Shown here in pieces: positions 1-64,000 of a stretch of 64,000 bases of DNA. The notes beneath the pieces are model-generated. The model searched no databases, was not told the DNA's origin, and saw only the letters and a program-made list of their open reading frames with translations. Where the stretch lies: contig VCMS01000053.1 of assembly GCA_022539475.1 (NCBI GenBank), positions 166,834 to 230,833 on the forward strand. Direction: 5' to 3'. Every line of letters begins with the position of its first letter. Positions within the stretch are counted from its first letter, which is position 1. The position numbers and the translations under genes are program-made. Origin of the DNA: Gracilaria domingensis (lineage: Eukaryota; Rhodophyta; Florideophyceae; Gracilariales; Gracilariaceae).

Positions 1-1633
1 TTAAGTTTGCCAAGAGCGTAGACAAGCCGTTGCAGAAGACATTCTTCGCCATAAGTGACATTTCGATTTCTTGCATGCAGAGAGCCTCAGATTTCAAGTC
101 TGACGAGCCATCATATGAGGCGACAAGCATTCCGTCATCGTCATCGTCTTCGTCCTCAAAGTCGCCCATATGGGGATTGAGTTCGTCCCCAATTGAAGAT
201 GATAATCCGGCCATATCTGACGATGAGGGATCCATCATTTGCAAACGCAGATTCATTCCGGATACTCTTCGAGAAGAAACTTCTTCCCCCTCGTCGTGAT
301 CGGCGACTTGTTCCAATGCAAAAGTGATTTGCAACATGGAATCACGAAGAGCGCACATGGAGTATATGGGAAGATTCGGTGTGTAGGACCGTATCGTAAG
401 AATTCGCTTGAGCATTTCAGAGTCCTCTGCATAAGGGTCTGGGTTATGCTGATTGTTGAGTATGAACACGGCCTTGGATGTCTCCACCTGCGCGCGAATG
501 AGGTCATCGCGTGTGACACATGAGCCCTCAAGATACGTGACGTTATCGCGATACTGAAGGTTAGAAGTGAAAAAGTTGATCCACACGGTTTCGGACCAGT
601 TGGGCTGATCACATATGATGACAAGCTTTGTCTTGGCATTTCTGTCATCGCCGTAAAACTCAAGAACAAAAGCTTTGAGATACTCCCATTTCACGTTTCC
701 GCATATGACGCAATGCTCGGTGCCTTCGGTCTTGACGAAAGAACCCAGCCCTCGGCGCAAACCTGACACGACATCAACAACCTGGCCAATCTTGCGCGAC
801 ACCAAGTACGCGCCAAACACAATTATGAAGATGATCCACAGGCGCCCCAGCAATGTGAATGGAACAAAGTCTCCGTAGCCCACTGTGAATATGGTGACAA
901 CAGTGAAATAAAAGGAGTTGGCGAGCGTGAGGTCGAAGGTGGTGCCGATCAAAGTCTCCCAAGGCTCCCCCAACTGCTCAAAGAGTTGCAGCCCCGACGC
1001 AAACACGTAGATGAAGACAATGAACTCGAGCGCCAAACGCGTGAGTTGTCGGTGAAACGGAGAGCTCTTGACCATAAAGTATATCTCAAGCGTGGGTTCT
1101 ATCTGAAAGTAGCGCGACAGGATGACGTAGGCCTGCAGAAAAGAAAAGTTGAGCCAGTCGGTTCGCGTTGCCATGAGCAGAGAGGCCAGGCTGAACACGT
1201 CCATGATGGCTTCAAAGCCGAGCACGAGGGAAACCGGGCGCGTGGCATAAACAAGCTTGCAAAAAATGTTGAAGAAGAGGACGACGGCGACGCATTTCTG
1301 GCAGATGAGGAGCGATGGATTGATGTAGCCGGCGTAGGTTGAGTACACGTACATGATGCAAATGATGGTGGAAACGAGCATTCGCAGCACGCCAAAGGCA
1401 AAGCCCCTGCTGATGCGGCTGAGGAAGGTGCCCTCAACCTTGCTGCTGAACCACGAACGCTCGAGACAGAGGCTGAGACGGTTGAAGACAAAGTCAAGCG
1501 CAGGCTGGATGTACATGGGGATGGCGTACGAGTAGGAGAAGGTGGCGGCCAGCACAAAGAAGGCAACGTAAAAGTAGCAGCCGCATAGCAACAGGTGCGC
1601 GACTTGGGACCAAGGCGGCGGAGAAAACGTCAT
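1..1633 (-). CDS. BK/Slo-type potassium channel, partial (C-terminus beyond window)
   Basis: The minus strand is open from an ATG at 1633 to the window edge (544 codons, no intron needed). Visible order: an extra N-terminal helix S0 (residues about 12-33), S1-S3, an S4-like segment (about 165-188), S5, pore loop with selectivity filter TVGYGDF (GYG at 252-254), S6, and an RCK regulatory domain from about residue 308 (CVICGN). S0 followed by S1-S6 and RCK is the plan of Slo channels. A stretch resembling the vertebrate BK RCK1 segment GLSTMLANL (here GLSTLLANL) ends the visible part. An acidic D/E run lies at about residue 500. The S4 region has a single arginine (R174), so strong voltage sensing is doubtful. 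It should be a plasma-membrane K+ channel gated by cytosolic ions. A second RCK domain is expected off the window. Family assignment is firm; gating ligand is inference. Confidence 0.9.
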   Translation of the reverse strand, partial: MTFSPPPWSQVAHLLLCGCYFYVAFFVLAATFSYSYAIPMYIQPALDFVFNRLSLCLERSWFSSKVEGTFLSRISRGFAFGVLRMLVSTIICIMYVYSTYAGYINPSLLICQKCVAVVLFFNIFCKLVYATRPVSLVLGFEAIMDVFSLASLLMATRTDWLNFSFLQAYVILSRYFQIEPTLEIYFMVKSSPFHRQLTRLALEFIVFIYVFASGLQLFEQLGEPWETLIGTTFDLTLANSFYFTVVTIFTVGYGDFVPFTLLGRLWIIFIIVFGAYLVSRKIGQVVDVVSGLRRGLGSFVKTEGTEHCVICGNVKWEYLKAFVLEFYGDDRNAKTKLVIICDQPNWSETVWINFFTSNLQYRDNVTYLEGSCVTRDDLIRAQVETSKAVFILNNQHNPDPYAEDSEMLKRILTIRSYTPNLPIYSMCALRDSMLQITFALEQVADHDEGEEVSSRRVSGMNLRLQMMDPSSSDMAGLSSSIGDELNPHMGDFEDEDDDDDGMLVASYDGSSDLKSEALCMQEIEMSLMAKNVFCNGLSTLLANL

Positions 1634-2595
1634 GTGGGGGGGGGCGGTGGGGGGGGAAGGCTGGTCGTCGACGACGCGATCGCGCAAGCCGAGGCGCAGC
1701 CCGTGGCGCGTCCGCGCGCGCGCAACACAACGCAGCAGCGCGCGGGCGCGACTGTTCGCGGGCGGAGGGGCTGGCAGCGACACGGCGCGCTCGCGCAGCG
1801 GCGCGGTCAGAAGTGCACAGCGCCGGGCGAGCACGTCACGCGTGTTCGGTTACAAGCGGCGTTTTTCGCAAAAGCGCCGAGTGCGCGCGGCGCCGGGGCG
1901 CCGCCCGGCGGGCGGCGGGCGCGCGCTGCGGCGCCCTTTTTTTGGGCGGCGCGCTGTGCCGCGCAGCGCGCACGTAATCGCGCCGCCGTCTGGCGCGCGC
2001 GCGCGCGGCGGGCGCGCGCTCGCCTCGGCGCCGCCGCCGTGCCGCGCCGCCCATACGCGCGCCACATGACGCGCGCGTCCCCGCGCCGCCTGCCGCCGCG
2101 TCTCGAGTGCTCGCCGGCGCGCAGCTGAAGCTCTCAGCCTGAAAGGCGCCTGCGTCCGACCTCGAGAGCGCGCTGCTTTGCCGCCGTTCGGTATCTAGCG
2201 CAGCGATACTTTCGCCGCTCCCTTCGCTCCGTACCTACAAGGGAAGGCTAACTTCACCGCGCTCGCGCGCCGTAAATTAATCGCGTTCAACATCAATTGA
2301 TGCCCCCTCCAACAGCTGTAAGCTTCCCTCTCCAGTGTCATGTGCAAACCCTACGACGACGGCAGTGCCGACCGAGTCGTAGATATAGATAGTATCTATG
2401 AGATCATCGTATGATATCCTGTACTGTGTGCTCACGTCAGTCGATACCAGCATGGAGGACCTGCCACCGACCATCCCTCTCTCTCTCTCCCCTCACCTTC
2501 GTAGAGTTCGTCACCAAGAGGTATAATATACCTATCCCCTCGGCTCGGCAGGTCAGTGACCCCCAGAGCACCCTGAGCTTCACAACCAACGCGTC
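1634..2595. promoter_or_regulatory. GC-rich divergent intergenic region
   Basis: This 0.96-kb gap separates the head-to-head channel and SDR genes. From about 1630 to 2270 it is extremely rich in CG dinucleotides (long CGCGCG runs), unlike the flanks, and contains only open frames of arginine/alanine composition that are by-products of base composition. The SDR-proximal end is less GC-rich and contains a CT-rich run. I infer a shared bidirectional promoter. A second pair in this window (31498/31873) has the same layout. Confidence 0.55.
2522..2530 (+). promoter_or_regulatory. TATA-like element of the SDR gene
   Basis: TATAATATA lies 66 bases upstream of the SDR ATG, just after a CT-rich run at about 2467-2490. 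Spacing suits a core promoter with a short leader. Placement is by inspection only. Confidence 0.4.
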
Positions 2596-3453
2596 ATGTC
2601 ATCTTCGCGCGCAGTTGCCATCGTCACTGGCGGCACGCGCGGAATCGGCCGTTCCATCTCAGAGGCGCTCGCGCAGGACGGCTTTGACCTGCTGGTCACG
2701 TACAACACAAACAAAGCCGCCGCCGACTCCTTTGTCAAAGCGCTCAAAGCTCAGTACCCGCACACCGAGTGTGCGCTGGTAGACGGCGACCTCTCCCTCG
2801 AGCACACCCGAACCAAAGTATTTGACACCTTTGACGACACGTTTGCGCAACGTTCTTTGCGTGTTATGGTTCATAGCGCAGGCCAATATATCGGCCTCAC
2901 ATCCACGAATGCGCACAATCTTTCTCGCCAACAGGCAAAGTTTGGAGATGGATCTGTGCTGGACGAACGTGGTATTCCCGATTTGAGTCACGTTAAATAC
3001 TTTCAAGCGCTGTATGGCGATGCGTTCATCGATCTCTGCGAACGATCGTTACAGCGCATGAACCAAGCTGACGGTGGCTCACTCATAGGTATTTCATCGC
3101 CGGGATGCAATGCTACAACGACTCCAAGAACGGGCTATGCCGTCAATGGAACGGGAAAGTGTATTATGGAGTACGCCATTAGAATTTTTGCAATGGCCGC
3201 TGCTGAAAAGAATGTCAACTGCAATGTGGTCATACCTGGATTCACCATGTCAGATGCCATGAACACTGTGATCGCGAGACAAGGGAAGAGCGCAGACCAA
3301 TTTGAGAACGAAGTTGTCAAACAGCGTGTACCGATGAAACGGAGCGCGCAACCGGCAGAGGTGGCCGTTGTGGTGGCGTTTTTGTGTAGTACTAAGGGCA
3401 GATATATTACCGGTGTGAGTCTACCGGTTGACGGAGGTCTTCATCTCAGATAA
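2596..3453 (+). CDS. Short-chain dehydrogenase/reductase with FabI-like Y-x6-K spacing
   Basis: Single-exon ORF of 285 residues, the usual size for a classical SDR. The Rossmann dinucleotide motif TGGTRGIG is at residues 11-18, an HSAG motif stands in the place of NNAG, and serines at 167-168 could complete the active site. The catalytic pair is Y181 and K188 (YAVNGTGK): six residues between Tyr and Lys rather than the classical three. This is the spacing of enoyl-ACP reductase FabI, although the N-terminal glycine motif is the classical one. The C-terminus has the usual PG and PVDGG motifs. It should be a soluble NAD(P)H oxidoreductase; the substrate cannot be read from sequence. The start was chosen because a TATA-like element lies 66 bases upstream and the Rossmann strand follows directly. 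Confidence 0.88.
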   Translation: MSSSRAVAIVTGGTRGIGRSISEALAQDGFDLLVTYNTNKAAADSFVKALKAQYPHTECALVDGDLSLEHTRTKVFDTFDDTFAQRSLRVMVHSAGQYIGLTSTNAHNLSRQQAKFGDGSVLDERGIPDLSHVKYFQALYGDAFIDLCERSLQRMNQADGGSLIGISSPGCNATTTPRTGYAVNGTGKCIMEYAIRIFAMAAAEKNVNCNVVIPGFTMSDAMNTVIARQGKSADQFENEVVKQRVPMKRSAQPAEVAVVVAFLCSTKGRYITGVSLPVDGGLHLR

Positions 3454-5769
3454 ATGCCTCATGTTGCCGAAACCGGCATCACCTCACCAACTTTTTGAAG
3501 TCGGCACCATTGAACTCACAAAAGCAGCAGTGAGCTCAAACAGTTTTCTGCTTTCGTTGCGAATTAGGTACGTGCAAACGCAGATGCGTGGCATCACTCC
3601 TCTCTGATGCTATCCGAGATGGTCACGATCGATAAGGTATCGCGAATGTTGATAATTATCAGGGCGACGCAAACAAAAGTTAGGGAGTTTTTCAACCACG
3701 TTCAAGAGACTTGCACTGTCTACAAGAGACACTGTGTGCGAGCTTTTCCTTTTTGAAGGCTTCCGTTGGTATGATGTGGAGTGCAGCGACTCGCTACACG
3801 TAGTAGCCTGTAGGTACATGTCACTACGCTTGGAGAAAGAGCCACACGGGGGAGTAGAACGTATCTAGGACTTTGCGCCAAGAGAGCGGCACAGCGTGGA
3901 GCACAGGCGTCACGTTTGTATTCCAGTCCGTGACAGCATCAAGCACGAATACAGTATCCTAAACTGATCCTAAACTCTAGTTTGATATGTACTAGGACTG
4001 TGCCTGTAAAGTTACGTCATTTGCAATCTAAAAGCAACAGCAAACGGCAAGCGCTCTCTCTGTTTCGGAAAACATTTCATGTTTTCCGTGTGATATGACC
4101 TCAGATGCTCAGCGTGTCACCAATCACTTTCGAGTCCGGGACATCAACTCGAGTGTAGGGACATTCCCCAGCCCGGCCAGTCGATCAGCGCACCGATTCC
4201 CTAGACGACTTCCAAGCACATCCCAAATCTGAGGAAGCAATCGACCGAAGGCCCGGACGCGTTAGTCAACTTCCGGGCTCGCAAAGCACTTTGTGTCCAA
4301 GTAGTATCGCACGATATCATCTCACCGACCAACCCTTTCTCGGCATTCGTCGTAGTTTTTTTCCCCTTAAGAACAAGCACTGGCTCATTGCGAATAATAA
4401 CAATGCCTCACACCTGCAGGCCACTAAGGAACTGAAGTTCCCTCGTACTCTATGCTGGCACCGCATCGAAACCCACTATCACTGGCGTAAAAACTCTGTT
4501 TGTGCCAACAATCGATTCTCTCCCTAAAAGGTTAACGTGCCATGCACTCTGTCTTGATGCCACTGGCGACATGGCACAGACAGAATTCTCTTCGCTTGTG
4601 ACAGTTTTTCACTGTCTGTCGCAAGTGCGCATATCGAAATCATCGGCAAGACCAATCTCAACCAGTCCGCAGAATCCGCTCGACTGGATCGAGTCAAAAT
4701 CGTTCTGTGTGGAGATATCCAGAACTTTGAATGAGCCGTAACTACAGAGCTCCTAAACGCCCCAATGCGATATCTCGGCTCACATAGCCAGAGGAAGTTC
4801 GAATGAAGATTGGCACGTTTTTGACGAGCAACTAGATGTATATGAAAATAACCAGTCTAAGTGGTGTCTCCATGGTCTTGAGCGTACGAAACACTTCCAA
4901 ATCAGGCTTGCAAGCCGCATGCATGAGGATTCTGGCGCAATCTACAAGAATTCGTACAGTCCCATGCCGCAATTATTCTCCTCTAAAAGGAAATATGCTT
5001 TGCTGTTATCGCACACATCGACAAAAGATATCTTCACTGTTCCGAGAGATGGCGGAGGCAGAAGGCCTGCTTTGCCTCATGCAACTCCTTGCTGCATGCA
5101 TCTTGTTTCCCTGAACAGCGCCGCTGCTCAGAGTGAGGGGTATTGGATTCGAAGGTGAAGTTTCCCTACATACAATGAGAGCAGAAAAGGCGATGGCAGG
5201 CGGTGCGGATATCAGTGCTCTTCGCGCTCTCCGTGCCGCCTTTTGTTGCCATTTCCACTCTCATGAATGTTGGCGAGTTTCATCTTCAGGGACTTCTGTT
5301 CTCGATCGGTCTCCGTGCGCCTACTGGATTGATGAGACAATTCGCCGGCTCCGGTCGGCGATAAAACATCTTCTGCTCACTTGAAAATTCTTCTTCCCGA
5401 GAACAAGAAGAAGATCTAAGACCTCACTGTCTCGAGGCAAAATTTTGCTGCGGTTCAAAAGAAGTTCCACTTAGAAGAATCGAAGAACCTCGAACCCCTG
5501 CGAAGCCCTTGAAAGCATAGTCTGCGAATACCTCTGGAGACGGTCTCCTCTGACAACTTTCGCGCCAATCTTGTGCATTTCCAATAGGGCGAGGTCTTTG
5601 CTAGAGACTTCCTCCTTTTGGAAGTGCAGGAAGTGTCGTGAAACTTGTCATGTAGATGGCTGTGCAAAAAGAGCTACAGTACCTTTGGTACTTCTTCTTT
5701 AATGCGGACAGTAATCCTCAATTACCTTTGGTACACGTGCCGTTGGAAGTGGCTTCTGGTGTGAAACAA
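3454..5769. other. Intergenic, no gene recognised
   Basis: Only short open frames without recognisable domains are present on either strand, with stop codons frequent in all frames. I see no RNA gene, repeat family or transposon signature here. A motif of the type TTCTTCTTTAATGCGGACAG near 5692-5712 recurs in similar form near 6558-6580. Confidence 0.5.
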
Positions 5770-6019
5770 GTAAGGGTTATCGACTGCCCAGAGAGGGATA
5801 TTTCAATCCCGAGGGCGAGTTATTTCCCTCGGTGCAACAGTGAAGATTTGTGTGTCGCTCAGTACCACATGTAAATGCGGTACTGAGCGACACACATATC
5901 TTCATTGTTTCACTCGGCTTCGCCTTCAGGAAAATAACTCGCCGGCTCGGCTTCGCCTTCGGGAAAATAACTCGCCCTCGGAGTTGGGAAATCCCTCTCC
6001 GGCAGTCGATAACCCTTAC
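5770..6019. mobile_element. MITE-like foldback element (about 250 bp)
   Basis: The two ends are inverted copies beginning GTAAGGGTTATCGACTGCC; similarity continues inward for about 60 bases on each side with few mismatches, through the motif GAGGGCGAGTTATTT. The centre has a further inverted pair, GTGTGTCGCTCAGTACC against its complement, around a 12-base spacer (about 5848-5893). No coding capacity. No clear target duplication, so the superfamily is unassigned. Confidence 0.7.
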
Positions 6020-6125
6020 GAATAGGATGCATTTGTCTTCTGCCAATCTCTAGGATTCATTTTCCTAATCATCCTTGTGAGGATTCAAATGAGAATTGAA
6101 GAGTATGAAGCATTGCAGAAGCGAT

Positions 6126-6220
6126 ATCTTTCGGCGATCTTCATTCTCGTCGGATCTACGCAATGGCTGCCACGGCAGCCATTGCGAGGAACCGATTATC
6201 TTGAAAATCGCCGAAAAGAT
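6126..6220. repeat. Short foldback inverted repeat
   Basis: Outer arms resemble ATCTTTTCGGCGAT and its complement; the core is CGCAATGGCTGCC, two bases, GGCAGCCATTGCG, a perfect 13-bp stem. It may be another MITE remnant or a stable hairpin. It lies 106 bp from the 250-bp MITE-like element but shares no sequence with it that I can see. Confidence 0.55.
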
Positions 6221-6750
6221 AACGTTTCGGCAGCTGCCACCCTTTCTCACTTGATAAATGACTGATTCACTGAATTATTCAAGGGTCAAGTTTGAGTTCA
6301 GAGAGAAGGATAGCACCCTGTCCTTCATTTTTGATGTTTTCAACTTTATGCACCGACGTCGAAGTTCCTGCCTTTCTCGGGCTTCTTACTACGATACCCA
6401 TGTTGTTCAATAAACCAAGTTTCAGGAACCTTTTTTGCAAAAGACATAAGGGCCGTTGAATGTCCGCTTCACAGGTTTTTTCTGTCATGCACTTTTTGGC
6501 AGTGCAGGGTGTTGTGGGCAACAGGTACCACAGCCTACCTAAAGAAAAGCGTACTTTCTTCTTCTTCTTTATTTCGGACAGTGGTTTCTTATTCCTAAAC
6601 TAGAGTAAAACCTCAGAGGAGGTTCTCTCTCTGTAAAAAGGCCAAGAAGTTCTGTGAATTAAAAAGCGTACATGGTTTTAGCAGGGGCGTATACATGATT
6701 AACTAAATTGAGACTTTCACAAGTCATAAGTCACTGCCATTTCGAGCATG

Positions 6751-9685
6751 TTAGTCATCTTCTAGTAACTGATGTGAGTCCTTCAGATCATCCCAAACCA
6801 AACTAGCTATCGTTCGAACAATTTTTGTGAAGCTCTCTCCCTTTGCGTGAAGCATACCACTCTTTTCCTTTCCCATACAGCATAGCTCGTTACGAACAAA
6901 GACACAAACCAGCTCGCACATTTCCGTTGTGATAAACAGCAGTGATTGACTCTGCGAGACACCTCGACGGCCGTGGTCACTTAAAAGACGTTTAGCGGGT
7001 GCAGACAAAGCCTGCGACGCTAAAAATGCCCATTCCAGCATATTGAATGGAAGGAGACTAACCAAGTTTGCGTAATAGTTTGCCCTCCCCCAGTAATGTA
7101 GAGCTTCATTCGATTCCTTTCTTCCATCACGTTTTAGAGAAGTTCGCACCTCATTATGGAACAATTCAAAGAAAACCTGTAAGGAAGAACCTGGAATGCT
7201 AACAATATCATCCAAGGCATCCAGCTCTCCAATTAAAAAATCGTAGAGTAAAGAAAAATAGTCTTCTCTAGCGCTTTCACTTTCTCCCAAAAAGTCCAAT
7301 TCAAATCTGTTTACGTCCAATATCGCAGAAAGATAAAATGGAATGACTCTGCCATCCTTACGCACCAGAGACTACGAAAGTGCGTGTTAAGCGAGCGACG
7401 ACGTAAGGTGCCATGCTGCCGAAGTAGACGATACTGGCCGCCAAATATAACCGAACCGCAAGTTCAATGAGTCGCAGAGACGCCTGCAGGGTGTGATATA
7501 ACCCATCAGTGCGAGCTGCTAGTGGATAGCCCTGCGTGGGCTTGACGCTGCGGAAGAGTGAAACGCGTGACACCTAATAGGTCGGTAGCACCCGCCGTTG
7601 CCTATAGTGCACGGTGACGAAGTGATAAATACGCCTGCACTGGTGTGCGGCAGGCACGTATAGCCCTCGAGGTCAGCAAGACTATTAGAGGACTACTAGA
7701 CTTACCAATTGGTGACTTTAGAACCGAACTGGTGGCGAATTAGCCTAGTTGGTGCTTGCCTTTACCATTTGGTGTGGGAGGTTGGCGTCTCGGGGGTTTA
7801 GTACACCCGAGCGCCCCTCCGGCTCTCACGGACCTAGTGCCACGTGGGCCACCGGGAGGGGCATTTGTGGTGCACCACCCCGGCCACATATCTACACTAC
7901 CTGGTAAATATTAATTCTAAATTGACGAAAATAAACTAATTAGTTCTTGTCATGCCTTTGCTTGAGCGTCCCACGTAGTACAGTAGGCAATCGTGCCCAG
8001 AGGCCGGAAATGTCACCACTGGGTCTTGTAGAGCCCCCGTTGATCCGGCGAACTATACTACACAGAGCTGCTGGGCAGCAGGCTTTACAAAGCGTATACG
8101 CCTTGCGTTATCCCGTTCTTTGTTTTAGCGTGCAGCGCTTGGTACGGAGGGTCTCGCAAAAGGCTCTGGAAAGGCATAGCTGTGCACGTTGGCTTCGGTG
8201 GGCAGATCGTAGAACATTGTTGTGCTCGGAACCATATTTCCGGCCATTATCTGCATTGTTTCATACAATTTAACAAGGACACGAAAAGCACGAGACAAAG
8301 TGACATGCTGGTCAGCTTCCAGCTGTCTCGCAACGCGACGGAACTCTGTAAAAACTGCAATAATTTCCGTCAAGCAGTTCATATGCTCCTCGTTTAGAGA
8401 AGGAAGATCATTGACTGAAATGGAAAGCTCTTCTGCCACCAATGCAATATTCGAAGCTCGTGTAAGATAGGTAGTCATAGCCCTAAGACGGGAATGCCAG
8501 CGAGTGGGAACATCGTGCTTCAACCGCTGTATTCTGTCTGCCGTAACACCATCACGCATTTGCATTTCTCTTAGTCTCATACTTGCCTTTGAGTGATAGT
8601 TAAAATATGAGGTAACCTGATTAATATGCTCCATGTATTTCTGCCATACAGTACCTTCTTTGAAGACGTCATTCTCTACCAATGCAGGGGTGTGAACCAC
8701 ACATCGGACAGAACCAGTATAATTTGTAAACATGTCGACAGCAAATGTAGTTGCCGGTTCATTATCTGTCGTTGCAGTAGACACAACAATATCCTCACTT
8801 CCAACAACCATATTTTTAGACACAATCTTCTGCAAGACAGCACGTAGCTGTCCTCCATTTTTGGGCAATGTTCCCAAATTCAATGTAACAATAGGAATAG
8901 AACAAAGCTTCCACCGATGATCAACAAAATGCCACGTTACCCCCATATTAGGTGCGCCAAGTGCTGCACTCCACCCATCAAATGTAAGTAATCTTGTTCT
9001 TGCCGCGGTCACCCTTTCTCGAAGCAATGAGCAAACGGCTTTGTATGTACATAATAAATGAGAGTCCAATACGAAATTTGCTGGAGAATTGTAACCTTCT
9101 TCCCAAAAGATCAATGAGACCTTGAAACGTAGGTGTTCCAATCGCGGACAAGTTCGTCTCTGTACTACAAGCAAACAGAACTTATGCGACGGCCTGCACT
9201 GTTTTCGTTGGAACTCCATTTCGTGAACCTGAGTTACTCTGGCTTGAAATATTTGTAAAGAAAGTTTTCTGAGCATGCTGATGTTATCTCTTCTGCGCCA
9301 CAATTTATCTGTTAAAGATTGCTTTCAGTTGTATTTCATTTTGGTTTAGCTGTATGGCAAGCTGCAGTTTTGAATAAAGAGAGTGATGATGGGTTTTGTA
9401 GTGCAAGACGATGTTACTATTGGAATAAGATTTGTTAATACTGCGAATGAGGCCGCATGTTTTGCATTGAAACTTTGGTTGTTTGTCGTGTTTGATGATG
9501 CTAGCGGCAAGTGTGCTCCAGACTGAGACTTTTGTGCTTGATATTTTTCCATTGCTAGGACCTCGACGCTTTCTTTGCTGTTTTTGTTGCTTCTCTATGA
9601 CTGCGGAGGCTGTAAGTTGGACGTTTCCTGCTGTTTCCACAGCATTAGTAGGCATGTTGAATACAAGTTGGTAAGATACAAGCAC
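6751..9685 (-). pseudogene. hAT-superfamily transposase, broken and split by a solo LTR
   Basis: Three blocks in order on the minus strand. 9305-9685 has a BED-type zinc finger (CKTCG...HYKTHHH). 8125-9303 has the hAT catalytic core: LTFDGWSA, a TTDNEPATT region, CVVHT, and DVPTRWHSRL. 6751-7365 has the C-terminal dimerisation region (YWGRANYY...QALSAPAKRLLS). The first two blocks are in different frames, a TAA ends the core at 8125, the solo LTR at 7492-8062 interrupts the gene, and another stop and frame change follow. Deleting the LTR and one target copy rejoins a transposase-like reading frame. The function would be cut-and-paste transposition by an RNase H-fold nuclease. This copy is dead. 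Confidence 0.8.
7492..8062 (-). mobile_element. Solo LTR (571 bp) of the 33-kb Ty3/gypsy family
   Basis: The minus strand reads TGTAGTATAG... to ...TATATCACA and matches the 5' LTR at 33193-33763 along its whole length, with exactly the same size of 571 bp. The flanks are CAGGG on the left and CAGAG on the right of the plus strand, a five-base target duplication with one change. No internal domain remains, so this arose by LTR-LTR recombination after insertion into the hAT transposase. Confidence 0.88.
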
Positions 9686-10698
9686 CTGATCAACAGGTGT
9701 GGTGAGTCCTTGATCTAGCGCATTCTCGACCTTAACAGTTTGTCTAGGCTTACGTCATTGTGATCTATCATGTTCTACACGTATTACAATGTACCATTTG
9801 TTGTACGTGTACACGCTGTACAACTTCTGACTAACTAATCCCTGTTTCTATGTTAGCTAGTTAGTCTGTACCAATTTTTGAGATATTCAGTCAGTCATCC
9901 CTTCGGGCGTGGGTTTTAGACATGACATGTCTTGAGCAATGAGCTCAAAACATATCATTCTATTCTTATTCTTCTTTAATTTGGTCTGTTGCCCCTTATT
10001 CCGAAGCAACAAAAGAGCAATTCGTCTAGAGGTGTTCTCTCTTCTAAGAACCAAAAACTTTGACGGCCATTGCTTCATCATATCTATCACAGATATATCA
10101 TTCAATACATCATTCATTCGAAGTTACTCTTGTATGTCCATTTTTCTTAGTTTGGCGCCCAGAATTGCATTAGACAATTAGAACCTGTGAGAACAAAAAA
10201 ACCACCAGGCCACATGTCCGGTGTTAGTACACAATATACTGTGAGCAGTCTGCAGCTGTGTCACGTATATGTACTCGCACAAATGCTAAAAAGGCCAAAA
10301 GCTTTCGTGAAGCATATCGAATCAGTTTCCTGAATGAATCTCGACCAACTTCAGCAGCTTGAACGCTAGCGACTGGTTCGCCCGTCGAGGCGTAATGTGG
10401 AGCAAATCATCGTCTCATCAGTTCTTGGCCTTCGTCGGAGATCCATCTGACAATCCTGATCGCACGGATGCGAAAAGGAAAACGTGAGCGCCATCTTGTG
10501 TGACGTTCGTTCGACAGTCGCAGAGCTTTGTTGAGGTTGGAAGCAACTGGGTGCAATCAAGGCATGCGACTAGTGAAAGAGTTGCTAGATGTAACTTCCG
10601 ATTTTTGAAAGGCTTTTTCATCTACACCTCGGAGCAGGGTGACAATATCAATTTTCTTCTTCTTTGGCACAAAGAGGAGTGCGAACGTCCGACATCAT
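9686..10698. other. Intergenic, no gene recognised
   Basis: No supported gene. Near 9829-9871 there is an imperfect inverted pair of TGACTAACTA type that could be a terminal repeat of the adjacent hAT element, but I cannot pair it with an opposite end. The remainder is AT-rich with short open frames only. Confidence 0.4.
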
Positions 10699-11660
10699 TG
10701 TAGTGCAAAACCCAGCGGATGGGAGATACACTCAAGGTGTTCGGAGCCTTGCCCTCGTCAGGGTAGACTGAGCGGAATGAGCCCTCCGTGCACGGATAGT
10801 GCGGGTGTAAGACCGCCCGTGTTACGGGATATACCTACGGAGGTTGAGGGAACGGGTTTGGCCTCGATGGGATCGAGATCCGAAAGCGGAGAGGAGCGGT
10901 AGCGAAACAGACCGGGAACGGTGGAAACCCTAAGCAGAAAAAGGGAAAAGAGAGAGGAATCCCCCGGCGGGGCGTGCGACAAGCGGCAACAGACCCGGCG
11001 GCGGGATCCGGAGAGTGTGTATATAGCCCACGCGGCAAGAACTCTATACAGAGACGGAAACAATACCAATTGTGGTTAAGCAGACACCTGCAGATAATAA
11101 GAGAAAACAATAGTCCGAAGACGGAAAGAAAGCCGGAGGGCAACAGCAACAATTAGTCAGAATTACCTGAATGATCCCGAGGGATGAAGCTGAGTCGTAC
11201 CGTACGCGGTGTTTCTCCGGAAGGAGTCGTACACTTCGCGATGGCGAAACAGTTCAGAGCCGAACTCGGTTACCCTTTACTGAGGGGCGGAGGTGGCCGC
11301 GAGGTCACCTCCTTATATCGTAACCGATTACTTAGTTAAAATAAATTAAATAAATAAAGTGCACGCTTGTGCAGGTCCACACACGTGGAAGGTGTGCAAC
11401 CCGCGGCAGCGGCCAGTAAACTATTCGACTATCGAACCAAATTCACCTGTGAAAGGGTCAAAAGAACCACACGCGTACACGCGACCAATACTCATCCGCG
11501 CCACGTCATGGCTGACCCCTCAGGGTGCCATACCTCAATGCGGCCAAAAGGTATCCCATCAGTGGGCCAATATTCATACCTTCTGAGTACCCGGAACCAT
11601 CCTTACCAGGGGTTTATGAAAACAATCCCGGTGTATCGGGCGAGCACGTTTTGCTCTACA
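10699..11660 (-). repeat. 3' LTR of element A
   Basis: The plus strand starts TGTAGTGCAAAAC and ends GTTTTGCTCTACA, inverted termini of the TG...CA type. Most of it aligns with 22183-23085, for example through the shared GCACGCTTGTGCAGGTCCAC and TTACCCTTTACTGAGGGGCG segments. A polypurine tract lies directly inside at 11661-11675. Confidence 0.78.
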
Positions 11661-11675
11661 TATCCCCCTCCTTAG
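11661..11675 (-). promoter_or_regulatory. Polypurine tract of element A
   Basis: The minus strand reads CTAAGGAGGGGATA immediately before the LTR start TGTAGAGC, the expected place and composition for priming plus-strand DNA synthesis. It fixes the inner edge of the 3' LTR. Confidence 0.65.
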
Positions 11676-11740
11676 CGCAGGAAACATCCGGTTTGCAAGC
11701 GGAGACTCATCAGCGAGCTCGCATATAAGCGTGGTCCACC

Positions 11741-13555
11741 ATGGAAATATCCGAGATTCCGGTTCCTCGTCACAACGAGACACACGTGCAAACACACTCA
11801 GCTTCTCTGCACTCAGACGATTCAGTACGTGAAGTTTCTTCTGCGATCGACGATTCGATGAACCCTCACCAGGGCGACGAGCAGCCTTCCCAAACCGGGG
11901 TTCCGAACGTTTCGGGTCCCGCAACTCTTGCGACAGGGTATCTCGGCAGTTTCGCCTCCGCTCCTCTGCCTCAGAGTCAACACCACACGTCTACACCGAA
12001 TCCGGTCGACGTCGCGGCGTGGAATTCCGTCCAGGCGGTGCCCTTGCTGGCGACTCCAGCTGGCTAGATAGCGCGTGAATCGCTCCTTGTTCAAGATCCG
12101 ACTACCGGAGGAAGCTGGGCCTATTCCAGAGCGCCCTGGTTTCACCCGACAGCGGTTCGCAACAGTGCATTGATGGATTCATACACCGAGAACGGTATGC
12201 TGCCTGGCGGTCTGCACCGAGATATGGTGGATTCCTGGGATTGGAGAAACCGCGCGGCGGTTGCACCTCACGTGTTTTCACGAAAACGGCGCGGCCGTGG
12301 ATACGAAACGCTGGATGAAGCGCGCGCGGCTATGGCGCGATTGGCGTACTTTCGGAAGGACCGAGCCTCGTTCCCCGAGAGGATCCCCGAGTCATACGGG
12401 TTCGACCTTTCCCGGTTCCGAACTTACGGAGAGATCAAGTATGGCGCGAACCTCGCGGACTTCCAAGCGGCGGAAAACTTCCCGGAGTCGATGCCGGCGG
12501 ACATTCTTCTGTTCAACAGGCCTATCCTGCGAGCGGAGTTCCGATATCTACATCGCCCTTCGGGAGAGGGAAGCTTCTTCGACCGATTGCGAAACGAACG
12601 CAAGTGGCGATCCTGGTTCGGGTATCTGATTCCACACCAGAACATGGAGGTTGAACGTTTGCGTCCGGACGCACTAGCGGGTCGATTCGCTCCACTCCCA
12701 TCGTGGTGGGCTCACTATGAGGTACCACGCGGGTGTTTCCCGGAATTGCCTCTGTGCATCTCCTATGTGGGGTCACCCATGATTTCGAATCGGCACTCGG
12801 AGTACTGGATGCTCTTCATCGCCGAATGGGCCGCTCGCGTTGCCGCGCTTACGCTATGGGAAGCATACGACCAGAACCGTGTTTGGTATTTGCTTCCGAG
12901 GTTACGGAATGTGATTAGATCACTGGACTTATACACCGCGCTCGGTTCGGACGACAACGTCAGCGAGGTCATCAGCCTTATCGATCTCATCGATTCCATT
13001 GATTGGAGTACCGTTCCGGCGGAAACCGTCCCCAGGGGCACTCGTTCGCACTACGACCGTTCGCCAGGGCGAAGACATCCGGGTGCCGGTGACTTCGTGT
13101 ACTACGATCCCTGGGAGGGAGTTACTGTCCCGAAGGAGCGGGCCCTCGTCCTACGCGGACTTCCTCGAGTGGTTCCGAGCGATCACCCTATTGGGTTTAT
13201 GTTTTCCGACAACTATTACTCCGTAGCAGGGGAGGACGATCCAATGGTGGATGACACTGTGGAAGACCCGGCAACGGGAGGCCCGTCGGCGGCTTCCGCA
13301 GGAGTTCCGGTTGTCGGAGGGGCGGCTGCGCCAGTTGGTCCTATCGGTTGGGGCGTGGGCCCTTCGCAGGGGAATATTGACCCTCGCGTGATAGCGATGC
13401 GCAACCAACTCCTCGGACTTGGGGTGCCGGTTCCACCGGATATGTACGACCTGGGCCAGCTGTTGGCATTGGGAGCGCAGGCCTTCGCGAGTCAGCCTCC
13501 CCAAGCGGGGCCGTCCAACTTTGGAGGTGCCGGTCCTTCGACAGGATGGCAGTGA
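11741..13555 (+). CDS. Antisense accessory ORF of the chromovirus, unknown function
   Basis: A plus-strand frame opens at ATG 11741 and runs to TGA at 13553-13555, interrupted by only one TAG at 12065-12067 (604 codons in all; the longest uninterrupted part is 12170-13555, 461 residues). It lies between the chromodomain and the 3' LTR but is antisense to gag-pol. I recognise no family. Visible: a Ser/Pro/His-rich N-terminus, a central region rich in aromatic residues and Arg with many Trp and Tyr, and a Gly/Pro/Ala-rich C-terminus. It is far better preserved than the pol frames of the same element. Antisense additional ORFs are known in some plant Ty3/gypsy elements; a link to those is inference. 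It could be transcribed from the adjacent LTR or be a captured gene. The TAG may be a recent lesion or be read through. Confidence 0.6.
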
Positions 13556-13611
13556 TCCCAACGGTGGGTTCGCTCCATGATGGGCGGTGGTAGGCTCTGC
13601 GACCAACGCAC

Positions 13612-13897
13612 TCCGCAATAGCTAGCGGTACAACTTCTCCTTAGAATAAAATCGACTTCGAGGTCACTTCCTTCATAACCGGTTTACGGTTCAACGCTTC
13701 TTCGCGTATCGTCATTCCAAGACGATCGACCAGACTGCGTGTAGCTTCACGACATGTTCACATGCACCGTTAGACGGTAGTTCGCTTCTTTCCGATAACT
13801 CGGCGTCCGTTAGACGGAAATCATCTTTTCTTCTTCATCCCTTCGATACTTCCTTCCTTGGGAACAAACCAAACTTCTTGGTAGTTCCATCAATGAT
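13612..13897. repeat. Run of consecutive small stem-loops
   Basis: Between the stop of the antisense ORF (13555) and the stop of the chromodomain (13946) nearly all DNA is short hairpins. Examples: AACCG-GTTTA-CGGTT (13677-13691), ATCGTC-7-GACGAT (13708-13726), CGTG-6-CACG (13738-13751), CATG-TTCA-CATG (13753-13764), ACCGT-TAG-ACGGT (13766-13778), CCGA-TAAC-TCGG (13792-13803), TCCGT-TAG-ACGGA (13806-13818), TTCC-TTG-GGAA (13854-13864), ACCAA-ACTTC-TTGGT (13868-13882). Placed between convergent frames, it could act as a two-way terminator or as an RNA structure. Confidence 0.7.
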
Positions 13898-13945
13898 TTT
13901 CCCTCGAGTGGGTCCGTCGATTGCCCTTACGACCCGGCGGCACTG

Positions 13946-14179
13946 TCACCCTACTTGGGCCTGATCCAAATCTGGAGGCAGCGCTAGCCGCTTACGCCGG
14001 TAGTAGGCGAGAACCTTCGATCGAGGTAGATGTTCGATCGGCTCGAAGGTATCCTCCTCAGGGGAGTATCCGTACCAACGGACTTGGTATTCAGTCTCCC
14101 CATCGAGGTTCACGACGTGACTCACGATGCGTTCGATAACGAATTCCTGTGGGAACACTTCCCGTTCGCGGGCCTCCAT
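13946..14179 (-). CDS. Chromodomain of element A integrase
   Basis: The 77-codon frame ends with a chromodomain: FVIERIVSH, then EYQVRWYGYSPEEDTFEP and the helix IEHLPRSKVLAYYRR. The RWYGY cluster supplies the aromatic residues that bind methylated histone tails in this family. In chromoviruses this domain sits at the integrase C-terminus and steers insertion to marked chromatin. Here it is separated from the integrase core (ends 15708) by about 1.5 kb with stops and the 11-bp repeat, so it is probably part of a broken pol rather than a separate protein. A close relative is at about 24260-24477 on the opposite strand. Confidence 0.75.
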   Translation of the reverse strand: MEAREREVFPQEFVIERIVSHVVNLDGETEYQVRWYGYSPEEDTFEPIEHLPRSKVLAYYRRKRLALPPDLDQAQVG

Positions 14180-15038
14180 GGTGTATGGGCCACTCCTGCT
14201 GACGCAGTATCACCTAGAGAGGTTGTGCAATTGCGCTAGCGTCCCTCAGGTGAGGCTTTCCAAGTGTTGGAGACGTGCTTCCTTCCGCGTTCCTCGCCAA
14301 ACCCCGCTGCGGCGGCCGTACTGTAACTCGCGTCCTACGCGTCCTGTCCTCGAGCTAGAGGGATAGTTGCAAAGCTCTCGAGCAGACGAGTACAACGGTA
14401 TCACGTTATTAGATGATAGTCGAGAGACCGACAAACGGTAGTACTTCCGATTGACGAACTTCCCGGCCTTCACGGGGATAACCGTTTCGGTGACGGAGGT
14501 ATGTACAGCACTCCCTGTGCAGGGCGGCGGTTCACCCGGTCCACGGGGCATGTGCCATGAGCTCTGATTGGCTCCGCGCCACAGATTGGCGACCACGACA
14601 ACCGTGCGCGTGCTGTGCTCGGCCATCCGTTCGCGAAAGGTCGCCGGCCGCTCATTAGGGCATTCCACGTTGTAACGTGCCGCCGCGTGGCACGCGCCTG
14701 GTTCTGTCAGGCCCCGTGTCACGGAGATTGCACACGTGCAGCGGCGATGGAGCGCCAGGGCTCCATTCCACACCCAAGGTGATGCACACTGTATAGTGAC
14801 GTCTTCCAAGAAAGCGTTCAAAATCCCACAAGGGAATCCACAATGAATGGTCACATTTGGCACAACTCGTTCACGAGATCCCCCAGTTCAGAGTCGCAGC
14901 GCTATTCTTCCGCGTGTTGCGGCTGGTCCGGATCAGTGGAAACGGTTTTCACAGTTTGACTGTCCTTTTCAACGCGGTTACGCGCCCTGTGAGATAAACT
15001 GATGCGCAATGGATGTCCATCGGATGAAAATTAGGGAC

Positions 15039-15422
15039 ATCTATGGGATATCAGTCGGTTATCTTCCGTGCATCCAGGATATCCCAATGATATGCCGTGG
15101 TACCCCGTTGGATGCGCCTAATTGATGCCCTTTGCATGTCCTTTTGATGTGCAAAAACTATTCCAAAGATATTCATATGATGCACGAAGATATGTCCCAT
15201 GGATGTACGGAAATCCACGGTGCATCATTTGGACATCACAAAATCCAATGGACATCTCTTCGTACATCATATGCGTATCAGGCGGTTATCATTTGGGTAT
15301 ACTTCATGCATCATCTGAGCATCATTTACGTACATCTTATGGACATCTTGAGGAGATCAAATGGACATCTTCAGGTTTCGTAATTCTAATATGGGTTATC
15401 TTGGGGATATCATCCGGACATC
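15039..15422. repeat. Degenerate 11-bp-period tandem repeat
   Basis: A three-base anchor (mostly ATC, also ATG or ATT) recurs every 11 bases. Anchor positions include 15039, 15050, 15061, 15072, 15213, 15224, 15235, 15266, 15277, 15288, 15299, 15310, 15321, 15345, 15356, 15367, 15398, 15409 and 15420. Of 28 steps I measured, 20 are exactly 11. A frequent unit is ATCNNNTGGAC. The period is not a multiple of three, so the open frame crossing it is not a gene. It lies inside element A between integrase and chromodomain. Confidence 0.72.
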
Positions 15423-18400
15423 AATTCACCTCTCTGGGGCGATTTCGGGCGGTTAGCGATCCCAGGCTGGGCAGCTGCTTCTGCGGCGACGCTCCGCCTC
15501 TCGCGGGGAGTACGGGTGTCTTTCGTGATGTCGTCGGACGATACGGCGAAGTTTCCGCGGTTGGGGCGCATCGAGGCGGCCGTGCCACTAGATTCTCCTA
15601 CGGGAGCGACTGGATTGTCAGTGTGGCTCACATTTCCCGTGGTTTGGGAACCGGGCGACACCGGAGCGTCAGTGCCAGTTGCAGCAACTGCAGTGTCCTC
15701 CCCCTCCTTAGGTGGCGCCACGGGCTCCATCAGGAGATGGGGTGGGGGGGTTGACTCTTGTAAATACTCGTGCAGAGTCGTTGGAATTCGTCCAAGTAGT
15801 AGGGAGTTCAGTTCTGTGGTCAGAAGTACCTACTGTAGGTAGATCTCTTAATCCTCGATCCGGGTGCGGAAGAATCGCGGGACGCGATGGCGTAGCATCC
15901 GTTGACGGAACTTCTTCCTGTAGAGGATCCCCTGATTGGGTATTGGTTGTAGATTGTCCGGAAGGCGGAGTAGGTGCCAGTACGACGCGATCACGCGATA
16001 CACGCTCGTGTTGCTTATCAATTTCGATCACGACGGTATCTGGAGTGACAGAAATAACGTGATACGGTCCGTTGCCGATCGGAGACAGTTTATGTCGTCG
16101 TTCCTTCTCAGGATTATAATACTCCTTTCGTAGGAAGACGTAGTCATTAGCTTTCACCATTGATTGTTTGCCGCGTAATCGGCTATCGAAATTTCGCTTG
16201 TACGAGAGTTGAGCCTTCTCCATGGCCTTCCGGGCTACCGGTACCATCTTCTTCAACCAATTTTTCCAGGTGTCCCTGTACAAACCCGTCGACGGGAAAG
16301 ACGATAGCGTCGCTTGAGCTTCAATTGCCACAGGTGGCGGAATCCTTGAGAGGACCAATTCAAACGGCGACAGCGACGTAACCCGATGTACCTGGGTGTT
16401 ATATGCGTAAGTTATCGCATCAGTGTACAGGTCCCAATCCTTTGGGTGATCCGCAACGTAGGATCTCAATGCGTTTAGCATCGTACGGTTAAACGGTTCT
16501 ACCTGCCCATTACACTGGGGATGATAGGTTGTTGTTAACAGATTCTTGATATCCAAGATACGGCATACGTCCATAAAGAACTTTGACGCAAACTGCGAGC
16601 CATTGTCTGAAAGCAGATTAACGGGTGGCCGTAAGTGAAGACCCAATGCGTCACAAATGCTTGTGCAACTGCTGCTGCGTATCCGCTTCAACGGAACCGT
16701 TCGCATTAACTTCGAAAACCTATCCGTGATAACCAGGAGATATCTGTGACCGCGTGCGGTTCGAATAATTCGCCCAGAATGTCGATAGCGACGAACTCCA
16801 AGGAGCGGCTGGGAACAGCGTCATCGATTTCGAGTTCGTCGAAGTTTGACGTTTTCTTGGCGCATTCGTGCATGAACGGCGTACTGCGTAGCAGTCGAAT
16901 GCCATAGCTGGCCAATAAAAGTCCTTCGGAGAGTTAGATACAACTTCCTGCCACCAGGGTGTCCCCCAATCTTTGAATAGTGGGATATATGGAGAACCTC
17001 CATTGTAGGAGTGTGGAACCACAATTTGAGGGCGTGTCCCAACAATCCTGACAAGGAATCCCTGATCGTTGATTAGAAAGGTATCTTGAATCCCCCGTTG
17101 AGTCGGGCCCTTATCTGAGTACAGAAAGGATCCCCGTGTTGTTCACGTATTACCTTCAGCGGTAATGGGTGCAATGAACCGGGTAACGGTGTAACCGGTC
17201 CGGTGGCGAGTATGTCGTCGCAGACGTCGTCCAGAAAGTCTGGTTCTTCCTCGAATTCTTCAGCCAAGAAGCAGGGGATGTCGTCGTCATCGACAGGTTC
17301 TGCTTCACCAGAAGTTCCCAAGCGGGAGAGCGCATCTGCCTGCAAGTTCAGGGTTCCCCGTTTGACGACTTCGAAATCAATTCGGATAAGCGGAGACGCC
17401 ATCTCATAAGGCGGCCTGATGGCTCAGATATTCATAAGCCACGGAGTGCCGAATGATCGGTATGCACCTGAAAATGAGTTCCCATAGTAGGTCTCAGAGG
17501 TGAGAGTGCCCATACAACGGCAAGACATCTTCTCGGAACCGAGTATTGTTCATGCACATTCAAGAACGGACCAGTATCCACTGGCGTCGTACGCATCTTC
17601 CGAACTTGAAAAGCGCACACCCACTTGGTAGTCACTGAATCAGTATCAACTTAAAATGGAAGCCCTGGAGTGGGCAACGCCAAATCGGGGAGACGTAACA
17701 GCGTCGATTAACGACGAAAAGGCGGATGCTTCCGCATCGCCGAATGGTTCCAGTTTAACTGGCTGTCTTTTCCTGAGGAGAGAATTGAGAGGCGCTGCAG
17801 TATCAGCGAAATTCGGGACGAACCGAATGTAGACATTACACAAACCGAGAAATGATCGGAGTTCCGTTTGAGTTGTCGCATGTTTGCTTCCTTCAGCGAC
17901 TTCACCCTTACCTCGTCAACCGAGAGTTTCCCTGGGCGCATAATGTGGCCCAGGTATTTCACCGAGTCGGTAAATAATTCGCATTTCTTGAGCTTCAAGG
18001 TAACACCTGCGTCACGCAAAACTTGCATCACTTCCTTCACATGGGACATATGTTCATCCATACTGTTGGGAAATACGACAATGTCGTCCAAGTACACAAG
18101 ACAAGTCTTCCACTTGAATCTGGCCAACAGAATGTCAATCGCGCGCTAAAACGTAGCGGGAGCATTCGTTAGCCCGAAAGGCATCCGTTTGAAACGGTAC
18201 AGTCCTTGGTGACATACAAACGCGGTCTTATCGCGATCTTCCTTTCGAATTGGACCCTCCCAGTAACCCCAATTGGCGTCAAGGGCGGTAAATACTCTGG
18301 CGCTTCCCAGCGAGTCGATGTACTCATCCATCCGTGGAATCGAATACACGTCTTTGACGGTAACGGCGTTGAGTCGCCTGTAATCGATGCAAAAACGCCA

Positions 18401-19867
18401 CGATTCATCCGACTTCGGAACAAGTACAACGGGCGATGCCCATGACGACTGAGCTGGCTCAATTACGTCCGCACATAGCATCTTCTCGACTTGAGACTTT
18501 TCTTCTTCCCGCGCTTTCCGGCCTGCCCGATGCGGGTGTTGCGCGATTGGGCGAGTATCTGGGATCAGATCAATACGGTGCTCCGTAATTCCAATTGTTC
18601 CAATGGAACCGTCTCACATGGGAGTAAATTCTCTGAGCATGTCTCGCAACCTCTCGCGATGAGACGCTGGGACATGGTCCAGATTCAACTTCTCTAATTC
18701 CTCAACAGGATTCGTCTGTTCTGTGCCAGGGGGTAGCGCTGATTTAACCGGAATGAACTGTCGTTCGTGGCCCGAACTAACTAGATTCACCTTCTCAGTA
18801 GCGACTGCTTCCGGTACGGCGGAGTTTCCATTTCTGGATGAATCCGACAAAACGCAGTTTCCAGGACGCATCTCCCCCTCCTTGGCTTCAAGCACAGCGA
18901 GAACCTCGGACATTGGGATTCTCGTCTGTACAAGCGCCTTCGGATGCGGCAGGACCGAACCCAGTACCTAGTTTTTGACTAGCCACTGAGTGGTTTTGCC
19001 AAAGTTGGCAACCAGTACCTTGAAAGGTTGATCGGGCTCGATAGAAACAACACCATTAGCTAAAGCGAGCTGTCGCTCATCGTACAGCGATGAGAACGGT
19101 TGAACTAGTCGAATTCCATGTTGTTTGGAGACGCACTGCACCCACACCTGGGATTCCGGCGGGATTGAAACGGATTTCGCTATGCGAAGCTTTGTTGATT
19201 TCGGATCCACGTTTGGAACCTCCTGAGCCACAGGTAATGGAACGCGCTTCCGGATTGCGCGCTTCAACGGCTTCCGAACAATCGGAATGGTTGTACCGTC
19301 TTCCATTTCTACTGTTTTCGCCCTTGGGCGTATCGCTTCGACAAAGCGGTCGCAAAAATCACAAGCGAGTGTAACCGGTGGAGCGAGTGAATCGCAGACA
19401 ACAAATTCAAGTTTCACCACGTAGGTGCCAAGTCTCACTGTGAGAGTTAAGTAACCAACTGTGCGCGACGGGTTATTGTTCGCGTCAGCGATATCCAAGC
19501 CTGGACCATAGCGAACGAATTCCCGAAGTGCCGGGGGCACTAACGAAGAGTGAATGAGATTTGGCGCAGCGCCCGTGTCCAACACGGACAGTTGACGAAC
19601 CATAAACTGGTGTGATAAGCCGAGGTCGGCGTAAACCTTATAATTCCTCTTGGCCATCACAAGGACTCTATCCGGGTTACGGAAATTTCGGGACCGTACC
19701 CACGGACGACGGAGAACCGTTAAAAGCTCTGAGTCCACGTCAGATTGAGCCAACTTCTTCGTAAGCATCTTGCTTTCAAGGGAAGTGACCTGGGAGCGAA
19801 GCAGCGGCGCCTCGGGCGTCTCCAACTTCGGCTCAGGAGACGCCCCTCCTGCAGGGGGAACTCCCAA
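15410..19867 (-). pseudogene. pol of element A: protease, RT, RNase H, integrase
   Basis: In order on the minus strand. Protease with LDTGAAPNLI (ORF 18968-19867). RT with WASPVVLVPK, FCIDYRRLNAVTV, FGLTNAPATF and the catalytic YLDDIVVF (about 18480-17870). RNase H with YSVPRRCLAVVWAL and VHTDHSALRGL (17432-17635). Integrase core with LLSDNGSQFASKFF and HPQCNGQVEPFNRTM (15708-16706), then a low-complexity tail continued in another frame to 15410. In-frame stops occur at 18968 (TAG), 18614 (TGA) and 18146 (TAG), with several frame changes between RT and integrase. Domain order RT-RH-IN and the chromodomain identify a Ty3/gypsy chromovirus. The copy cannot make a full Pol. Confidence 0.87.
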
Positions 19868-20112
19868 GTTTAGTTTTTCTGGGCTGGTTCCGCCGGTGAA
19901 GGCGTTCCCTGTCCAGGGTTGGGAACTGAATTCCCGGTATCGGGGTGAATCGCAGTCATCTGTTCGGTCGCATTCCGAGTTTCCTCTACACGACCGTTCT
20001 GTCCTGTACCAGGGTTGCCAAACATGGACTTCTGCGCTTCATAATTCTTACTCGGTACACGAGCCTTGTCAGCTGATGACAGAGATTCATACCACCAGAT
20101 AATTTTCGGTTA

Positions 20113-21965
20113 CTACCGGGCGGGCAACATGCATACAGGTGCAATATGACCGTGTCGGTAACAAATGTGACAGATGGCCGTTACCGGCTTATCGAAAGAT
20201 CGATTACCATCCATCCGACGCTGCGGTTGCGCATTAACCCATCCTGGGCGTGAGAAACGGCTTCCGTTATTCGCATAAGCGAGTGGGGCGGCCGGTACCC
20301 GTTGTCCTCCCATATAAAGAGCTGGGTCACTTTCCGAAGTCGGAGCTGTCGACGACGGAATCTCAGAAGACCCGTACGAATCGGGATGACCTGCAATGAA
20401 ATGCACATTATCCAAATCCGGATTGACGGAATTCCCACGTTCCAGTGAAGAAGATGGAGATGACTCGTGTACGAGAAGAGCCCTCGAATGGTGGGGATTC
20501 TTAGGGTTGCGAGCACGCAAGACTTCGCCCTCCGCTTGGGCAAACTGGACCAGTTCCAGATACGTAATTCTACGTTTGTCGTCGCGAACACGGGCGACTA
20601 AAGCCCTGATTGAAGGGATCAATCCATCCACGAACATCGTGCATCTTTCCTCAGCGGAATAAACGTTACCACAGCGATGAAACGCTTTGTTCAACCTAGT
20701 TGAGTAAACGGTTTCGGTCTCTTCAGTCTTCTGTTTAGTATCTCGCAGAGCGAGCGTCGCGTTGTGAATCGCGCTTCCTGTTGCATATGACCTCAGGAGG
20801 TATTGGACCGCTTCCGGCCAACAACTGACACCTCCCTCAGATGCACGGGACGACCCTCGGACCGAGTTAAACTGATCTTCAGCCATCCCTGACAGAAAAT
20901 ATGGTAAAGCGAGAAACGCTTGCGCCTCGTTCATACCGAGAATGTCGGCTTCCTGCACAAAGCGGGCCAGGAAGTCCAGTACCAGAATCGGATCCTCGCC
21001 ATCGAATTTCTTCGTAAAGACGATATTCAGTCTTCTGATGTGGTCCATCACCTTACCGGTGCTTCGCGAGCTGCACTTGACGATGAATGGTCCAATCGTT
21101 AATAACGATACGATAACAGCTTTTTGTGGAGGAGATTCGTTGGTTTCAACTTCTTGAGTCCAAGATGACGTCTAACCTTCTCGCGAAAGCGAATCACTCC
21201 TTGAATGGCATGTGTCGCCTTCGACTTCGTTCCGCGGGATCGACTCCCATACCGTTATCGGTCTTCCTCACTGTCCGAAGAACTGGATGAAGTAGATTTC
21301 GCAGAGCGAACGCTAGAATTGGAACTAGACGAATCCGAGTCGTAACGGAGTTCCTTTTTGGATCGTCGATTTCCGTGATACGAGGATTGGCGTGCCGAGC
21401 GCTTAGAGGCTTCTTTCTTCGCATTCTTCGCATCAGATGCGTTATCCATCCGGATGATCTCTTCGAGAGTAGACAACCGAGTGGTGAGGCGATCGATTTC
21501 AGCTCGATGCTCCTGAATAGAGGAATGGTAAGCTTGAACAAAAGCGGCTGGTGCACCCAGACTTTCCAAAATGGAATTCACGTCTTGACGTAAGACACGA
21601 ATGTCATTGGTCAGGTCTCCGATTTCAGCTTGGTCAAGCTTCCGTTTGAGATACTGCAGATCCTCGAACAACGAGTTTTGCGCGAGCTGACTGACACGCA
21701 GTTGAGCCTCGAGGTACGAGTATCCAGGGGTTTCAACCACATTGTCTGGGCTTTCCGTGGCCGGAGTACCCGTAACGGGCGGAGCTCCTGCCGTGGAAGC
21801 GGCCATCGGACCCGAAGGGACTGACGAAGCTCTCCGGGGTTCCGGGACCTGTTCATTGTCAGGCGACCTTGCGGGTACGGAGGCGCGAGAACGCGGAGGC
21901 CTAGGCGGAGGCAAACCAGCTTCTCTGGCCACACCGTTTCGAGGGTTGGGCGCAGGTAGCGCCAT
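20113..21965 (-). pseudogene. gag of element A
   Basis: The first part starts at ATG 21965 and ends in a Ser/Asp-rich tail at 21255: a Pro-rich N-terminus, then a helical region with heptads. A second frame (20113-21051) holds the capsid-like region (KKFDGEDPILVLDFLARF) and a C-terminal zinc knuckle CHICYRHGHIAPVC, the C-x2-C-x4-H-x4-C type that binds RNA. The two parts are in different frames, so at least one frameshift has occurred at about 21050-21255. The 33-kb element has the same plan of low-complexity head, capsid and knuckle. Confidence 0.8.
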
Positions 21966-22162
21966 ACCGGGCCACGGTGTACCGAACAGCGGTAAGATCA
22001 AATTAACAACGAGAGGTCTCGATACTCCTAAGAGTAAGTAACGAACAACAAATAAAACACTCTAGAGAGTCCACTGTTCCACAGTAGCTTCCCAAAAACC
22101 AATTGATCACTAATCGTGAGACTCCTCGACAAGAACGAGAACGAAAGAAAGAATCCAACTCG

Positions 22163-22180
22163 TTCTAAGTCGGGAGACCA
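22163..22180 (-). promoter_or_regulatory. tRNA primer binding site of element A
   Basis: The minus strand reads TGGTCTCCCGACTTAGAA two bases inside the 5' LTR. The same 18-mer, with one change, follows the LTR of the unrelated-looking 33-kb element, which strongly supports it. The complement ends in CCA as a tRNA must. The tRNA species is not identified. Confidence 0.75.
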
Positions 22181-22182
22181 CT

Positions 22183-23085
22183 TGTAGATCAAAACCCCAG
22201 CGATGGGAACGTCTCTCAAGGCGTTCGATTCCTTGCCCTCTAGACGAGGTGAACTCAGTGGTGAGCCCTCCGAACACGGATAGTGCGGGTGCAAGACCGC
22301 CCGTGGTACGGGATATAATTACGGAGGTTGACGGGTGAGCGGGCTAGATCCAGGAATCGGGCGAAAAGTGACGGAATGGTCGAGAAGGAAGGTACCGTAG
22401 AGCGGTGTAAGCCCTAAGCAAAAGGTGGAAAAGGAACGGAAACCAAAGGAGGAAAAGAGAGGAATCCCGCGGCGGGACGTGCGGAAAGCGGCAACAGACC
22501 CGGCGCCGGGAGACGACGATGTGTATTAAGCCCACGCGGCACAACTCTATACCGAGACGGAAACGATACCAATTGTGTTGAAAGCAGTACAACTGCACAG
22601 TAAACGAAACAGAAAGTCCGAAGACACGGAATAAATAAGCCCGAGGGCAAGGCCACAATGATCAGTATTGCCTGAGTGATCCCGAGGGATGAAGCTAACT
22701 CGTATCGTACGCGGTGACCCTTCGGCTGGAGTTGTACAATTCGCGCAGGCGAAACTAGTTTAGAGCCGAGCTCGGTTACCCTTTACTGAGGGGCGGAGGT
22801 GGCCGCGAGGTCACCTCCCTATATCGTACCCGATTAATTAGTTAAACTAAATTAAAAGAATAAAGTGCACGCTTGTGCAGGTCCACACACGTGGAAAGTG
22901 TGCAACCCGCGGCAGCGGCCAGTAAACTATTCGACTATCGAACCAAATTCACCTGTGAAAGGGTCAAAATAACCACGCGCGTACACGCGACCATTCAGTG
23001 ATAGCCTGCCATTGCTGGCGCCAACCCCAGGGGGTACCAAATAAAATTAGCCAGAAATCCCCAAAATTGGGCCATTCTTCATACA
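22183..23085 (-). repeat. 5' LTR of element A, truncated
   Basis: Begins on the plus strand with TGTAGATCAAAACC and aligns with the 3' LTR as far as ...GGGCCATTCTTCATAC. The last roughly 80 bases of the 10699-11660 LTR have no counterpart; the sequence instead passes into an opposite-strand integrase fragment. Confidence 0.7.
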
Positions 23086-24477
23086 ACTTTCCATGACCGA
23101 TACGTCTCGCATGGCGAGTTATGGAGCATTATCGTCAACGATTCCGCGCACTCGCGTTGTTCTACACGGATTGCGCGAAGAACCGCGTCAAACTGCGGAA
23201 GTATTCCAAGAAGTTGGTACTCTTCCCGGTTAGAGCTCCACTGGAGTTCGTGGCTATTGACTTGCTCGGTGAGTTTATTCGCACCCGTCAGGGAAACCGG
23301 TTTCTACTGTTGTTCACCGACCGCTTTTCTAAACTGGTACGGACTGTGCCTTTGAAGAAGGTTACCGCCAGTGCCGTGGCCCAAGCTTTCGTCACACACT
23401 GGGTTTTGTCTACAGACCGCCGATTGATTTTTTATCGGATAATGGATCGCAGTTCGCCGCTAAGTTCTTTCAAGACGTCTGCCGCATCTTGCCGATCCAA
23501 AACTGGTGCACGACAACATATTATCCCCAGAGTAATGGGCAGGTTGAAAGCTTTAACCGCACAATGCTCAATGCATTATGGACATTCGTTGCCGAGCATC
23601 CGTCGGAATGGGATCAGTACACCGATGCGGTGACGTATGCCTACAAGACGCAGGTCCATCGTACTACTCAGATCTCGCCGTTCGAACTTATGCTATCACG
23701 CGTTCCACCGTCGGTGGTCATCGAGTAAGTGGGAAACAGCACAACGCTGCACACGCGCGCACACTGCGCCAAGTGTATGGCTTCGCCGGCGACCCGCCTC
23801 CAGTGGAGGACAACAGCACGCGAGCCAGGCACGTGCCTGCTGTAAGGCTTGCGGCAGCCGAAAACGGAAATTCCGAATTCGAATCGGCAGCGCACAGCCG
23901 TGCAACGGCGCAGGCCCATCACCAGCAGTGAGTGGCGAAACGGCGCCACGGCGCGCACACCAGCACCACTCGCTGGCACACGGCAAGGCGGACCGTTCAC
24001 CCTCGACGGGAGATCCCGCCGGAACGCCGGAAGCTCGCTCTTCGAGAAGACCAAAGTAAGGTCACAGGCGGACAACACGGGGTGGAAAGCCAGAAATCTG
24101 GAAGCCTGAACGTCAGGAACACACAATCCTCACCAGGACCACCTGGCGTGCAGAATGCACTGCCGTCAGGACGGAAGCGGTTTGGTACCGACGCCCACGA
24201 CGGGAAAGCCACCAAGGACACCCGAGAAGAGGGCACAATAACGGAACCGCACACTGAGCAGCGTGTCCTCGACAGGGAGTACGCTTTGGACCGTCTGATT
24301 AGTCACGGCTACGCCTCTGATGGAGAGCTATTGTATCGAGTGCGTTGGTACGCCTGTCCTTCTTCGAAGGATACACATGAGCCTATCGAGCATCTTCCTC
24401 GCTCTAAGGTCCTACAGTACCACCGTCGCACACGGACACCGATACCGGCTACGTTGGACAGAGCCCAAGTGGGTTGA
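23086..24477 (+). pseudogene. Integrase-chromodomain fragment of a related chromovirus
   Basis: Three plus-strand frames carry successive parts. 23121 on has the integrase core (PLEFVAIDLLGEF, LLLFTDRFSKLVRTVPL). 23489-23728 has TTYYPQSNGQVESFNRTM and YKTQVHRTTQISPFELMLSR. The frame ending at 24477 has a chromodomain with YRVRWYACP and HEPIEHLPRSKVLQYHRR. Frame changes separate them. It resembles element A in motif wording but not closely in DNA, and it is truncated on the left at the junction with the element A LTR. It is a dead fragment in reverse orientation to element A. Confidence 0.82.
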
Positions 24478-24500
24478 CCACCCACAACTAGTGAGTTATG

Positions 24501-25975
24501 CCGTCTCGGACGGAATATGCCGCTTCACGCGGATGGAATTGCATCATGCAAAACGTGCCGCTTCACGCGGATGCAACGATGTTGATATTAAGAAGGCGCT
24601 CTAGGCGGACGCTACTGAAAAGCAGCAATATGCCGCTCTATGCGGACAGTCTCTGCCTCAGCAGACAAGCCGCGAAACGCGGAAGCCACTTACAGTGGAG
24701 AAGAAAATGAAGAAGAAAGAAGCCTAAGAAGAAGGAGAAGAAGCCAGGACACTGGAAGGAAGACTAAGAAGTTTTATCGCTACAGCCGCTTCTGCGGAAA
24801 GTTACCATCTCTCGTGGGCCATTCGCAAGACCCTCGAACGAGGCATTGCCCTCTGAGAAGGCGGAGAACAAGAAGGAAAATTCGAGCCATGCCGGCAACG
24901 GTTTGATGAATTACATCTACCTTACGGGGCATGATTTACAGTCTACACCACCCCTAGGTGCCACTACATGTCGCACATTGCCGAATCTCGTCGGTTTCTT
25001 TGCTGCAGAGACGGATTTACATTCGCCATTACTGGGAAATTGCGCTTGACCGTTCTGGGTGGTATCTGTTTCACCGTTCTACGGCATGTCCCGATTCCGT
25101 TTATTGACGTTATGCCTTCATTTGGGACGAAGGTCTGAGCACTACAGTACTGCTGATACACTGGATCGGACTTGTGCTGTCTCCGTCACACGGCATTTCC
25201 GAGTATCTCAACGTCGCTAGGCCACCTCTGTGGATTGTATTAAGCCCCCGTATGAGGTCTCTTTCCTTGTGAGAAGGTTGGGCGCGAAGTTCCGAAGTCA
25301 TATCGGTTTGTCAATAAACTTGCGCTTTTGGGATGTCCGAACTGGAACGATCACGTTTGACCCACTTAATCAAGGGCAAATTCCGATCTCTCGGTGCGAA
25401 TCGACTTTAATTAGAGAGACTTAAACTTAACCGAGACGGTCTACTGCCGCCTACAACGGTTCCTGGGTTATGGCGTTCGCGAAACACCCCTCGGTTGAGC
25501 TATCTTTAGCACAACTTGGGAGTGTGCTCTCTCCGCAATGCGGATGCCGATTACTCCGGAAACTGGCGTCCAAACAGAGCTTCGGTAGAGCTACAAGGAA
25601 TGTCAAGAAATGCTGACTTCCGTTGTCATTCAAGCCGCCGAGCGGAGGTGTTCAGTTCGCCGAATTTCGGTTGTTTACAGTGAGGCCGAACCAAAACGAC
25701 CTCGTTTGAAGCACTTTCCGGTCTTCAAATCCGGCTTTCTTTGGCTCAATCGTCTCGTACGAGTCAAGAAGATCACCGGAGAAGCCGGTTTGCTCCGTGC
25801 TTGACGGAAAGCCGAAAACTAGGAACTGCCGATATTGGTGAAGGACCTACTGTAGCCGATACCAGTCGGGAAGTTTTGCTAGAGAACGACCACTGTCCTG
25901 GACTGGAGCCTCGCCGGGGACGATGTAGGACTGGCTGGGATGTATGTATCGAGAGGTACAGCCGCTCGGATGCGG
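24501..25975. repeat. Cluster of CCGN(3-6)NCGG stem-loops
   Basis: Non-coding DNA after the chromodomain stop contains at least 16 short hairpins with a CCG/CGG stem. Positions: 24501-24513, 24520-24532, 24558-24570, 24633-24645, 24670-24682, 24786-24797, 25074-25084, 25183-25193, 25383-25394, 25533-25543, 25635-25645, 25660-25670, 25775-25789, 25794-25808, 25856-25869 and 25962-25975. Stems differ in the fourth base, so they are not copies of one repeat. No gene seen between 24478 and 26168. Confidence 0.72.
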
Positions 25976-26168
25976 AAAGGGAACCCAAAACTAGGGATTT
26001 CAGCGCACGACCTGGGTAACCTGCAGGCAGTTCGAACATATCCAGCCAACGGAGTCGGTATCTCAGCCTGAGAAGGAGGAGATGTAGAGCAAAACGCCCT
26101 TTCTGGGGATGCACCGAGGTGTTTTTCATAGTTTGTTGATCCGTTACCGGCTTCGACACCTCAAGTTA

Positions 26169-27019
26169 TGAGAGGCTACTGTGGTAGTGGCCCTATTTTG
26201 GGGTATGCCTAGGAAGGGTAGTATTTTTGCACACGTGTGCCAAGTTGGCCAGATAGCGGGTGCGCCGTGGCAAGCGTGCCACGGGTGCACATCTGTAGTG
26301 TATTGGGCGGCATCGTCGGATAGTTAGATATTTCAATTGATATTTTCAAGTGCCGTATATAAGTGGCGGCACTTGCCGCCACTGTACGGGAAGTAAACCT
26401 CAAGGAGGCTTCTGGCTCTGACTTCCTTGCCGCTTGTGAACGGTCTTCGTCCATAATCGGGCAAGCCGCCACAATTCCGGGGTAGTCATCCGACCTCTAC
26501 CCTTGAGGAGTTCTAGACCGTCGTTACGGCATCTTTTATTGTTTCTTTGTTATTATTTCCGTCATAGGACTCTCGTCTCTCTGCCCTGTTATACAGGTTT
26601 TTGTCCGCTAATCTCGGGAATTATTCCCGTTTATCACGAGTCAGTGCACCGTTGCGCGGCTCGTTGGTTGCCCGTTTTGCCCAACACCGTTGGTTCGGAT
26701 ATCTCCACTCGCTGTGGCTCGCCGGAACTACCCGAATTCTACGACGATTCTGCCCACCCCATCCTCCGGCTGCACGCCAAGGACGGGGCTGCCCGGATAT
26801 ACACCCAGCCTGTGTCAGCCCTGCCGGAGGGTTTTACTACCGAACCTACACCTATGGAGAGGGGGGCTCGAACACCGTGTAGGCGCGCTTTTCGCGACGC
26901 GGCTCTTGTTTGCCCACTCGTGAGATTGCACCACAGTTTGCTCTCGAGTTGCTTGGTTGCCGGGTATATCTCCGAAATGACGGAACTGTCATCGTCAAAT
27001 ATTAGTAGGTAGTATCTCA
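26169..27019. repeat. Possible LTR (orientation uncertain)
   Basis: Starts TGAGAGGCTAC and ends GTAGTATCTCA, partly inverted termini with TG...CA ends, 851 bp, a size near that of the element A LTRs. It contains TATATAA at 26356-26362, followed at once by a strong hairpin GTGGCGGCA-CT-TGCCGCCAC (26364-26383). No second copy, polypurine tract or target duplication was found, so this is a weak call. The open frame 26503-27012 inside it has no recognisable domain. Confidence 0.3.
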
Positions 27020-27128
27020 TCATCCGCAGTATATGAAATATATCCAGACCTCTCCCGTAATCCGAATTGTCTGGAACAGTAGCCTCGAATATATCCCTTC
27101 TCTGATCACCACGACCGGTATACAGAGT

Positions 27129-27782
27129 TTAAGAGAAATCATAAGATTGCACAAGTCTTTGATATACTAATTTGTCTCTCAGAAAAGAATGTAACATTCC
27201 TTCCGAACTCGCGAAGCCAGTAGATGCCATTCGCACAGGTAGTACGGCGGTACGCAGTGGCTGCAGTCTATTGTACTCATCCATTTCGCAATTCGTTGTC
27301 GTGTACCCCTGATTACGTAGCTCGCAATTATATTGCTCCTTTAATTGCTTAAACCTAAAGTAAAGCTTTGAGTGCTTTTTTAAATCGTTAATAATTCCGG
27401 AAACAGTGTTCAATATATCTTTTACCCACTGTAGCTCCCCAACGTTTTGCATGAGCAGATTTCCAAGATGCATTTGGTCGGGACTGGAAACGATGTCGTT
27501 GTATTTTGCCGCAAGCTGCTCCTTCGCCTTAATGCAAGTACTGGCATTGTCGCTTACCCCAGCGCACACACGTCTCATATCACCAAACTCTGCAAACAGG
27601 GATACTACCGTGTTTACATACAATTTAGCATCACAAGTTGTAGCATCAGTGTAGGTAGACCGCAGAAAGAACGGTTTTCTCGACTTTTTTACTACTGTTA
27701 TAGTGAGCAACACGTTAATAACATTTTCGTAACTCGAATCCGTCCAGCCGTCAGAAAGAAATGAAATCGTATTATAAAGCAC
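27129..27782 (-). pseudogene. hAT-like transposase fragment (DUF659-type core)
   Basis: A 217-codon frame with the pattern of the hAT/DUF659 core: FLSDGWTDSSYENVINVLL, PFFLRSTYTDATTCDAK, VCAGVSDNASTCIKAKEQL and WVKDILNTVSGIINDLKKHS. No BED finger upstream and no C-terminal dimerisation region, so it is partial. It differs from the hAT copy at 6751-9685 and represents another lineage. Confidence 0.68.
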
Positions 27783-28124
27783 TTACGTCAATCATTCCGG
27801 AAAAAGTGCGGGGCGTGCTTAGAAACGGAGCAGGTTGAACAATCGTGGAGCTACAGAACGGAAGTCACGACGAGAAAACGCGGATCAAGCACGCTGTGCG
27901 ATGGAGAATAGACAGAATCGATAATGGGACGACGGGCCATTCGAGCATATTAAACAGAAAAAAGGGTTTCTGTTCAGATTATATTCTGGCGGGGCGTCAA
28001 AAGGTAGGCACAAAGAGGAGCGTTGAATTGAACGCCACTGACCGGGCAAGGCACTGAGTCCTTGAAGGCCGCTTTGACTGCCGGCAGCAAGACCTGCTCC
28101 CTGTCGCAGAGTCTGCACGTTTTG

Positions 28125-28174
28125 CTGTAGCCTACAGCTGCTTACTTCCTACAGGCTGTAGGAAGTAAGCAGCT
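28125..28174. repeat. Near-perfect 39-base palindrome with an overlapping smaller one
   Basis: 28136-28174 is two perfect 19-base arms (AGCTGCTTACTTCCTACAG and its complement) with a one-base centre. Directly before it, 28125-28137 is CTGTAG-C-CTACAG. The shared CCTACAG suggests two terminal repeats of one family meeting head to head. Confidence 0.75.
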
Positions 28175-28558
28175 TTTGCATATTCAACTGAATGGGTTGA
28201 AGTACTACTGACACGTTCAATATTTTCTTCCGTGTTGCACGTGTGGTCACTCGCAGTCCGGTACGCATGAGTGACATGGCCGGTTCAAAAGCTTTGTGCG
28301 GGGCCTAAAAATTTATTCATATCGTGCAACACTGCTGTCTAGTATACTCGTAGCCGTCCGGTGATTGTTATACGTAGAAATGGGTAGGGTTGACGGGTTT
28401 CGTGAAAGCTTTCGGTTGTAAGAATGGCCTTCTTGTATTTAGTCACGCTTTCATATTCGTGATGGGTACAGATTGGGTTCATCCGAGAATTAACACTACT
28501 CCCACTTTCCCATCAAGTGAGCCAACCAGCGGGCGCTACCGTGACTGTAAGTGGGGCG

Positions 28559-28611
28559 ACGTTTGGGAAACTGTTTCGGGTCTGTCGACCCCGAAACAGT
28601 TTCCCAGACGT
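28559..28611. repeat. Hairpin with 22-base arms
   Basis: Arms 28559-28580 and 28590-28611 are inverted copies with a single mismatch, around a nine-base loop. The core arm is GGGAAACTGTTTCGGG. It lies 117 bp before the Harbinger frame and may be a terminal or subterminal repeat of that element; the matching far end was not found. Confidence 0.65.
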
Positions 28612-28727
28612 TCTTTTCATGTAAGCAAAAAGAATTTCTACTCTTATCTCGCATACAAATGTGCAAGTGCCGTGACCGTTGTTGCCCTTCGACGCAATAC
28701 GCCTTCTCGCCCCATCACCCCTCATCC

Positions 28728-29921
28728 ATGGAACGCAACGACGACTTTCTTTTTCTTGCGACTGCTTATGTGGCACTGCTCGTATTCGTTCTAGCCGTCG
28801 AGGCTGCAACGAACCCAGCAAGCAAAAGGAGGTACACAGGTACCAAAAAGTATCAAAGAACGGGCTTGTAACATCCACTGCTTGAAGAAACTGCGTGGCA
28901 GCATCTTCTCAGATTTGGAACAGAACACGAATTCGTTGTCGCTCTGAATATTCCAAGATCTCTGTTCTTCAACGAAATGTTGCCGTTGTTTTTCAATCAA
29001 CGACAACGACTGAAACGACAATCTCCGTTCAAGCGCACAGGTAGCAAAGCAGGACGACGGGCAATAATGTCAACTGTAGACATTCTTGGAATGTGCTTAT
29101 GGTTCATGCGATCAGGAGACGTCATGTACTCTTTGTGTCCTGTGTTTGGAATGACTCCACCATCAGTGTCAGAGTGGCTCGACTTTGGATCAGAAATACT
29201 CGCCGGTGTCGTTAGCGACAAATGTAACAAAGTCTTCCGAATTGAGTGGCCAACCGTAGCGGAAATGAAGGCTTTCGCTGACCTTTTGCAGCGGCACAGA
29301 CCACACGGGCTTGCAATGAGAGGCATTTTTCGAGTCACTGACGGGGCCCGAATGAAAGTATGCAACTTTCAAGATTATGATATGCAGAACGCATACTATA
29401 ATGCGTTTACGCAAAGTGTTGAAGTAACCAACCTGTTGGTATGGAATTTTCGTGGTGAGATAATCCATGCTGCGGTTAATTTTCCAGGTAGCTGGCATGA
29501 TAGTCGCCTTGCGTACATTTCAGGTTTGTACTATCCTTCTTTGCGCAATGACGAAAGCACGCCGCCCGGATATGCTATCTTAGGCGACCCGGCTTTTGTG
29601 GGTAATGTAGCAGCAGCGAAGGGAAAGTTGGTGCGAGCGCGCAAGGTGAATGAATTGAATTATGTTCCAAAGTCTACTGGTATGGTGGCTCTCTACTTAG
29701 CTCTGCAACGACTTTATCCCAAAGAACGGCAAAGTGAAGAAGGGGGGGTGCGTGGTCTTCGCGCTCCTTTCAGACGTCTATCATGTACACTCCCTTCCAA
29801 CCATGCGAAGCGCGGGAGAATACTGGCAATTGCATGCCACTTGGTAAACTACCGCACATGTCGGGTTGGATACAGTCAAATCGGTTCTGTATATTCTCAT
29901 CAGAACACACAAAACGTGTGA
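28728..29921 (+). pseudogene. PIF/Harbinger transposase with one nonsense codon
   Basis: A single frame from ATG 28728 to 29921 (about 397 codons), broken only by TAA at 28869-28871. The DDE_4-type catalytic domain shows TDGARMKV (first Asp), NFPGSWHDSRLA (HDS motif) and YAILGDPAFVG, followed by an Arg-rich helix region with VRGLRAPFRRL, as in HARBI1-like proteins. Length and order fit a full-length Harbinger transposase. The usual partner Myb/SANT-like ORF was not recognised nearby. Confidence 0.8.
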
Positions 29922-30639
29922 GTGCTGGGGAAGATTTTTCCGTTGAACGGATTCTGAACAGGGGATTAGTTCAACCGCTGGTGGTGTTGAGGACATTGCA
30001 GAATTGGTGGAACTACTTGCATGAGCTGGTTCCTTCATCTGACCCCCAACAGTATCTGCTTTCGTGCTAACGAAACTCGGAGGACCAGGGCGTTGAAGCT
30101 GTTGACGAATATTGAAACGATCTTGATGGCCAGCCGTTGCTGTTAAAACGTTCAGAACAGACCCACCCATGTTCTCTCGTTGAGGATTGGCCTGGCCTAC
30201 GTGTCGCTCGATCGGTACACCCGGAAACGAACGCAAAAATTCTTGTAACAAGTTAGCATTAGGCATCACACCCACTCTTTGATCCCGTATGACTCCGTGG
30301 AGTATTCGTGATCGAGGACCTCAACCAGATCCATTACGTGACCGAGCACGATGAGAAACAGACTGTGGTGTCTTCCTCCGAATCGGAGGCTTGGATACAG
30401 CATTATGCTATAAGCCCGAAATAATGGCGTGCAGCTGATTCGGTGTAACGCTCATTTGCGCAGGTCATTCTGAGTACCGATAGGCTTTTGCATGCTCTGA
30501 AAGAAGCTCCAATGTGTTGCAAAATCATTAGGTCACATCTGCCTTGTCTTCTCCCAGAAGAGGCCACAAGGTATGCAAAGGCCTCTGGAGGCCATCAACT
30601 CGTAAGTCCACCATCTTGGGGTGTTCGTTATACCATAGT
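29922..30639. other. No supported gene
   Basis: A minus-strand open frame (29781-30275) overlaps the end of the Harbinger frame but shows no domain. Nothing else is recognised up to the membrane-protein pseudogene at 30640. Confidence 0.35.
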
Positions 30640-31498
30640 TGGAGCAAGTGAGCTTCGCGTCAATTGATAACCCAGCAGCCGTAAATGCGGCCGAAGGTCT
30701 TCCAAAGGCCTTTGAAGGGACTGCAGACGGAACTTGGTTGTGCGGCGTGGGCCCAAGTGGTGCTGTAGATCGTGCGCAGCTCGATGTTGGCGACTCCGGA
30801 CGCGTAACTTCGTACGAGGTCGCTGAGCATGGCGCCTAGAAAGAGTATCCAAAGCAAATAATGCCTCTGAACAAGATGTATGGAGAAGATGCCTTGACGC
30901 CCCGTAAAAACTCCGAGAAGCGGAAATCATTTCAAAGACGGCGGAAGCAGATGTTCTGGAAGCGAAGGTCGTGGAAAGCAAGTGTGTCATCAACAGAGCG
31001 GGAGCGCTTTAAACGGCGCGGATCCGACAGTCAACAGCGGAGGGAACGCCACAAGCGTCCCGGACGGCAGTGCATGCGTAGGCGCGAGGAGATATACTCA
31101 ACTTTGAGAGCATTTTGATGGGGCAGCGGGAAGTGCTGGATGGAATTCCAATGAATTGACAAGCGAAGGATCCCCGCGAGCGTGCACATGACGGCACCGA
31201 GAAAGAAGAAGGCGAAGGCGAAGATAAAGACGTGCGCGAACTCGAAGGAGTGGACGGCAGTCGCCTTCGGGTGCGCCAGCTGCGTGTACATGAGGAAGAG
31301 GATAGAAACGAGCACCAGCACCATGAGCTCGCGGTAGAAGATGTTCAGAACTGGCTAGAGGTGTGGATGCAGCCGTCGTACCCACGAGGCAATGACGTGC
31401 AGTGCGAGTTGGAAGATGAGCGAGAAGGCAATGAGAGCGACGACCAGCCAGTCAGACAGCGTTTCGTTGACCGAGCCCTCACCGCCACCGCCTGCCAT
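30640..31498 (-). pseudogene. Multi-pass membrane protein pseudogene (possibly MLO-like)
   Basis: From ATG 31498: a hydrophobic helix (WLVVALIAFSLIFQLALHV), then an in-frame TAG at 31355-31357, then NIFYRELMVLVLVSILFLMY, FEFAHVFIFAFAFFFLGAV and a third amphipathic region to 31031, all in one frame. Further downstream the frame has two more stops, and a shifted frame (30660-30857) carries what may be the continuation. The pattern (helix, basic loop, YRELMVL helix, FEFAHV helix) recalls protist MLO-like membrane proteins, but I hold that only loosely. Clearly once coding, now broken. It is divergent from the bromodomain pseudogene across a GC-rich gap. Confidence 0.55.
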
Positions 31499-31872
31499 TG
31501 CGGTACACGCGGGAAGTGCGGAGAGAGACGGAGGAGAAAGCAATTTGTTGGTGCAGCATAGAGTAGACCGAAGACCAGGATGTTCTCATCCTCTTCATCG
31601 ACAAGCGGGGAGGAGAGAGGGAGCAGGTATCTGTCACGGGCCCACGTGGTGTGCGCCTGGGTGGTTCAACGCGTGCGCTGGAGCCGCGCGCCAGCTGATG
31701 TCAACGCCATATTTGCGCACGGCGAGCGGCGTGGCGGCGCGCGCAAAATTGGCGCGCAAAGAGCCGCCGCCGGCTGCGCGTCGTGGCGTGGTGGTGGCAG
31801 GCGCGAGTGCAAGCTGCAGCGGGCGATGCGCTCCGCGCCCGACTCGAGCGCGGGCGCGCCGTTTCTGTCCAC
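31499..31872. promoter_or_regulatory. GC-rich divergent spacer between two pseudogenes
   Basis: Strongly GC-rich (notably 31650-31870), between head-to-head genes. This repeats the architecture of the channel/SDR pair at 1634-2595, suggesting this genome places such islands at divergent promoters. Confidence 0.4.
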
Positions 31873-32915
31873 ATGGCGTCGTCGCCTCCGCCCAGCGCGC
31901 CCGCGCGCGCGCTGCGCGACTCTAAGGAGCTGGTCAACAAGGGTGGCGTCTCCGTGCTTCGCAACATCTCCGACTGCGACCGCTATGGCATCTTTCTGCA
32001 GCCCGTGGACGTCGACGTCATCGACGGCTATGCGCAGCTCCCCGCGCAACCCATGGACCTGTCCACCTGCCAAAACCACCTCGCTATAGGCGTGAACCAC
32101 ACGCCAATGGAGCTTCATGCCGAACTAGACCTCATCTGGTGTAGCTGCTGCACCTTCAACGCCGATGAATCCATCTAATTTAAGGACGCCATCTGCCTGC
32201 GCGCTCTGGGCGCGCGGCACTACGACGACTTGTTCCACGCGCTCGTCAAGGACGGCGTCGCCTCCGCGCTTGGTCTTTCTCGCGGGGGCGCGTCTTCTTC
32301 AGCCCGCCTGCCGCCGCGAGGACCGCCGCGTCCCCGCTCGTTCGACTTCTTGCCGCGGCTGCAATGGCCGTCGCTGCAGCACTCCGACCTGCTTTCGGTT
32401 CACGCCGACGGCGACATTCAGTCCGCTTCGGCGAGCGCTTCCGCTGCGCATGCTTCCTCGCGCCACGTGCACTTGAGACGAGCTCGCGTGATGCCGCCGT
32501 CACCGCATCTATCGTGGTCATTTATCAGGCATGGTAGGCTGCGCAACTCGCGGGCTTGCCGGACGCGCCGCCTTCTACGGAAGAGCCCATTTTCAACGGT
32601 CCCAATAATGAGCTTCGGGATGCGTCCCCAGCGCAGTACGGTGCTTCGTTTGTGCGCAAGTTCCCGCTGCTGCACAATCAGCGCATGAGGGACAGTTTCT
32701 CGCATAATCCGCTTGCGTGGAGAAGGATTGGCGGTTCGCATTCGCGCGGGCCCACGAAACCGTCCTTACTCACAAAGGGTCGTGTGGGAGACGCACGGTA
32801 TGGACTGCCACATGAACGCGCAAGTCTAGGAAATGACCGAGTGCCAAGAAGGAGGTGGCGAGGGCGCTTGGTGCGTACACGAATCATACTGACGGAGGGT
32901 TTCGCCATCAACTGA
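31873..32915 (+). pseudogene. Bromodomain protein pseudogene
   Basis: From ATG 31873 the frame gives a bromodomain: ISDCDRYGIFLQPVD, then AQPMDLSTCQNHL, then LDLIWCSCCTFNADESI. TAA at 32176-32178 cuts it within the acetyl-lysine pocket, where the conserved Asn precedes the ADESI. The same frame continues after the stop with FKDAICLRALGARHYDDLFHALV, the last helix. Near 32440-32480 a frameshift moves the reading to another frame, which has a TAG at about 32538 and ends at 32915. Bromodomain proteins bind acetylated histones. At least three lesions make this a pseudogene. Confidence 0.78.
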
Positions 32916-33192
32916 GAGAATTGATTGGTGATAAGGGACTGAAATAAGTATCAGCACAGCGCGTTGAAGAGCTTTCTCAATCGTGTCTTTAGGTGCCACC
33001 AAAGCACTCTATCTACCGGGAGCGGTCGCTGTTGCGGGCGAAATGATTCGATCCGAAATTCGTGAGCTTACTGATGTCAGACAAACCGGAGGGCTACTCG
33101 GTTGAGCCGCCAGTACACTGAACCATACTAAGATAGATTCAGTCAAGGACTTACTTTTGAAACTTTCTCAGAACATTTTCAACTGTAGCAGC

Positions 33193-33763
33193 TGTAGTAT
33201 AGTTCGCGGGATCAACGGGGGCTCTACAAGACCCAGTGGTGACGTTTCGGGCATCTGGGTACGAGTGTCTACTGTACCACGTGGGACGCTCAAGCAAAGG
33301 CATGGCAAGGACTAATTAGTTTATTTTCATCAATTTAGAATTAAGATTTACTAGGTAGTGTAGATATGTGGCCGGGGTGGTGCACCACAAATGCACCTCC
33401 CGGTGGCCCACGTGGCACTAGGTCCGTGAGAGCCGGAGGGGCGCTCGGGTGTACTAAACCCCCGAGACGACAACCTCCCACACCAAATGGTAAAGGCAAG
33501 CACCAACTAGGCTAGTTTGACACCAGTTCGGTTCTACAGTCACCAATTAGAAAGTCTAGTAGTCCTTTAATAGTTTTGCTGACCTCGAGGGTTATACGTG
33601 CCTGCCGCACACCAGTGCAGGCGTATTTACCACTTGGTCACCGTGCACTATAGGCAACGGCGGGTGCTGCCGACCTATTAGGTGTCACGCGTTTCACTCC
33701 TCCGCCGGGTCGAGCCCACGCAGGGCTCCCCACTAACAGTTCGCACCGACCGGTTATACCACA
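33193..33763 (+). repeat. 5' LTR of element B
   Basis: TGTAGTATAG at the start and TATACCACA at the end form inverted termini. Length 571 bp, identical to the solo LTR at 7492-8062, and alignable with it throughout. The bases before it (GCAGC) cannot be tested as target duplication because the other end of the element is lost. Confidence 0.85.
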
Positions 33764-33768
33764 TATTT

Positions 33769-33786
33769 TGGTCTCCCGACCTAGAA
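33769..33786 (+). promoter_or_regulatory. tRNA primer binding site of element B
   Basis: TGGTCTCCCGACCTAGAA, five bases inside the LTR, identical to the site of element A but for one base. Confidence 0.72.
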
Positions 33787-33896
33787 TTTGTGGATTACCA
33801 AGTGGTTTTTGGAAAGGGGGGATTTGGAAGTCACGAGATACCTGAGTGGTTTGGTTCCCGTTGCCGAAGGAATTTGCTCCGACATCAGTTACCTAA

Positions 33897-36164
33897 ATGG
33901 AGAAACGAGGCGTGCGTCACCCGAAAAGGGCGCCGAGCGCTCCACCAAGTGGCCACCCCGTACGGGGTTCAGTGTCCTATCCGGTGTTGGATAACCCGGA
34001 GGACCTGATTCGGAAGGAATGCCCACCGAGGGGGAAAAAGGTAGACCGAGAGGCTGGGGGCCCCTCGACCCTTCCCCGGGCTGACCAAGTGGACGGAGGA
34101 GCAGGCTCCGCAACGGAGGAGCCCGCTCCTGTAACAACCCCAGTGGTAGACCAAATAGAGGTGCCAGTCGGGCCGCGACTGGACCTGGACGAGGTCACCC
34201 GAGGGGTAGTTGATCGAGCCTCCCAGGAGGTCCTCGACAAGGTACCCGTGGTGGTGTTACAGTACCTCGAGAACGAGATACGAGGACACATTGACCGATT
34301 GGTTATGCTGGCTCTGCAGAACCAGGGGGCCAAGCTTCAACGTGAGATGGTAGCCCACGCCGCCCTCATGAAGCAAGCCCCCCCGCCGGCAGTAGAAGCC
34401 ACCAAACCACTTGGTATTCTCCATCCTACCCTTCCTACACAACCGATTGGTGAAGGATTTATCGACCGCATGGGGAAAGGGGCAGAGCCTCCGGACATGG
34501 AGGGCCCGAGGTACGTATACCTCCCCCAACCCACTGGTGTAGCTCCGTCAGGACCACGTGGTGGAGACCCTGATGGAGATTCGTCAAGCTCAGGAGACGA
34601 GCGTCGACGCAAACCAAATGGTAAGAAGAAGAAAACCAAAAGGGGAAAGAGAAAGAGTCGCCGGTCGGACTCGGACTCTTCGTCCTCAGACACCGATTCG
34701 GATTCGTCAGAAGACGACGACCGTAAAGGGTCACGACGCAAGAGGAAGGACTCTCGCCAGAAGAAAGGGAAGAATGCTTGCAAGGGTAAGACCGAAAGGT
34801 ACAATGACTCGGACTCAACTTCCGACGAAGAGACTGACCTAGAGGTGCTTACACCGCTCAACGATTTATTCACCAAAGCGGTTGACTATCGTACATATAG
34901 GTTGGAGAACAGACAGGCTGAGTATACCAAAGAGGTAGCTCAGAAGATAACGAAGCATCATAGGAAGCTCCGTTTCTAACTGGGTGAGACTCGCTTTAGC
35001 GGGGATGACCCTATTGCGATCATTGACTTCCTTCAGAGGTTCAAGATCGCCTGTGACCAGAATGGGTTTTCAGAGGCAGCAGCCATGTGGTTGTTTCAAT
35101 TTTACCTAACTGGTCAAGCTGGAGCGTTGCTCCATAGCCGCCTCCAAGGGAACACCATGGCGGTGGACGAAGACCAAACGGAAATGTTGACGACATATGC
35201 ACAGGTGGTCAACTTCCTACTGGAAACCTATGCAACCGATGAGGTTATTTAGGAGGCGTACGCAGAGGTGCTTGCGTACCGCCAGCGCGCGGGACAAACC
35301 GAATTGGAATTCGCTCGCTCCCTATGGGCATTAGCCTCCCGCTGTGGAAGCGTCTTTACTACCAAAAGGTTGAAATCGATGTACGCCGACAACGTGGCGA
35401 AGTCTATCCGATCACAGGTTCGCAACTACCTAGCTACCAACCGCACGGTCGACTACAACGCACTAGCCCGCCATGCCCAGGGACTAGGCGACACCGTTCG
35501 GTCAGGGGCCAGGAAAGACTCCGCACCACTTGGCAAACCATCGAAAGAGAAAGGAAAAACCAGGCGGTCAGTGTTGGACGTAGAGAAAGAGGAGACCACT
35601 ACGGATGAGGCATCTACACAATACACCTCCCAGGGTCACCCAGTCCACTTGGTGCATGCACAACCGACAACTCGATCGCACGGTAACACCTCTTGGTCCA
35701 GCTTGCTATCCAGCGAGCCCCCCTCGAGGCAAACCTCAGCTCCACCATCACAGGTATCCGTACCAGTCAGCCCGGTCCTAGCGGTGCCATTCAACCAATA
35801 TGGTGATAGAGGACCACCCCCGCAGCAACGGGGTGCAGTACCTACGGAAGGTCGTCCCCCATCGCGCGCGTCGTCGCTCGCGATGAAGGACCCCACAACC
35901 GTTAATCTCCTCTGTTGGTTCTGTTTGTCGCCTCACCACTTGGCAACAGCGTGCCCGAGCGTGGCTCCGCAGAACAGGAACGCTCTCCTCACTGCTCGCC
36001 AGCAGAACCACCAGGATATATTTGGGCCCACGACGCGGAGCGCAGGCACGGGACACGCAAATGCGCGACCCAACGCAGCCACTCCTCATCAGGTACACAT
36101 CATTACGGAGCAGGGCCAAACGGTTCCCGCCCCGCAGGCGGAAAACGCCGAACAGTTGGAATAG
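33897..36164 (+). pseudogene. gag of element B with two stops
   Basis: One frame from ATG 33897 to TAG at 36162-36164, interrupted by TAA at 34977-34979 and a TAG at about 35250. The N-terminal part ends in a Ser/Asp and Lys/Arg-rich low-complexity region (about 34570-34840). A capsid-like region follows (FSGDDPIAIIDFLQRFK), and the C-terminal zinc knuckle is CWFCLSPHHLATAC. The order matches gag of element A. Gag would form the particle and bind genomic RNA. Confidence 0.78.
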
Positions 36165-37565
36165 AGGCCTTCCCCAATTGTCCGAAGACGGAAGGCCTTC
36201 CAGAACCAAGTGGTGCAAGTATGGACAATTACCCATTGGTTACAGGGGAGGAGAGCCTCATGGACGGCACCGAACCGATATGCTTTCTCAAGCATAGTAA
36301 CTATAAGGTAAACGTCACCCTCGGGTTTACTTCCAACCACTTGGTACCATGCGTCACTGTCCTGGACACCGGGGCAGGACCTAATCTGGTGAATGCCAAA
36401 CTACTAACTAACAGACAATTGAACAAGCTTCAGCCATGTACATTAACTAACCCACTGGTTGACGCTAACAACAGACCACTAACCGTCATGGGAGCGCTTA
36501 CCATAATGGTATTGATTGACACCATGAAGGTCCGAGTTCGCTTCATAGTCGTTAACCAACTGGCAACAGACTGTATCCTTGGAACAACCTTTATAGACCA
36601 GCACGTCAGGGCAATTTTCCCACGCTCTAAGACAGTTCTGTTCAACGATGGCCTCCGGATCGCCATTATTGGTAACCACAAGGGTGCCTCTCGGAAAGAG
36701 AACAGCACTCGACACCAACCGGTACCAGAAAATACACTCTCCAACAAGGTGCGACTGGCGAAGGCGGTAATAATACCGCCTATGAACCACTTGGTAGTGA
36801 AGGTGACATGCCAACAGCCTGGCCTGTTATCTATTCAGAACCATTCACGGTTGGCCGAACGACATATGACCTTAATGGCGAATGGTATAGTCAACAACAT
36901 ACCGACAAAACCGTTTCAGGTCTACCTGAGTGACTTCAGCAACCGCCCGGTCAAGTTGCCAAAGCACACCGTAATTGGTCTTGCCCTACCGGCTCCCCGT
37001 ACGATCTTTACGATCACACCACAATGGTCCCACAAGGTCGTGGACGCTAGGAAGGGGGGGGGCGTAGTGCCAATTCGTCGAATTCGAAGTCGTCGCGAAC
37101 AGACCATATGGTGCAGCGACTAGCTGAGCGAGAAGACCAGAAACTAAACCTAGACCCAGTGCCCAATTAGAAGACGGAGGTGAATATAGAACTTGAAGGG
37201 GAAGAGCTCAGAGCTCGGATCCTCGGACTTTTGGAGCCATTCAGTACCATGTGGTCTGGCAAGCTGGGAGCCATTAAGGCCACCCAGCATAGGATTGACC
37301 TCAAACCGAACTCCCGCTCCATCCACCAACAGCTATACCGCGCGGGACATAAGGCCCGTGAGGTAGAGCTGGAGGAGGTGGAGCGGATGCTCCGTGAGGG
37401 GGTTATAGAACCGGCAAACTCGGAATGGGCTAGCCCTGTAGTGCTAGTCCAAAAACGAGGAGAGATCCGTATGAGGTTCTGTATTGACTACAGAAAACTG
37501 AATGCCGTAACGGTGAGGGACTCGTATCCCATCCCGAGGATGGACGAATGGATCGACTCCCTACG
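36165..37565 (+). pseudogene. Protease and N-terminal RT of element B
   Basis: The protease frame (to TAG at 37121-37123) lies one base back from gag, as in -1 frameshifting gag-pol elements, and has VTVLDTGAGPNLVNAKLL and DCILGTTFID. A shifted frame from 37180 carries the RT start: ANSEWASPVVLVQKRG, FCIDYRKLNAVTVRDSYPI, RMDEWIDSL. It then breaks off at about 37565, before the catalytic YxDD motif. One frameshift separates protease and RT. Confidence 0.78.
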
Positions 37566-38031
37566 TCTGTGTTCTGCAAAGTGGAATATAGTCTGTTCGC
37601 TTTGGAAAATAAGCTAGCTTTGGGGCTATTTGGGGCGCGCGAGCGGGTAGCAGAGGCTGGCACTCAAAAAATTAAGAAATTTTGGAATATTAAATTCCAT
37701 TTCGCGCAGTTTAGTTCTTGGGTCCCCTAGTTTTTGTAGAGGTTCTACTTCGCCGCACCACCCCATTCACTCTTTTCCGCGACCCTCTCTCAAAACTGCA
37801 CTCGTGCTAGTTTGCCTTTCCATTTTCTCCCATGTTGCAATGCCAATCGCAACTCATCCCACCTCAATCATCCCATCGCTTCTTTCCAGTCCACACCACC
37901 CCCGCTATTTACCCATTTCTCGCCCATCACGCGTTCGCATCCTCTCTCTCCGTCTCCGCAAACGTCATTTTGTAGAAGTCAGGTGTACAACCCTCCCCCT
38001 TCTCGTATACCCGCCTCGCCCCAAAACGGCT
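37566..38031. other. Junction region, no gene recognised
   Basis: DNA after the broken RT. AT-rich at first (with a GGAATATTAAATTCC palindrome at about 37682-37696), then increasingly pyrimidine-rich on the plus strand towards the coiled-coil ORF. No domain on either strand. Confidence 0.4.
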
Positions 38032-38961
38032 TCAAATCCCTCCCATCCTTCTCTCCTCCTGTCCCCTCAGAATCCCCTTCGCAGTCCGCGCTACCTCCGC
38101 CGCACTCCTAAACCCAGTCACCACCGGAGCTCCGACTCCCTCCCGCCGCACCTCCTCCACCACCTTCTTCATCTCCTTACGCCTCTTCTTCAGACGGCTC
38201 TTCCCATCCCCAACCCCACCACCCTTTGTCTTCGGTGTCACAGGAGACCCCTTCTGCACCGCCACCCTTCCCACACTTCCCTTCTCCGTCTTTCCCTCCA
38301 CACGTCCTTTCACCGTCTCCTCTTCCACCAATCTTTGCCTCTTGCCCAGCTCCTTCACCTCCTTCTCCAGCACGTCCAACCTCTCGTTCAGAACCCTATT
38401 CTCCTCCCGCAACTCTCCAACCTCCCTTCCCGCACACTCCACTATCCCATACACATGATTTCTCATCTCCACTCCCAATACCGACAACGAATTCCGCAGG
38501 CTCGAAATCGCCTCAACCGAAACACCACCACCACCCCCACTCAGCACCACACCGCCCATTTCCGTTACAATCTCCACAATTCCATCGTCCAGTTGCTCCT
38601 TCATCACCAACCCCAACATCCCCACTCTCGCCTTCATCTCCCCCACACACCACATCTCCCTGTCACCCTCTCCGCCCCCACTCTCTATCTGGTCTCCAAC
38701 CTCTAACTGACTCAGATGCACCGCACCACTTCTCTCCATTGCGACCCCCTCCACCTCCAATTCTACCCCCTTCTCCACCTCATCACCATCCCCTCTCCTC
38801 GCCTCACACTCCTTTCCTTCATCGGCCACTTCCTTCTTCTGCAACATCCGACCAGCCGCCGTAATCACGTCCTCTTCCCGCTTTGGTGACGGCGTCTGCG
38901 GTACCTCCTCCCCCTCCAACAGCGCCAACATCTCCTCATCCTTCACGTATCCGTTCGACAT
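38032..38961 (-). CDS. Glu/Gly/Val-rich coiled-coil protein, unknown function
   Basis: A 309-residue frame from ATG 38961 (MSNGYVKDEEML). Composition is Glu, Gly, Val, Lys and Arg. A leucine heptad stretch (GELREENRVLNERLDVLEKE) predicts a coiled coil, followed by a basic region (KSRLKKRRKEMKKVVEE). No enzyme motif. The mRNA strand is purine-rich and the plus strand strongly C-rich, so the opposite frames (Pro/His/Ser-rich) are shadows. It could be a host gene or ORF1 of an unrecognised element. The family is unknown to me. Confidence 0.5.
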   Translation of the reverse strand: MSNGYVKDEEMLALLEGEEVPQTPSPKREEDVITAAGRMLQKKEVADEGKECEARRGDGDEVEKGVELEVEGVAMERSGAVHLSQLEVGDQIESGGGEGDREMWCVGEMKARVGMLGLVMKEQLDDGIVEIVTEMGGVVLSGGGGGVSVEAISSLRNSLSVLGVEMRNHVYGIVECAGREVGELREENRVLNERLDVLEKEVKELGKRQRLVEEETVKGRVEGKTEKGSVGRVAVQKGSPVTPKTKGGGVGDGKSRLKKRRKEMKKVVEEVRREGVGAPVVTGFRSAAEVARTAKGILRGQEERRMGGI

Positions 38962-39189
38962 CTTCAGAAGAAGAAGTAGTAGTTGGATCGAAGTTTCCGC
39001 TGCGATACAGTGCAATCGAGCTAAACTGTGCTGTCCACCCCCACTGCCCAACCACACGGGCTATATCCAGCACCATGATTGTCCCTGTTTCCCTCATCCC
39101 ATTTCCCGCCAAAACATCTACTGTACACCTCCGCACCTTCCACTATTTAAGCGCCATCTCTCTGTCCCCTCTTCACATAGTCCCCACCC

Positions 39190-39560
39190 ACCTCGCCTCG
39201 ACCGGCGATATTTTTCTCTTCCACCATAACCTCACTCGATGGTTATAGCAAAACAGGAAGATATTGCCAGTGGAGGCAAGCTAGGGACTAGTGATTGTAC
39301 TTAGAGTTGCTCACCCTCTGTCTCGACTGGGGGCATGTTCTTCTTCCGTCACATCCTTTGTGGGTTGTGACAAAAAGAGAATATGTCACCACTCGACACC
39401 GGATGGGTAACAATGGTAGCACGTAGAGTAGTTCATCCTCCCTCTCAGCGTCCACTGGGGATATATTTATGTTCTCTCACATCCTTTCCCGGTTGTGATA
39501 CAAGAGAAATACATCTCCAATGGAGACGGAGAATATAGTCGTGATAACACGTAAAGGTAA
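39190..39560. repeat. Three diverged tandem units of about 120 bp
   Basis: Successive blocks share a CTCGACTGGGG-type start, a TCTTCCNNCACATCCTTTNNNGGTTGTGA-like centre and an AGAATAT-type segment before a short TGGAG or similar box. Each contains inverted parts of itself (for example CCATAACCTC near GGTTATAG). It lies upstream of the coiled-coil ORF and downstream of the epimerase fragment; it could be regulatory or a decayed satellite. Confidence 0.4.
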
Positions 39561-39594
39561 CAATGTAATAAACAATAAATTTATGCTACTATCT

Positions 39595-39905
39595 CTAACC
39601 AACCTTTCGAAAACCAGCTATGACATGAGCTGGGTTACTCGAGCCAAAGATGGCAGATCCTGCAACTGAAATGTTTGCACCGGCCTTCACTACTCCTTTC
39701 ACAGTACTCAGTCCAATACCCCCATCCACCTGTATCCCTATTCTTGGGTACAACTCCCTTGCATGTCGCACCTTGTCAAGAACACCCTCCATAAACGCCT
39801 GTCCTCCAAACCCTGGCTCCACCGTCATCAACAATAACATGTCTACAACTCCTTCCTTCATAAGTGCTTCTACGACCTTTATAGACGTATTCGGGCGCAA
39901 TCCAA
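39595..39905 (-). pseudogene. Ribulose-phosphate 3-epimerase, C-terminal fragment
   Basis: About 102 residues match the second half of RPE: GVGLRPNTSIKVVEAL, LLLMTVEPGFGGQAFM, QVDGGIGLSTV and VAGSAIFGSS. In the full TIM barrel VEPGFGGQ and VDGGI hold the substrate phosphate and the second catalytic Asp. The first half (first metal and Asp motifs) is absent. A stop precedes GVGLRP, and a possible IAIIKRM segment lies just upstream in another frame, implying frameshift plus truncation. The remaining alternative is a final exon of a gene with a large intron. Confidence 0.72.
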
Positions 39906-40312
39906 CTCCATCCTTTTAATTATGGCAATCCAAGTGAAGCTATAGAACCCGTTCACGTCATTTATGAAGCCAAAATGGCTCCTTTCATCCTGTATTCAAG
40001 CTCCCCGTAACTCGTACTTTATAACTACTTTACAACTCAGGTTTGAAATCAGTTTCATTCATTGCACACTTTCTACTCTTCCACCTACCTTTCATAAAAC
40101 ATCATCACACTTTGTGGCTTGTCGTCTCATACAAGCCCTATCATTCATTCAGTACAATCACATATCATACATTTCGCTCACTTTCACAAAGTGAACCATG
40201 TTCCCGTTCTGCGCTTCCCAACCGTTTGTACTTAAGTATCACTCTTTACCCCAGCAGTTCTCTGCCCCATCTTCCATTTCTATCGTCACACAAAAACATT
40301 CGAACACTTGCA

Positions 40313-41263
40313 ATGAACTCCCAGTCCGACATGCCTCCGACTCCGCCTCCGAGCCCCAGATACTCTGACGTCCCTCAGGCCTCATCTCCCGCCCGAAGGA
40401 CTCGAGCCGTTATTGTTGGAAGGGGGCGTATAGGTACCATGCTGGCGAACGAAGAAGATACGCTCATTTCCGCACTCGAATTCTGCAGCATGGCTGCTAC
40501 CTCTCATCTTTCTGATGTACCGATACTAGTTTGTGGAAGAACGAACACCCTGGAGACCGTAATTCAGGCTTGCCCTTATTCGCTCAGAGAGAATCTCGTT
40601 TTCTTCCAGAATGGAGACATCATACCATTGGTTTCGAAGCTCGGTGTGGACAAATGTTCAAAAGTTGTCCTATACGTTGGTGTCCCCTCAAGAAACGCAG
40701 CTCCGCAGGATGGTGTCACTCCTCAAAGTCCGGACGGTCTCACTGTCGCAACAGGAAAGTGGGCCTCCAACGTTGCAGACAGGTTTAGGTCTATGGGTCT
40801 CACTTGCGGGGTTGTCGACGAAGACACATTTCTCGTAAGCTATTATGAGAAGCTCGTGTGGCTATCAGCGTTCAACATCATCGGGGCCTCAAGAGGTTTC
40901 ATTCCCATGGACGTAGTCGCTACGGAGTGCAGTACGGTTGTGCTCACAATAATGAAAGAGCTGTTGAAGATAGTTTCGCTTAAGACAGGTACTACTTTCA
41001 ACCTGGAAGAGACCGTTGGGCGACTTCTTGCATATGGGAAAACTCTCGTTGGCTTCCCTACTTCTTTCTCCGACTTTCAGTTTAGGAACGCGTACTTCTA
41101 CGACTTTTCCCGCCAAGAAAGAAACATTGTAGGCGGTGACCCCGCTCCTTTTCATACAAACTACGTCAACGTTGTTAAGGAAAAGTTATCCCTCCCCATT
41201 CCCCCAGCTTTGAGGTTAGAACACATGACTTTTCGGTGTTGTAAACCTTTTAGAGATAGTTAA
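40313..41263 (+). CDS. Ketopantoate reductase-like (ApbA/PanE-type) dehydrogenase
   Basis: A 316-residue single-exon frame, the usual size for this family. A Pro-rich N-terminal tail precedes a Rossmann motif RAVIVGRGRIGTM (GxGxxG at residues 36-41). A middle KVVLYVGVPSR segment and a helix with YYEKLVWLSAFNIIGA match the W/Y-x-KL-x2-N region where the family's catalytic Lys and Asn lie. It should be an NAD(P)H-dependent 2-oxoacid reductase; whether ketopantoate (pantothenate synthesis) is the substrate is not shown. The ATG at 40313 was chosen because the longer open frame upstream (from 40043) has low-complexity wording, although it could be a transit peptide. Confidence 0.68.
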   Translation: MNSQSDMPPTPPPSPRYSDVPQASSPARRTRAVIVGRGRIGTMLANEEDTLISALEFCSMAATSHLSDVPILVCGRTNTLETVIQACPYSLRENLVFFQNGDIIPLVSKLGVDKCSKVVLYVGVPSRNAAPQDGVTPQSPDGLTVATGKWASNVADRFRSMGLTCGVVDEDTFLVSYYEKLVWLSAFNIIGASRGFIPMDVVATECSTVVLTIMKELLKIVSLKTGTTFNLEETVGRLLAYGKTLVGFPTSFSDFQFRNAYFYDFSRQERNIVGGDPAPFHTNYVNVVKEKLSLPIPPALRLEHMTFRCCKPFRDS

Positions 41264-41272
41264 ACATAAAAG

Positions 41273-42391
41273 TTACTTTATCGAAATGACCTGTTCCCTA
41301 ACTTCACGTACAATAGACTGTCGAAGTGAAAACCGGAAATTATCCACAATTTCGCAACTTTTATCGCCGGGATAGATAACAAACGCATCCATCTTCTGCA
41401 ACAGGTCTCCAATAGCAGAATCCACTTCTTCTCTCCACTGCCACAGTTTGTTGTACACGAAATTGGAATTGAGGTTCACCTTTGGTACCTTCTGACGAAT
41501 TCGTCTGTACGTCTTGCTCCGAGTAGGTGTCCCTTGTGTTCCAGACCGCTCGCCAGAAACACTTGAACGTGCCATTCTTGCGGACAGAAGCCCAACGTCA
41601 TCGTCCTGCTGCTCCGCAGTTTCTGGTGCAGTTTGGGGTACAGATGGACCAGCTCCTTGTGCGGATTGCGCATCCGCGTCTGGAAGGGGACCTTTCATGA
41701 TCTCATCTTCCTCCTCTTGCACAGCCGTCCCCTGCTGAACCGTCTGTTTCGACGCAGAAGATCCCCTTGTGTCGACGGTTTGATTCATCGCAGGAGAAGC
41801 CCTTTTCGACGCAGTGGGCTTCGTAACGGAGGTAGACTTTGTTTGACCTGTCCGCTTCGTAGCTGGGGATGCTCTCGTCTTCATAGACCGCTTCGTAACA
41901 GACGACGGACCTGCCCGTGGAGGTGCTACTGATGCGCTACCTCTCGGTGTTGATGAACTTCGAATTGGCTCCGTGCGGCTTGTCGGCGTCATCACCTCAC
42001 TCATAGCGCTCACCGTTCTTCGCTTGGACGCCGGAATGCTGGCTGCCACCGGTTCCATCACTTTCCCATCCCAAGGAGCGGCCGTCCGGAGATTCTGGAT
42101 ATATTGTGGAAGATCCAGGCCCTCCGCCCGGTAAGGGTAGAACGTCTGACCGCTTCGACTGATGAGAATATTATGAACCATCACAAGACCTGGGTCCAAT
42201 TGCTTCCCGAGCAACTCGCGGCGTAGAACACTTCCAATTCCATGCAAAAACGCTTACCACACTATCACCTTTCCTTCATTCTCAATATCCATCTGCAGAG
42301 AAACCCGCATTCCACCTTGCAATAATCGAGTGCTCCGCCGAGTGCGAGGAGTCACGCTTTGCGTACGCTTTCGAACACGAGTTGGCTTCAT
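41273..42391 (-). pseudogene. Gene A, short element copy, with chimeric C-terminus
   Basis: The reading frame starts at ATG 42391 (MKPTRVRKRTQS) and is cut by TAA at 42254-42256; it stays open after that from 42247 to 41273. Visible: a basic N-terminus, a short folded-looking part (LDPGLVMVHNILISRSGQTFYPYR), then a long Thr/Ser/Lys/Arg-rich tail with repeated ATKR and SKRAS motifs and an acidic patch. From 41467 downwards the C-terminus is replaced by sequence of the HAD-like gene (NFVYNKLWQWREEVDSA), nearly identical in DNA to about 48983-49108. The paralogue at 50580-51626 has a different end. Function unknown; basic, disordered composition suggests nucleic acid or chromatin binding. Confidence 0.62.
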
Positions 42392-42748
42392 GTTGAACAG
42401 CTATTGCAGTGAAAGGTGTATATCAACAATACGTTCGCTCTGGACGATACAAGAACGGATGCGAGCCTTTTAAATGGCGACTTACGCTGGGCACCCCCGC
42501 TTTCGGCAGCTCCTCCCAGCGCACTGCCAGTCTCGTCCGTGTCCTGTCCGTGGCCGCTTGCACGCTGATTGTACGCTTTAGAGTCGTGGAGTTCGCGCAA
42601 TGATGACTCACGCGAGCAATGGTCGCGCTCTCTAATCATGCTCTTCAAATGCTTTGCATAGTAGTCAAGAGAACACTCATTTACTTCCATGTACAGCCTA
42701 CTCCCGCGAATACACGTGGACAGCGGCGCCAACGTACCGGCGGCCGGG

Positions 42749-43685
42749 TGTAGCGAAATCACTGCGGGGCGGCGTGTTTTGGGAGGTCCCGGGAAGGCGC
42801 CGAAATGTGGCCAAAACGTGCCCGCGAGCGGGGAGGGGTCGGTCGTGTTAGGGTAGCTACCCTAACACGACCGGACCCCCCCGCCCGCGGGCATAAAATC
42901 GCACATTTTTCAAAAAATCGTCCAAAACGTGCCCGCGGGCGGGGGGGTCCGGTCGTATTAGGGTAGCTACCCTAACACGACCGACCCCCCGCGCCCGCGG
43001 GCATAAAATCGCACATTTTTCAAAAAATCGTCCAAAACGTGCCCGCGGGCATAAAATCGCACATTCTTCAAAAAATCGTCCAAAACGTGCCCGCGGGCGG
43101 GGGGGTCCGGTCGCGTCAAGGTAGCTACCCTAACACGACCGACCCCCCGCGCCCGCGGGCATAAAATCGCACATTTTTCAAAAAATCGTCCAAAACGTGC
43201 CAGCGGGCGGGGGGTTCCGGTCGTGTTAGGGTAGCTACCCTAACACGACCCACCCCCCCCCCGCCCGCGGGCATAAAATCGCACATTTTTCAAAAAATCA
43301 TTCAAAACGTGCTCGCGGGCGGGGGGGTCCGGTCCTGTTAGGGTAGCTACCCTAACACGACTGACCCCCCCAGCCCGCGGGCATAAAATCGCACATTTTT
43401 CAGAAAATCGTCCAAAACGTGCCTGCGGGCCGCGGGGTCCGGTCGTGTTAGGGTAGCTACCCTAACACGACCGACCCCCCTCCGCCCGCGGGCATAATAT
43501 CGCACATTTTTCAAAACATCGCCCAAAACGTGCCCGCGGGCGGCGGGCTCCGGTCGTGGTAGGGTAGCTACCCTAACACGAGCGACCCCCTCCGCCCGCG
43601 GGCATGTTCTGGCCACATTTTGGCACCCTCCGGAGACCTTCGAAAGCACTCCTCCCGGCTCTTCTGGCAGTGATTTCGCTGCACA
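42749..43685. repeat. Foldback block with seven palindromic 110-bp units
   Basis: Outer arms are TGTAGCGAAATCACTGC and an inverted counterpart ending GCTGCACA, followed inwards by further inverted similarity (GGAGGTC..., AAATGTGGCC). Between them, units centred on GTAGCTAC at 42853, 42963, 43121, 43231, 43343, 43453 and 43564 recur at 110-112 bp (one step of 158 has a 48-bp partial unit). Each unit is an inverted repeat around TTAGGGTAGCTACCCTAA with long G-run and C-run arms ending GCCCGCGGGC, linked by an AT-rich spacer (AAAATCGCACATTTTTC). Confidence 0.85.
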
Positions 43686-46594
43686 CGCCGTGCACACATA
43701 TCAAACTAGAGAAAACTAGCGCTTCACACCCACTTGATCCGCGACTTTTAGCACAATACGCGACCTTTGCAATAGCTCCGAATCGCGACGTGGCCGACAT
43801 CAGAGCGACTACCTGGGCAACCCAAGTCTCTGAATCTTCTCCGCTTACCAATACAGTGGAAAACTTTGGCATTCTACTGGGACCAAATGCTGGAGAAGCG
43901 AAGACACGTTGGATGATGGCGTATTTGGGTCGTCCCAGCTTAAGTGCCTTAGAAGACGAATCGAAGTGTTCAAGAGTCGGAACGAAACCGCCTTTCACGA
44001 GGGCCGAATTCACCAGAGTTATCCTTGTCTTTTCTGGGAAGTATGTAATAGAGTGCTCATCCAGTGTTTCTTTCACGAGACTGAGGAAAGGAGGAAGGGC
44101 CTGTTCACCAATCTGATCAAGAATCGACCTTGTGTCCGTACTTGAGAACATCTCTCTAACAGCAGTCCATGTTTTTGAACTGGACATACTTGAAACACAA
44201 TGTTGAAGAGCTCGTAAAGTGAAAGAACGCCCTCTCATTGCAAACCGAGGAAGCTGTGTGGAAGTTCCTGGTAAACCTGGATTACGCTGGTAAGGAGTAT
44301 TGTCATTCCATTGCTTTCTAACATGTCCGTGCTCAATGGAGCGAATAGTCTCCTCCACAGCCGTTGCTGTTCTTCTGGACGTCATTTTGTAGTGTCTCTT
44401 AAATAGCAGGTGTACATGTTCGTATATGCCTGCGTCGTAGTACTTGATACTTCGCAGACGGCGAATATCGTCCACGAGATGATCGAGAAGATGAAACTTC
44501 AGAGTTCCCAGTCTGGAGGGATGAAAATCCGCCAGAGTCTTTGTTGCGGAACGCTTGAAGGCTTCAATCTCCGAACTAAGACACAGGAGAGAGCTTTCAG
44601 TCCAATACGGGTCACGATTGTATCTGAATAAGGTCGAAAGCAAGTCCGAGTACTGAGAGAAAACGGTTGTGATTGGGGCAACGTCCTGTTCTCCACAGCA
44701 TATGTCGAAGAATGCTCCTATGAAGGGAAAGACCATGTCAAGTGCTTTGTAGTTTTTGGCCTCCAGCATTCCACGGAGACCGTCTTTCGTGAAGATACCA
44801 TTCAAAGATTTGCCTTTCTCCTGCGTGGAGAAATCGATATGTAAACCTTTGGCAGGAGAATCGCGTTCTATGGCAGCTAGAATTGCGTTTGCATGGTTGA
44901 GGAGTTGGGTGCGTATCGTTCGAAATGAACGCGATGCAGATGTTCCTATTGTGGTGCACAGGGTGTCTGACTGCAGTCTCTCGATTGTGGTCGTTTTTAT
45001 CAACTTTGAGATGCCGAGATGCAAGTTGTGTAATGGTTCGAATGAGAACAGACTGTATGGAGACAATCCCGGGAGCATTCCAAGGCTTACGGAAGTTTCG
45101 AGGAACGAAGGAATGAGAGATATGGAATTTGAACGCATCAGAGTATCCACTTGAGATCTCCTCTCCCTCGCACGACGTGGACGTCTTTCCGCCTCGTCTT
45201 TTTGTGCATGTTGCAAGATAGCTGTGTATGTCTTTCGGATGCTTTTCGTGTGCTTTTGAGAACGTCCGTTGAATGAGGTGGGAATAGGACTGCATAAAGA
45301 TGAGCGAGGGGCTTTGCATCTATGACACGGGCTTTCCGTTTTGGTCTCATGAAGAATGGACAGAATGTCCTTAGCCTCAGGAATATCCGCACAATAACTT
45401 GCAAGCAGAGGATGACACACTCGACTTAGTTTGTCTTCGCCGATGAACTGAAAACCTTTCTGCGTGAGATTTAGAATGGGCTCCAGGACTTGACGAAGAG
45501 ATTCTTGAAGGATTTGCATCCTGGACTCGCGTAGAGACTTGCTAGAAACGAATGGCATTGCGTCTGCTTCAGATGCGGAAACCTCGATCAGTGTGGTAGG
45601 GAAGTATGCCACTACTGTGAGGTCATCACGGATACACTTACGGCGAAGCTCGTAGGAGAAGTTGAGAGAGGTGAAGAGGATAGGCGGTAACCGATGTTTG
45701 CTTTAGAGTTGTTGAAGACTTATCGGTGTATACCTGCAGAAGACCTACGAAAGATTCACTGTAACTTATTTCTTGGGAGTACCACACTATTCTACTATCC
45801 AAAGAGCCCATGACCATTTCCTTAAGTTTTGAGGTGGCGTCTCTTGCGAGAGAGCCGGACATGGGGTGAGATATTTTCGTGGAGTGGGTCTGAGGTATAG
45901 GGTGGAAGAATGTGTTTTCGTTGTTAGCCAACTGGAGCTGTTTCACAAGTGTCTGAAAGGGGTCTCTCGTGTAGAGAGTGGCGCTGAACTTACATCCTTC
46001 TGGCGAGACAGTTCTTCGATTGAAACCGTCCTTTGAGGCGTATCGTTCGAAAATGGCGTTCTTCAGTTCTGTACAGCGCTTGGAACTTGTTATGGTCTCG
46101 TTGAATCGCTTTTGCGAGAATCGCGGGTCCCGAAGTAGCCCAATTAGCTCTTCCGCCTCACGATGACCAAGGTTGGAAGCTACTGAAGCCAGACAAACCG
46201 TGAGATAATCCATATGCAAATCACCAAGGGCCTCCTCAGAAGGCACTGGGCGGGAACTGCTTCCGTGTTCTCGCTCTAATGACGCGGGACCCGGGGAAGG
46301 AGAAACACAATGCGAAGTGTCCGGAATGGGAGGGGTGCACGGAGTGGGGTCGACGATGTCCTCGGATACCGGAGGCTCGGGAAGGCGACAAGGGGCAGTG
46401 ACCATTTCGGAAGATGCGGGCGCGGGCGCGGAAAGCTTGAGACGCTTGCTTCTCCGAATGGGCCGGCTATTGTCGTCTTTCAGCGCTGCTTTCAGACCAA
46501 ACGGGCAATGGTTGACATGCTGTTGAAGAGATAAGACTCCTCGGCGAGTAACGAAGGGGCACCCACGCTTCTTATGTGTACAGTAGTAGACCAT
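43573..46594 (-). pseudogene. KDZ/Plavaka-like transposase, short copy, C-truncated
   Basis: Same protein as at 58482-61656 (see that entry for domains). The first part is 45638-46594 from ATG 46594, the second from about 45670 to 43573. The two parts are joined by the same apparent +1 shift as the long copy. At 43798/43799 the internal deletion replaces the C-terminal region with non-homologous codons read through the foldback flank, removing roughly 110 residues. It could not be a normal transposase, though a truncated binding protein is possible. Confidence 0.78.
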
Positions 46595-46960
46595 GAAAAG
46601 AAGAAATGAACGAGAAACGACGACACAGACTGCGAGGGAAGGGCGTCCGAAGGGAAAAAGAGGTCGAGCGACAGTCAATATCGACGTCTTGCTCAGAACG
46701 GAGAATATATTTTGAGTTTAAATCACGTGCTTTCGTTCAAAAAGGAACGTAGGTACACGTCGACCTCAACACAAGGGTATACTTCTCGTATTATCTACCA
46801 CTGGTTATAAACCTGTAGTTTCCCAACGTTGTACGCTGTACACTTGTCCAATCTCGCACAGAAAAATAAATCTCTTTCCTCCGCCGCCGCCGCCGCCCGT
46901 CCGACGTCCGACCTTTTGTTACCGTCGTGATCCGTGCCATCCTCGGGTTCTACTCCGCTT

Positions 46961-47022
46961 CGTCGTACGTTTTTCCGCCCTCGCACTCGCTACGAAGTGC
47001 GAGGGCGGAAAAAAGTACGACG
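46961..47022. repeat. Long hairpin in the transposase 5' region (short copy only)
   Basis: Arms of about 27 bases (core TTTTTCCGCCCTCGCACT and its complement) around an eight-base loop. The corresponding site near 62020-62060 in the long copy lacks the second arm, so the hairpin is polymorphic between the copies. Between here and 47278 lie short GCGGACA-containing segments with no gene. Confidence 0.7.
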
Positions 47023-47278
47023 GATTACGAAGTAGCGTGCTGAGAATGGATTCCATTAAGCGGACATGAAGCGTACCTCATTCTTTTTCTCCGCCCTCGT
47101 CGGACGCCTCCATAAAGCGGACAGCATCCGTATCTCACGGATATATTCCGTGCAGTCTTTTCGGACGTGCATCCATTTCCTTCTACGTATCTTTGTTCTA
47201 AACTAACCAATCCTCACCACGTCTCTTCGCGCTCTGCGACATGGAAACGGCAGGAAAAAGGCTTTGGGTTACTTTTGC

Positions 47279-48165
47279 GAGTTACTAGGTCCCTCGACTT
47301 TTCTAGCGCAACGTTTCTGTTTTGCTCTTATCAATGGTACGTTCTATCGCATTTCAACTGTATCCAACGGAGCATTGACTAACATATGGATACTTTCTGC
47401 TTGCGTATACAGGTAAACGACCAATTTCATTTCGTCTCTCAAGATCGATTTCTGGCTGTTCGGGATAGGCGATTCTGGTACTTGGTTGGGACATAGGCTG
47501 CTCTTTCGTTTATCGCATCTTGAGGTATGTTTGCTGCATGGGCATTCTTAGTGTCCTTGGTTGTGAGTTCTCGCTTCGACACCTTTCGCGCTTTACGATG
47601 ATGGTGGGCTGGTAATCTAACCGATCCCTTTCCTGCTTCTTCTTCCGTTTGCGAGTTACTAGGTCCCTCGACTTTTCTAGCGCAACGTTTCTGTTTTGCT
47701 TTATCAATGGTACGTTCTATCGCATTTCAACTGTATCCAACGGAGCATTGACTAACTTATGGATACTTTCTGCTTGCGTATACAGGTAAACGACCAATTT
47801 CATTTCGTCTCTCAAGATCGATCTCTGGCTGTTCGAGATACGCGATTCTGGTACTTGGTTGGGACATAGGCTGCTCTTTCGTTTATCGCATCTTGAGGTA
47901 TGTTTGCTGCATGGGCATTCTTGGTGTCCTTGGTTGTGAGTTCTCGCTTCGACACCTTTCGCGCTTTACGATGATGGTGGGCTGGTAATCTAACCGATCC
48001 CTTTCCTTCTTCTTTTTCATTTTGCGAGTTACTAGGTCCCTCGACTTTTCTAGCGCAACGTTTCTGTTTTGCTTTATCAATGGTACGTTCCATCGCATTT
48101 CAAATGTATCCAACGGATCATTGACTAACTTATGGATACTTTCTGCTTGCGTATACAGGTAAATG
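47279..48165. repeat. Tandem repeat, period about 374 bp (short copy)
   Basis: GAGTTACTAGG marks unit starts at 47279, 47653 and 48026; two full units and a partial third. The minus strand is open for about 90 codons in each unit, but these frames are basic and identical between units, so coding is doubtful. Each unit contains TGCTTGCGTATACAGGTAAA. The same repeat is at 62350-63235. Subterminal repeats like this often bind a transposase. Confidence 0.8.
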
Positions 48166-48204
48166 ACTTTTGATGCGGACGTAGCTCACGAGTTGCAGGT
48201 GCAG

Positions 48205-48355
48205 GTTCCTCAAGTAGGGAACCATGCATCTGGGCATGGTTCCCTACATGAGGAACGGAGAGGATGAGGCGCTTCGCGCCTCATCCTCTCGGAGTGCGTA
48301 TTTGTTCTACCGATACAGCCGATGGTGGACGTGCAGTCTGCGGCATCTGCCGCAG
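48205..48355. repeat. Three consecutive strong hairpins (short copy)
   Basis: 48205-48256: arms GTTCCTCA and TAGGGAACCATGC with complements. 48258-48290: perfect 15-bp stem (GAGAGGATGAGGCGC) with loop TTC. 48338-48355: perfect 8-bp stem CTGCGGCA with a two-base centre. They lie between the tandem repeat and the right end of the element. All three are present at 63275-63424. Confidence 0.82.
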
Positions 48356-48784
48356 ATTGCGCCTACACTTGCTCCATCATGGGGATATGGTACATGTAAT
48401 ATAGCGAAGTAGTGGTTAGCAAAAGCAGTCGATAGAAGAATAGATACGAATAAAACGGTATGATTTCATAATGGGCATCATCTGTACTAGCACTAGTATT
48501 CCATGCGTTGCAGGGTATCATTCCGCAGAAGGTATCGTGTAATGTGCACCTTAATGGAAACTGAACCTAGACTTCGCGAAATACAGTTCAGGTAGCCCTC
48601 GACTAAAGAACTAGCACGAGTGGAAAACCCACCAGTATTTACTGCACAGCGATTCTGGACGACCCAAGCAATTATCTGCAAATTTTGAAATAATTGATCT
48701 CGATATTTTTTCAAAAAATTTACTGGACGACCCTTGCCAATTTCTGGACGACCCTCGCCAAAAACTAGCATCTGCAAGAGACAG

Positions 48785-49383
48785 ACGTTGGTGTCTCGGC
48801 GAATCATGGAGCTTTCCTGCGTTTCTCTGACGAGAGGGAAATTAAGGGTGCATTCAATGATCACACCCTTGACCACACTGTTGACGGACTACTGTTCTTG
48901 GCAAGGGATTTGAATAGGAGGCATGGTATTGTGAATGATGATGACAAGGGGTTCGTGGAGACCAGAAGTGATAGTGGCCTTCCCAATTTCGTGTACAACA
49001 AACTGTGGCAGTGGAAAGAAGAAGTGGATTCTGCTATTGAGGACCTGTTGCAGAAGATGGATGCGTTTGTTATCTATCCCGGCGATAAAAGTTGCGAAAT
49101 TGTGGACAAGCGATACACAAAAGGAAGCGGAGAAGAAAATCTTGTGGATAATGAACCAAGATTTGTTGATATGGATGACGTCGTGACGTTCGGAAGTGCT
49201 TTGAGCAACGGGCCTTTGCATGAGGTAGGCGTGTTAGGCGTTCACGTCAAAGAAGATTGTATCCCGGGTGGAGTACACAACTTGTTCGAAAGCGTGGAGG
49301 ATGTACATTCGACAATTATGTTGGTGGCTCTGTTGTACGGCTACGAGGAAAAGCAGCACGATAAAAACCACCATGAATCATAA
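48785..49383 (+). pseudogene. HAD-like phosphatase, 5'-truncated at the transposon edge
   Basis: Directly after the element edge the frame reads VGVSANHGAFLRFSDE, matching FGISGNQGARVRLS of the neighbour HAD gene, and continues through SGLPNFVYNKLWQWKEEVDS and VTFGSALSNGPLHEVGVLGV to a stop at 49383. The N-terminal nucleotide-phosphate motif (DVDGTL) is missing. So the short transposon copy, or a rearrangement involving it, removed the first part of a second HAD gene. It is convergent with the intact paralogue, with 73 bp between stops. Confidence 0.7.
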
Positions 49384-49456
49384 AAGGGTATTGAGATATA
49401 TACGACACTTTTATTACTGAGATCTCATATCATAGCTAAGTATTACAGGCATCGTA

Positions 49457-50308
49457 TCACTTGAAACAAATTCCAAGAGCATTTCTAAACCATTGACACT
49501 TGCATTTTCTGTACCCGTACAGTTCTGCCACCCTTCTGATGGTCTCATGCACGTCCTCCACCCCATCAACAAGATATGTTACCGCTGCTGGATGGTCTTC
49601 TCCCTTCACATGAACTGCCAGGATTGCCATTTCATATAGAGCGCCATCATTGGAAGCATTCCCGAAAGCAACGATTAAATGTGTGTCGAACTGGGGGTCG
49701 TTTTCAACCAAGGCTAGCGCCCCACTATTTTTCGTGAAACGAATGTCCCCTATGTCACAGTTTTCATCTTGAAGGTACGCAACCAGGTTCGGAAAGGATG
49801 TCAACACTTTTGAAATACCGGAGTTAACTTCTGTTTTCCACTTCGACAGTCCATTGTACGTGAAGTTAGGGAGTCCACTGTCTTTTCTAGTGCTCACCAC
49901 TGCTTGTTGACGCTCTTCGTGAAGTCCGTGCGATTCATTTAAGGAGAGTGCAAGTCTCTCAAGTTCGGCTGCACATCTTTCGTAGCCTTCCCTGTCAAGG
50001 TCCTGATCAATTTCGGTACCATTGGATAATCTCACCCGTGCGCCTTGGTTTCCAGAGATGCCAAAAGTGTAGCCACCCAGGTGCTCCATGAAACTCTCGG
50101 CATCCTCTATATCTCGCCAAGTAGCAATTCCGAAACCAACGAGTGCGTTGATGTACTTCATGCATTTGACTGTTTCGGCAGGAATGTTCTCCCCAGCTCT
50201 TTTCAGAGTACCGTCAACATCACTAATCACGGCGTAGCCATTTTCGAATATTTCGTTAGCCAGCTGCTGAGGAGTTACTTCTTGGGCTCTAACTTCTGAG
50301 TTATACAT
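49457..50308 (-). CDS. HAD-superfamily phosphatase-like protein
   Basis: A 283-residue frame from ATG 50308. Motif I is VISDVDGTL (Asp30 and Asp32: nucleophile and general acid), motif II lies at TFGISGN, and the C-terminal acidic motif region reads VAFGNASNDGALYEMA, as in Cof-type, trehalose- and sucrose-phosphate phosphatases. Size suits a cap-containing HAD of that group. It should hydrolyse a phosphate ester with Mg2+; the substrate is not identifiable. The open frame extends upstream to 50386 without an ATG, so 50308 is preferred. A truncated paralogue lies convergently at 48785-49383. Confidence 0.72.
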   Translation of the reverse strand: MYNSEVRAQEVTPQQLANEIFENGYAVISDVDGTLKRAGENIPAETVKCMKYINALVGFGIATWRDIEDAESFMEHLGGYTFGISGNQGARVRLSNGTEIDQDLDREGYERCAAELERLALSLNESHGLHEERQQAVVSTRKDSGLPNFTYNGLSKWKTEVNSGISKVLTSFPNLVAYLQDENCDIGDIRFTKNSGALALVENDPQFDTHLIVAFGNASNDGALYEMAILAVHVKGEDHPAAVTYLVDGVEDVHETIRRVAELYGYRKCKCQWFRNALGICFK

Positions 50309-50579
50309 GTTTTGAAAGCTTTCGAAAGGGTTCGTTTTGCAAATGGGTGTGGGTATACGAATGAGAAGGATGTGATTGATGTTCACAAGGTGTTTCTTAG
50401 TATAAAAAGAGTCTAAGAACGACCATATACGGGTATTGTAGTACTGTTTTAAAACATTACTAGGAGGAGAAGTTTTTGCATCGATTTGAAGTAAAGAAAG
50501 GATGATTTAGTCATAAATTATATGCACGGGTTCAAGTGGGTAAAGAAAACTGTAAATATCTTTAACATGAGCTTAGAAA

Positions 50580-51626
50580 TCAAGAAGAGTAAAACAACCT
50601 CTTCACAAGGGCTTCAACGTGGCGTTTACTTACTCCACGGAGTAAACTGGGCGGAGTGTCCACCAGAGTGATGTCAACAGTAACAACAACCATCCGGTAC
50701 TGATTGAGGTTCACCTTTGGTACCTTCTGACGAATTCGTCTGTACGTCTTGCTCCGAGTAGGTGTCCCTTGTGTTCCAGACCGCTCGCCAGAAACACTTG
50801 AACGTGCCATTCTTGCGGACAGAAGCATAACGTCATCGTCCTGCTGCTCCGCAGTTTCTGGTGCAGTTTGGGGTACAGATGGACCAGCTCCTTGCGCGGA
50901 TTGCGCATCCGCGTCTGGAAGGGGACCTTTCATGATCTCATCTTCCTCCTCTTGCACAGCCGTCCCCTGCTGAACCGTCTGTTTCGACGCAGAAGATCCC
51001 CTTGTGTCGACGGTTTGATTCATCGCAGGAGAAGCCCTTTTCGACGCAGTGGGCTTCGTAGCGGAGGTAGACTTTGTTTGACCTGTCCGCTTCGTAGCTG
51101 GGGATGCTCTCGTCTCCATAGACCGCTTCGTAACAGACGATGGACCTGCCCGCGGAGGTGGTACTGATGCGCTACCTCTCGGTGTTGATGAACTTCGAAT
51201 TGGCTCCGTGCGGCTTGTCGGCGTCATCACCTCACTCATAGCGCTCACCGTTCCTCGCTTGGACGCCGGAATGCTGGCTGCCACCGGTTCCATCATTTTC
51301 TCATCCCAAGGAGCGGCCGTCCGGAGATCCTGGATATATTGTGGAAGATCCAGGCCCTCCGCCCGGTAAGGGTAGAACGTCTGACCGCTTCGACTGATGA
51401 GAATATTATGAACCACCACAAGACCTGGGTCCAATTGCTTCCCGTGCACCTCGCGGCGTAGAACACTTCCAATTCCATGCAACAACGCTTCCCCGACTAT
51501 CACCTTTCCTTCATCCTCAATATCCATTTGCAGAGAGACCCGCATTCCACCTCGCAATAATCGAGTGCTCCGCCGAGTGCGAGGAGTCACGCTTTGCGTA
51601 CGCTTTCAAACACGAGTTGGCTTCAT
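50580..51626 (-). pseudogene. Gene A, long element copy
   Basis: Matches gene A of the short copy from 51626 to 50703. Here the ATG at 51626 is followed by TGA at codon 7 (51606-51608), where the short copy has CGA; the TAA of the short copy is absent here. The frame is then open to 50580. In-frame ATG at about 51545 could start a shorter protein of about 320 residues. Composition as in the other copy: a compact N-terminal part and a Ser/Thr/Lys/Arg-rich tail with an acidic patch (EEEDEIMKG). The last 40 residues come from DNA outside the region shared between copies. Function unknown. Confidence 0.62.
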
Positions 51627-51696
51627 GTTGAACAGCTATTGCAGTGAAAGGTGTATATCAACAATACGCTCGCTCTGGAGGATACAACAACGGATT

Positions 51697-51779
51697 CGAG
51701 CCTTTAAATGGCGACTTACGCTGGGCACCCCCGCTTTCGGCAGCTCCTCCCAGCGCACTGCCAGTCTCGTCCGTGTCCT
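51697..51779 (-). promoter_or_regulatory. Left promoter arm (gene A side)
   Basis: About 83 bases beginning CGAGCCTTTAAATGGCG and running through GGGCACCCCCGCTTTCGGC to CGTCCGTGTCC form an inverted copy of 52594-52676. TTTAAA is a TATA-like core about 75 bases upstream of the gene A ATG. Duplicated cores may give co-ordinate divergent expression. Confidence 0.65.
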
Positions 51780-51982
51780 GTCCGTGGCCGCTCGCACACT
51801 GATTGTACGCTTTAGAGTCGTGGAGTTCGCGCAATGATGACTCACGCGAGCAATGGTCGCGTTCTCTAATCATGCTCTTCAAATGCTTTGCATAGTAGTC
51901 AAGAGTACACTCATTCACTTCCATGTACAGCCTACTCCCGCCAATACACGTGGACAGCGGCGCCAACGTACCGGCGGCCGGG

Positions 51983-52432
51983 TGTAGCGAAATCACTGCG
52001 CGGCGGCGTGTTTTGCGAGGTCCCGGGAAGGCACCGGAATGTGGCCAGAACGTGCCCGCGGGCGGGGGGGGGTCGGTCGTGTTAGGGTAGCTACCCTAAC
52101 ACGACCGGACCCCCCCGCCCGCGGGCATAAAATCGCACATTTTTCAAAAAATCGTCCAAAACGTGCCCGCGGGTGGGGCGGGGTTGGCCGTGTTAGGGTA
52201 GCTACCCTAACACGACCGGCCCCCCCCGCCCGCGGGCATAAAATCGCACATTTTTCAAAAAATCGCCCAAAACGTGCCCGCGGGTGGGGGGGGTCGGTCG
52301 TGTTAGCGTAGCTACCCTAACACGACAGACCCCCTCCCCGCCCGCGGGCACGTTCTGGACGACTTTTTGACACCCTCCGGAGACCTCCCAAAACACTCCT
52401 CCCGGCACTTCCGGCAGTGATTTCGCTGCACA
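51983..52432. repeat. Foldback block with three palindromic 110-bp units
   Basis: Same block as 42749-43685 but with three units, centred at 52088, 52198 and 52308 (exactly 110 bp apart). It sits between the divergent promoter arms. Copy number therefore differs (three against seven) between otherwise similar element copies. Confidence 0.85.
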
Positions 52433-52593
52433 CGCCGTGCACATATATCAAACTAGAGAAAACTAGCGCTTCACACCCACTTGATCCGCGACTTTTAGCA
52501 CAATACGGGACCGTTGCAATAGCTCCGAATCGCGACGTGGCCGACACGCGACGCTATCGCTCCGACACGCGACGCTATCGCTCCGAGCGGACA

Positions 52594-52676
52594 CGGACAC
52601 GGACGAGACTGGCAGCGCGCTGGGAGGAGCTGCCGAAAGCGGGGGTGCCCAGCGTAAGTCGCCATTTAAAGGCTCG
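52594..52676 (+). promoter_or_regulatory. Right promoter arm (methyltransferase side)
   Basis: Inverted copy of 51697-51779, ending CGCCATTTAAAGGCTCG just before the methyltransferase ATG at 52700. Upstream, two direct 22-bp repeats (CGACACGCGACGCTATCGCT) occupy about 52542-52584. Confidence 0.65.
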
Positions 52677-52699
52677 CCTCCGTTGTTTGCGCTGAAGCG

Positions 52700-55600
52700 A
52701 TGGATTCCACCGATGTTGGAGAGGAGATACATCCTATCGACATGAGTGCTCCGCCTCCGGCGTTCCATGCATATGTCAGACTTTTCTTGGTTCTTCGCGA
52801 TGCTTTGGCAAACAGCGATGGAGGCCCTGATCGGCCACGGGACGTGGGGTTTAGAGGGTTAATAGAGTTCTGCGCCGAGAACTATAAGGATATTCCGGAG
52901 GCAAGGAAGATGTTTGAGGAGGCCACTAACTCCAAGAACCTGCAGAACTTGACACTGCAACAGCTGCGAAAGAGTGTTGTGAATAACAAACCTGTGGAAC
53001 AACGATATCTTGTAACGAAGCTTCTTGACAAGAAGGACGGGGATGAGGACCAGAGACTGCGCGATTTTTCCTTCTCTCTATGGATATGGGTATATACCTA
53101 CCAGTGCGATGCCTGGTTGGTTATTTCATGACCAGGAGAAAGCACGTTCTGAAGACGACAGTGTTCATCCCACCAACAGCTGTGAACCCATTTGAGGTCG
53201 TTATATACTTATCATGCCTCGGCCGCATAATGGGAGAGAACGACAACATCCGAATGATGAAGAAGAAACAACCGAAAAAGAAACGAAAAGTGAACCATGC
53301 ACCATCTGTGTACATACCCACTTTTACGTCGTTCTCCAAAGACAACTGTGATCGACTGGGATTCGCTATCAGTGAGGTCGTATGGGCATGGAGTTGTTTT
53401 GCGGCTCATCTTGGATACACGAACGTTCAGCATATGGTGAAACCATACATTTACATGAATATGCAGACGTTGAAGTATACGGCGCTAGAGACACGGGAGT
53501 CTGGTTATGCCCCGCCGAGCCAGAGTACTCGATTCAACACAAAGGATGTGCCACAGAGCAGTACTAGTGGATCGGTGGAGACCTTGAGTGATGAATGCGA
53601 TACAAACCTCCGAATACTGGCTAAGGAATTTTTGACAGACCTCGAAACCGTATGCACCCACGATAGCCTCTATAGCTTACGGGCTGATCAGATGAGGAAC
53701 TGGATAGAGTTTTCGGAGATACGGATGGATACCGTATCTGGTTCTGACTCCGGTGAGTTGCCTGCTCGATTTCAGAAGTTTTCGGAGTTGCTATGGAAAC
53801 CGATACAGGATATGCGTCATGCGGCAGGGTTCCATGTCGGCATTCACGCGAAACCTGATATTGAACTAACGAAAACCCCTAGAACTTCCGGTAATGCCGA
53901 ACCTTCTTCGACCAAGTCTGCCCCACCCCCACCTCGTCGAGAGTATATGAACCTCGTGAGCTCCGATAGCGGCGAGTTCGAAAAGCCGGTGAATCTTGCG
54001 GAGCATGAATCTCGGGTTGCCGGTTACAACATCCAAAAGACTGGTATTGAGCCGCCCATGAAGGGGATATCCAGTCTCCTTCGAATGAATATGGACAAGG
54101 TGTGGAAGGGGATGAGAAAGTCACACTTTGTAGCGTACAACTGTGACATGACGGACCTGAGGCACACACACGAAACGTTTGTGAATCAGAGTGAGATTTT
54201 ATGGGGTGAGGCACAGCTTGTCCTAACAGACCCTCCCTTTAACACTCGAAGGAAGAGGAACAAGCGGAATAGTGGTCACGATGTCTTCAGTGAGGAAGAC
54301 ATGATCCGTACGGCTGACTTAATAAGTTCCGCGCTTCGGTCAGGTGGGCACTTCATTATATTCTGTGCCATGGCACAGTTTCATGTGTGGCACAGGATAC
54401 TTTCGGAAACGGCGAGTACGAAAGATGAAGCTGGAAGCGAAGGTAAACCAGAACTCATGCCTTCGTTTAAAGTGGATGCGAATACACTGGTGTTCATCCG
54501 GGATCGCAGTAATGTTGGAGGGAATCCACGGAAGTTTGGGATACAGCCCGTAACGGAGTACGCCGTTCATGGGGTGAAGCGTGGATTGCGACCATCGGAG
54601 GAAGCCAGTCTTACTCCATTTGAGGAGAACAATTTCATTCCTTCTACTTTCCCGGCTAACAGGAATGTAATTGACCGGGTGCCAAAACCGAGAGCGGGGG
54701 AGTGGTTGACATGGAAGGTACATGAGCCAGGTAGTTCAGTACCAGGTGGGTAGTACATAAGACCGGAGCAGAAGTCGAGGGAGTTGATGAAGGAGTTGAT
54801 ATGTCGCTTCACAAGACCGGGTGATCTTGTCATGGACATGTTCGCGGGAACTTTTTCTACGGGTATGGCGTGCCTATCGCTGACAAAGCATAGGAAGTTC
54901 TTGGGGTGCGAGAAGAATAGGCCATGTTTCAGCCATGAGAAGCACCATCTAACGACTCTTATGGCCGAAGTTATTCGCGGGGGAAGAATGACATCCTGGT
55001 TGAACAGGAGGTGGTGGATGCGGCTTCAACGACCTATGAACGGGTTCCACATCGGGACCGAGGTCGGCTTGAATGGGAGGCTCCATTTGGTTACCCCCAG
55101 TACCAAGTGATGCCTGGACATATTATTCAGTTCCTAGGAAGATACTGGAAGGACTGGGACTTTGTCGAGAAGTGTGGACAGCGTACTGTAGATCTTTGGG
55201 AGGGGAAGTACCGAGGAGCTCTGAATCTTATGGATATGCATATGCTGTTGACTTTAGAAGCCAATCGCTATCGCTTACATATAGCATCTTCTAAGATTCG
55301 ACATCCCCGTGCTGGTATGGGGGTGTTCACGGAACATAAGATATTGGCTGGGGAAACTATCTGTCATTTCTATGGAACTTTGGTATACACGGATCTGACG
55401 AACCGGAAGGAAAGACACTTAACGTATGGAAGTGGCTGTCTCGGAGCAACTCCAGTGCGGTACAAGTTGTTTTCTATGATGGTCACTGTGACTGGTACGG
55501 AGTTTCTGCACCTGAGGAACAGACCAGGACAGGCTCAGGATAGAAAGGAGAGCGAAGTCTACATTGTCCCGGCGCCTTTTTGTATCGGGGGCTACATTAA

Positions 55601-55835
55601 CGACGCCGGATATCATGCCGGGGATCCCGATTTATCGGAGCCCCGGTCAAACAGGACTCGAAGTGCTAATGTGCAGGTGGTGGAAGCGAAGTCCGTGATA
55701 CAGTTTAAGTCAGACCTTTCTAACTATGCTCTACTTCGTTGTAGAGCAGTAAGAGAGATTGAGAGGGGCGAAGAGTTGTATTTCAACTACGGAGAGCAGT
55801 ACGCCTGGGACTGGGCTCTGACATTGGAGCAATAG
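52700..55835 (+). pseudogene. DNA amino-methyltransferase fused to SET domain (broken)
   Basis: Three frames give one coherent protein of about 1040 codons. Part 1 (52700-53131) is helical with no known motif. Part 2 (53080-55110) carries VLTDPPFNTRR (motif IV, catalytic DPPF) and, after a TAG at 54751-54753, PGDLVMDMFAGTFSTGMACL (AdoMet-binding motif I) and FLGCEKNRP. DPPF before FAG is the beta-class order of N6-adenine/N4-cytosine methyltransferases. Part 3 (55011-55835) has a SET domain: AGMGVFTEHKI, CIGGYINDAGY, GEELYFNYGEQ. The upstream frame of part 3 joins part 2 at a G-run (54979-54983), one base short. So lesions are a frameshift near 53090-53130, the TAG, and the G-run. It would modify DNA and a lysine on a protein such as histone. 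Recoding is possible but decay is simpler. Confidence 0.78.
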
Positions 55836-56088
55836 ATGAGTTCAGTACCGAATAGAAAGCAAAAATATGCTTGTGAGTGTTGCAGCTGCCTGCAATACGC
55901 GTTGTTGTACATGTACACTGGAGCTCTTCATCTGTAACGGCGATATTTGCGACCCATTGGGCACCTCAAATTCCTAAAAAGCAGGAACTGCGGAGTCTCC
56001 CGGAATATCTGAACCATGCACCCCCCCCCCCTCACCCCTTCCTCCCCCCCCAACAATTTCGTTTCATTACCCCGTTTATCTCCACAAC
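55836..56088 (+). promoter_or_regulatory. Spacer with poly-C tract before the 798-residue gene
   Basis: 253 bp between the SET stop and the next ATG, with a C-rich pyrimidine tract at about 56019-56053 that ends 35 bases before the start codon. Similar C-rich runs are not seen before other genes here. Probably promoter/leader of the following gene. Confidence 0.35.
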
Positions 56089-58485
56089 ATGGGTATAACG
56101 CCGAGAAAGCGAAATAGTACGCAGCGGAACAAGAGTGGACAGAAGAAGAGAAGAGCATCGGATGATACGAATCAGGCTACAAGCACCGCACTTCCTAAAC
56201 GGAAGTCGTCCTCGACAAAGGAGAGAGTCAGTGGACGTCCTTCTACAGGACTCTCTCGCCCATCTCGCAGCGGAGCGTCTTCCGAGATTGCGTCAAGAAT
56301 TCGTGGATCAGCGAACGATGTCGTGCCGTCAAGTGCCGATAAGGCAAATCGTGCATCTGTCTCTGCTCCTCAAGAAGATGAGGTAACTCGGCCCAGCGGG
56401 TCAGGACAGGAGGGCATGACAACTGGAACCGAAGAGGTTCGTATGACACCAAAACCTTCATGTCCCCGGCCGATATCGAAGACCGGAGCTACTGGGGCGC
56501 GGGTTACGCCGCCCAGTGGATCTGGACAACAAGGGACAATGACGAGAAGTCGTGAGAGCCCTAGTATATTAAGATCGTCACGTCCATCCCTGTCTTCTAG
56601 AACTGGGGCCGCTATGAATCGTATCATGCCTCGCAATGGGTCCGGACAAGGGAGAAAGACAATAAGAAATCGAGAGACAACTGATAGACGAGTTACTCCT
56701 CGACCTTCCCCTCTTTCCAGAACGGGGGCCGTTGCAGCTCGTACGAGGCCCAATTCATCTGATATACCATGCCATGGAGGAGGACAGACACGGGAGTTGG
56801 AGCTCGGAGCCGTGCCAAGGGTGGACACAGAACGCCTGCAGCCTCTCGTGTCTAAGGCTATGGCACATGAGGATAGTTCCGATAACGAAATAACACCGAA
56901 TCCTGCGGCATTACCGGGGCCTGTCGCCGAAGAAGCTAGGGAAATAACGGAAGATATCCAAACTGGTGTGAATTCAAGCTCTATGAACAGACCTGATCTT
57001 TTAAATGAACTGAATTGCTTGAAAGAAAAGGTTAAGACGCTACAAGAGGACTTGATGATTCGGGGAATTCTAGTGAAGGTCGCCCAAGAGCAGAGTACGG
57101 CTTTGAAAAAGAGGCTTGAAGAGAAGGATCTAGTCATTGAAGGGCTAAGAAGGGCACTGAAACAGGAGGGAGATAGGAGTGCACGTGCTGGTGAACCTGG
57201 GCAGACAGGTCGAAAGAAGCATAAAATTGAGGTGTGCGACGAGTTTCGAGGGGTTGCTCGAGCAGTGTATCACAACATGCTGACGTGGGCAAGGAGAGAA
57301 ACAAGTGAGCTATGGCTCGAAGGTGAGTCGCTCACCCGAAATTGGGGTAACCGTGCCGAGAAGGTGGAAGACGCAACTGAGAGTGGGGAAGGGCTTATTG
57401 AGCCGGAGGAAGGTGGTTCATACATGGTTCCTAAAAACCCCGTGGAGCTCTTGGGCAGTTTTGGCATGTTCACACCGTCGGTAGAGGGGGAGCCAGATGC
57501 TTTGCTGAAGAAAATGGTTGAAAGCGAGTTGAAGGAGTTGAGCTGGGAAGGTATTAGAAAAGCATCTCTTACCGACAGGTGTATACTGGAACTTTGTGCA
57601 GATATGTGCCTTAGGCAGAGAATTCGGCGGACCATGAGTGACGTTGTGGGCGTTCGTAAGAGAAATACGAGGGATAAACTATTTCTGCTCCTGGGGTACG
57701 ATTTGATTTGGAGAAGAACAAAGCTGGTAGAAGGGAATGCTGACGAACTCACAATGCAGTTGAAGGAAGCGCAGGAGAACATACTGCGTCTTGACGAAAA
57801 TGGTGTACCGAACACTTCATGGTGGAGAAAAGCCCCATTTCTTCGTCTAAAGTACTCCAATGCGGACAATGTCGAGGATATGCCGACGGAAGATCAAGAC
57901 TTGTTCTTCCAAAACCGTGTCGGGGTACAAGTGATGAAAGAGTTTATTGGGTATGATGTGGAAGACAAGGATACGGGCACCTTTTTAGATGGCACAATAC
58001 TGTTGCTCGCACGTTTGGACGCTTGGGTGTTGACGGTTGTGAGCTTTCTAAGTACGGATGTGTCAAGGGGTGGCCAGAGACAGAAACTGTTTACAAAGAA
58101 GTTTGCCGAACTGCTACCTCTGTGTTTAAAGAATGTTCTGGGGGATGTTAGGCAACGTGTCTTGAGGACCAATTCCAGCGAGTTTCATAATTTTGGAACG
58201 ACAACGGAAGATTGGACTAAGGTTCTTGGTAATGACATGAGAGAGGCTGCATTTGGATATCGAATGCCGTCAAACGGAAGACTTTACCTCACTGTGAAAG
58301 AACAATTTTTTATTGACAGTGTGAGCCAAAGATTGGGGTCTATTAGCGATTGCTTCGTTGGTGAATGCGAGGAAGGGGATATGGAGTTCAAGGAAATGGA
58401 CATGAACGATTTCGGAAGTAACACAGGATCACAAGAAAAGGCACCACAAGGTGAACATGTAGAGGATGGAGCCCTTAATGTTTAA
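56089..58485 (+). CDS. 798-residue coiled-coil protein of the transposon, unknown function
   Basis: Intact frame, the only full-length undamaged gene of the element. The N-terminus (1-100) is basic and Ser-rich, suited to nuclear localisation. Residues about 100-245 hold four loose repeats with PSGSGQ and SRTGA wording. About 304-361 is a coiled coil (CLKEKVKTLQEDL, KKRLEEKDLVIEGLRRAL). The C-terminal half (about 380-770) is a folded-looking region rich in Trp, Leu and charged residues (RETSELWLEGESL, FLLLGYDLIWRRT, FGYRMPSNGRLYLTVKEQFF). I recognise no family. Its stop codon overlaps the transposase stop by two to three bases (58482-58485), tail to tail. Conservation in the long copy suggests a role in transposition or in the modification system. 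Confidence 0.75.
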   Translation: MGITPRKRNSTQRNKSGQKKRRASDDTNQATSTALPKRKSSSTKERVSGRPSTGLSRPSRSGASSEIASRIRGSANDVVPSSADKANRASVSAPQEDEVTRPSGSGQEGMTTGTEEVRMTPKPSCPRPISKTGATGARVTPPSGSGQQGTMTRSRESPSILRSSRPSLSSRTGAAMNRIMPRNGSGQGRKTIRNRETTDRRVTPRPSPLSRTGAVAARTRPNSSDIPCHGGGQTRELELGAVPRVDTERLQPLVSKAMAHEDSSDNEITPNPAALPGPVAEEAREITEDIQTGVNSSSMNRPDLLNELNCLKEKVKTLQEDLMIRGILVKVAQEQSTALKKRLEEKDLVIEGLRRALKQEGDRSARAGEPGQTGRKKHKIEVCDEFRGVARAVYHNMLTWARRETSELWLEGESLTRNWGNRAEKVEDATESGEGLIEPEEGGSYMVPKNPVELLGSFGMFTPSVEGEPDALLKKMVESELKELSWEGIRKASLTDRCILELCADMCLRQRIRRTMSDVVGVRKRNTRDKLFLLLGYDLIWRRTKLVEGNADELTMQLKEAQENILRLDENGVPNTSWWRKAPFLRLKYSNADNVEDMPTEDQDLFFQNRVGVQVMKEFIGYDVEDKDTGTFLDGTILLLARLDAWVLTVVSFLSTDVSRGGQRQKLFTKKFAELLPLCLKNVLGDVRQRVLRTNSSEFHNFGTTTEDWTKVLGNDMREAAFGYRMPSNGRLYLTVKEQFFIDSVSQRLGSISDCFVGECEEGDMEFKEMDMNDFGSNTGSQEKAPQGEHVEDGALNV

Positions 58486-61400
58486 GGCTGTACAAGATCA
58501 ACGTGCTCAGTTGGTCCTTCATCTGAATCATGATAGAATCGATTGATGTATAATCGGTGTTGAAACCATTGAAGTGGAGGACAAAAAGGTGGAGCAGGGT
58601 AGTTTGATCGAACAACATGGACAGTTCCCTGTAGTGCAGAAGCCGGAACCATCCCGTACCAAGGAGTTAACTCTACGATAGTCTCCGCTTTGGAATGACC
58701 AGGGAACGGAAGAGTGTGGTTCTTTTCATCGTTTGTAGCCCACCGTAAAGATATGCATTTCAATATGTGGTCGATGTTTGTTGCGGGGGGTAAAACCTCG
58801 AAATACCGGACGAATGCCACCTCTGGTGCGGTAAGTGCAGAATCAAGGAGAGATATTCGAATCAGAGCGACTACCTGGGCAACCCAAGTCTCTGAATCTT
58901 CTCCGCTTACCAATACAGTGGAAAACTTTGGCTTTCTACTGGGACCAAATGCTGGAGAAGCGAAGACACGTTGGATGATGGCGTATTTGGGTCGTCCCAG
59001 CCTAAGTACCTTAGAAGACGAATCGAAGTGTTCAAGAGTCGGAACGAAACCGCCTTTCACGAGGGCCGAATTCACCAGAGTTATCCTTGTCTTTTCTGGG
59101 AAGTATGTAATAGAGTGCTCATCCAGTGTTTCTTTCACGAGACTGAGGAAAGGAGGAAGGGCCTGCTCACCAATTTGATCAAGAATCGACCTTGTGTCCG
59201 TACTTGAGAACATCTCTCTAACAGCAGTCCATGTTTTTGAACTGGACATACTTGAAACACAATGTTGAAGAGCTCGTAAAGTGAAAGAACGCCCTTTCAT
59301 TGCAAACCGAGGAAGCTGTGTGGAAGTTCCTGGTGAACCTGGATTACGCTGGTAAGGAGTATTGCCATTCCATTGCTTTCTAACATGTCCGTGCTCAATG
59401 GAGCGAATAGTCTCCTCCACAGCCGTTGCTGTTCTTCTGGACGTCTTTTTGTAGTGTCTTTTAAATAGCAGGTGTGCATGTTCGTATATGCCTGCGTCGT
59501 AGTACTTGATACTTCGCAGACGGCGAATATCGTCCACGAGATGATCGAGAAGATGAAACTTCAGAGTTCCCAGTCTGGAGGGATTAAAATCCGCCAGAGT
59601 CTTTGTTGCGGAACGCTTGAAGGCTTCAATCTCCGAACTAAGACACAGGAGAGAGCTTTCAGTCCAATACGGGTCACGATTGTATCTGAATAAGGTCGAA
59701 AGCAAGTCCGAGTACTGAGAGAAAACGGTTGTGATTGGGGCAACGTCCTGTTCTCCACAGCATATGTCGAAGAATGCTCCTATGAAGGGAAAGACCATGT
59801 CAAGTGCTTTGTAGTTTTTGGCCTCCAGCATTCCACGGAGACCGTCTTTCGTGAAGATACCATTCAAAGATTTGCCTTTCTCCTGCGTGGAGAAATCGAT
59901 ATGTAAACCTTTGGCAGGAGAATCGCGTTCTATGGCAGCTAGAATTGCGTTTGCATGGTTGAGGAGTTGGGTGCGTATCGTTCGAAATGAACGCGATGCA
60001 GATGTTCCTATTGTGGTGCACAGGGTGTCTGACTGCAGTCTCTCGATTGTGGCCGTTTTTATCAACTTTGAGATGCCGAGATGCAAGTTGTGTAATGGTT
60101 CGAATGAGAACAGACTGTATGGAGACAATCCCGGGATCATTCCAAGGCTTACGGAAGTTTCTAGGAACGAAGGAATGAGAGATATGGAATTTGAACGCAT
60201 CAGAGTATCCACTTGAGATCTCCTCTCCCTCGCACGACGTGGACGTCTTTCCGCCTCGTCTTTTTGTGCATGTTGCAAGATAGCTGTGTATGTCTTTCGG
60301 ATGCTTTTCGTGTGCTTTTGAGAACGTCCGTTGAATGAGGTGGGAATAGGACTGCATAAAGATGAGCGAGGGGCTTTGCATCTATGACACGGGCTTTCCG
60401 TTTTGGTCTCATAAAGAATGGACAGAATGTCCTTAGCCTCAGGAATATCCGCACAATAACTTGCAAGCAGAGGATGACACACTCGACTTAGTTTGTCTTC
60501 GCCGATGAACTGAAAACCTTTCTGCGTGAGATTTAGAATGGGCTCCAGGACTTGACGAAGAGATTCTTGAAGGATTTGCATCCTGGACTCGCGTAGAGAC
60601 TTGCTAGAAACGAATGGCATTGCGTCTGCTTCAGATGCGGAAACCTCGATCAGTGTGGTAGGGAAGTATGCCACTACTGTGAGGTCATCACGGATACACT
60701 TACGGCGAAGCTCGTAGGAGAAGTTGAGAGAGGTGAAGAGGATAGGCGGTAACCGATGTTTGCTTTAGAGTTGTTGAAGACTTATCGGTGTATACCTGCA
60801 GAAGACCTACGAAAGATTCACTGTAACTTATTTCTTGGGAGTACCACACTATTCTACTATCCAAAGAGCCCATGACCATTTCCTTAAGTTTTGAGGTGGC
60901 GTCTCTTGCGAGAGAGCCGGACATGGGGTGAGATATTTTCGTGGAGTGGGTCTGAGGTATAGGGTGGAAGAATGTGTTTTCGTTGTTAGCCAACTGGAGC
61001 TGTTTCACAAGTGTCTGAAAGGGTTCTCTCGTGTAGACGGTGGCGCTGAACTTACATCCTTCTGGCGAGACAGTTCTTCGATTGAAACCGTCCTTTGAGG
61101 CGTATCGTTCGAAAATGGCGTTCTTCAGTTCTGTACAGCGCTTGGAACTTGTTATGGTCTCGTTGAATCGCTTTTGCGAGAATCGCGGGTCCCGAAGTAG
61201 CCCAATTAGCTCGTCAGCCTCACGATGACCAAGGTTGGAAGCTACTGAAGCCAGACAAACCGTGAGATAATCCATATGCAAATCACCGAGGGTCTCCTCA
61301 GAAGGCACTGGGCGGCAACTGCTTCCGTGTTCTCGCTCTAATGACGCGTGACCCGGGGAAGGAGAAACACAATGCAAAGTGTCCGGAATGAGAGGGGCGC

Positions 61401-61656
61401 ACGGAGTGGGGTCGACGATGTCCTCGGACACCGGAGGCTCGGGAAGGCGACAAGGGGCAGTGACCGTTTCGGAAGATGCGGGCGCGGGTGCGGAAAGCTT
61501 GAGACGCTTGCTTCTCCGAATGGGCCGGCTATTGTCGTCTTCCAGCGCTGCTTTCAGACGAAACGGGCAATGGTTGACATGCTGTTGAAGAGATAAGACT
61601 CCTCGGCGAGTAACGAAGGGGCACCCACGCTTCTTATGTGTACAGTAGTAGACCAT
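58482..61656 (-). pseudogene. KDZ/Plavaka-like transposase, long copy, +1 shift in core
   Basis: Part 1 (60700-61656, from ATG 61656) starts with a zinc finger C5-x6-C12-x13-H26-x3-C30, then a low-complexity linker and the start of the core with VYTDKSSTTLKQTS, the expected first catalytic Asp region. Part 2 (to 58482) continues from NFSYELRRKCIRDDLTVVAY and has PCHRCKAPRSSL, FEPLHNLHLGISKLIK, FHLLDHLVDDIRRL and YDAGIYEHAHLLFKRHY, the pattern of Plavaka/KDZ and related CACTA-like proteins. The parts are one base out of register at about 60730 (CTCTCTCAAC), identically in both element copies. Either a shared lesion or recoding. Total about 1040 codons. Part 1 otherwise stops at 60700. Confidence 0.75.
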
Positions 61657-62349
61657 GGGAAGAAGAAATGAACGAGAAACGACGACAAAGACTGCAAGGG
61701 AAGGGCGTCCGAAGGGAGAAGGAGGTCGAGCGACAGTCAATATCGACGTCTTGCTCAGAACGGAGAATATATTTTGAGTTTAAATCACGTGCTTTCGTTC
61801 AAAAAGGAACGTAGGTACACGTCGACCTCAACACAAGAATGTACTTCTCGTATTATCTACCACTGGTTATAAACCTGTGGTTTCCCAACGTTGTACGCTG
61901 TACACTTGTCCAATCTCGCACAGAAAAATAAATCTTTTCCCTCCGCCGCCGCCCCCGCCCGTCCGACGTCCGACCTTTTGTTACCTTCGTGATCCGTGCC
62001 ATCCTCGCGTTCTACTCCGCTCCGTCGTACTTTTTCCCGCCCTCGCACTCGCTACGAAGTAGCGTGCGGAGAAAGAGAATGAAGTACGCTTCATCTCTGC
62101 TTGATGGATTCCATTAAGCGGACATGAAGCGTACCCCATTCTCTTTCTCCGCCCTCGTCGGACGCCTCCATAAAGCGGACAGCATCCGTATCTCACGGAT
62201 GTATTCCGTGCAGTCTTTCCGTGCAGTCTTTTCGTACGTGCTTCCATATCCTTCTACGTATCTTTGTTCTAAACTAACCAATCCTCACCACGTCTTTTCG
62301 CGCTCTGCGACATGGAAACGGCAGGAAAAAGGCTTTGGGTTACTTTTGC

Positions 62350-63235
62350 GAGTTACTAGGTCCCTCACTTTTCCAGCGCAACGTTTCTGTTTTGGTTTAT
62401 CAATGGTACGTTCCATCGCATTTCAAATTTATCCAACGGAGCATTGACTAACTTATGGATACTTTCTGCTTGCGTATACAGGTAAACGACCAATTTCATT
62501 TCGTCTCTCAAGATCGATGCCTGACTGTTCGGGATAGGCGATTCTGGTGCTTGGTTGGGACATAGGCTGCTCTTTCGTTTATCGCATCTTGCGGTATGTT
62601 TGCTGCATGGGCATTCTTGGTGTCCTTGCTTGTGAGTTCTCGCTTCGACACCTTTCGCGCTTTACGATGATGGTGGGCTGGTAATCTAACCGATCCCTTT
62701 CCTGCTTCTTCTTCCGTTTGCGAGTTACTAGGTCCCTCGAATTTTCTAGTGCAACGTTTCTGTTTTGCTCTTATCAATGGTACGTTCTATCGCATTTCAA
62801 CTGTATCCAACGGAGCATTGACTAACTTATGGATACTTTCTGCTTGCGTATACAGGTAAACGACCAATTTCATTTCGTCTCTCAAGATCGATCTCTGGCT
62901 GTTCGGGATAGGCGATTCTGGTACTTGTTTGGGACATAGGCTGCTCTTTCGTTTATCGCATCTTGCGGTATGTTTGCTGCATGGGCATTCTTGGTGTCCT
63001 TGGTTGTGAGTTCTCGCTTCGACACCTTTCGCGCTTTACGATGATGGTGGGCTGGTAATCTAACCGATCCCTTTCCTTCTTCTTTTTCATTTTGCGAGTT
63101 ACTAGGTCCCTCGACTTTTCTAGCGCAACGTTTCTGTTTTGCTTTATCAATGGTACGTTCCATCGCATTTCAAATGTATCCAACGGATCATTGACTAACT
63201 TATGGATACTTTCTGCTTGCGTATACAGGTAAATG
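62350..63235. repeat. Tandem repeat, period about 374 bp (long copy)
   Basis: Unit starts (GAGTTACTAGG) at 62350, 62722 and 63096; same family and same number of units as 47279-48165. Between the transposase start (61656) and here lie GC-rich leader DNA and GCGGACA-containing segments with no gene. Confidence 0.8.
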
Positions 63236-63274
63236 ACTTTTGATGCGGACGTAGCTCACGAGTTGCAGGTGCAG

Positions 63275-63424
63275 GTTCCTCAAGTAGGGAACCATGCATC
63301 TGGGCATGGTTCCCTACATGAGGAACGGAGAGGATGAGGCGCTTCGCGCCTCATCCTCTCGGAGTGCGTATTTGTTCTACCGATACAGCCGATGGTGGAG
63401 TGCAGTCTGCGGCATCTGCCGCAG
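63275..63424. repeat. Three consecutive strong hairpins (long copy)
   Basis: 63275-63326, 63328-63360 and 63407-63424 repeat the three hairpins at 48205-48355, with all stems kept; the only length change (one base) falls between hairpins two and three. Confidence 0.82.
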
Positions 63425-64000
63425 ATTGCGCCTACACCCGCTCCATCATGGGGATATGGTACATGTAATATAGCGAAGTAGTGGTTAGCAAAAGCGGTCG
63501 ATAGAAGAATAGATACGAATAAAACGGTATGATTTCATAATGGGCATCATCTGTACTAGCACTAGTATTCCATGCGTTGCAGGGTATCATTCCGCAGAAG
63601 GTATCGTGTAATGTGCACCTTAATGGAAACTGAACCTAGACTTCGCGAAATACAGTTCAGGTAGCCCTCGACTAAAGAACTAGCACGAGTGGAAAACCCA
63701 CCAGTATTTACTGCACAGCGATTCTGGACGACCCAAGCAATTATCTGCAAATTTTGAAATAATTGATCTCGATATTTTTTCAAAAAATTTACTGGACGAC
63801 CCTTGCCAATTTCTGGACGACCCTCGCCAAAAACTAGCATCTGCAAGAGACAGGACGCAGCCGCCGGATGCGGCTTGATGTCTTGTAGGCCTCTAAAGGC
63901 TCTCTCGGATGTTCTCAGAAGGACAGACAGTATTCTATTGACTTTCACCTCTCATGAACCAGAGATGGTGGGAGAGTGATTCAGTAAGGCTTAAATGCTC
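63425..64000. other. Right end of the element and flank
   Basis: To 63853 the DNA matches 48356-48784; it contains three copies of CTGGACGACCC (about 63724-63826). From 63854 the flank is new and starts with a hairpin AGCCGC-CGGAT-GCGGCT (63858-63874), of the same CCGC/GCGG type as the stem-loops at 24501-25975. No gene recognised. Confidence 0.5.

Follow-up and report, generated by a model that had tools for sequence, protein, structure and literature searches.

The window, a 64,000-nt stretch of a Gracilaria domingensis contig, holds two neighbouring copies of the same transposable element (A and B), separated by an inverted fragment of a third (Table 1). Element B carries the 5' portion of a ParB-like gene, an array of palindromic repeats, a broken fusion of a beta-class amino-methyltransferase with a SET domain, an intact 798-aa ORF and a Plavaka-type transposase. 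An earlier note had taken a 13-kb block (50703-63853) for a whole element. These limits bound the stretch that B has in common with copy A (at 41468-48784); B meets the inverted fragment at a junction at 50600, copy A next to it shows the left end, at 37564, and full copies measure about 22.8 kb, making the element nearly twice as long as the block described and richer in genes.

Table 1. Features annotated in the window (positions counted from its first nucleotide)
Feature	Positions	Strand	Basis
Element A, copy with an internal deletion but with both ends	37564..48787	.	Comparison with element B, end identification
Left terminal repeat, element A, CGTCTGTGTTCTGCA	37564..37578	+	Left-arm comparison
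341-aa ORF in left arm, putative protein, no assigned function	38032..39057	-	ORF list, profile search
Ribulose-phosphate 3-epimerase gene, C-terminal piece	39595..39909	-	PF00834, 7.4e-25
406-aa ORF, Rossmann-like by eye	40043..41263	+	ORF list
Copy A remnants: HAD hydrolase 1 (41340-41466); ParB-like gene, Ser/Lys part	41340..42247	-	ORFs, comparison with element B
Tandem repeats with 7 palindromes, copy A	42811..43605	.	Repeat search
Transposase of copy A, broken	43573..46678	-	ORF list
Right terminal repeat, copy A	48773..48787	-	End comparison
Inverted fragment of third copy	48788..50600	.	Homology, profiles
HAD hydrolase 1 in third-copy fragment	48898-49383	+	Profile
HAD hydrolase 2 in third-copy fragment	49457-50386	-	Profile
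Element B, right part of giant Plavaka-type element	50600..63857	.	50703-63853 common with copy A; C591 homology from 50599; right end identified
Ser/Lys-rich and ParB-like gene, first part, cut at 50600; stop few codons past ATG (51626)	50600..51626	-	ORF, translation
Arm 1 of inverted repeat (93 bp), lying 60 bp upstream of ParB-like ATG	51686..51778	.	97% complementary arms
111-bp tandem repeats containing three palindromes of roughly 30 bp (core TTAGGGTAGCTACCCTAA; altered in one unit)	52045..52350	.	Repeat search
Arm 2 of inverted repeat, ends 13 bp before methyltransferase-SET ATG	52595..52687	.	Repeat search, translation
Beta-class amino-methyltransferase-SET fusion, broken: two frameshifts, stop at 54751	52700..55835	+	Profiles, translation
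798-aa ORF, intact, no recognised fold	56089..58485	+	ORF list, comparison
Transposase of Plavaka type, frameshifted once near 60730-60746; converges on 798-aa ORF	58482..61740	-	Profile, translation
Subterminal 374-bp direct repeats, element B	62344..63237	.	Repeat search
Right terminal repeat, element B, CGTC(C)TGTCTCTTGCA, one extra base	63842..63857	-	End comparison

To the left of the block lie the genes for the ParB-like protein, a putative dioxygenase of the 2OG-Fe(II) type and two HAD hydrolases, together with other ORFs; the gene set was assembled from overlapping copies. The 406-aa ORF of the left arm matched no profile, and a search against solved structures returned nothing useful for it. 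The truncated epimerase piece sits in a left arm common to 36 other copies listed. In the first comparison of copies A and B the palindromes were considered as the left end of the element, an idea dropped once that end had been located. The repeats at one end, as described earlier, are units of 373-374 bp near the right end of B.

A giant multi-copy Plavaka-type transposon

The block belongs to a multi-copy giant Plavaka-type DNA transposon, of which it forms the right-hand part. Both ends were sought in six copies and recovered for three of them (C157, C23 and C187); the lengths measured were 22,805, 22,819 and 22,815 bp, and the flanks differ (the positions tried missed the left end in C16 and C137 and the right end in C329). 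The termini read CGTCTGT...ACAGACG, with ACAGACG in 18 of the 20 right ends read. Target-site duplication, which in Plavaka elements measures 2-5 bp, was inconsistent among the three paired-end copies, being a 2-bp TT in C187 and absent from C157 and C23, and a search with two sequence patterns returned no empty insertion sites for the latter two.

Searching with the left arm gave at least 37 matches beyond the window, every listed one starting at query position 256-265, and left-arm, HAD and dioxygenase-like sequences follow one another at fixed spacings of 403 bp (at least six cases), 2,663-2,679 bp (at least seven) and 4,127-4,132 bp (at least six). Among the matches listed, the methyltransferase lies 2.2-2.9 kb past the dioxygenase query in at least 11 cases. 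SET stands 300-900 bp downstream of at least 43 of the 78 methyltransferase matches, at least 44 of the 56 matches to the 798-aa ORF have SET or the methyltransferase upstream, and at least 31 of the 61 transposase matches have at least one of methyltransferase, SET and 798-aa ORF convergent to them. A right end lies within 12 kb of the methyltransferase in one of the 78 matches, the window copy, among the 40 listed of 624 right-end candidates. The genes recur together, and the earlier reading of a single element holds: the pattern that the note had named as refuting it, with transposase copies never carrying these genes or the block standing alone as host genes, was not what the matches showed. 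For a cluster of host genes that adjoins a transposase by chance nothing was found to speak; we regard it as extremely improbable, because the copies are dispersed and keep fixed ends, lengths and spacing.

The transposase of an intact copy (L050) matches the Plavaka profile PF18759 at 7.6e-19, with 68.5 bits against a cut-off of 26.3, and the window ORF does so at 4.4e-10. The earlier label had been KDZ/Plavaka-like, and its second half stands: although the profile library includes a KDZ transposase model, the 1,087-aa transposase matched only the Plavaka profile at E-values up to 1, so that a KDZ classification is ruled out. Plavaka elements are defined by C(2)C and H(3-4)H motifs between the second D and the last E (PMC12730594); here these correspond to CHRC and HLLDH, present at 10 of 10 loci and in both window copies, with the D, D and E assigned by eye to YTD, ADIPEA and YEH. 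The termini fit neither PlavakaA (TGT..ACA) nor PlavakaB (CATCA..TGATG) of fungi, TGT..ACA standing 4 bp inside, and the element is assigned to neither subgroup. Its anatomy as a giant cut-and-paste transposon of the Plavaka type, short in its terminal repeats and bearing both a DDE-type transposase and an epigenetic module of its own, is nearly certain.

The methyltransferase-SET fusion and its neighbours

The fusion of methyltransferase and SET is genuine. The earlier note had described a DPPF/FAG methyltransferase whose frame runs on into SET; this order is borne out, but in the window the gene lies in three pieces (52700-53068, 53065-54987 and 54981-55835), and it is other copies, which the note had proposed to look for, that keep it open. 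One of them encodes 1,045 aa in one frame, and a stop-free frame of 1,055 codons spans both domains in eight copies, as seen in both gene match tables. An intact copy (L012) matches PF01555 at 3.8e-15 and PF00856 at 1.7e-7, the latter with 32 bits against a cut-off of 22.4. DPPF precedes FAG, the motif order of the beta class, and SET comes after both. Eighteen database relatives share 29-46% identity with the fusion; among the 19 aligned members, DPP is invariant in 19, the DPPY/F-before-FxG order is kept, and N6_N4_Mtase is found in all and SET in 14.

DpnA and CcrM were the best matches of the methyltransferase among solved structures, MboIIA and RsrI scoring lower, and an N4-cytosine enzyme also matched its profile (5.9e-4). 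The DPPF motif favours N6-adenine, with N4-cytosine remaining compatible. In the G. domingensis genome nothing matched the C5-cytosine methylase profile, and CpG observed/expected in the window is 0.99-1.09, that is, without CpG depletion; the more likely currency is therefore amino-methylation, as 6mA or 4mC. In the SET domain, the canonical motif of which is NHxxxPN, IND stands where NH is expected, so activity or substrate may differ; the later F-x-YG motif retains its Y. A scan of viral contigs found no fusion and just two weak matches (33% and 31% identity to query residues 674-757 and 680-741), one in a locus with a 222-aa methylase ORF (L100) and the other in a locus with no ORF of 150 aa across the match (L099); on this one scan a viral origin of the fusion was rejected.

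Across 28 copies, the methyltransferase has a pN/pS of 0.35, a value biased downwards because the loci were the 30 best-scoring of 78 (L021 and L033 were left out, as the fixed offset did not fit). If the genes were captured passengers with no role in transposition, as in Pack-MULE elements, the epimerase piece carried by 36 other listed copies and the many broken copies (31 of the 78 methyltransferase matches contain stops) would find a ready explanation; yet the pN/pS, even from a biased sample, the open frames in many copies and the distant relatives with the same fusion point to a selected function, making passenger status improbable. Seven of the 28 methyltransferase segments are identical, a sign of recent spread. 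This speaks against self-limiting marks (self-silencing or self-immunisation, as copy-number control or target immunity), a rather unlikely alternative for which it can be said that many SET enzymes write repressive marks and that a parasite of such copy number would gain from a brake.

The Ser/Lys-rich gene noticed earlier exists as an ORF but is not whole: it is the 5' portion of a ParB-like gene that the junction truncates and whose ParB-like part continues in another copy (L055:2804-3895). Its matches are weak, to PHROG ParB-like families at 0.0011, 0.028 and 0.039 and, in the protein P0020, at 0.018; Pfam ParB gave no match, and for the ParB-like part the solved-structure search yielded nothing useful. 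It is adjacent to the dioxygenase-like gene, the two being fused in P0020. On motif spacing alone (H411-x-D413, H487, R507), L055:943-2706 encodes a putative 2OG-Fe(II)-like dioxygenase. In Pfam, which includes a TET/JBP model, this protein matched nothing at E-values up to 1 and four relatives matched nothing up to 10; solved structures gave nothing useful for the protein or its profile, and the predicted structure of the dioxygenase-like protein P0019 has a mean pLDDT of 31.6. The 798-aa ORF, intact as first described and open in many copies, has a conserved C-terminal region and a possible central coiled coil (by eye); its predicted structure averages pLDDT 34.2. The ParB-like and methyltransferase-SET genes diverge from the palindromic repeats that separate them. 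A telomere link of the TTAGGG cores in these repeats found no support, (TTAGGG)4 having no match in the assembly, a result of little weight because the assembly may lack telomeres.

Possible self-marking and relation to known elements

The best explanation overall is a giant Plavaka-type transposon with its own epigenetic module marking itself, a reading with roughly equal weight for and against it. That the marks would serve to avoid silencing or to regulate transposition is made plausible by the fusion, its conservation and the ParB-like neighbour, and we place it slightly below an even chance. The ParB-like protein would bind the palindromic array, which the methyltransferase-SET protein would reach directly or via the ParB-like protein; there the fused enzyme would modify element DNA with amino-methyl groups (most likely as 6mA) and methylate lysines of histones close by. 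Both modifications may keep the element promoters open, or they may time transposase expression and cutting (e.g. after replication), and the dioxygenase-like protein might remove or limit the DNA mark.

The module may instead act in trans on the host by a general rewriting of chromatin or DNA marks, so that no copy, deleted or not, would be silenced and the palindromes would be no more than promoter elements. Trans action would explain the persistence of deleted or module-free copies: copy A, deleted and without the module, lies beside a copy carrying it, and 30 of the 61 transposase matches listed have none of methyltransferase, SET and 798-aa ORF nearby; the module may therefore be dispensable for transposition. 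Moreover, the inverted-repeat arms near both start codons resemble shared promoter or leader sequence. The ParB-like neighbour and the palindrome array, however, suggest local recruitment, and we consider trans action possible rather than likely. More doubtful still is the fullest form of self-marking, a mobile self-contained epigenetic locus in which a parS-like array bound by the ParB-like protein would nucleate a dual mark of adenine methylation on DNA and lysine methylation on histones, which one fused enzyme would write and the element's own dioxygenase would erase, in a host without a detectable 5-methylcytosine methyltransferase.

Giant transposons with accessory genes in red algae are already known, as is a protein combining ParB and N4/N6-methyltransferase in a brown-alga transposon. 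In 2025, Petroll et al. reportedly identified the expanded elements of Bostrychia moritziana as giant Plavaka elements. EnSpm families of Chondrus crispus (Kojima et al. 2013) measure 16-20 kb and have 4-5 ORFs (PMC6431247). Such elements share with ours a red algal host, an enlarged EnSpm-type form and several accessory ORFs. Sola1-1_Ec32 of Ectocarpus is likewise a large DNA transposon (21.5 kb) combining an N4/N6 amino-methyltransferase with a ParB-like domain, for which binding and marking of its own sequence were proposed and similar proteins in green and red algae cited (PMC12477816); it belongs to Sola-1 and joins both domains in one 1,104-aa protein, whereas the Gracilaria element is Plavaka-type, with methyltransferase-SET and the ParB-like part in separate genes. 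The earlier suggestion that such a fusion had not been described thus appears to hold for SET, no transposon-borne SET fusion with a DNA methyltransferase having been found in the literature searched (Petroll et al. 2025 and Repbase reports lie outside it), but less so for the methyltransferase, given its published association with ParB.

In Agaricomycetes, TET-bearing PlavakaB elements pair a Plavaka transposase with a DNA-modifying dioxygenase (Kojima 2025, PMC12730594), and fungal CcTet is reported there to oxidise 6mA as well; they have TET and different termini, whereas the Gracilaria element has a dioxygenase-like protein without a Pfam match, plus amino-methyltransferase and SET. HarbingerS and MuDR of Phytophthora, cited in the same source, also carry SET genes on DNA transposons but differ in transposase superfamily, and the text available mentions no DNA-methyltransferase fusion. 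Auxenochlorella, a green alga, has EnSpm-Plavaka DNA transposons too (PMC12636532), although the accessible text mentions no accessory genes and lacks the term 'SET domain'. Retrotransposons of dinoflagellates and charophytes provide a further mobile DNA methyltransferase, but it is a C5-cytosine enzyme on a retroelement (PMC5890265).

One protein able in principle to mark both DNA and histones joins two usually separate layers, here in mobile, multi-copy form and in a eukaryote whose genome lacks any match to the profile of C5-cytosine methylases. If the marks are real, red algae would be a place to ask directly whether a transposon writes and erases its own 6mA; if they are not, the element still shows the extent to which giant algal transposons collect accessory genes.

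Ends, length and gene content of the element

The Plavaka-type element is real, large and multi-copy in the Gracilaria domingensis genome, which was searched as 77.9 Mb in 680 contigs. Its right end reads ...CTGCAAGAGACAGACG, and GACG follows the ACA in 18 of the 20 right-end loci read (taken from the best 40 of 624 candidates), the exceptions being GTAG in L059 and GATG in L069. Beyond this end the sequence differs among the 20 loci, save for two cases of a shared flank: L065 and L071 have a common right flank, and that of L062 is the flank of copy B, the right-hand copy in the window. Further right-end loci carried GACG (contigs C23, C187 and C137) or GTAG (C16), and a stretch of C329 was without the end. 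At the left, a whole-genome search with window positions 37300-41300 returned at least 38 rows, the window itself included, 36 of which cover most of the query and start at query position 256-265, corresponding to about window position 37564; one further row, short and diverged, likewise starts at position 265. We found CGTCTGTGTTCTGC at the left end in 14 of 16 left-end loci read, with differing flanks, the stretches from C16 and C137 having missed the end. The terminal repeats, CGTCTGTGTTCTGCA versus CGTCTGTCTCTTGCA, agree at 12 of 15 bases. Both ends were recovered in three of the six copies tried, giving lengths of 22,805 bp (C157), 22,819 bp (C23) and 22,815 bp (C187). According to the match tables, C187 also holds a dioxygenase-query match and SET, C23 a HAD-query match and the 798-aa ORF (with one stop), and C157 a HAD-query match.

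The gene set was assembled from overlapping copies, none of which was read throughout. The left part comprises a 341-aa ORF (-), a ribulose-phosphate 3-epimerase piece (-), a 406-aa ORF (+), HAD hydrolase 2 (+) and HAD hydrolase 1 (-); the right part continues with a dioxygenase-like gene (-), a Ser/Lys-ParB-like gene (-), a palindromic array, the methyltransferase-SET gene (+), the 798-aa ORF (+) and the transposase (-). Constant spacings, rather than pair counts, are the evidence for one element, given that each spacing list shows about 40 of 305-990 candidates and some pairs are missed. Among the matches listed, a HAD match comes 403 bp after the left arm in 6 of 36 cases, and the dioxygenase query (L055:2400-3900, spanning the start of the dioxygenase-like gene and the ParB-like gene) comes 4,127-4,132 bp after the same arm in 6 of 36; HAD is followed by the dioxygenase query at 2,663-2,679 bp in 7 of 40, and the methyltransferase lies 2.2-2.9 kb beyond the latter in 11 of 40. 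A listed right end lies within 12 kb after the methyltransferase in 1 of 78 listed matches, that of the window alone. The epimerase piece is probably a captured host-gene fragment, and the left-arm stretch holding it is common to at least 36 other copies. A profile search with the 406-aa ORF gave no match.

The genes of the right side are linked as well. Scored matches number at least 78 for the methyltransferase (best 78 of 693 candidates), 56 for the 798-aa ORF (best 56 of 900), 61 for the transposase (best 61 of 1593) and 150 for SET (best 150 of 311), the first eight SET matches looking host-type by score and span. By our own count of the matches listed, 47 of 78, 25 of 56 and 57 of 61 are stop-free for the first three, respectively. 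In 43 of the 78 listed matches, the methyltransferase is followed 300-900 bp downstream by SET, the distance being 565 bp in 25; SET or the methyltransferase is found upstream of the 798-aa ORF in 44 of 56 listed, and a convergent transposase within 10 bp of this ORF in 12 of 56. A transposase convergent with any of the three genes within 6.5 kb occurs in 31 of 61 listed matches; the 30 lacking a partner may be deleted copies like copy A, the left-hand copy in the window, or their partners may have been left unscored.

Copies in the window and their surroundings

The contents that the earlier note assigned to a single block at 50703-63853 are borne out: a transposase, here found to be of the Plavaka type, a methyltransferase with DPPF and FAG motifs, SET, an intact 798-aa ORF, a Ser/Lys-rich ORF and subterminal repeats. 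Its limits are those of a stretch shared with a second copy at 41468-48784 and do not coincide with element ends. Since copy B comprises only the right portion of a third copy, that block is truncated at its left.

Features of the window and related loci (window coordinates unless a contig or locus is named)
Feature	Position (strand)	Remarks
Short-chain dehydrogenase-like ORF	2596-3453 (+)	285 aa, by eye; probably a host gene
hAT-type and Harbinger-type transposase-like ORFs	8125-9303, 27129-27782, 28977-29921	by eye
Ty3/Gypsy-like gag and pol frames	33897-37563	by eye; broken by left end of copy A
Copy A	37564-48787	internally deleted; left end set in Ty3/Gypsy-like frame (by eye)
Ribulose-phosphate 3-epimerase piece	39595-39909 (-)	C-terminal, 104 aa, left arm; PF00834, 7.4e-25
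406-aa ORF	40043-41263 (+)	left arm; nucleotide-binding-like GxGxxG start (by eye)
Palindromes	42811-43605, 52045-52350	hold TTAGGG and CCCTAA face to face
Inverted piece of another copy	48788-50600	with two HAD hydrolase genes
HAD-type hydrolase genes	48898-49383 (+), 49457-50386 (-); L057:1067-1978	two, diverged, side by side in the element
Copy B	50600-63857	right part of a third copy
SET matches of longer span	C382:11387-11890, 35738-36238, 111587-112090	open frames of 1,169-1,170 codons

Mobile elements are abundant in the window. On contig C149 (L048, L062), a transposase segment is 100% identical to that of the window and the right flank is the same as that of copy B, which suggests that the assembly contains this stretch twice.

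The methyltransferase-SET fusion and its likely mark

The fusion of methyltransferase and SET is genuine and conserved. In copy C465 it forms a single frame of 1,045 aa (N6_N4_Mtase at 506-743, SET at 873-1032), and the same 1,055-codon stop-free frame is listed, by our own count, for at least eight copies in the SET table as well as in that of the methyltransferase; the window copy is split into three pieces and has a stop at 54751. There are 18 relatives at 29-46% identity, for which the sources give no organism. The methyltransferase profile is matched by all 19 aligned proteins and the SET profile, at 0.001, by 14 of the 19, the other five only aligning across the SET region. Invariant positions include the DPP and, in the FAG region, the aspartate and glycine. 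The pooled pN/pS of a 557-codon methyltransferase segment is 0.35 in 28 copies, seven of them with an identical segment, a ratio biased downwards because the copies come from the best-scoring 30 of 78. At the position of the canonical NH motif of SET domains the protein has IND, so its SET activity may differ. The longer SET matches on contig C382 may represent another family of long SET proteins encoded by this genome.

N6-adenine methylation is a better fit to the DPPF motif than N4-cytosine methylation. Among solved structures, bacterial adenine methyltransferases match the methyltransferase best, and the match to an N4-cytosine enzyme is weaker (5.9e-4). A C5-cytosine methylase profile, matched in 10 of 14 control genomes, had no match in the whole genome, where a gene could be masked by introns or gaps. 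Together with observed/expected CpG ratios of 1.05 for the window and of 1.01 and 0.99 for two element copies, this argues against heavy CpG methylation here. On the other side stands the related Gracilariopsis chorda, for which a review gives about 8% methylation, mostly non-CG (PMC8566409); non-CG marks are invisible to CpG counts.

Partner genes, the palindromic array and the reading of the element

The dioxygenase-like protein is 93% identical, at 93% query coverage, to P0019, a hypothetical protein of G. domingensis whose structure model yielded no usable fold. H411-x-D413 and H487 are invariant in all five aligned sequences, and R507 is present in four, P0019 having G. The gene has no Pfam match and is therefore named 2OG-Fe(II)-like, nothing more specific. 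In the window, the Ser/Lys-rich ORF continues without a change of frame into the beginning of the ParB-like part, where a junction cuts it; in copy C591 the two parts lie in overlapping, different frames, and the whole gene was not found open in either copy. The PHROG ParB matches of the ParB-like part are weak (best 0.0011), and it matches no ParB family of Pfam. Because the ParB-like and dioxygenase-like parts are fused, in the same order as in the element, in the 993-aa database protein P0020, the two proteins are suggested to work together.

Between the ParB-like and methyltransferase-SET genes lie tandem units of 110-111 bp that contain palindromes some 30 bp long; with up to three changes allowed, copy B has three of these and copy A seven. 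A 93-bp inverted repeat, 97% complementary, stands on both sides, its arms stopping 60 bp short of one start codon (the first ATG, by our own arithmetic) and 13 bp short of the other. The arrangement resembles a divergent promoter shared by the two genes, with a putative palindromic operator or nucleation site. No match to (TTAGGG)4 was found in the assembly when a link between the TTAGGG of the palindromes and telomeres was considered, which says little about such a link if the assembly lacks telomeres.

Published accounts describe EnSpm elements of Chondrus that are 16-20 kb long and hold 4-5 ORFs (PMC6431247) and, in fungi and oomycetes, Plavaka elements carrying a TET dioxygenase as well as SET genes in other transposons (PMC12730594); the latter paper also mentions CcTet, a transposon-type dioxygenase able to act on 6mA. 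A methyltransferase-SET fusion in a transposon was not found in the titles and abstract openings searched, which is no proof of novelty. The mechanism proposed in the earlier note is plausible: the element may mark its own DNA and local histones.
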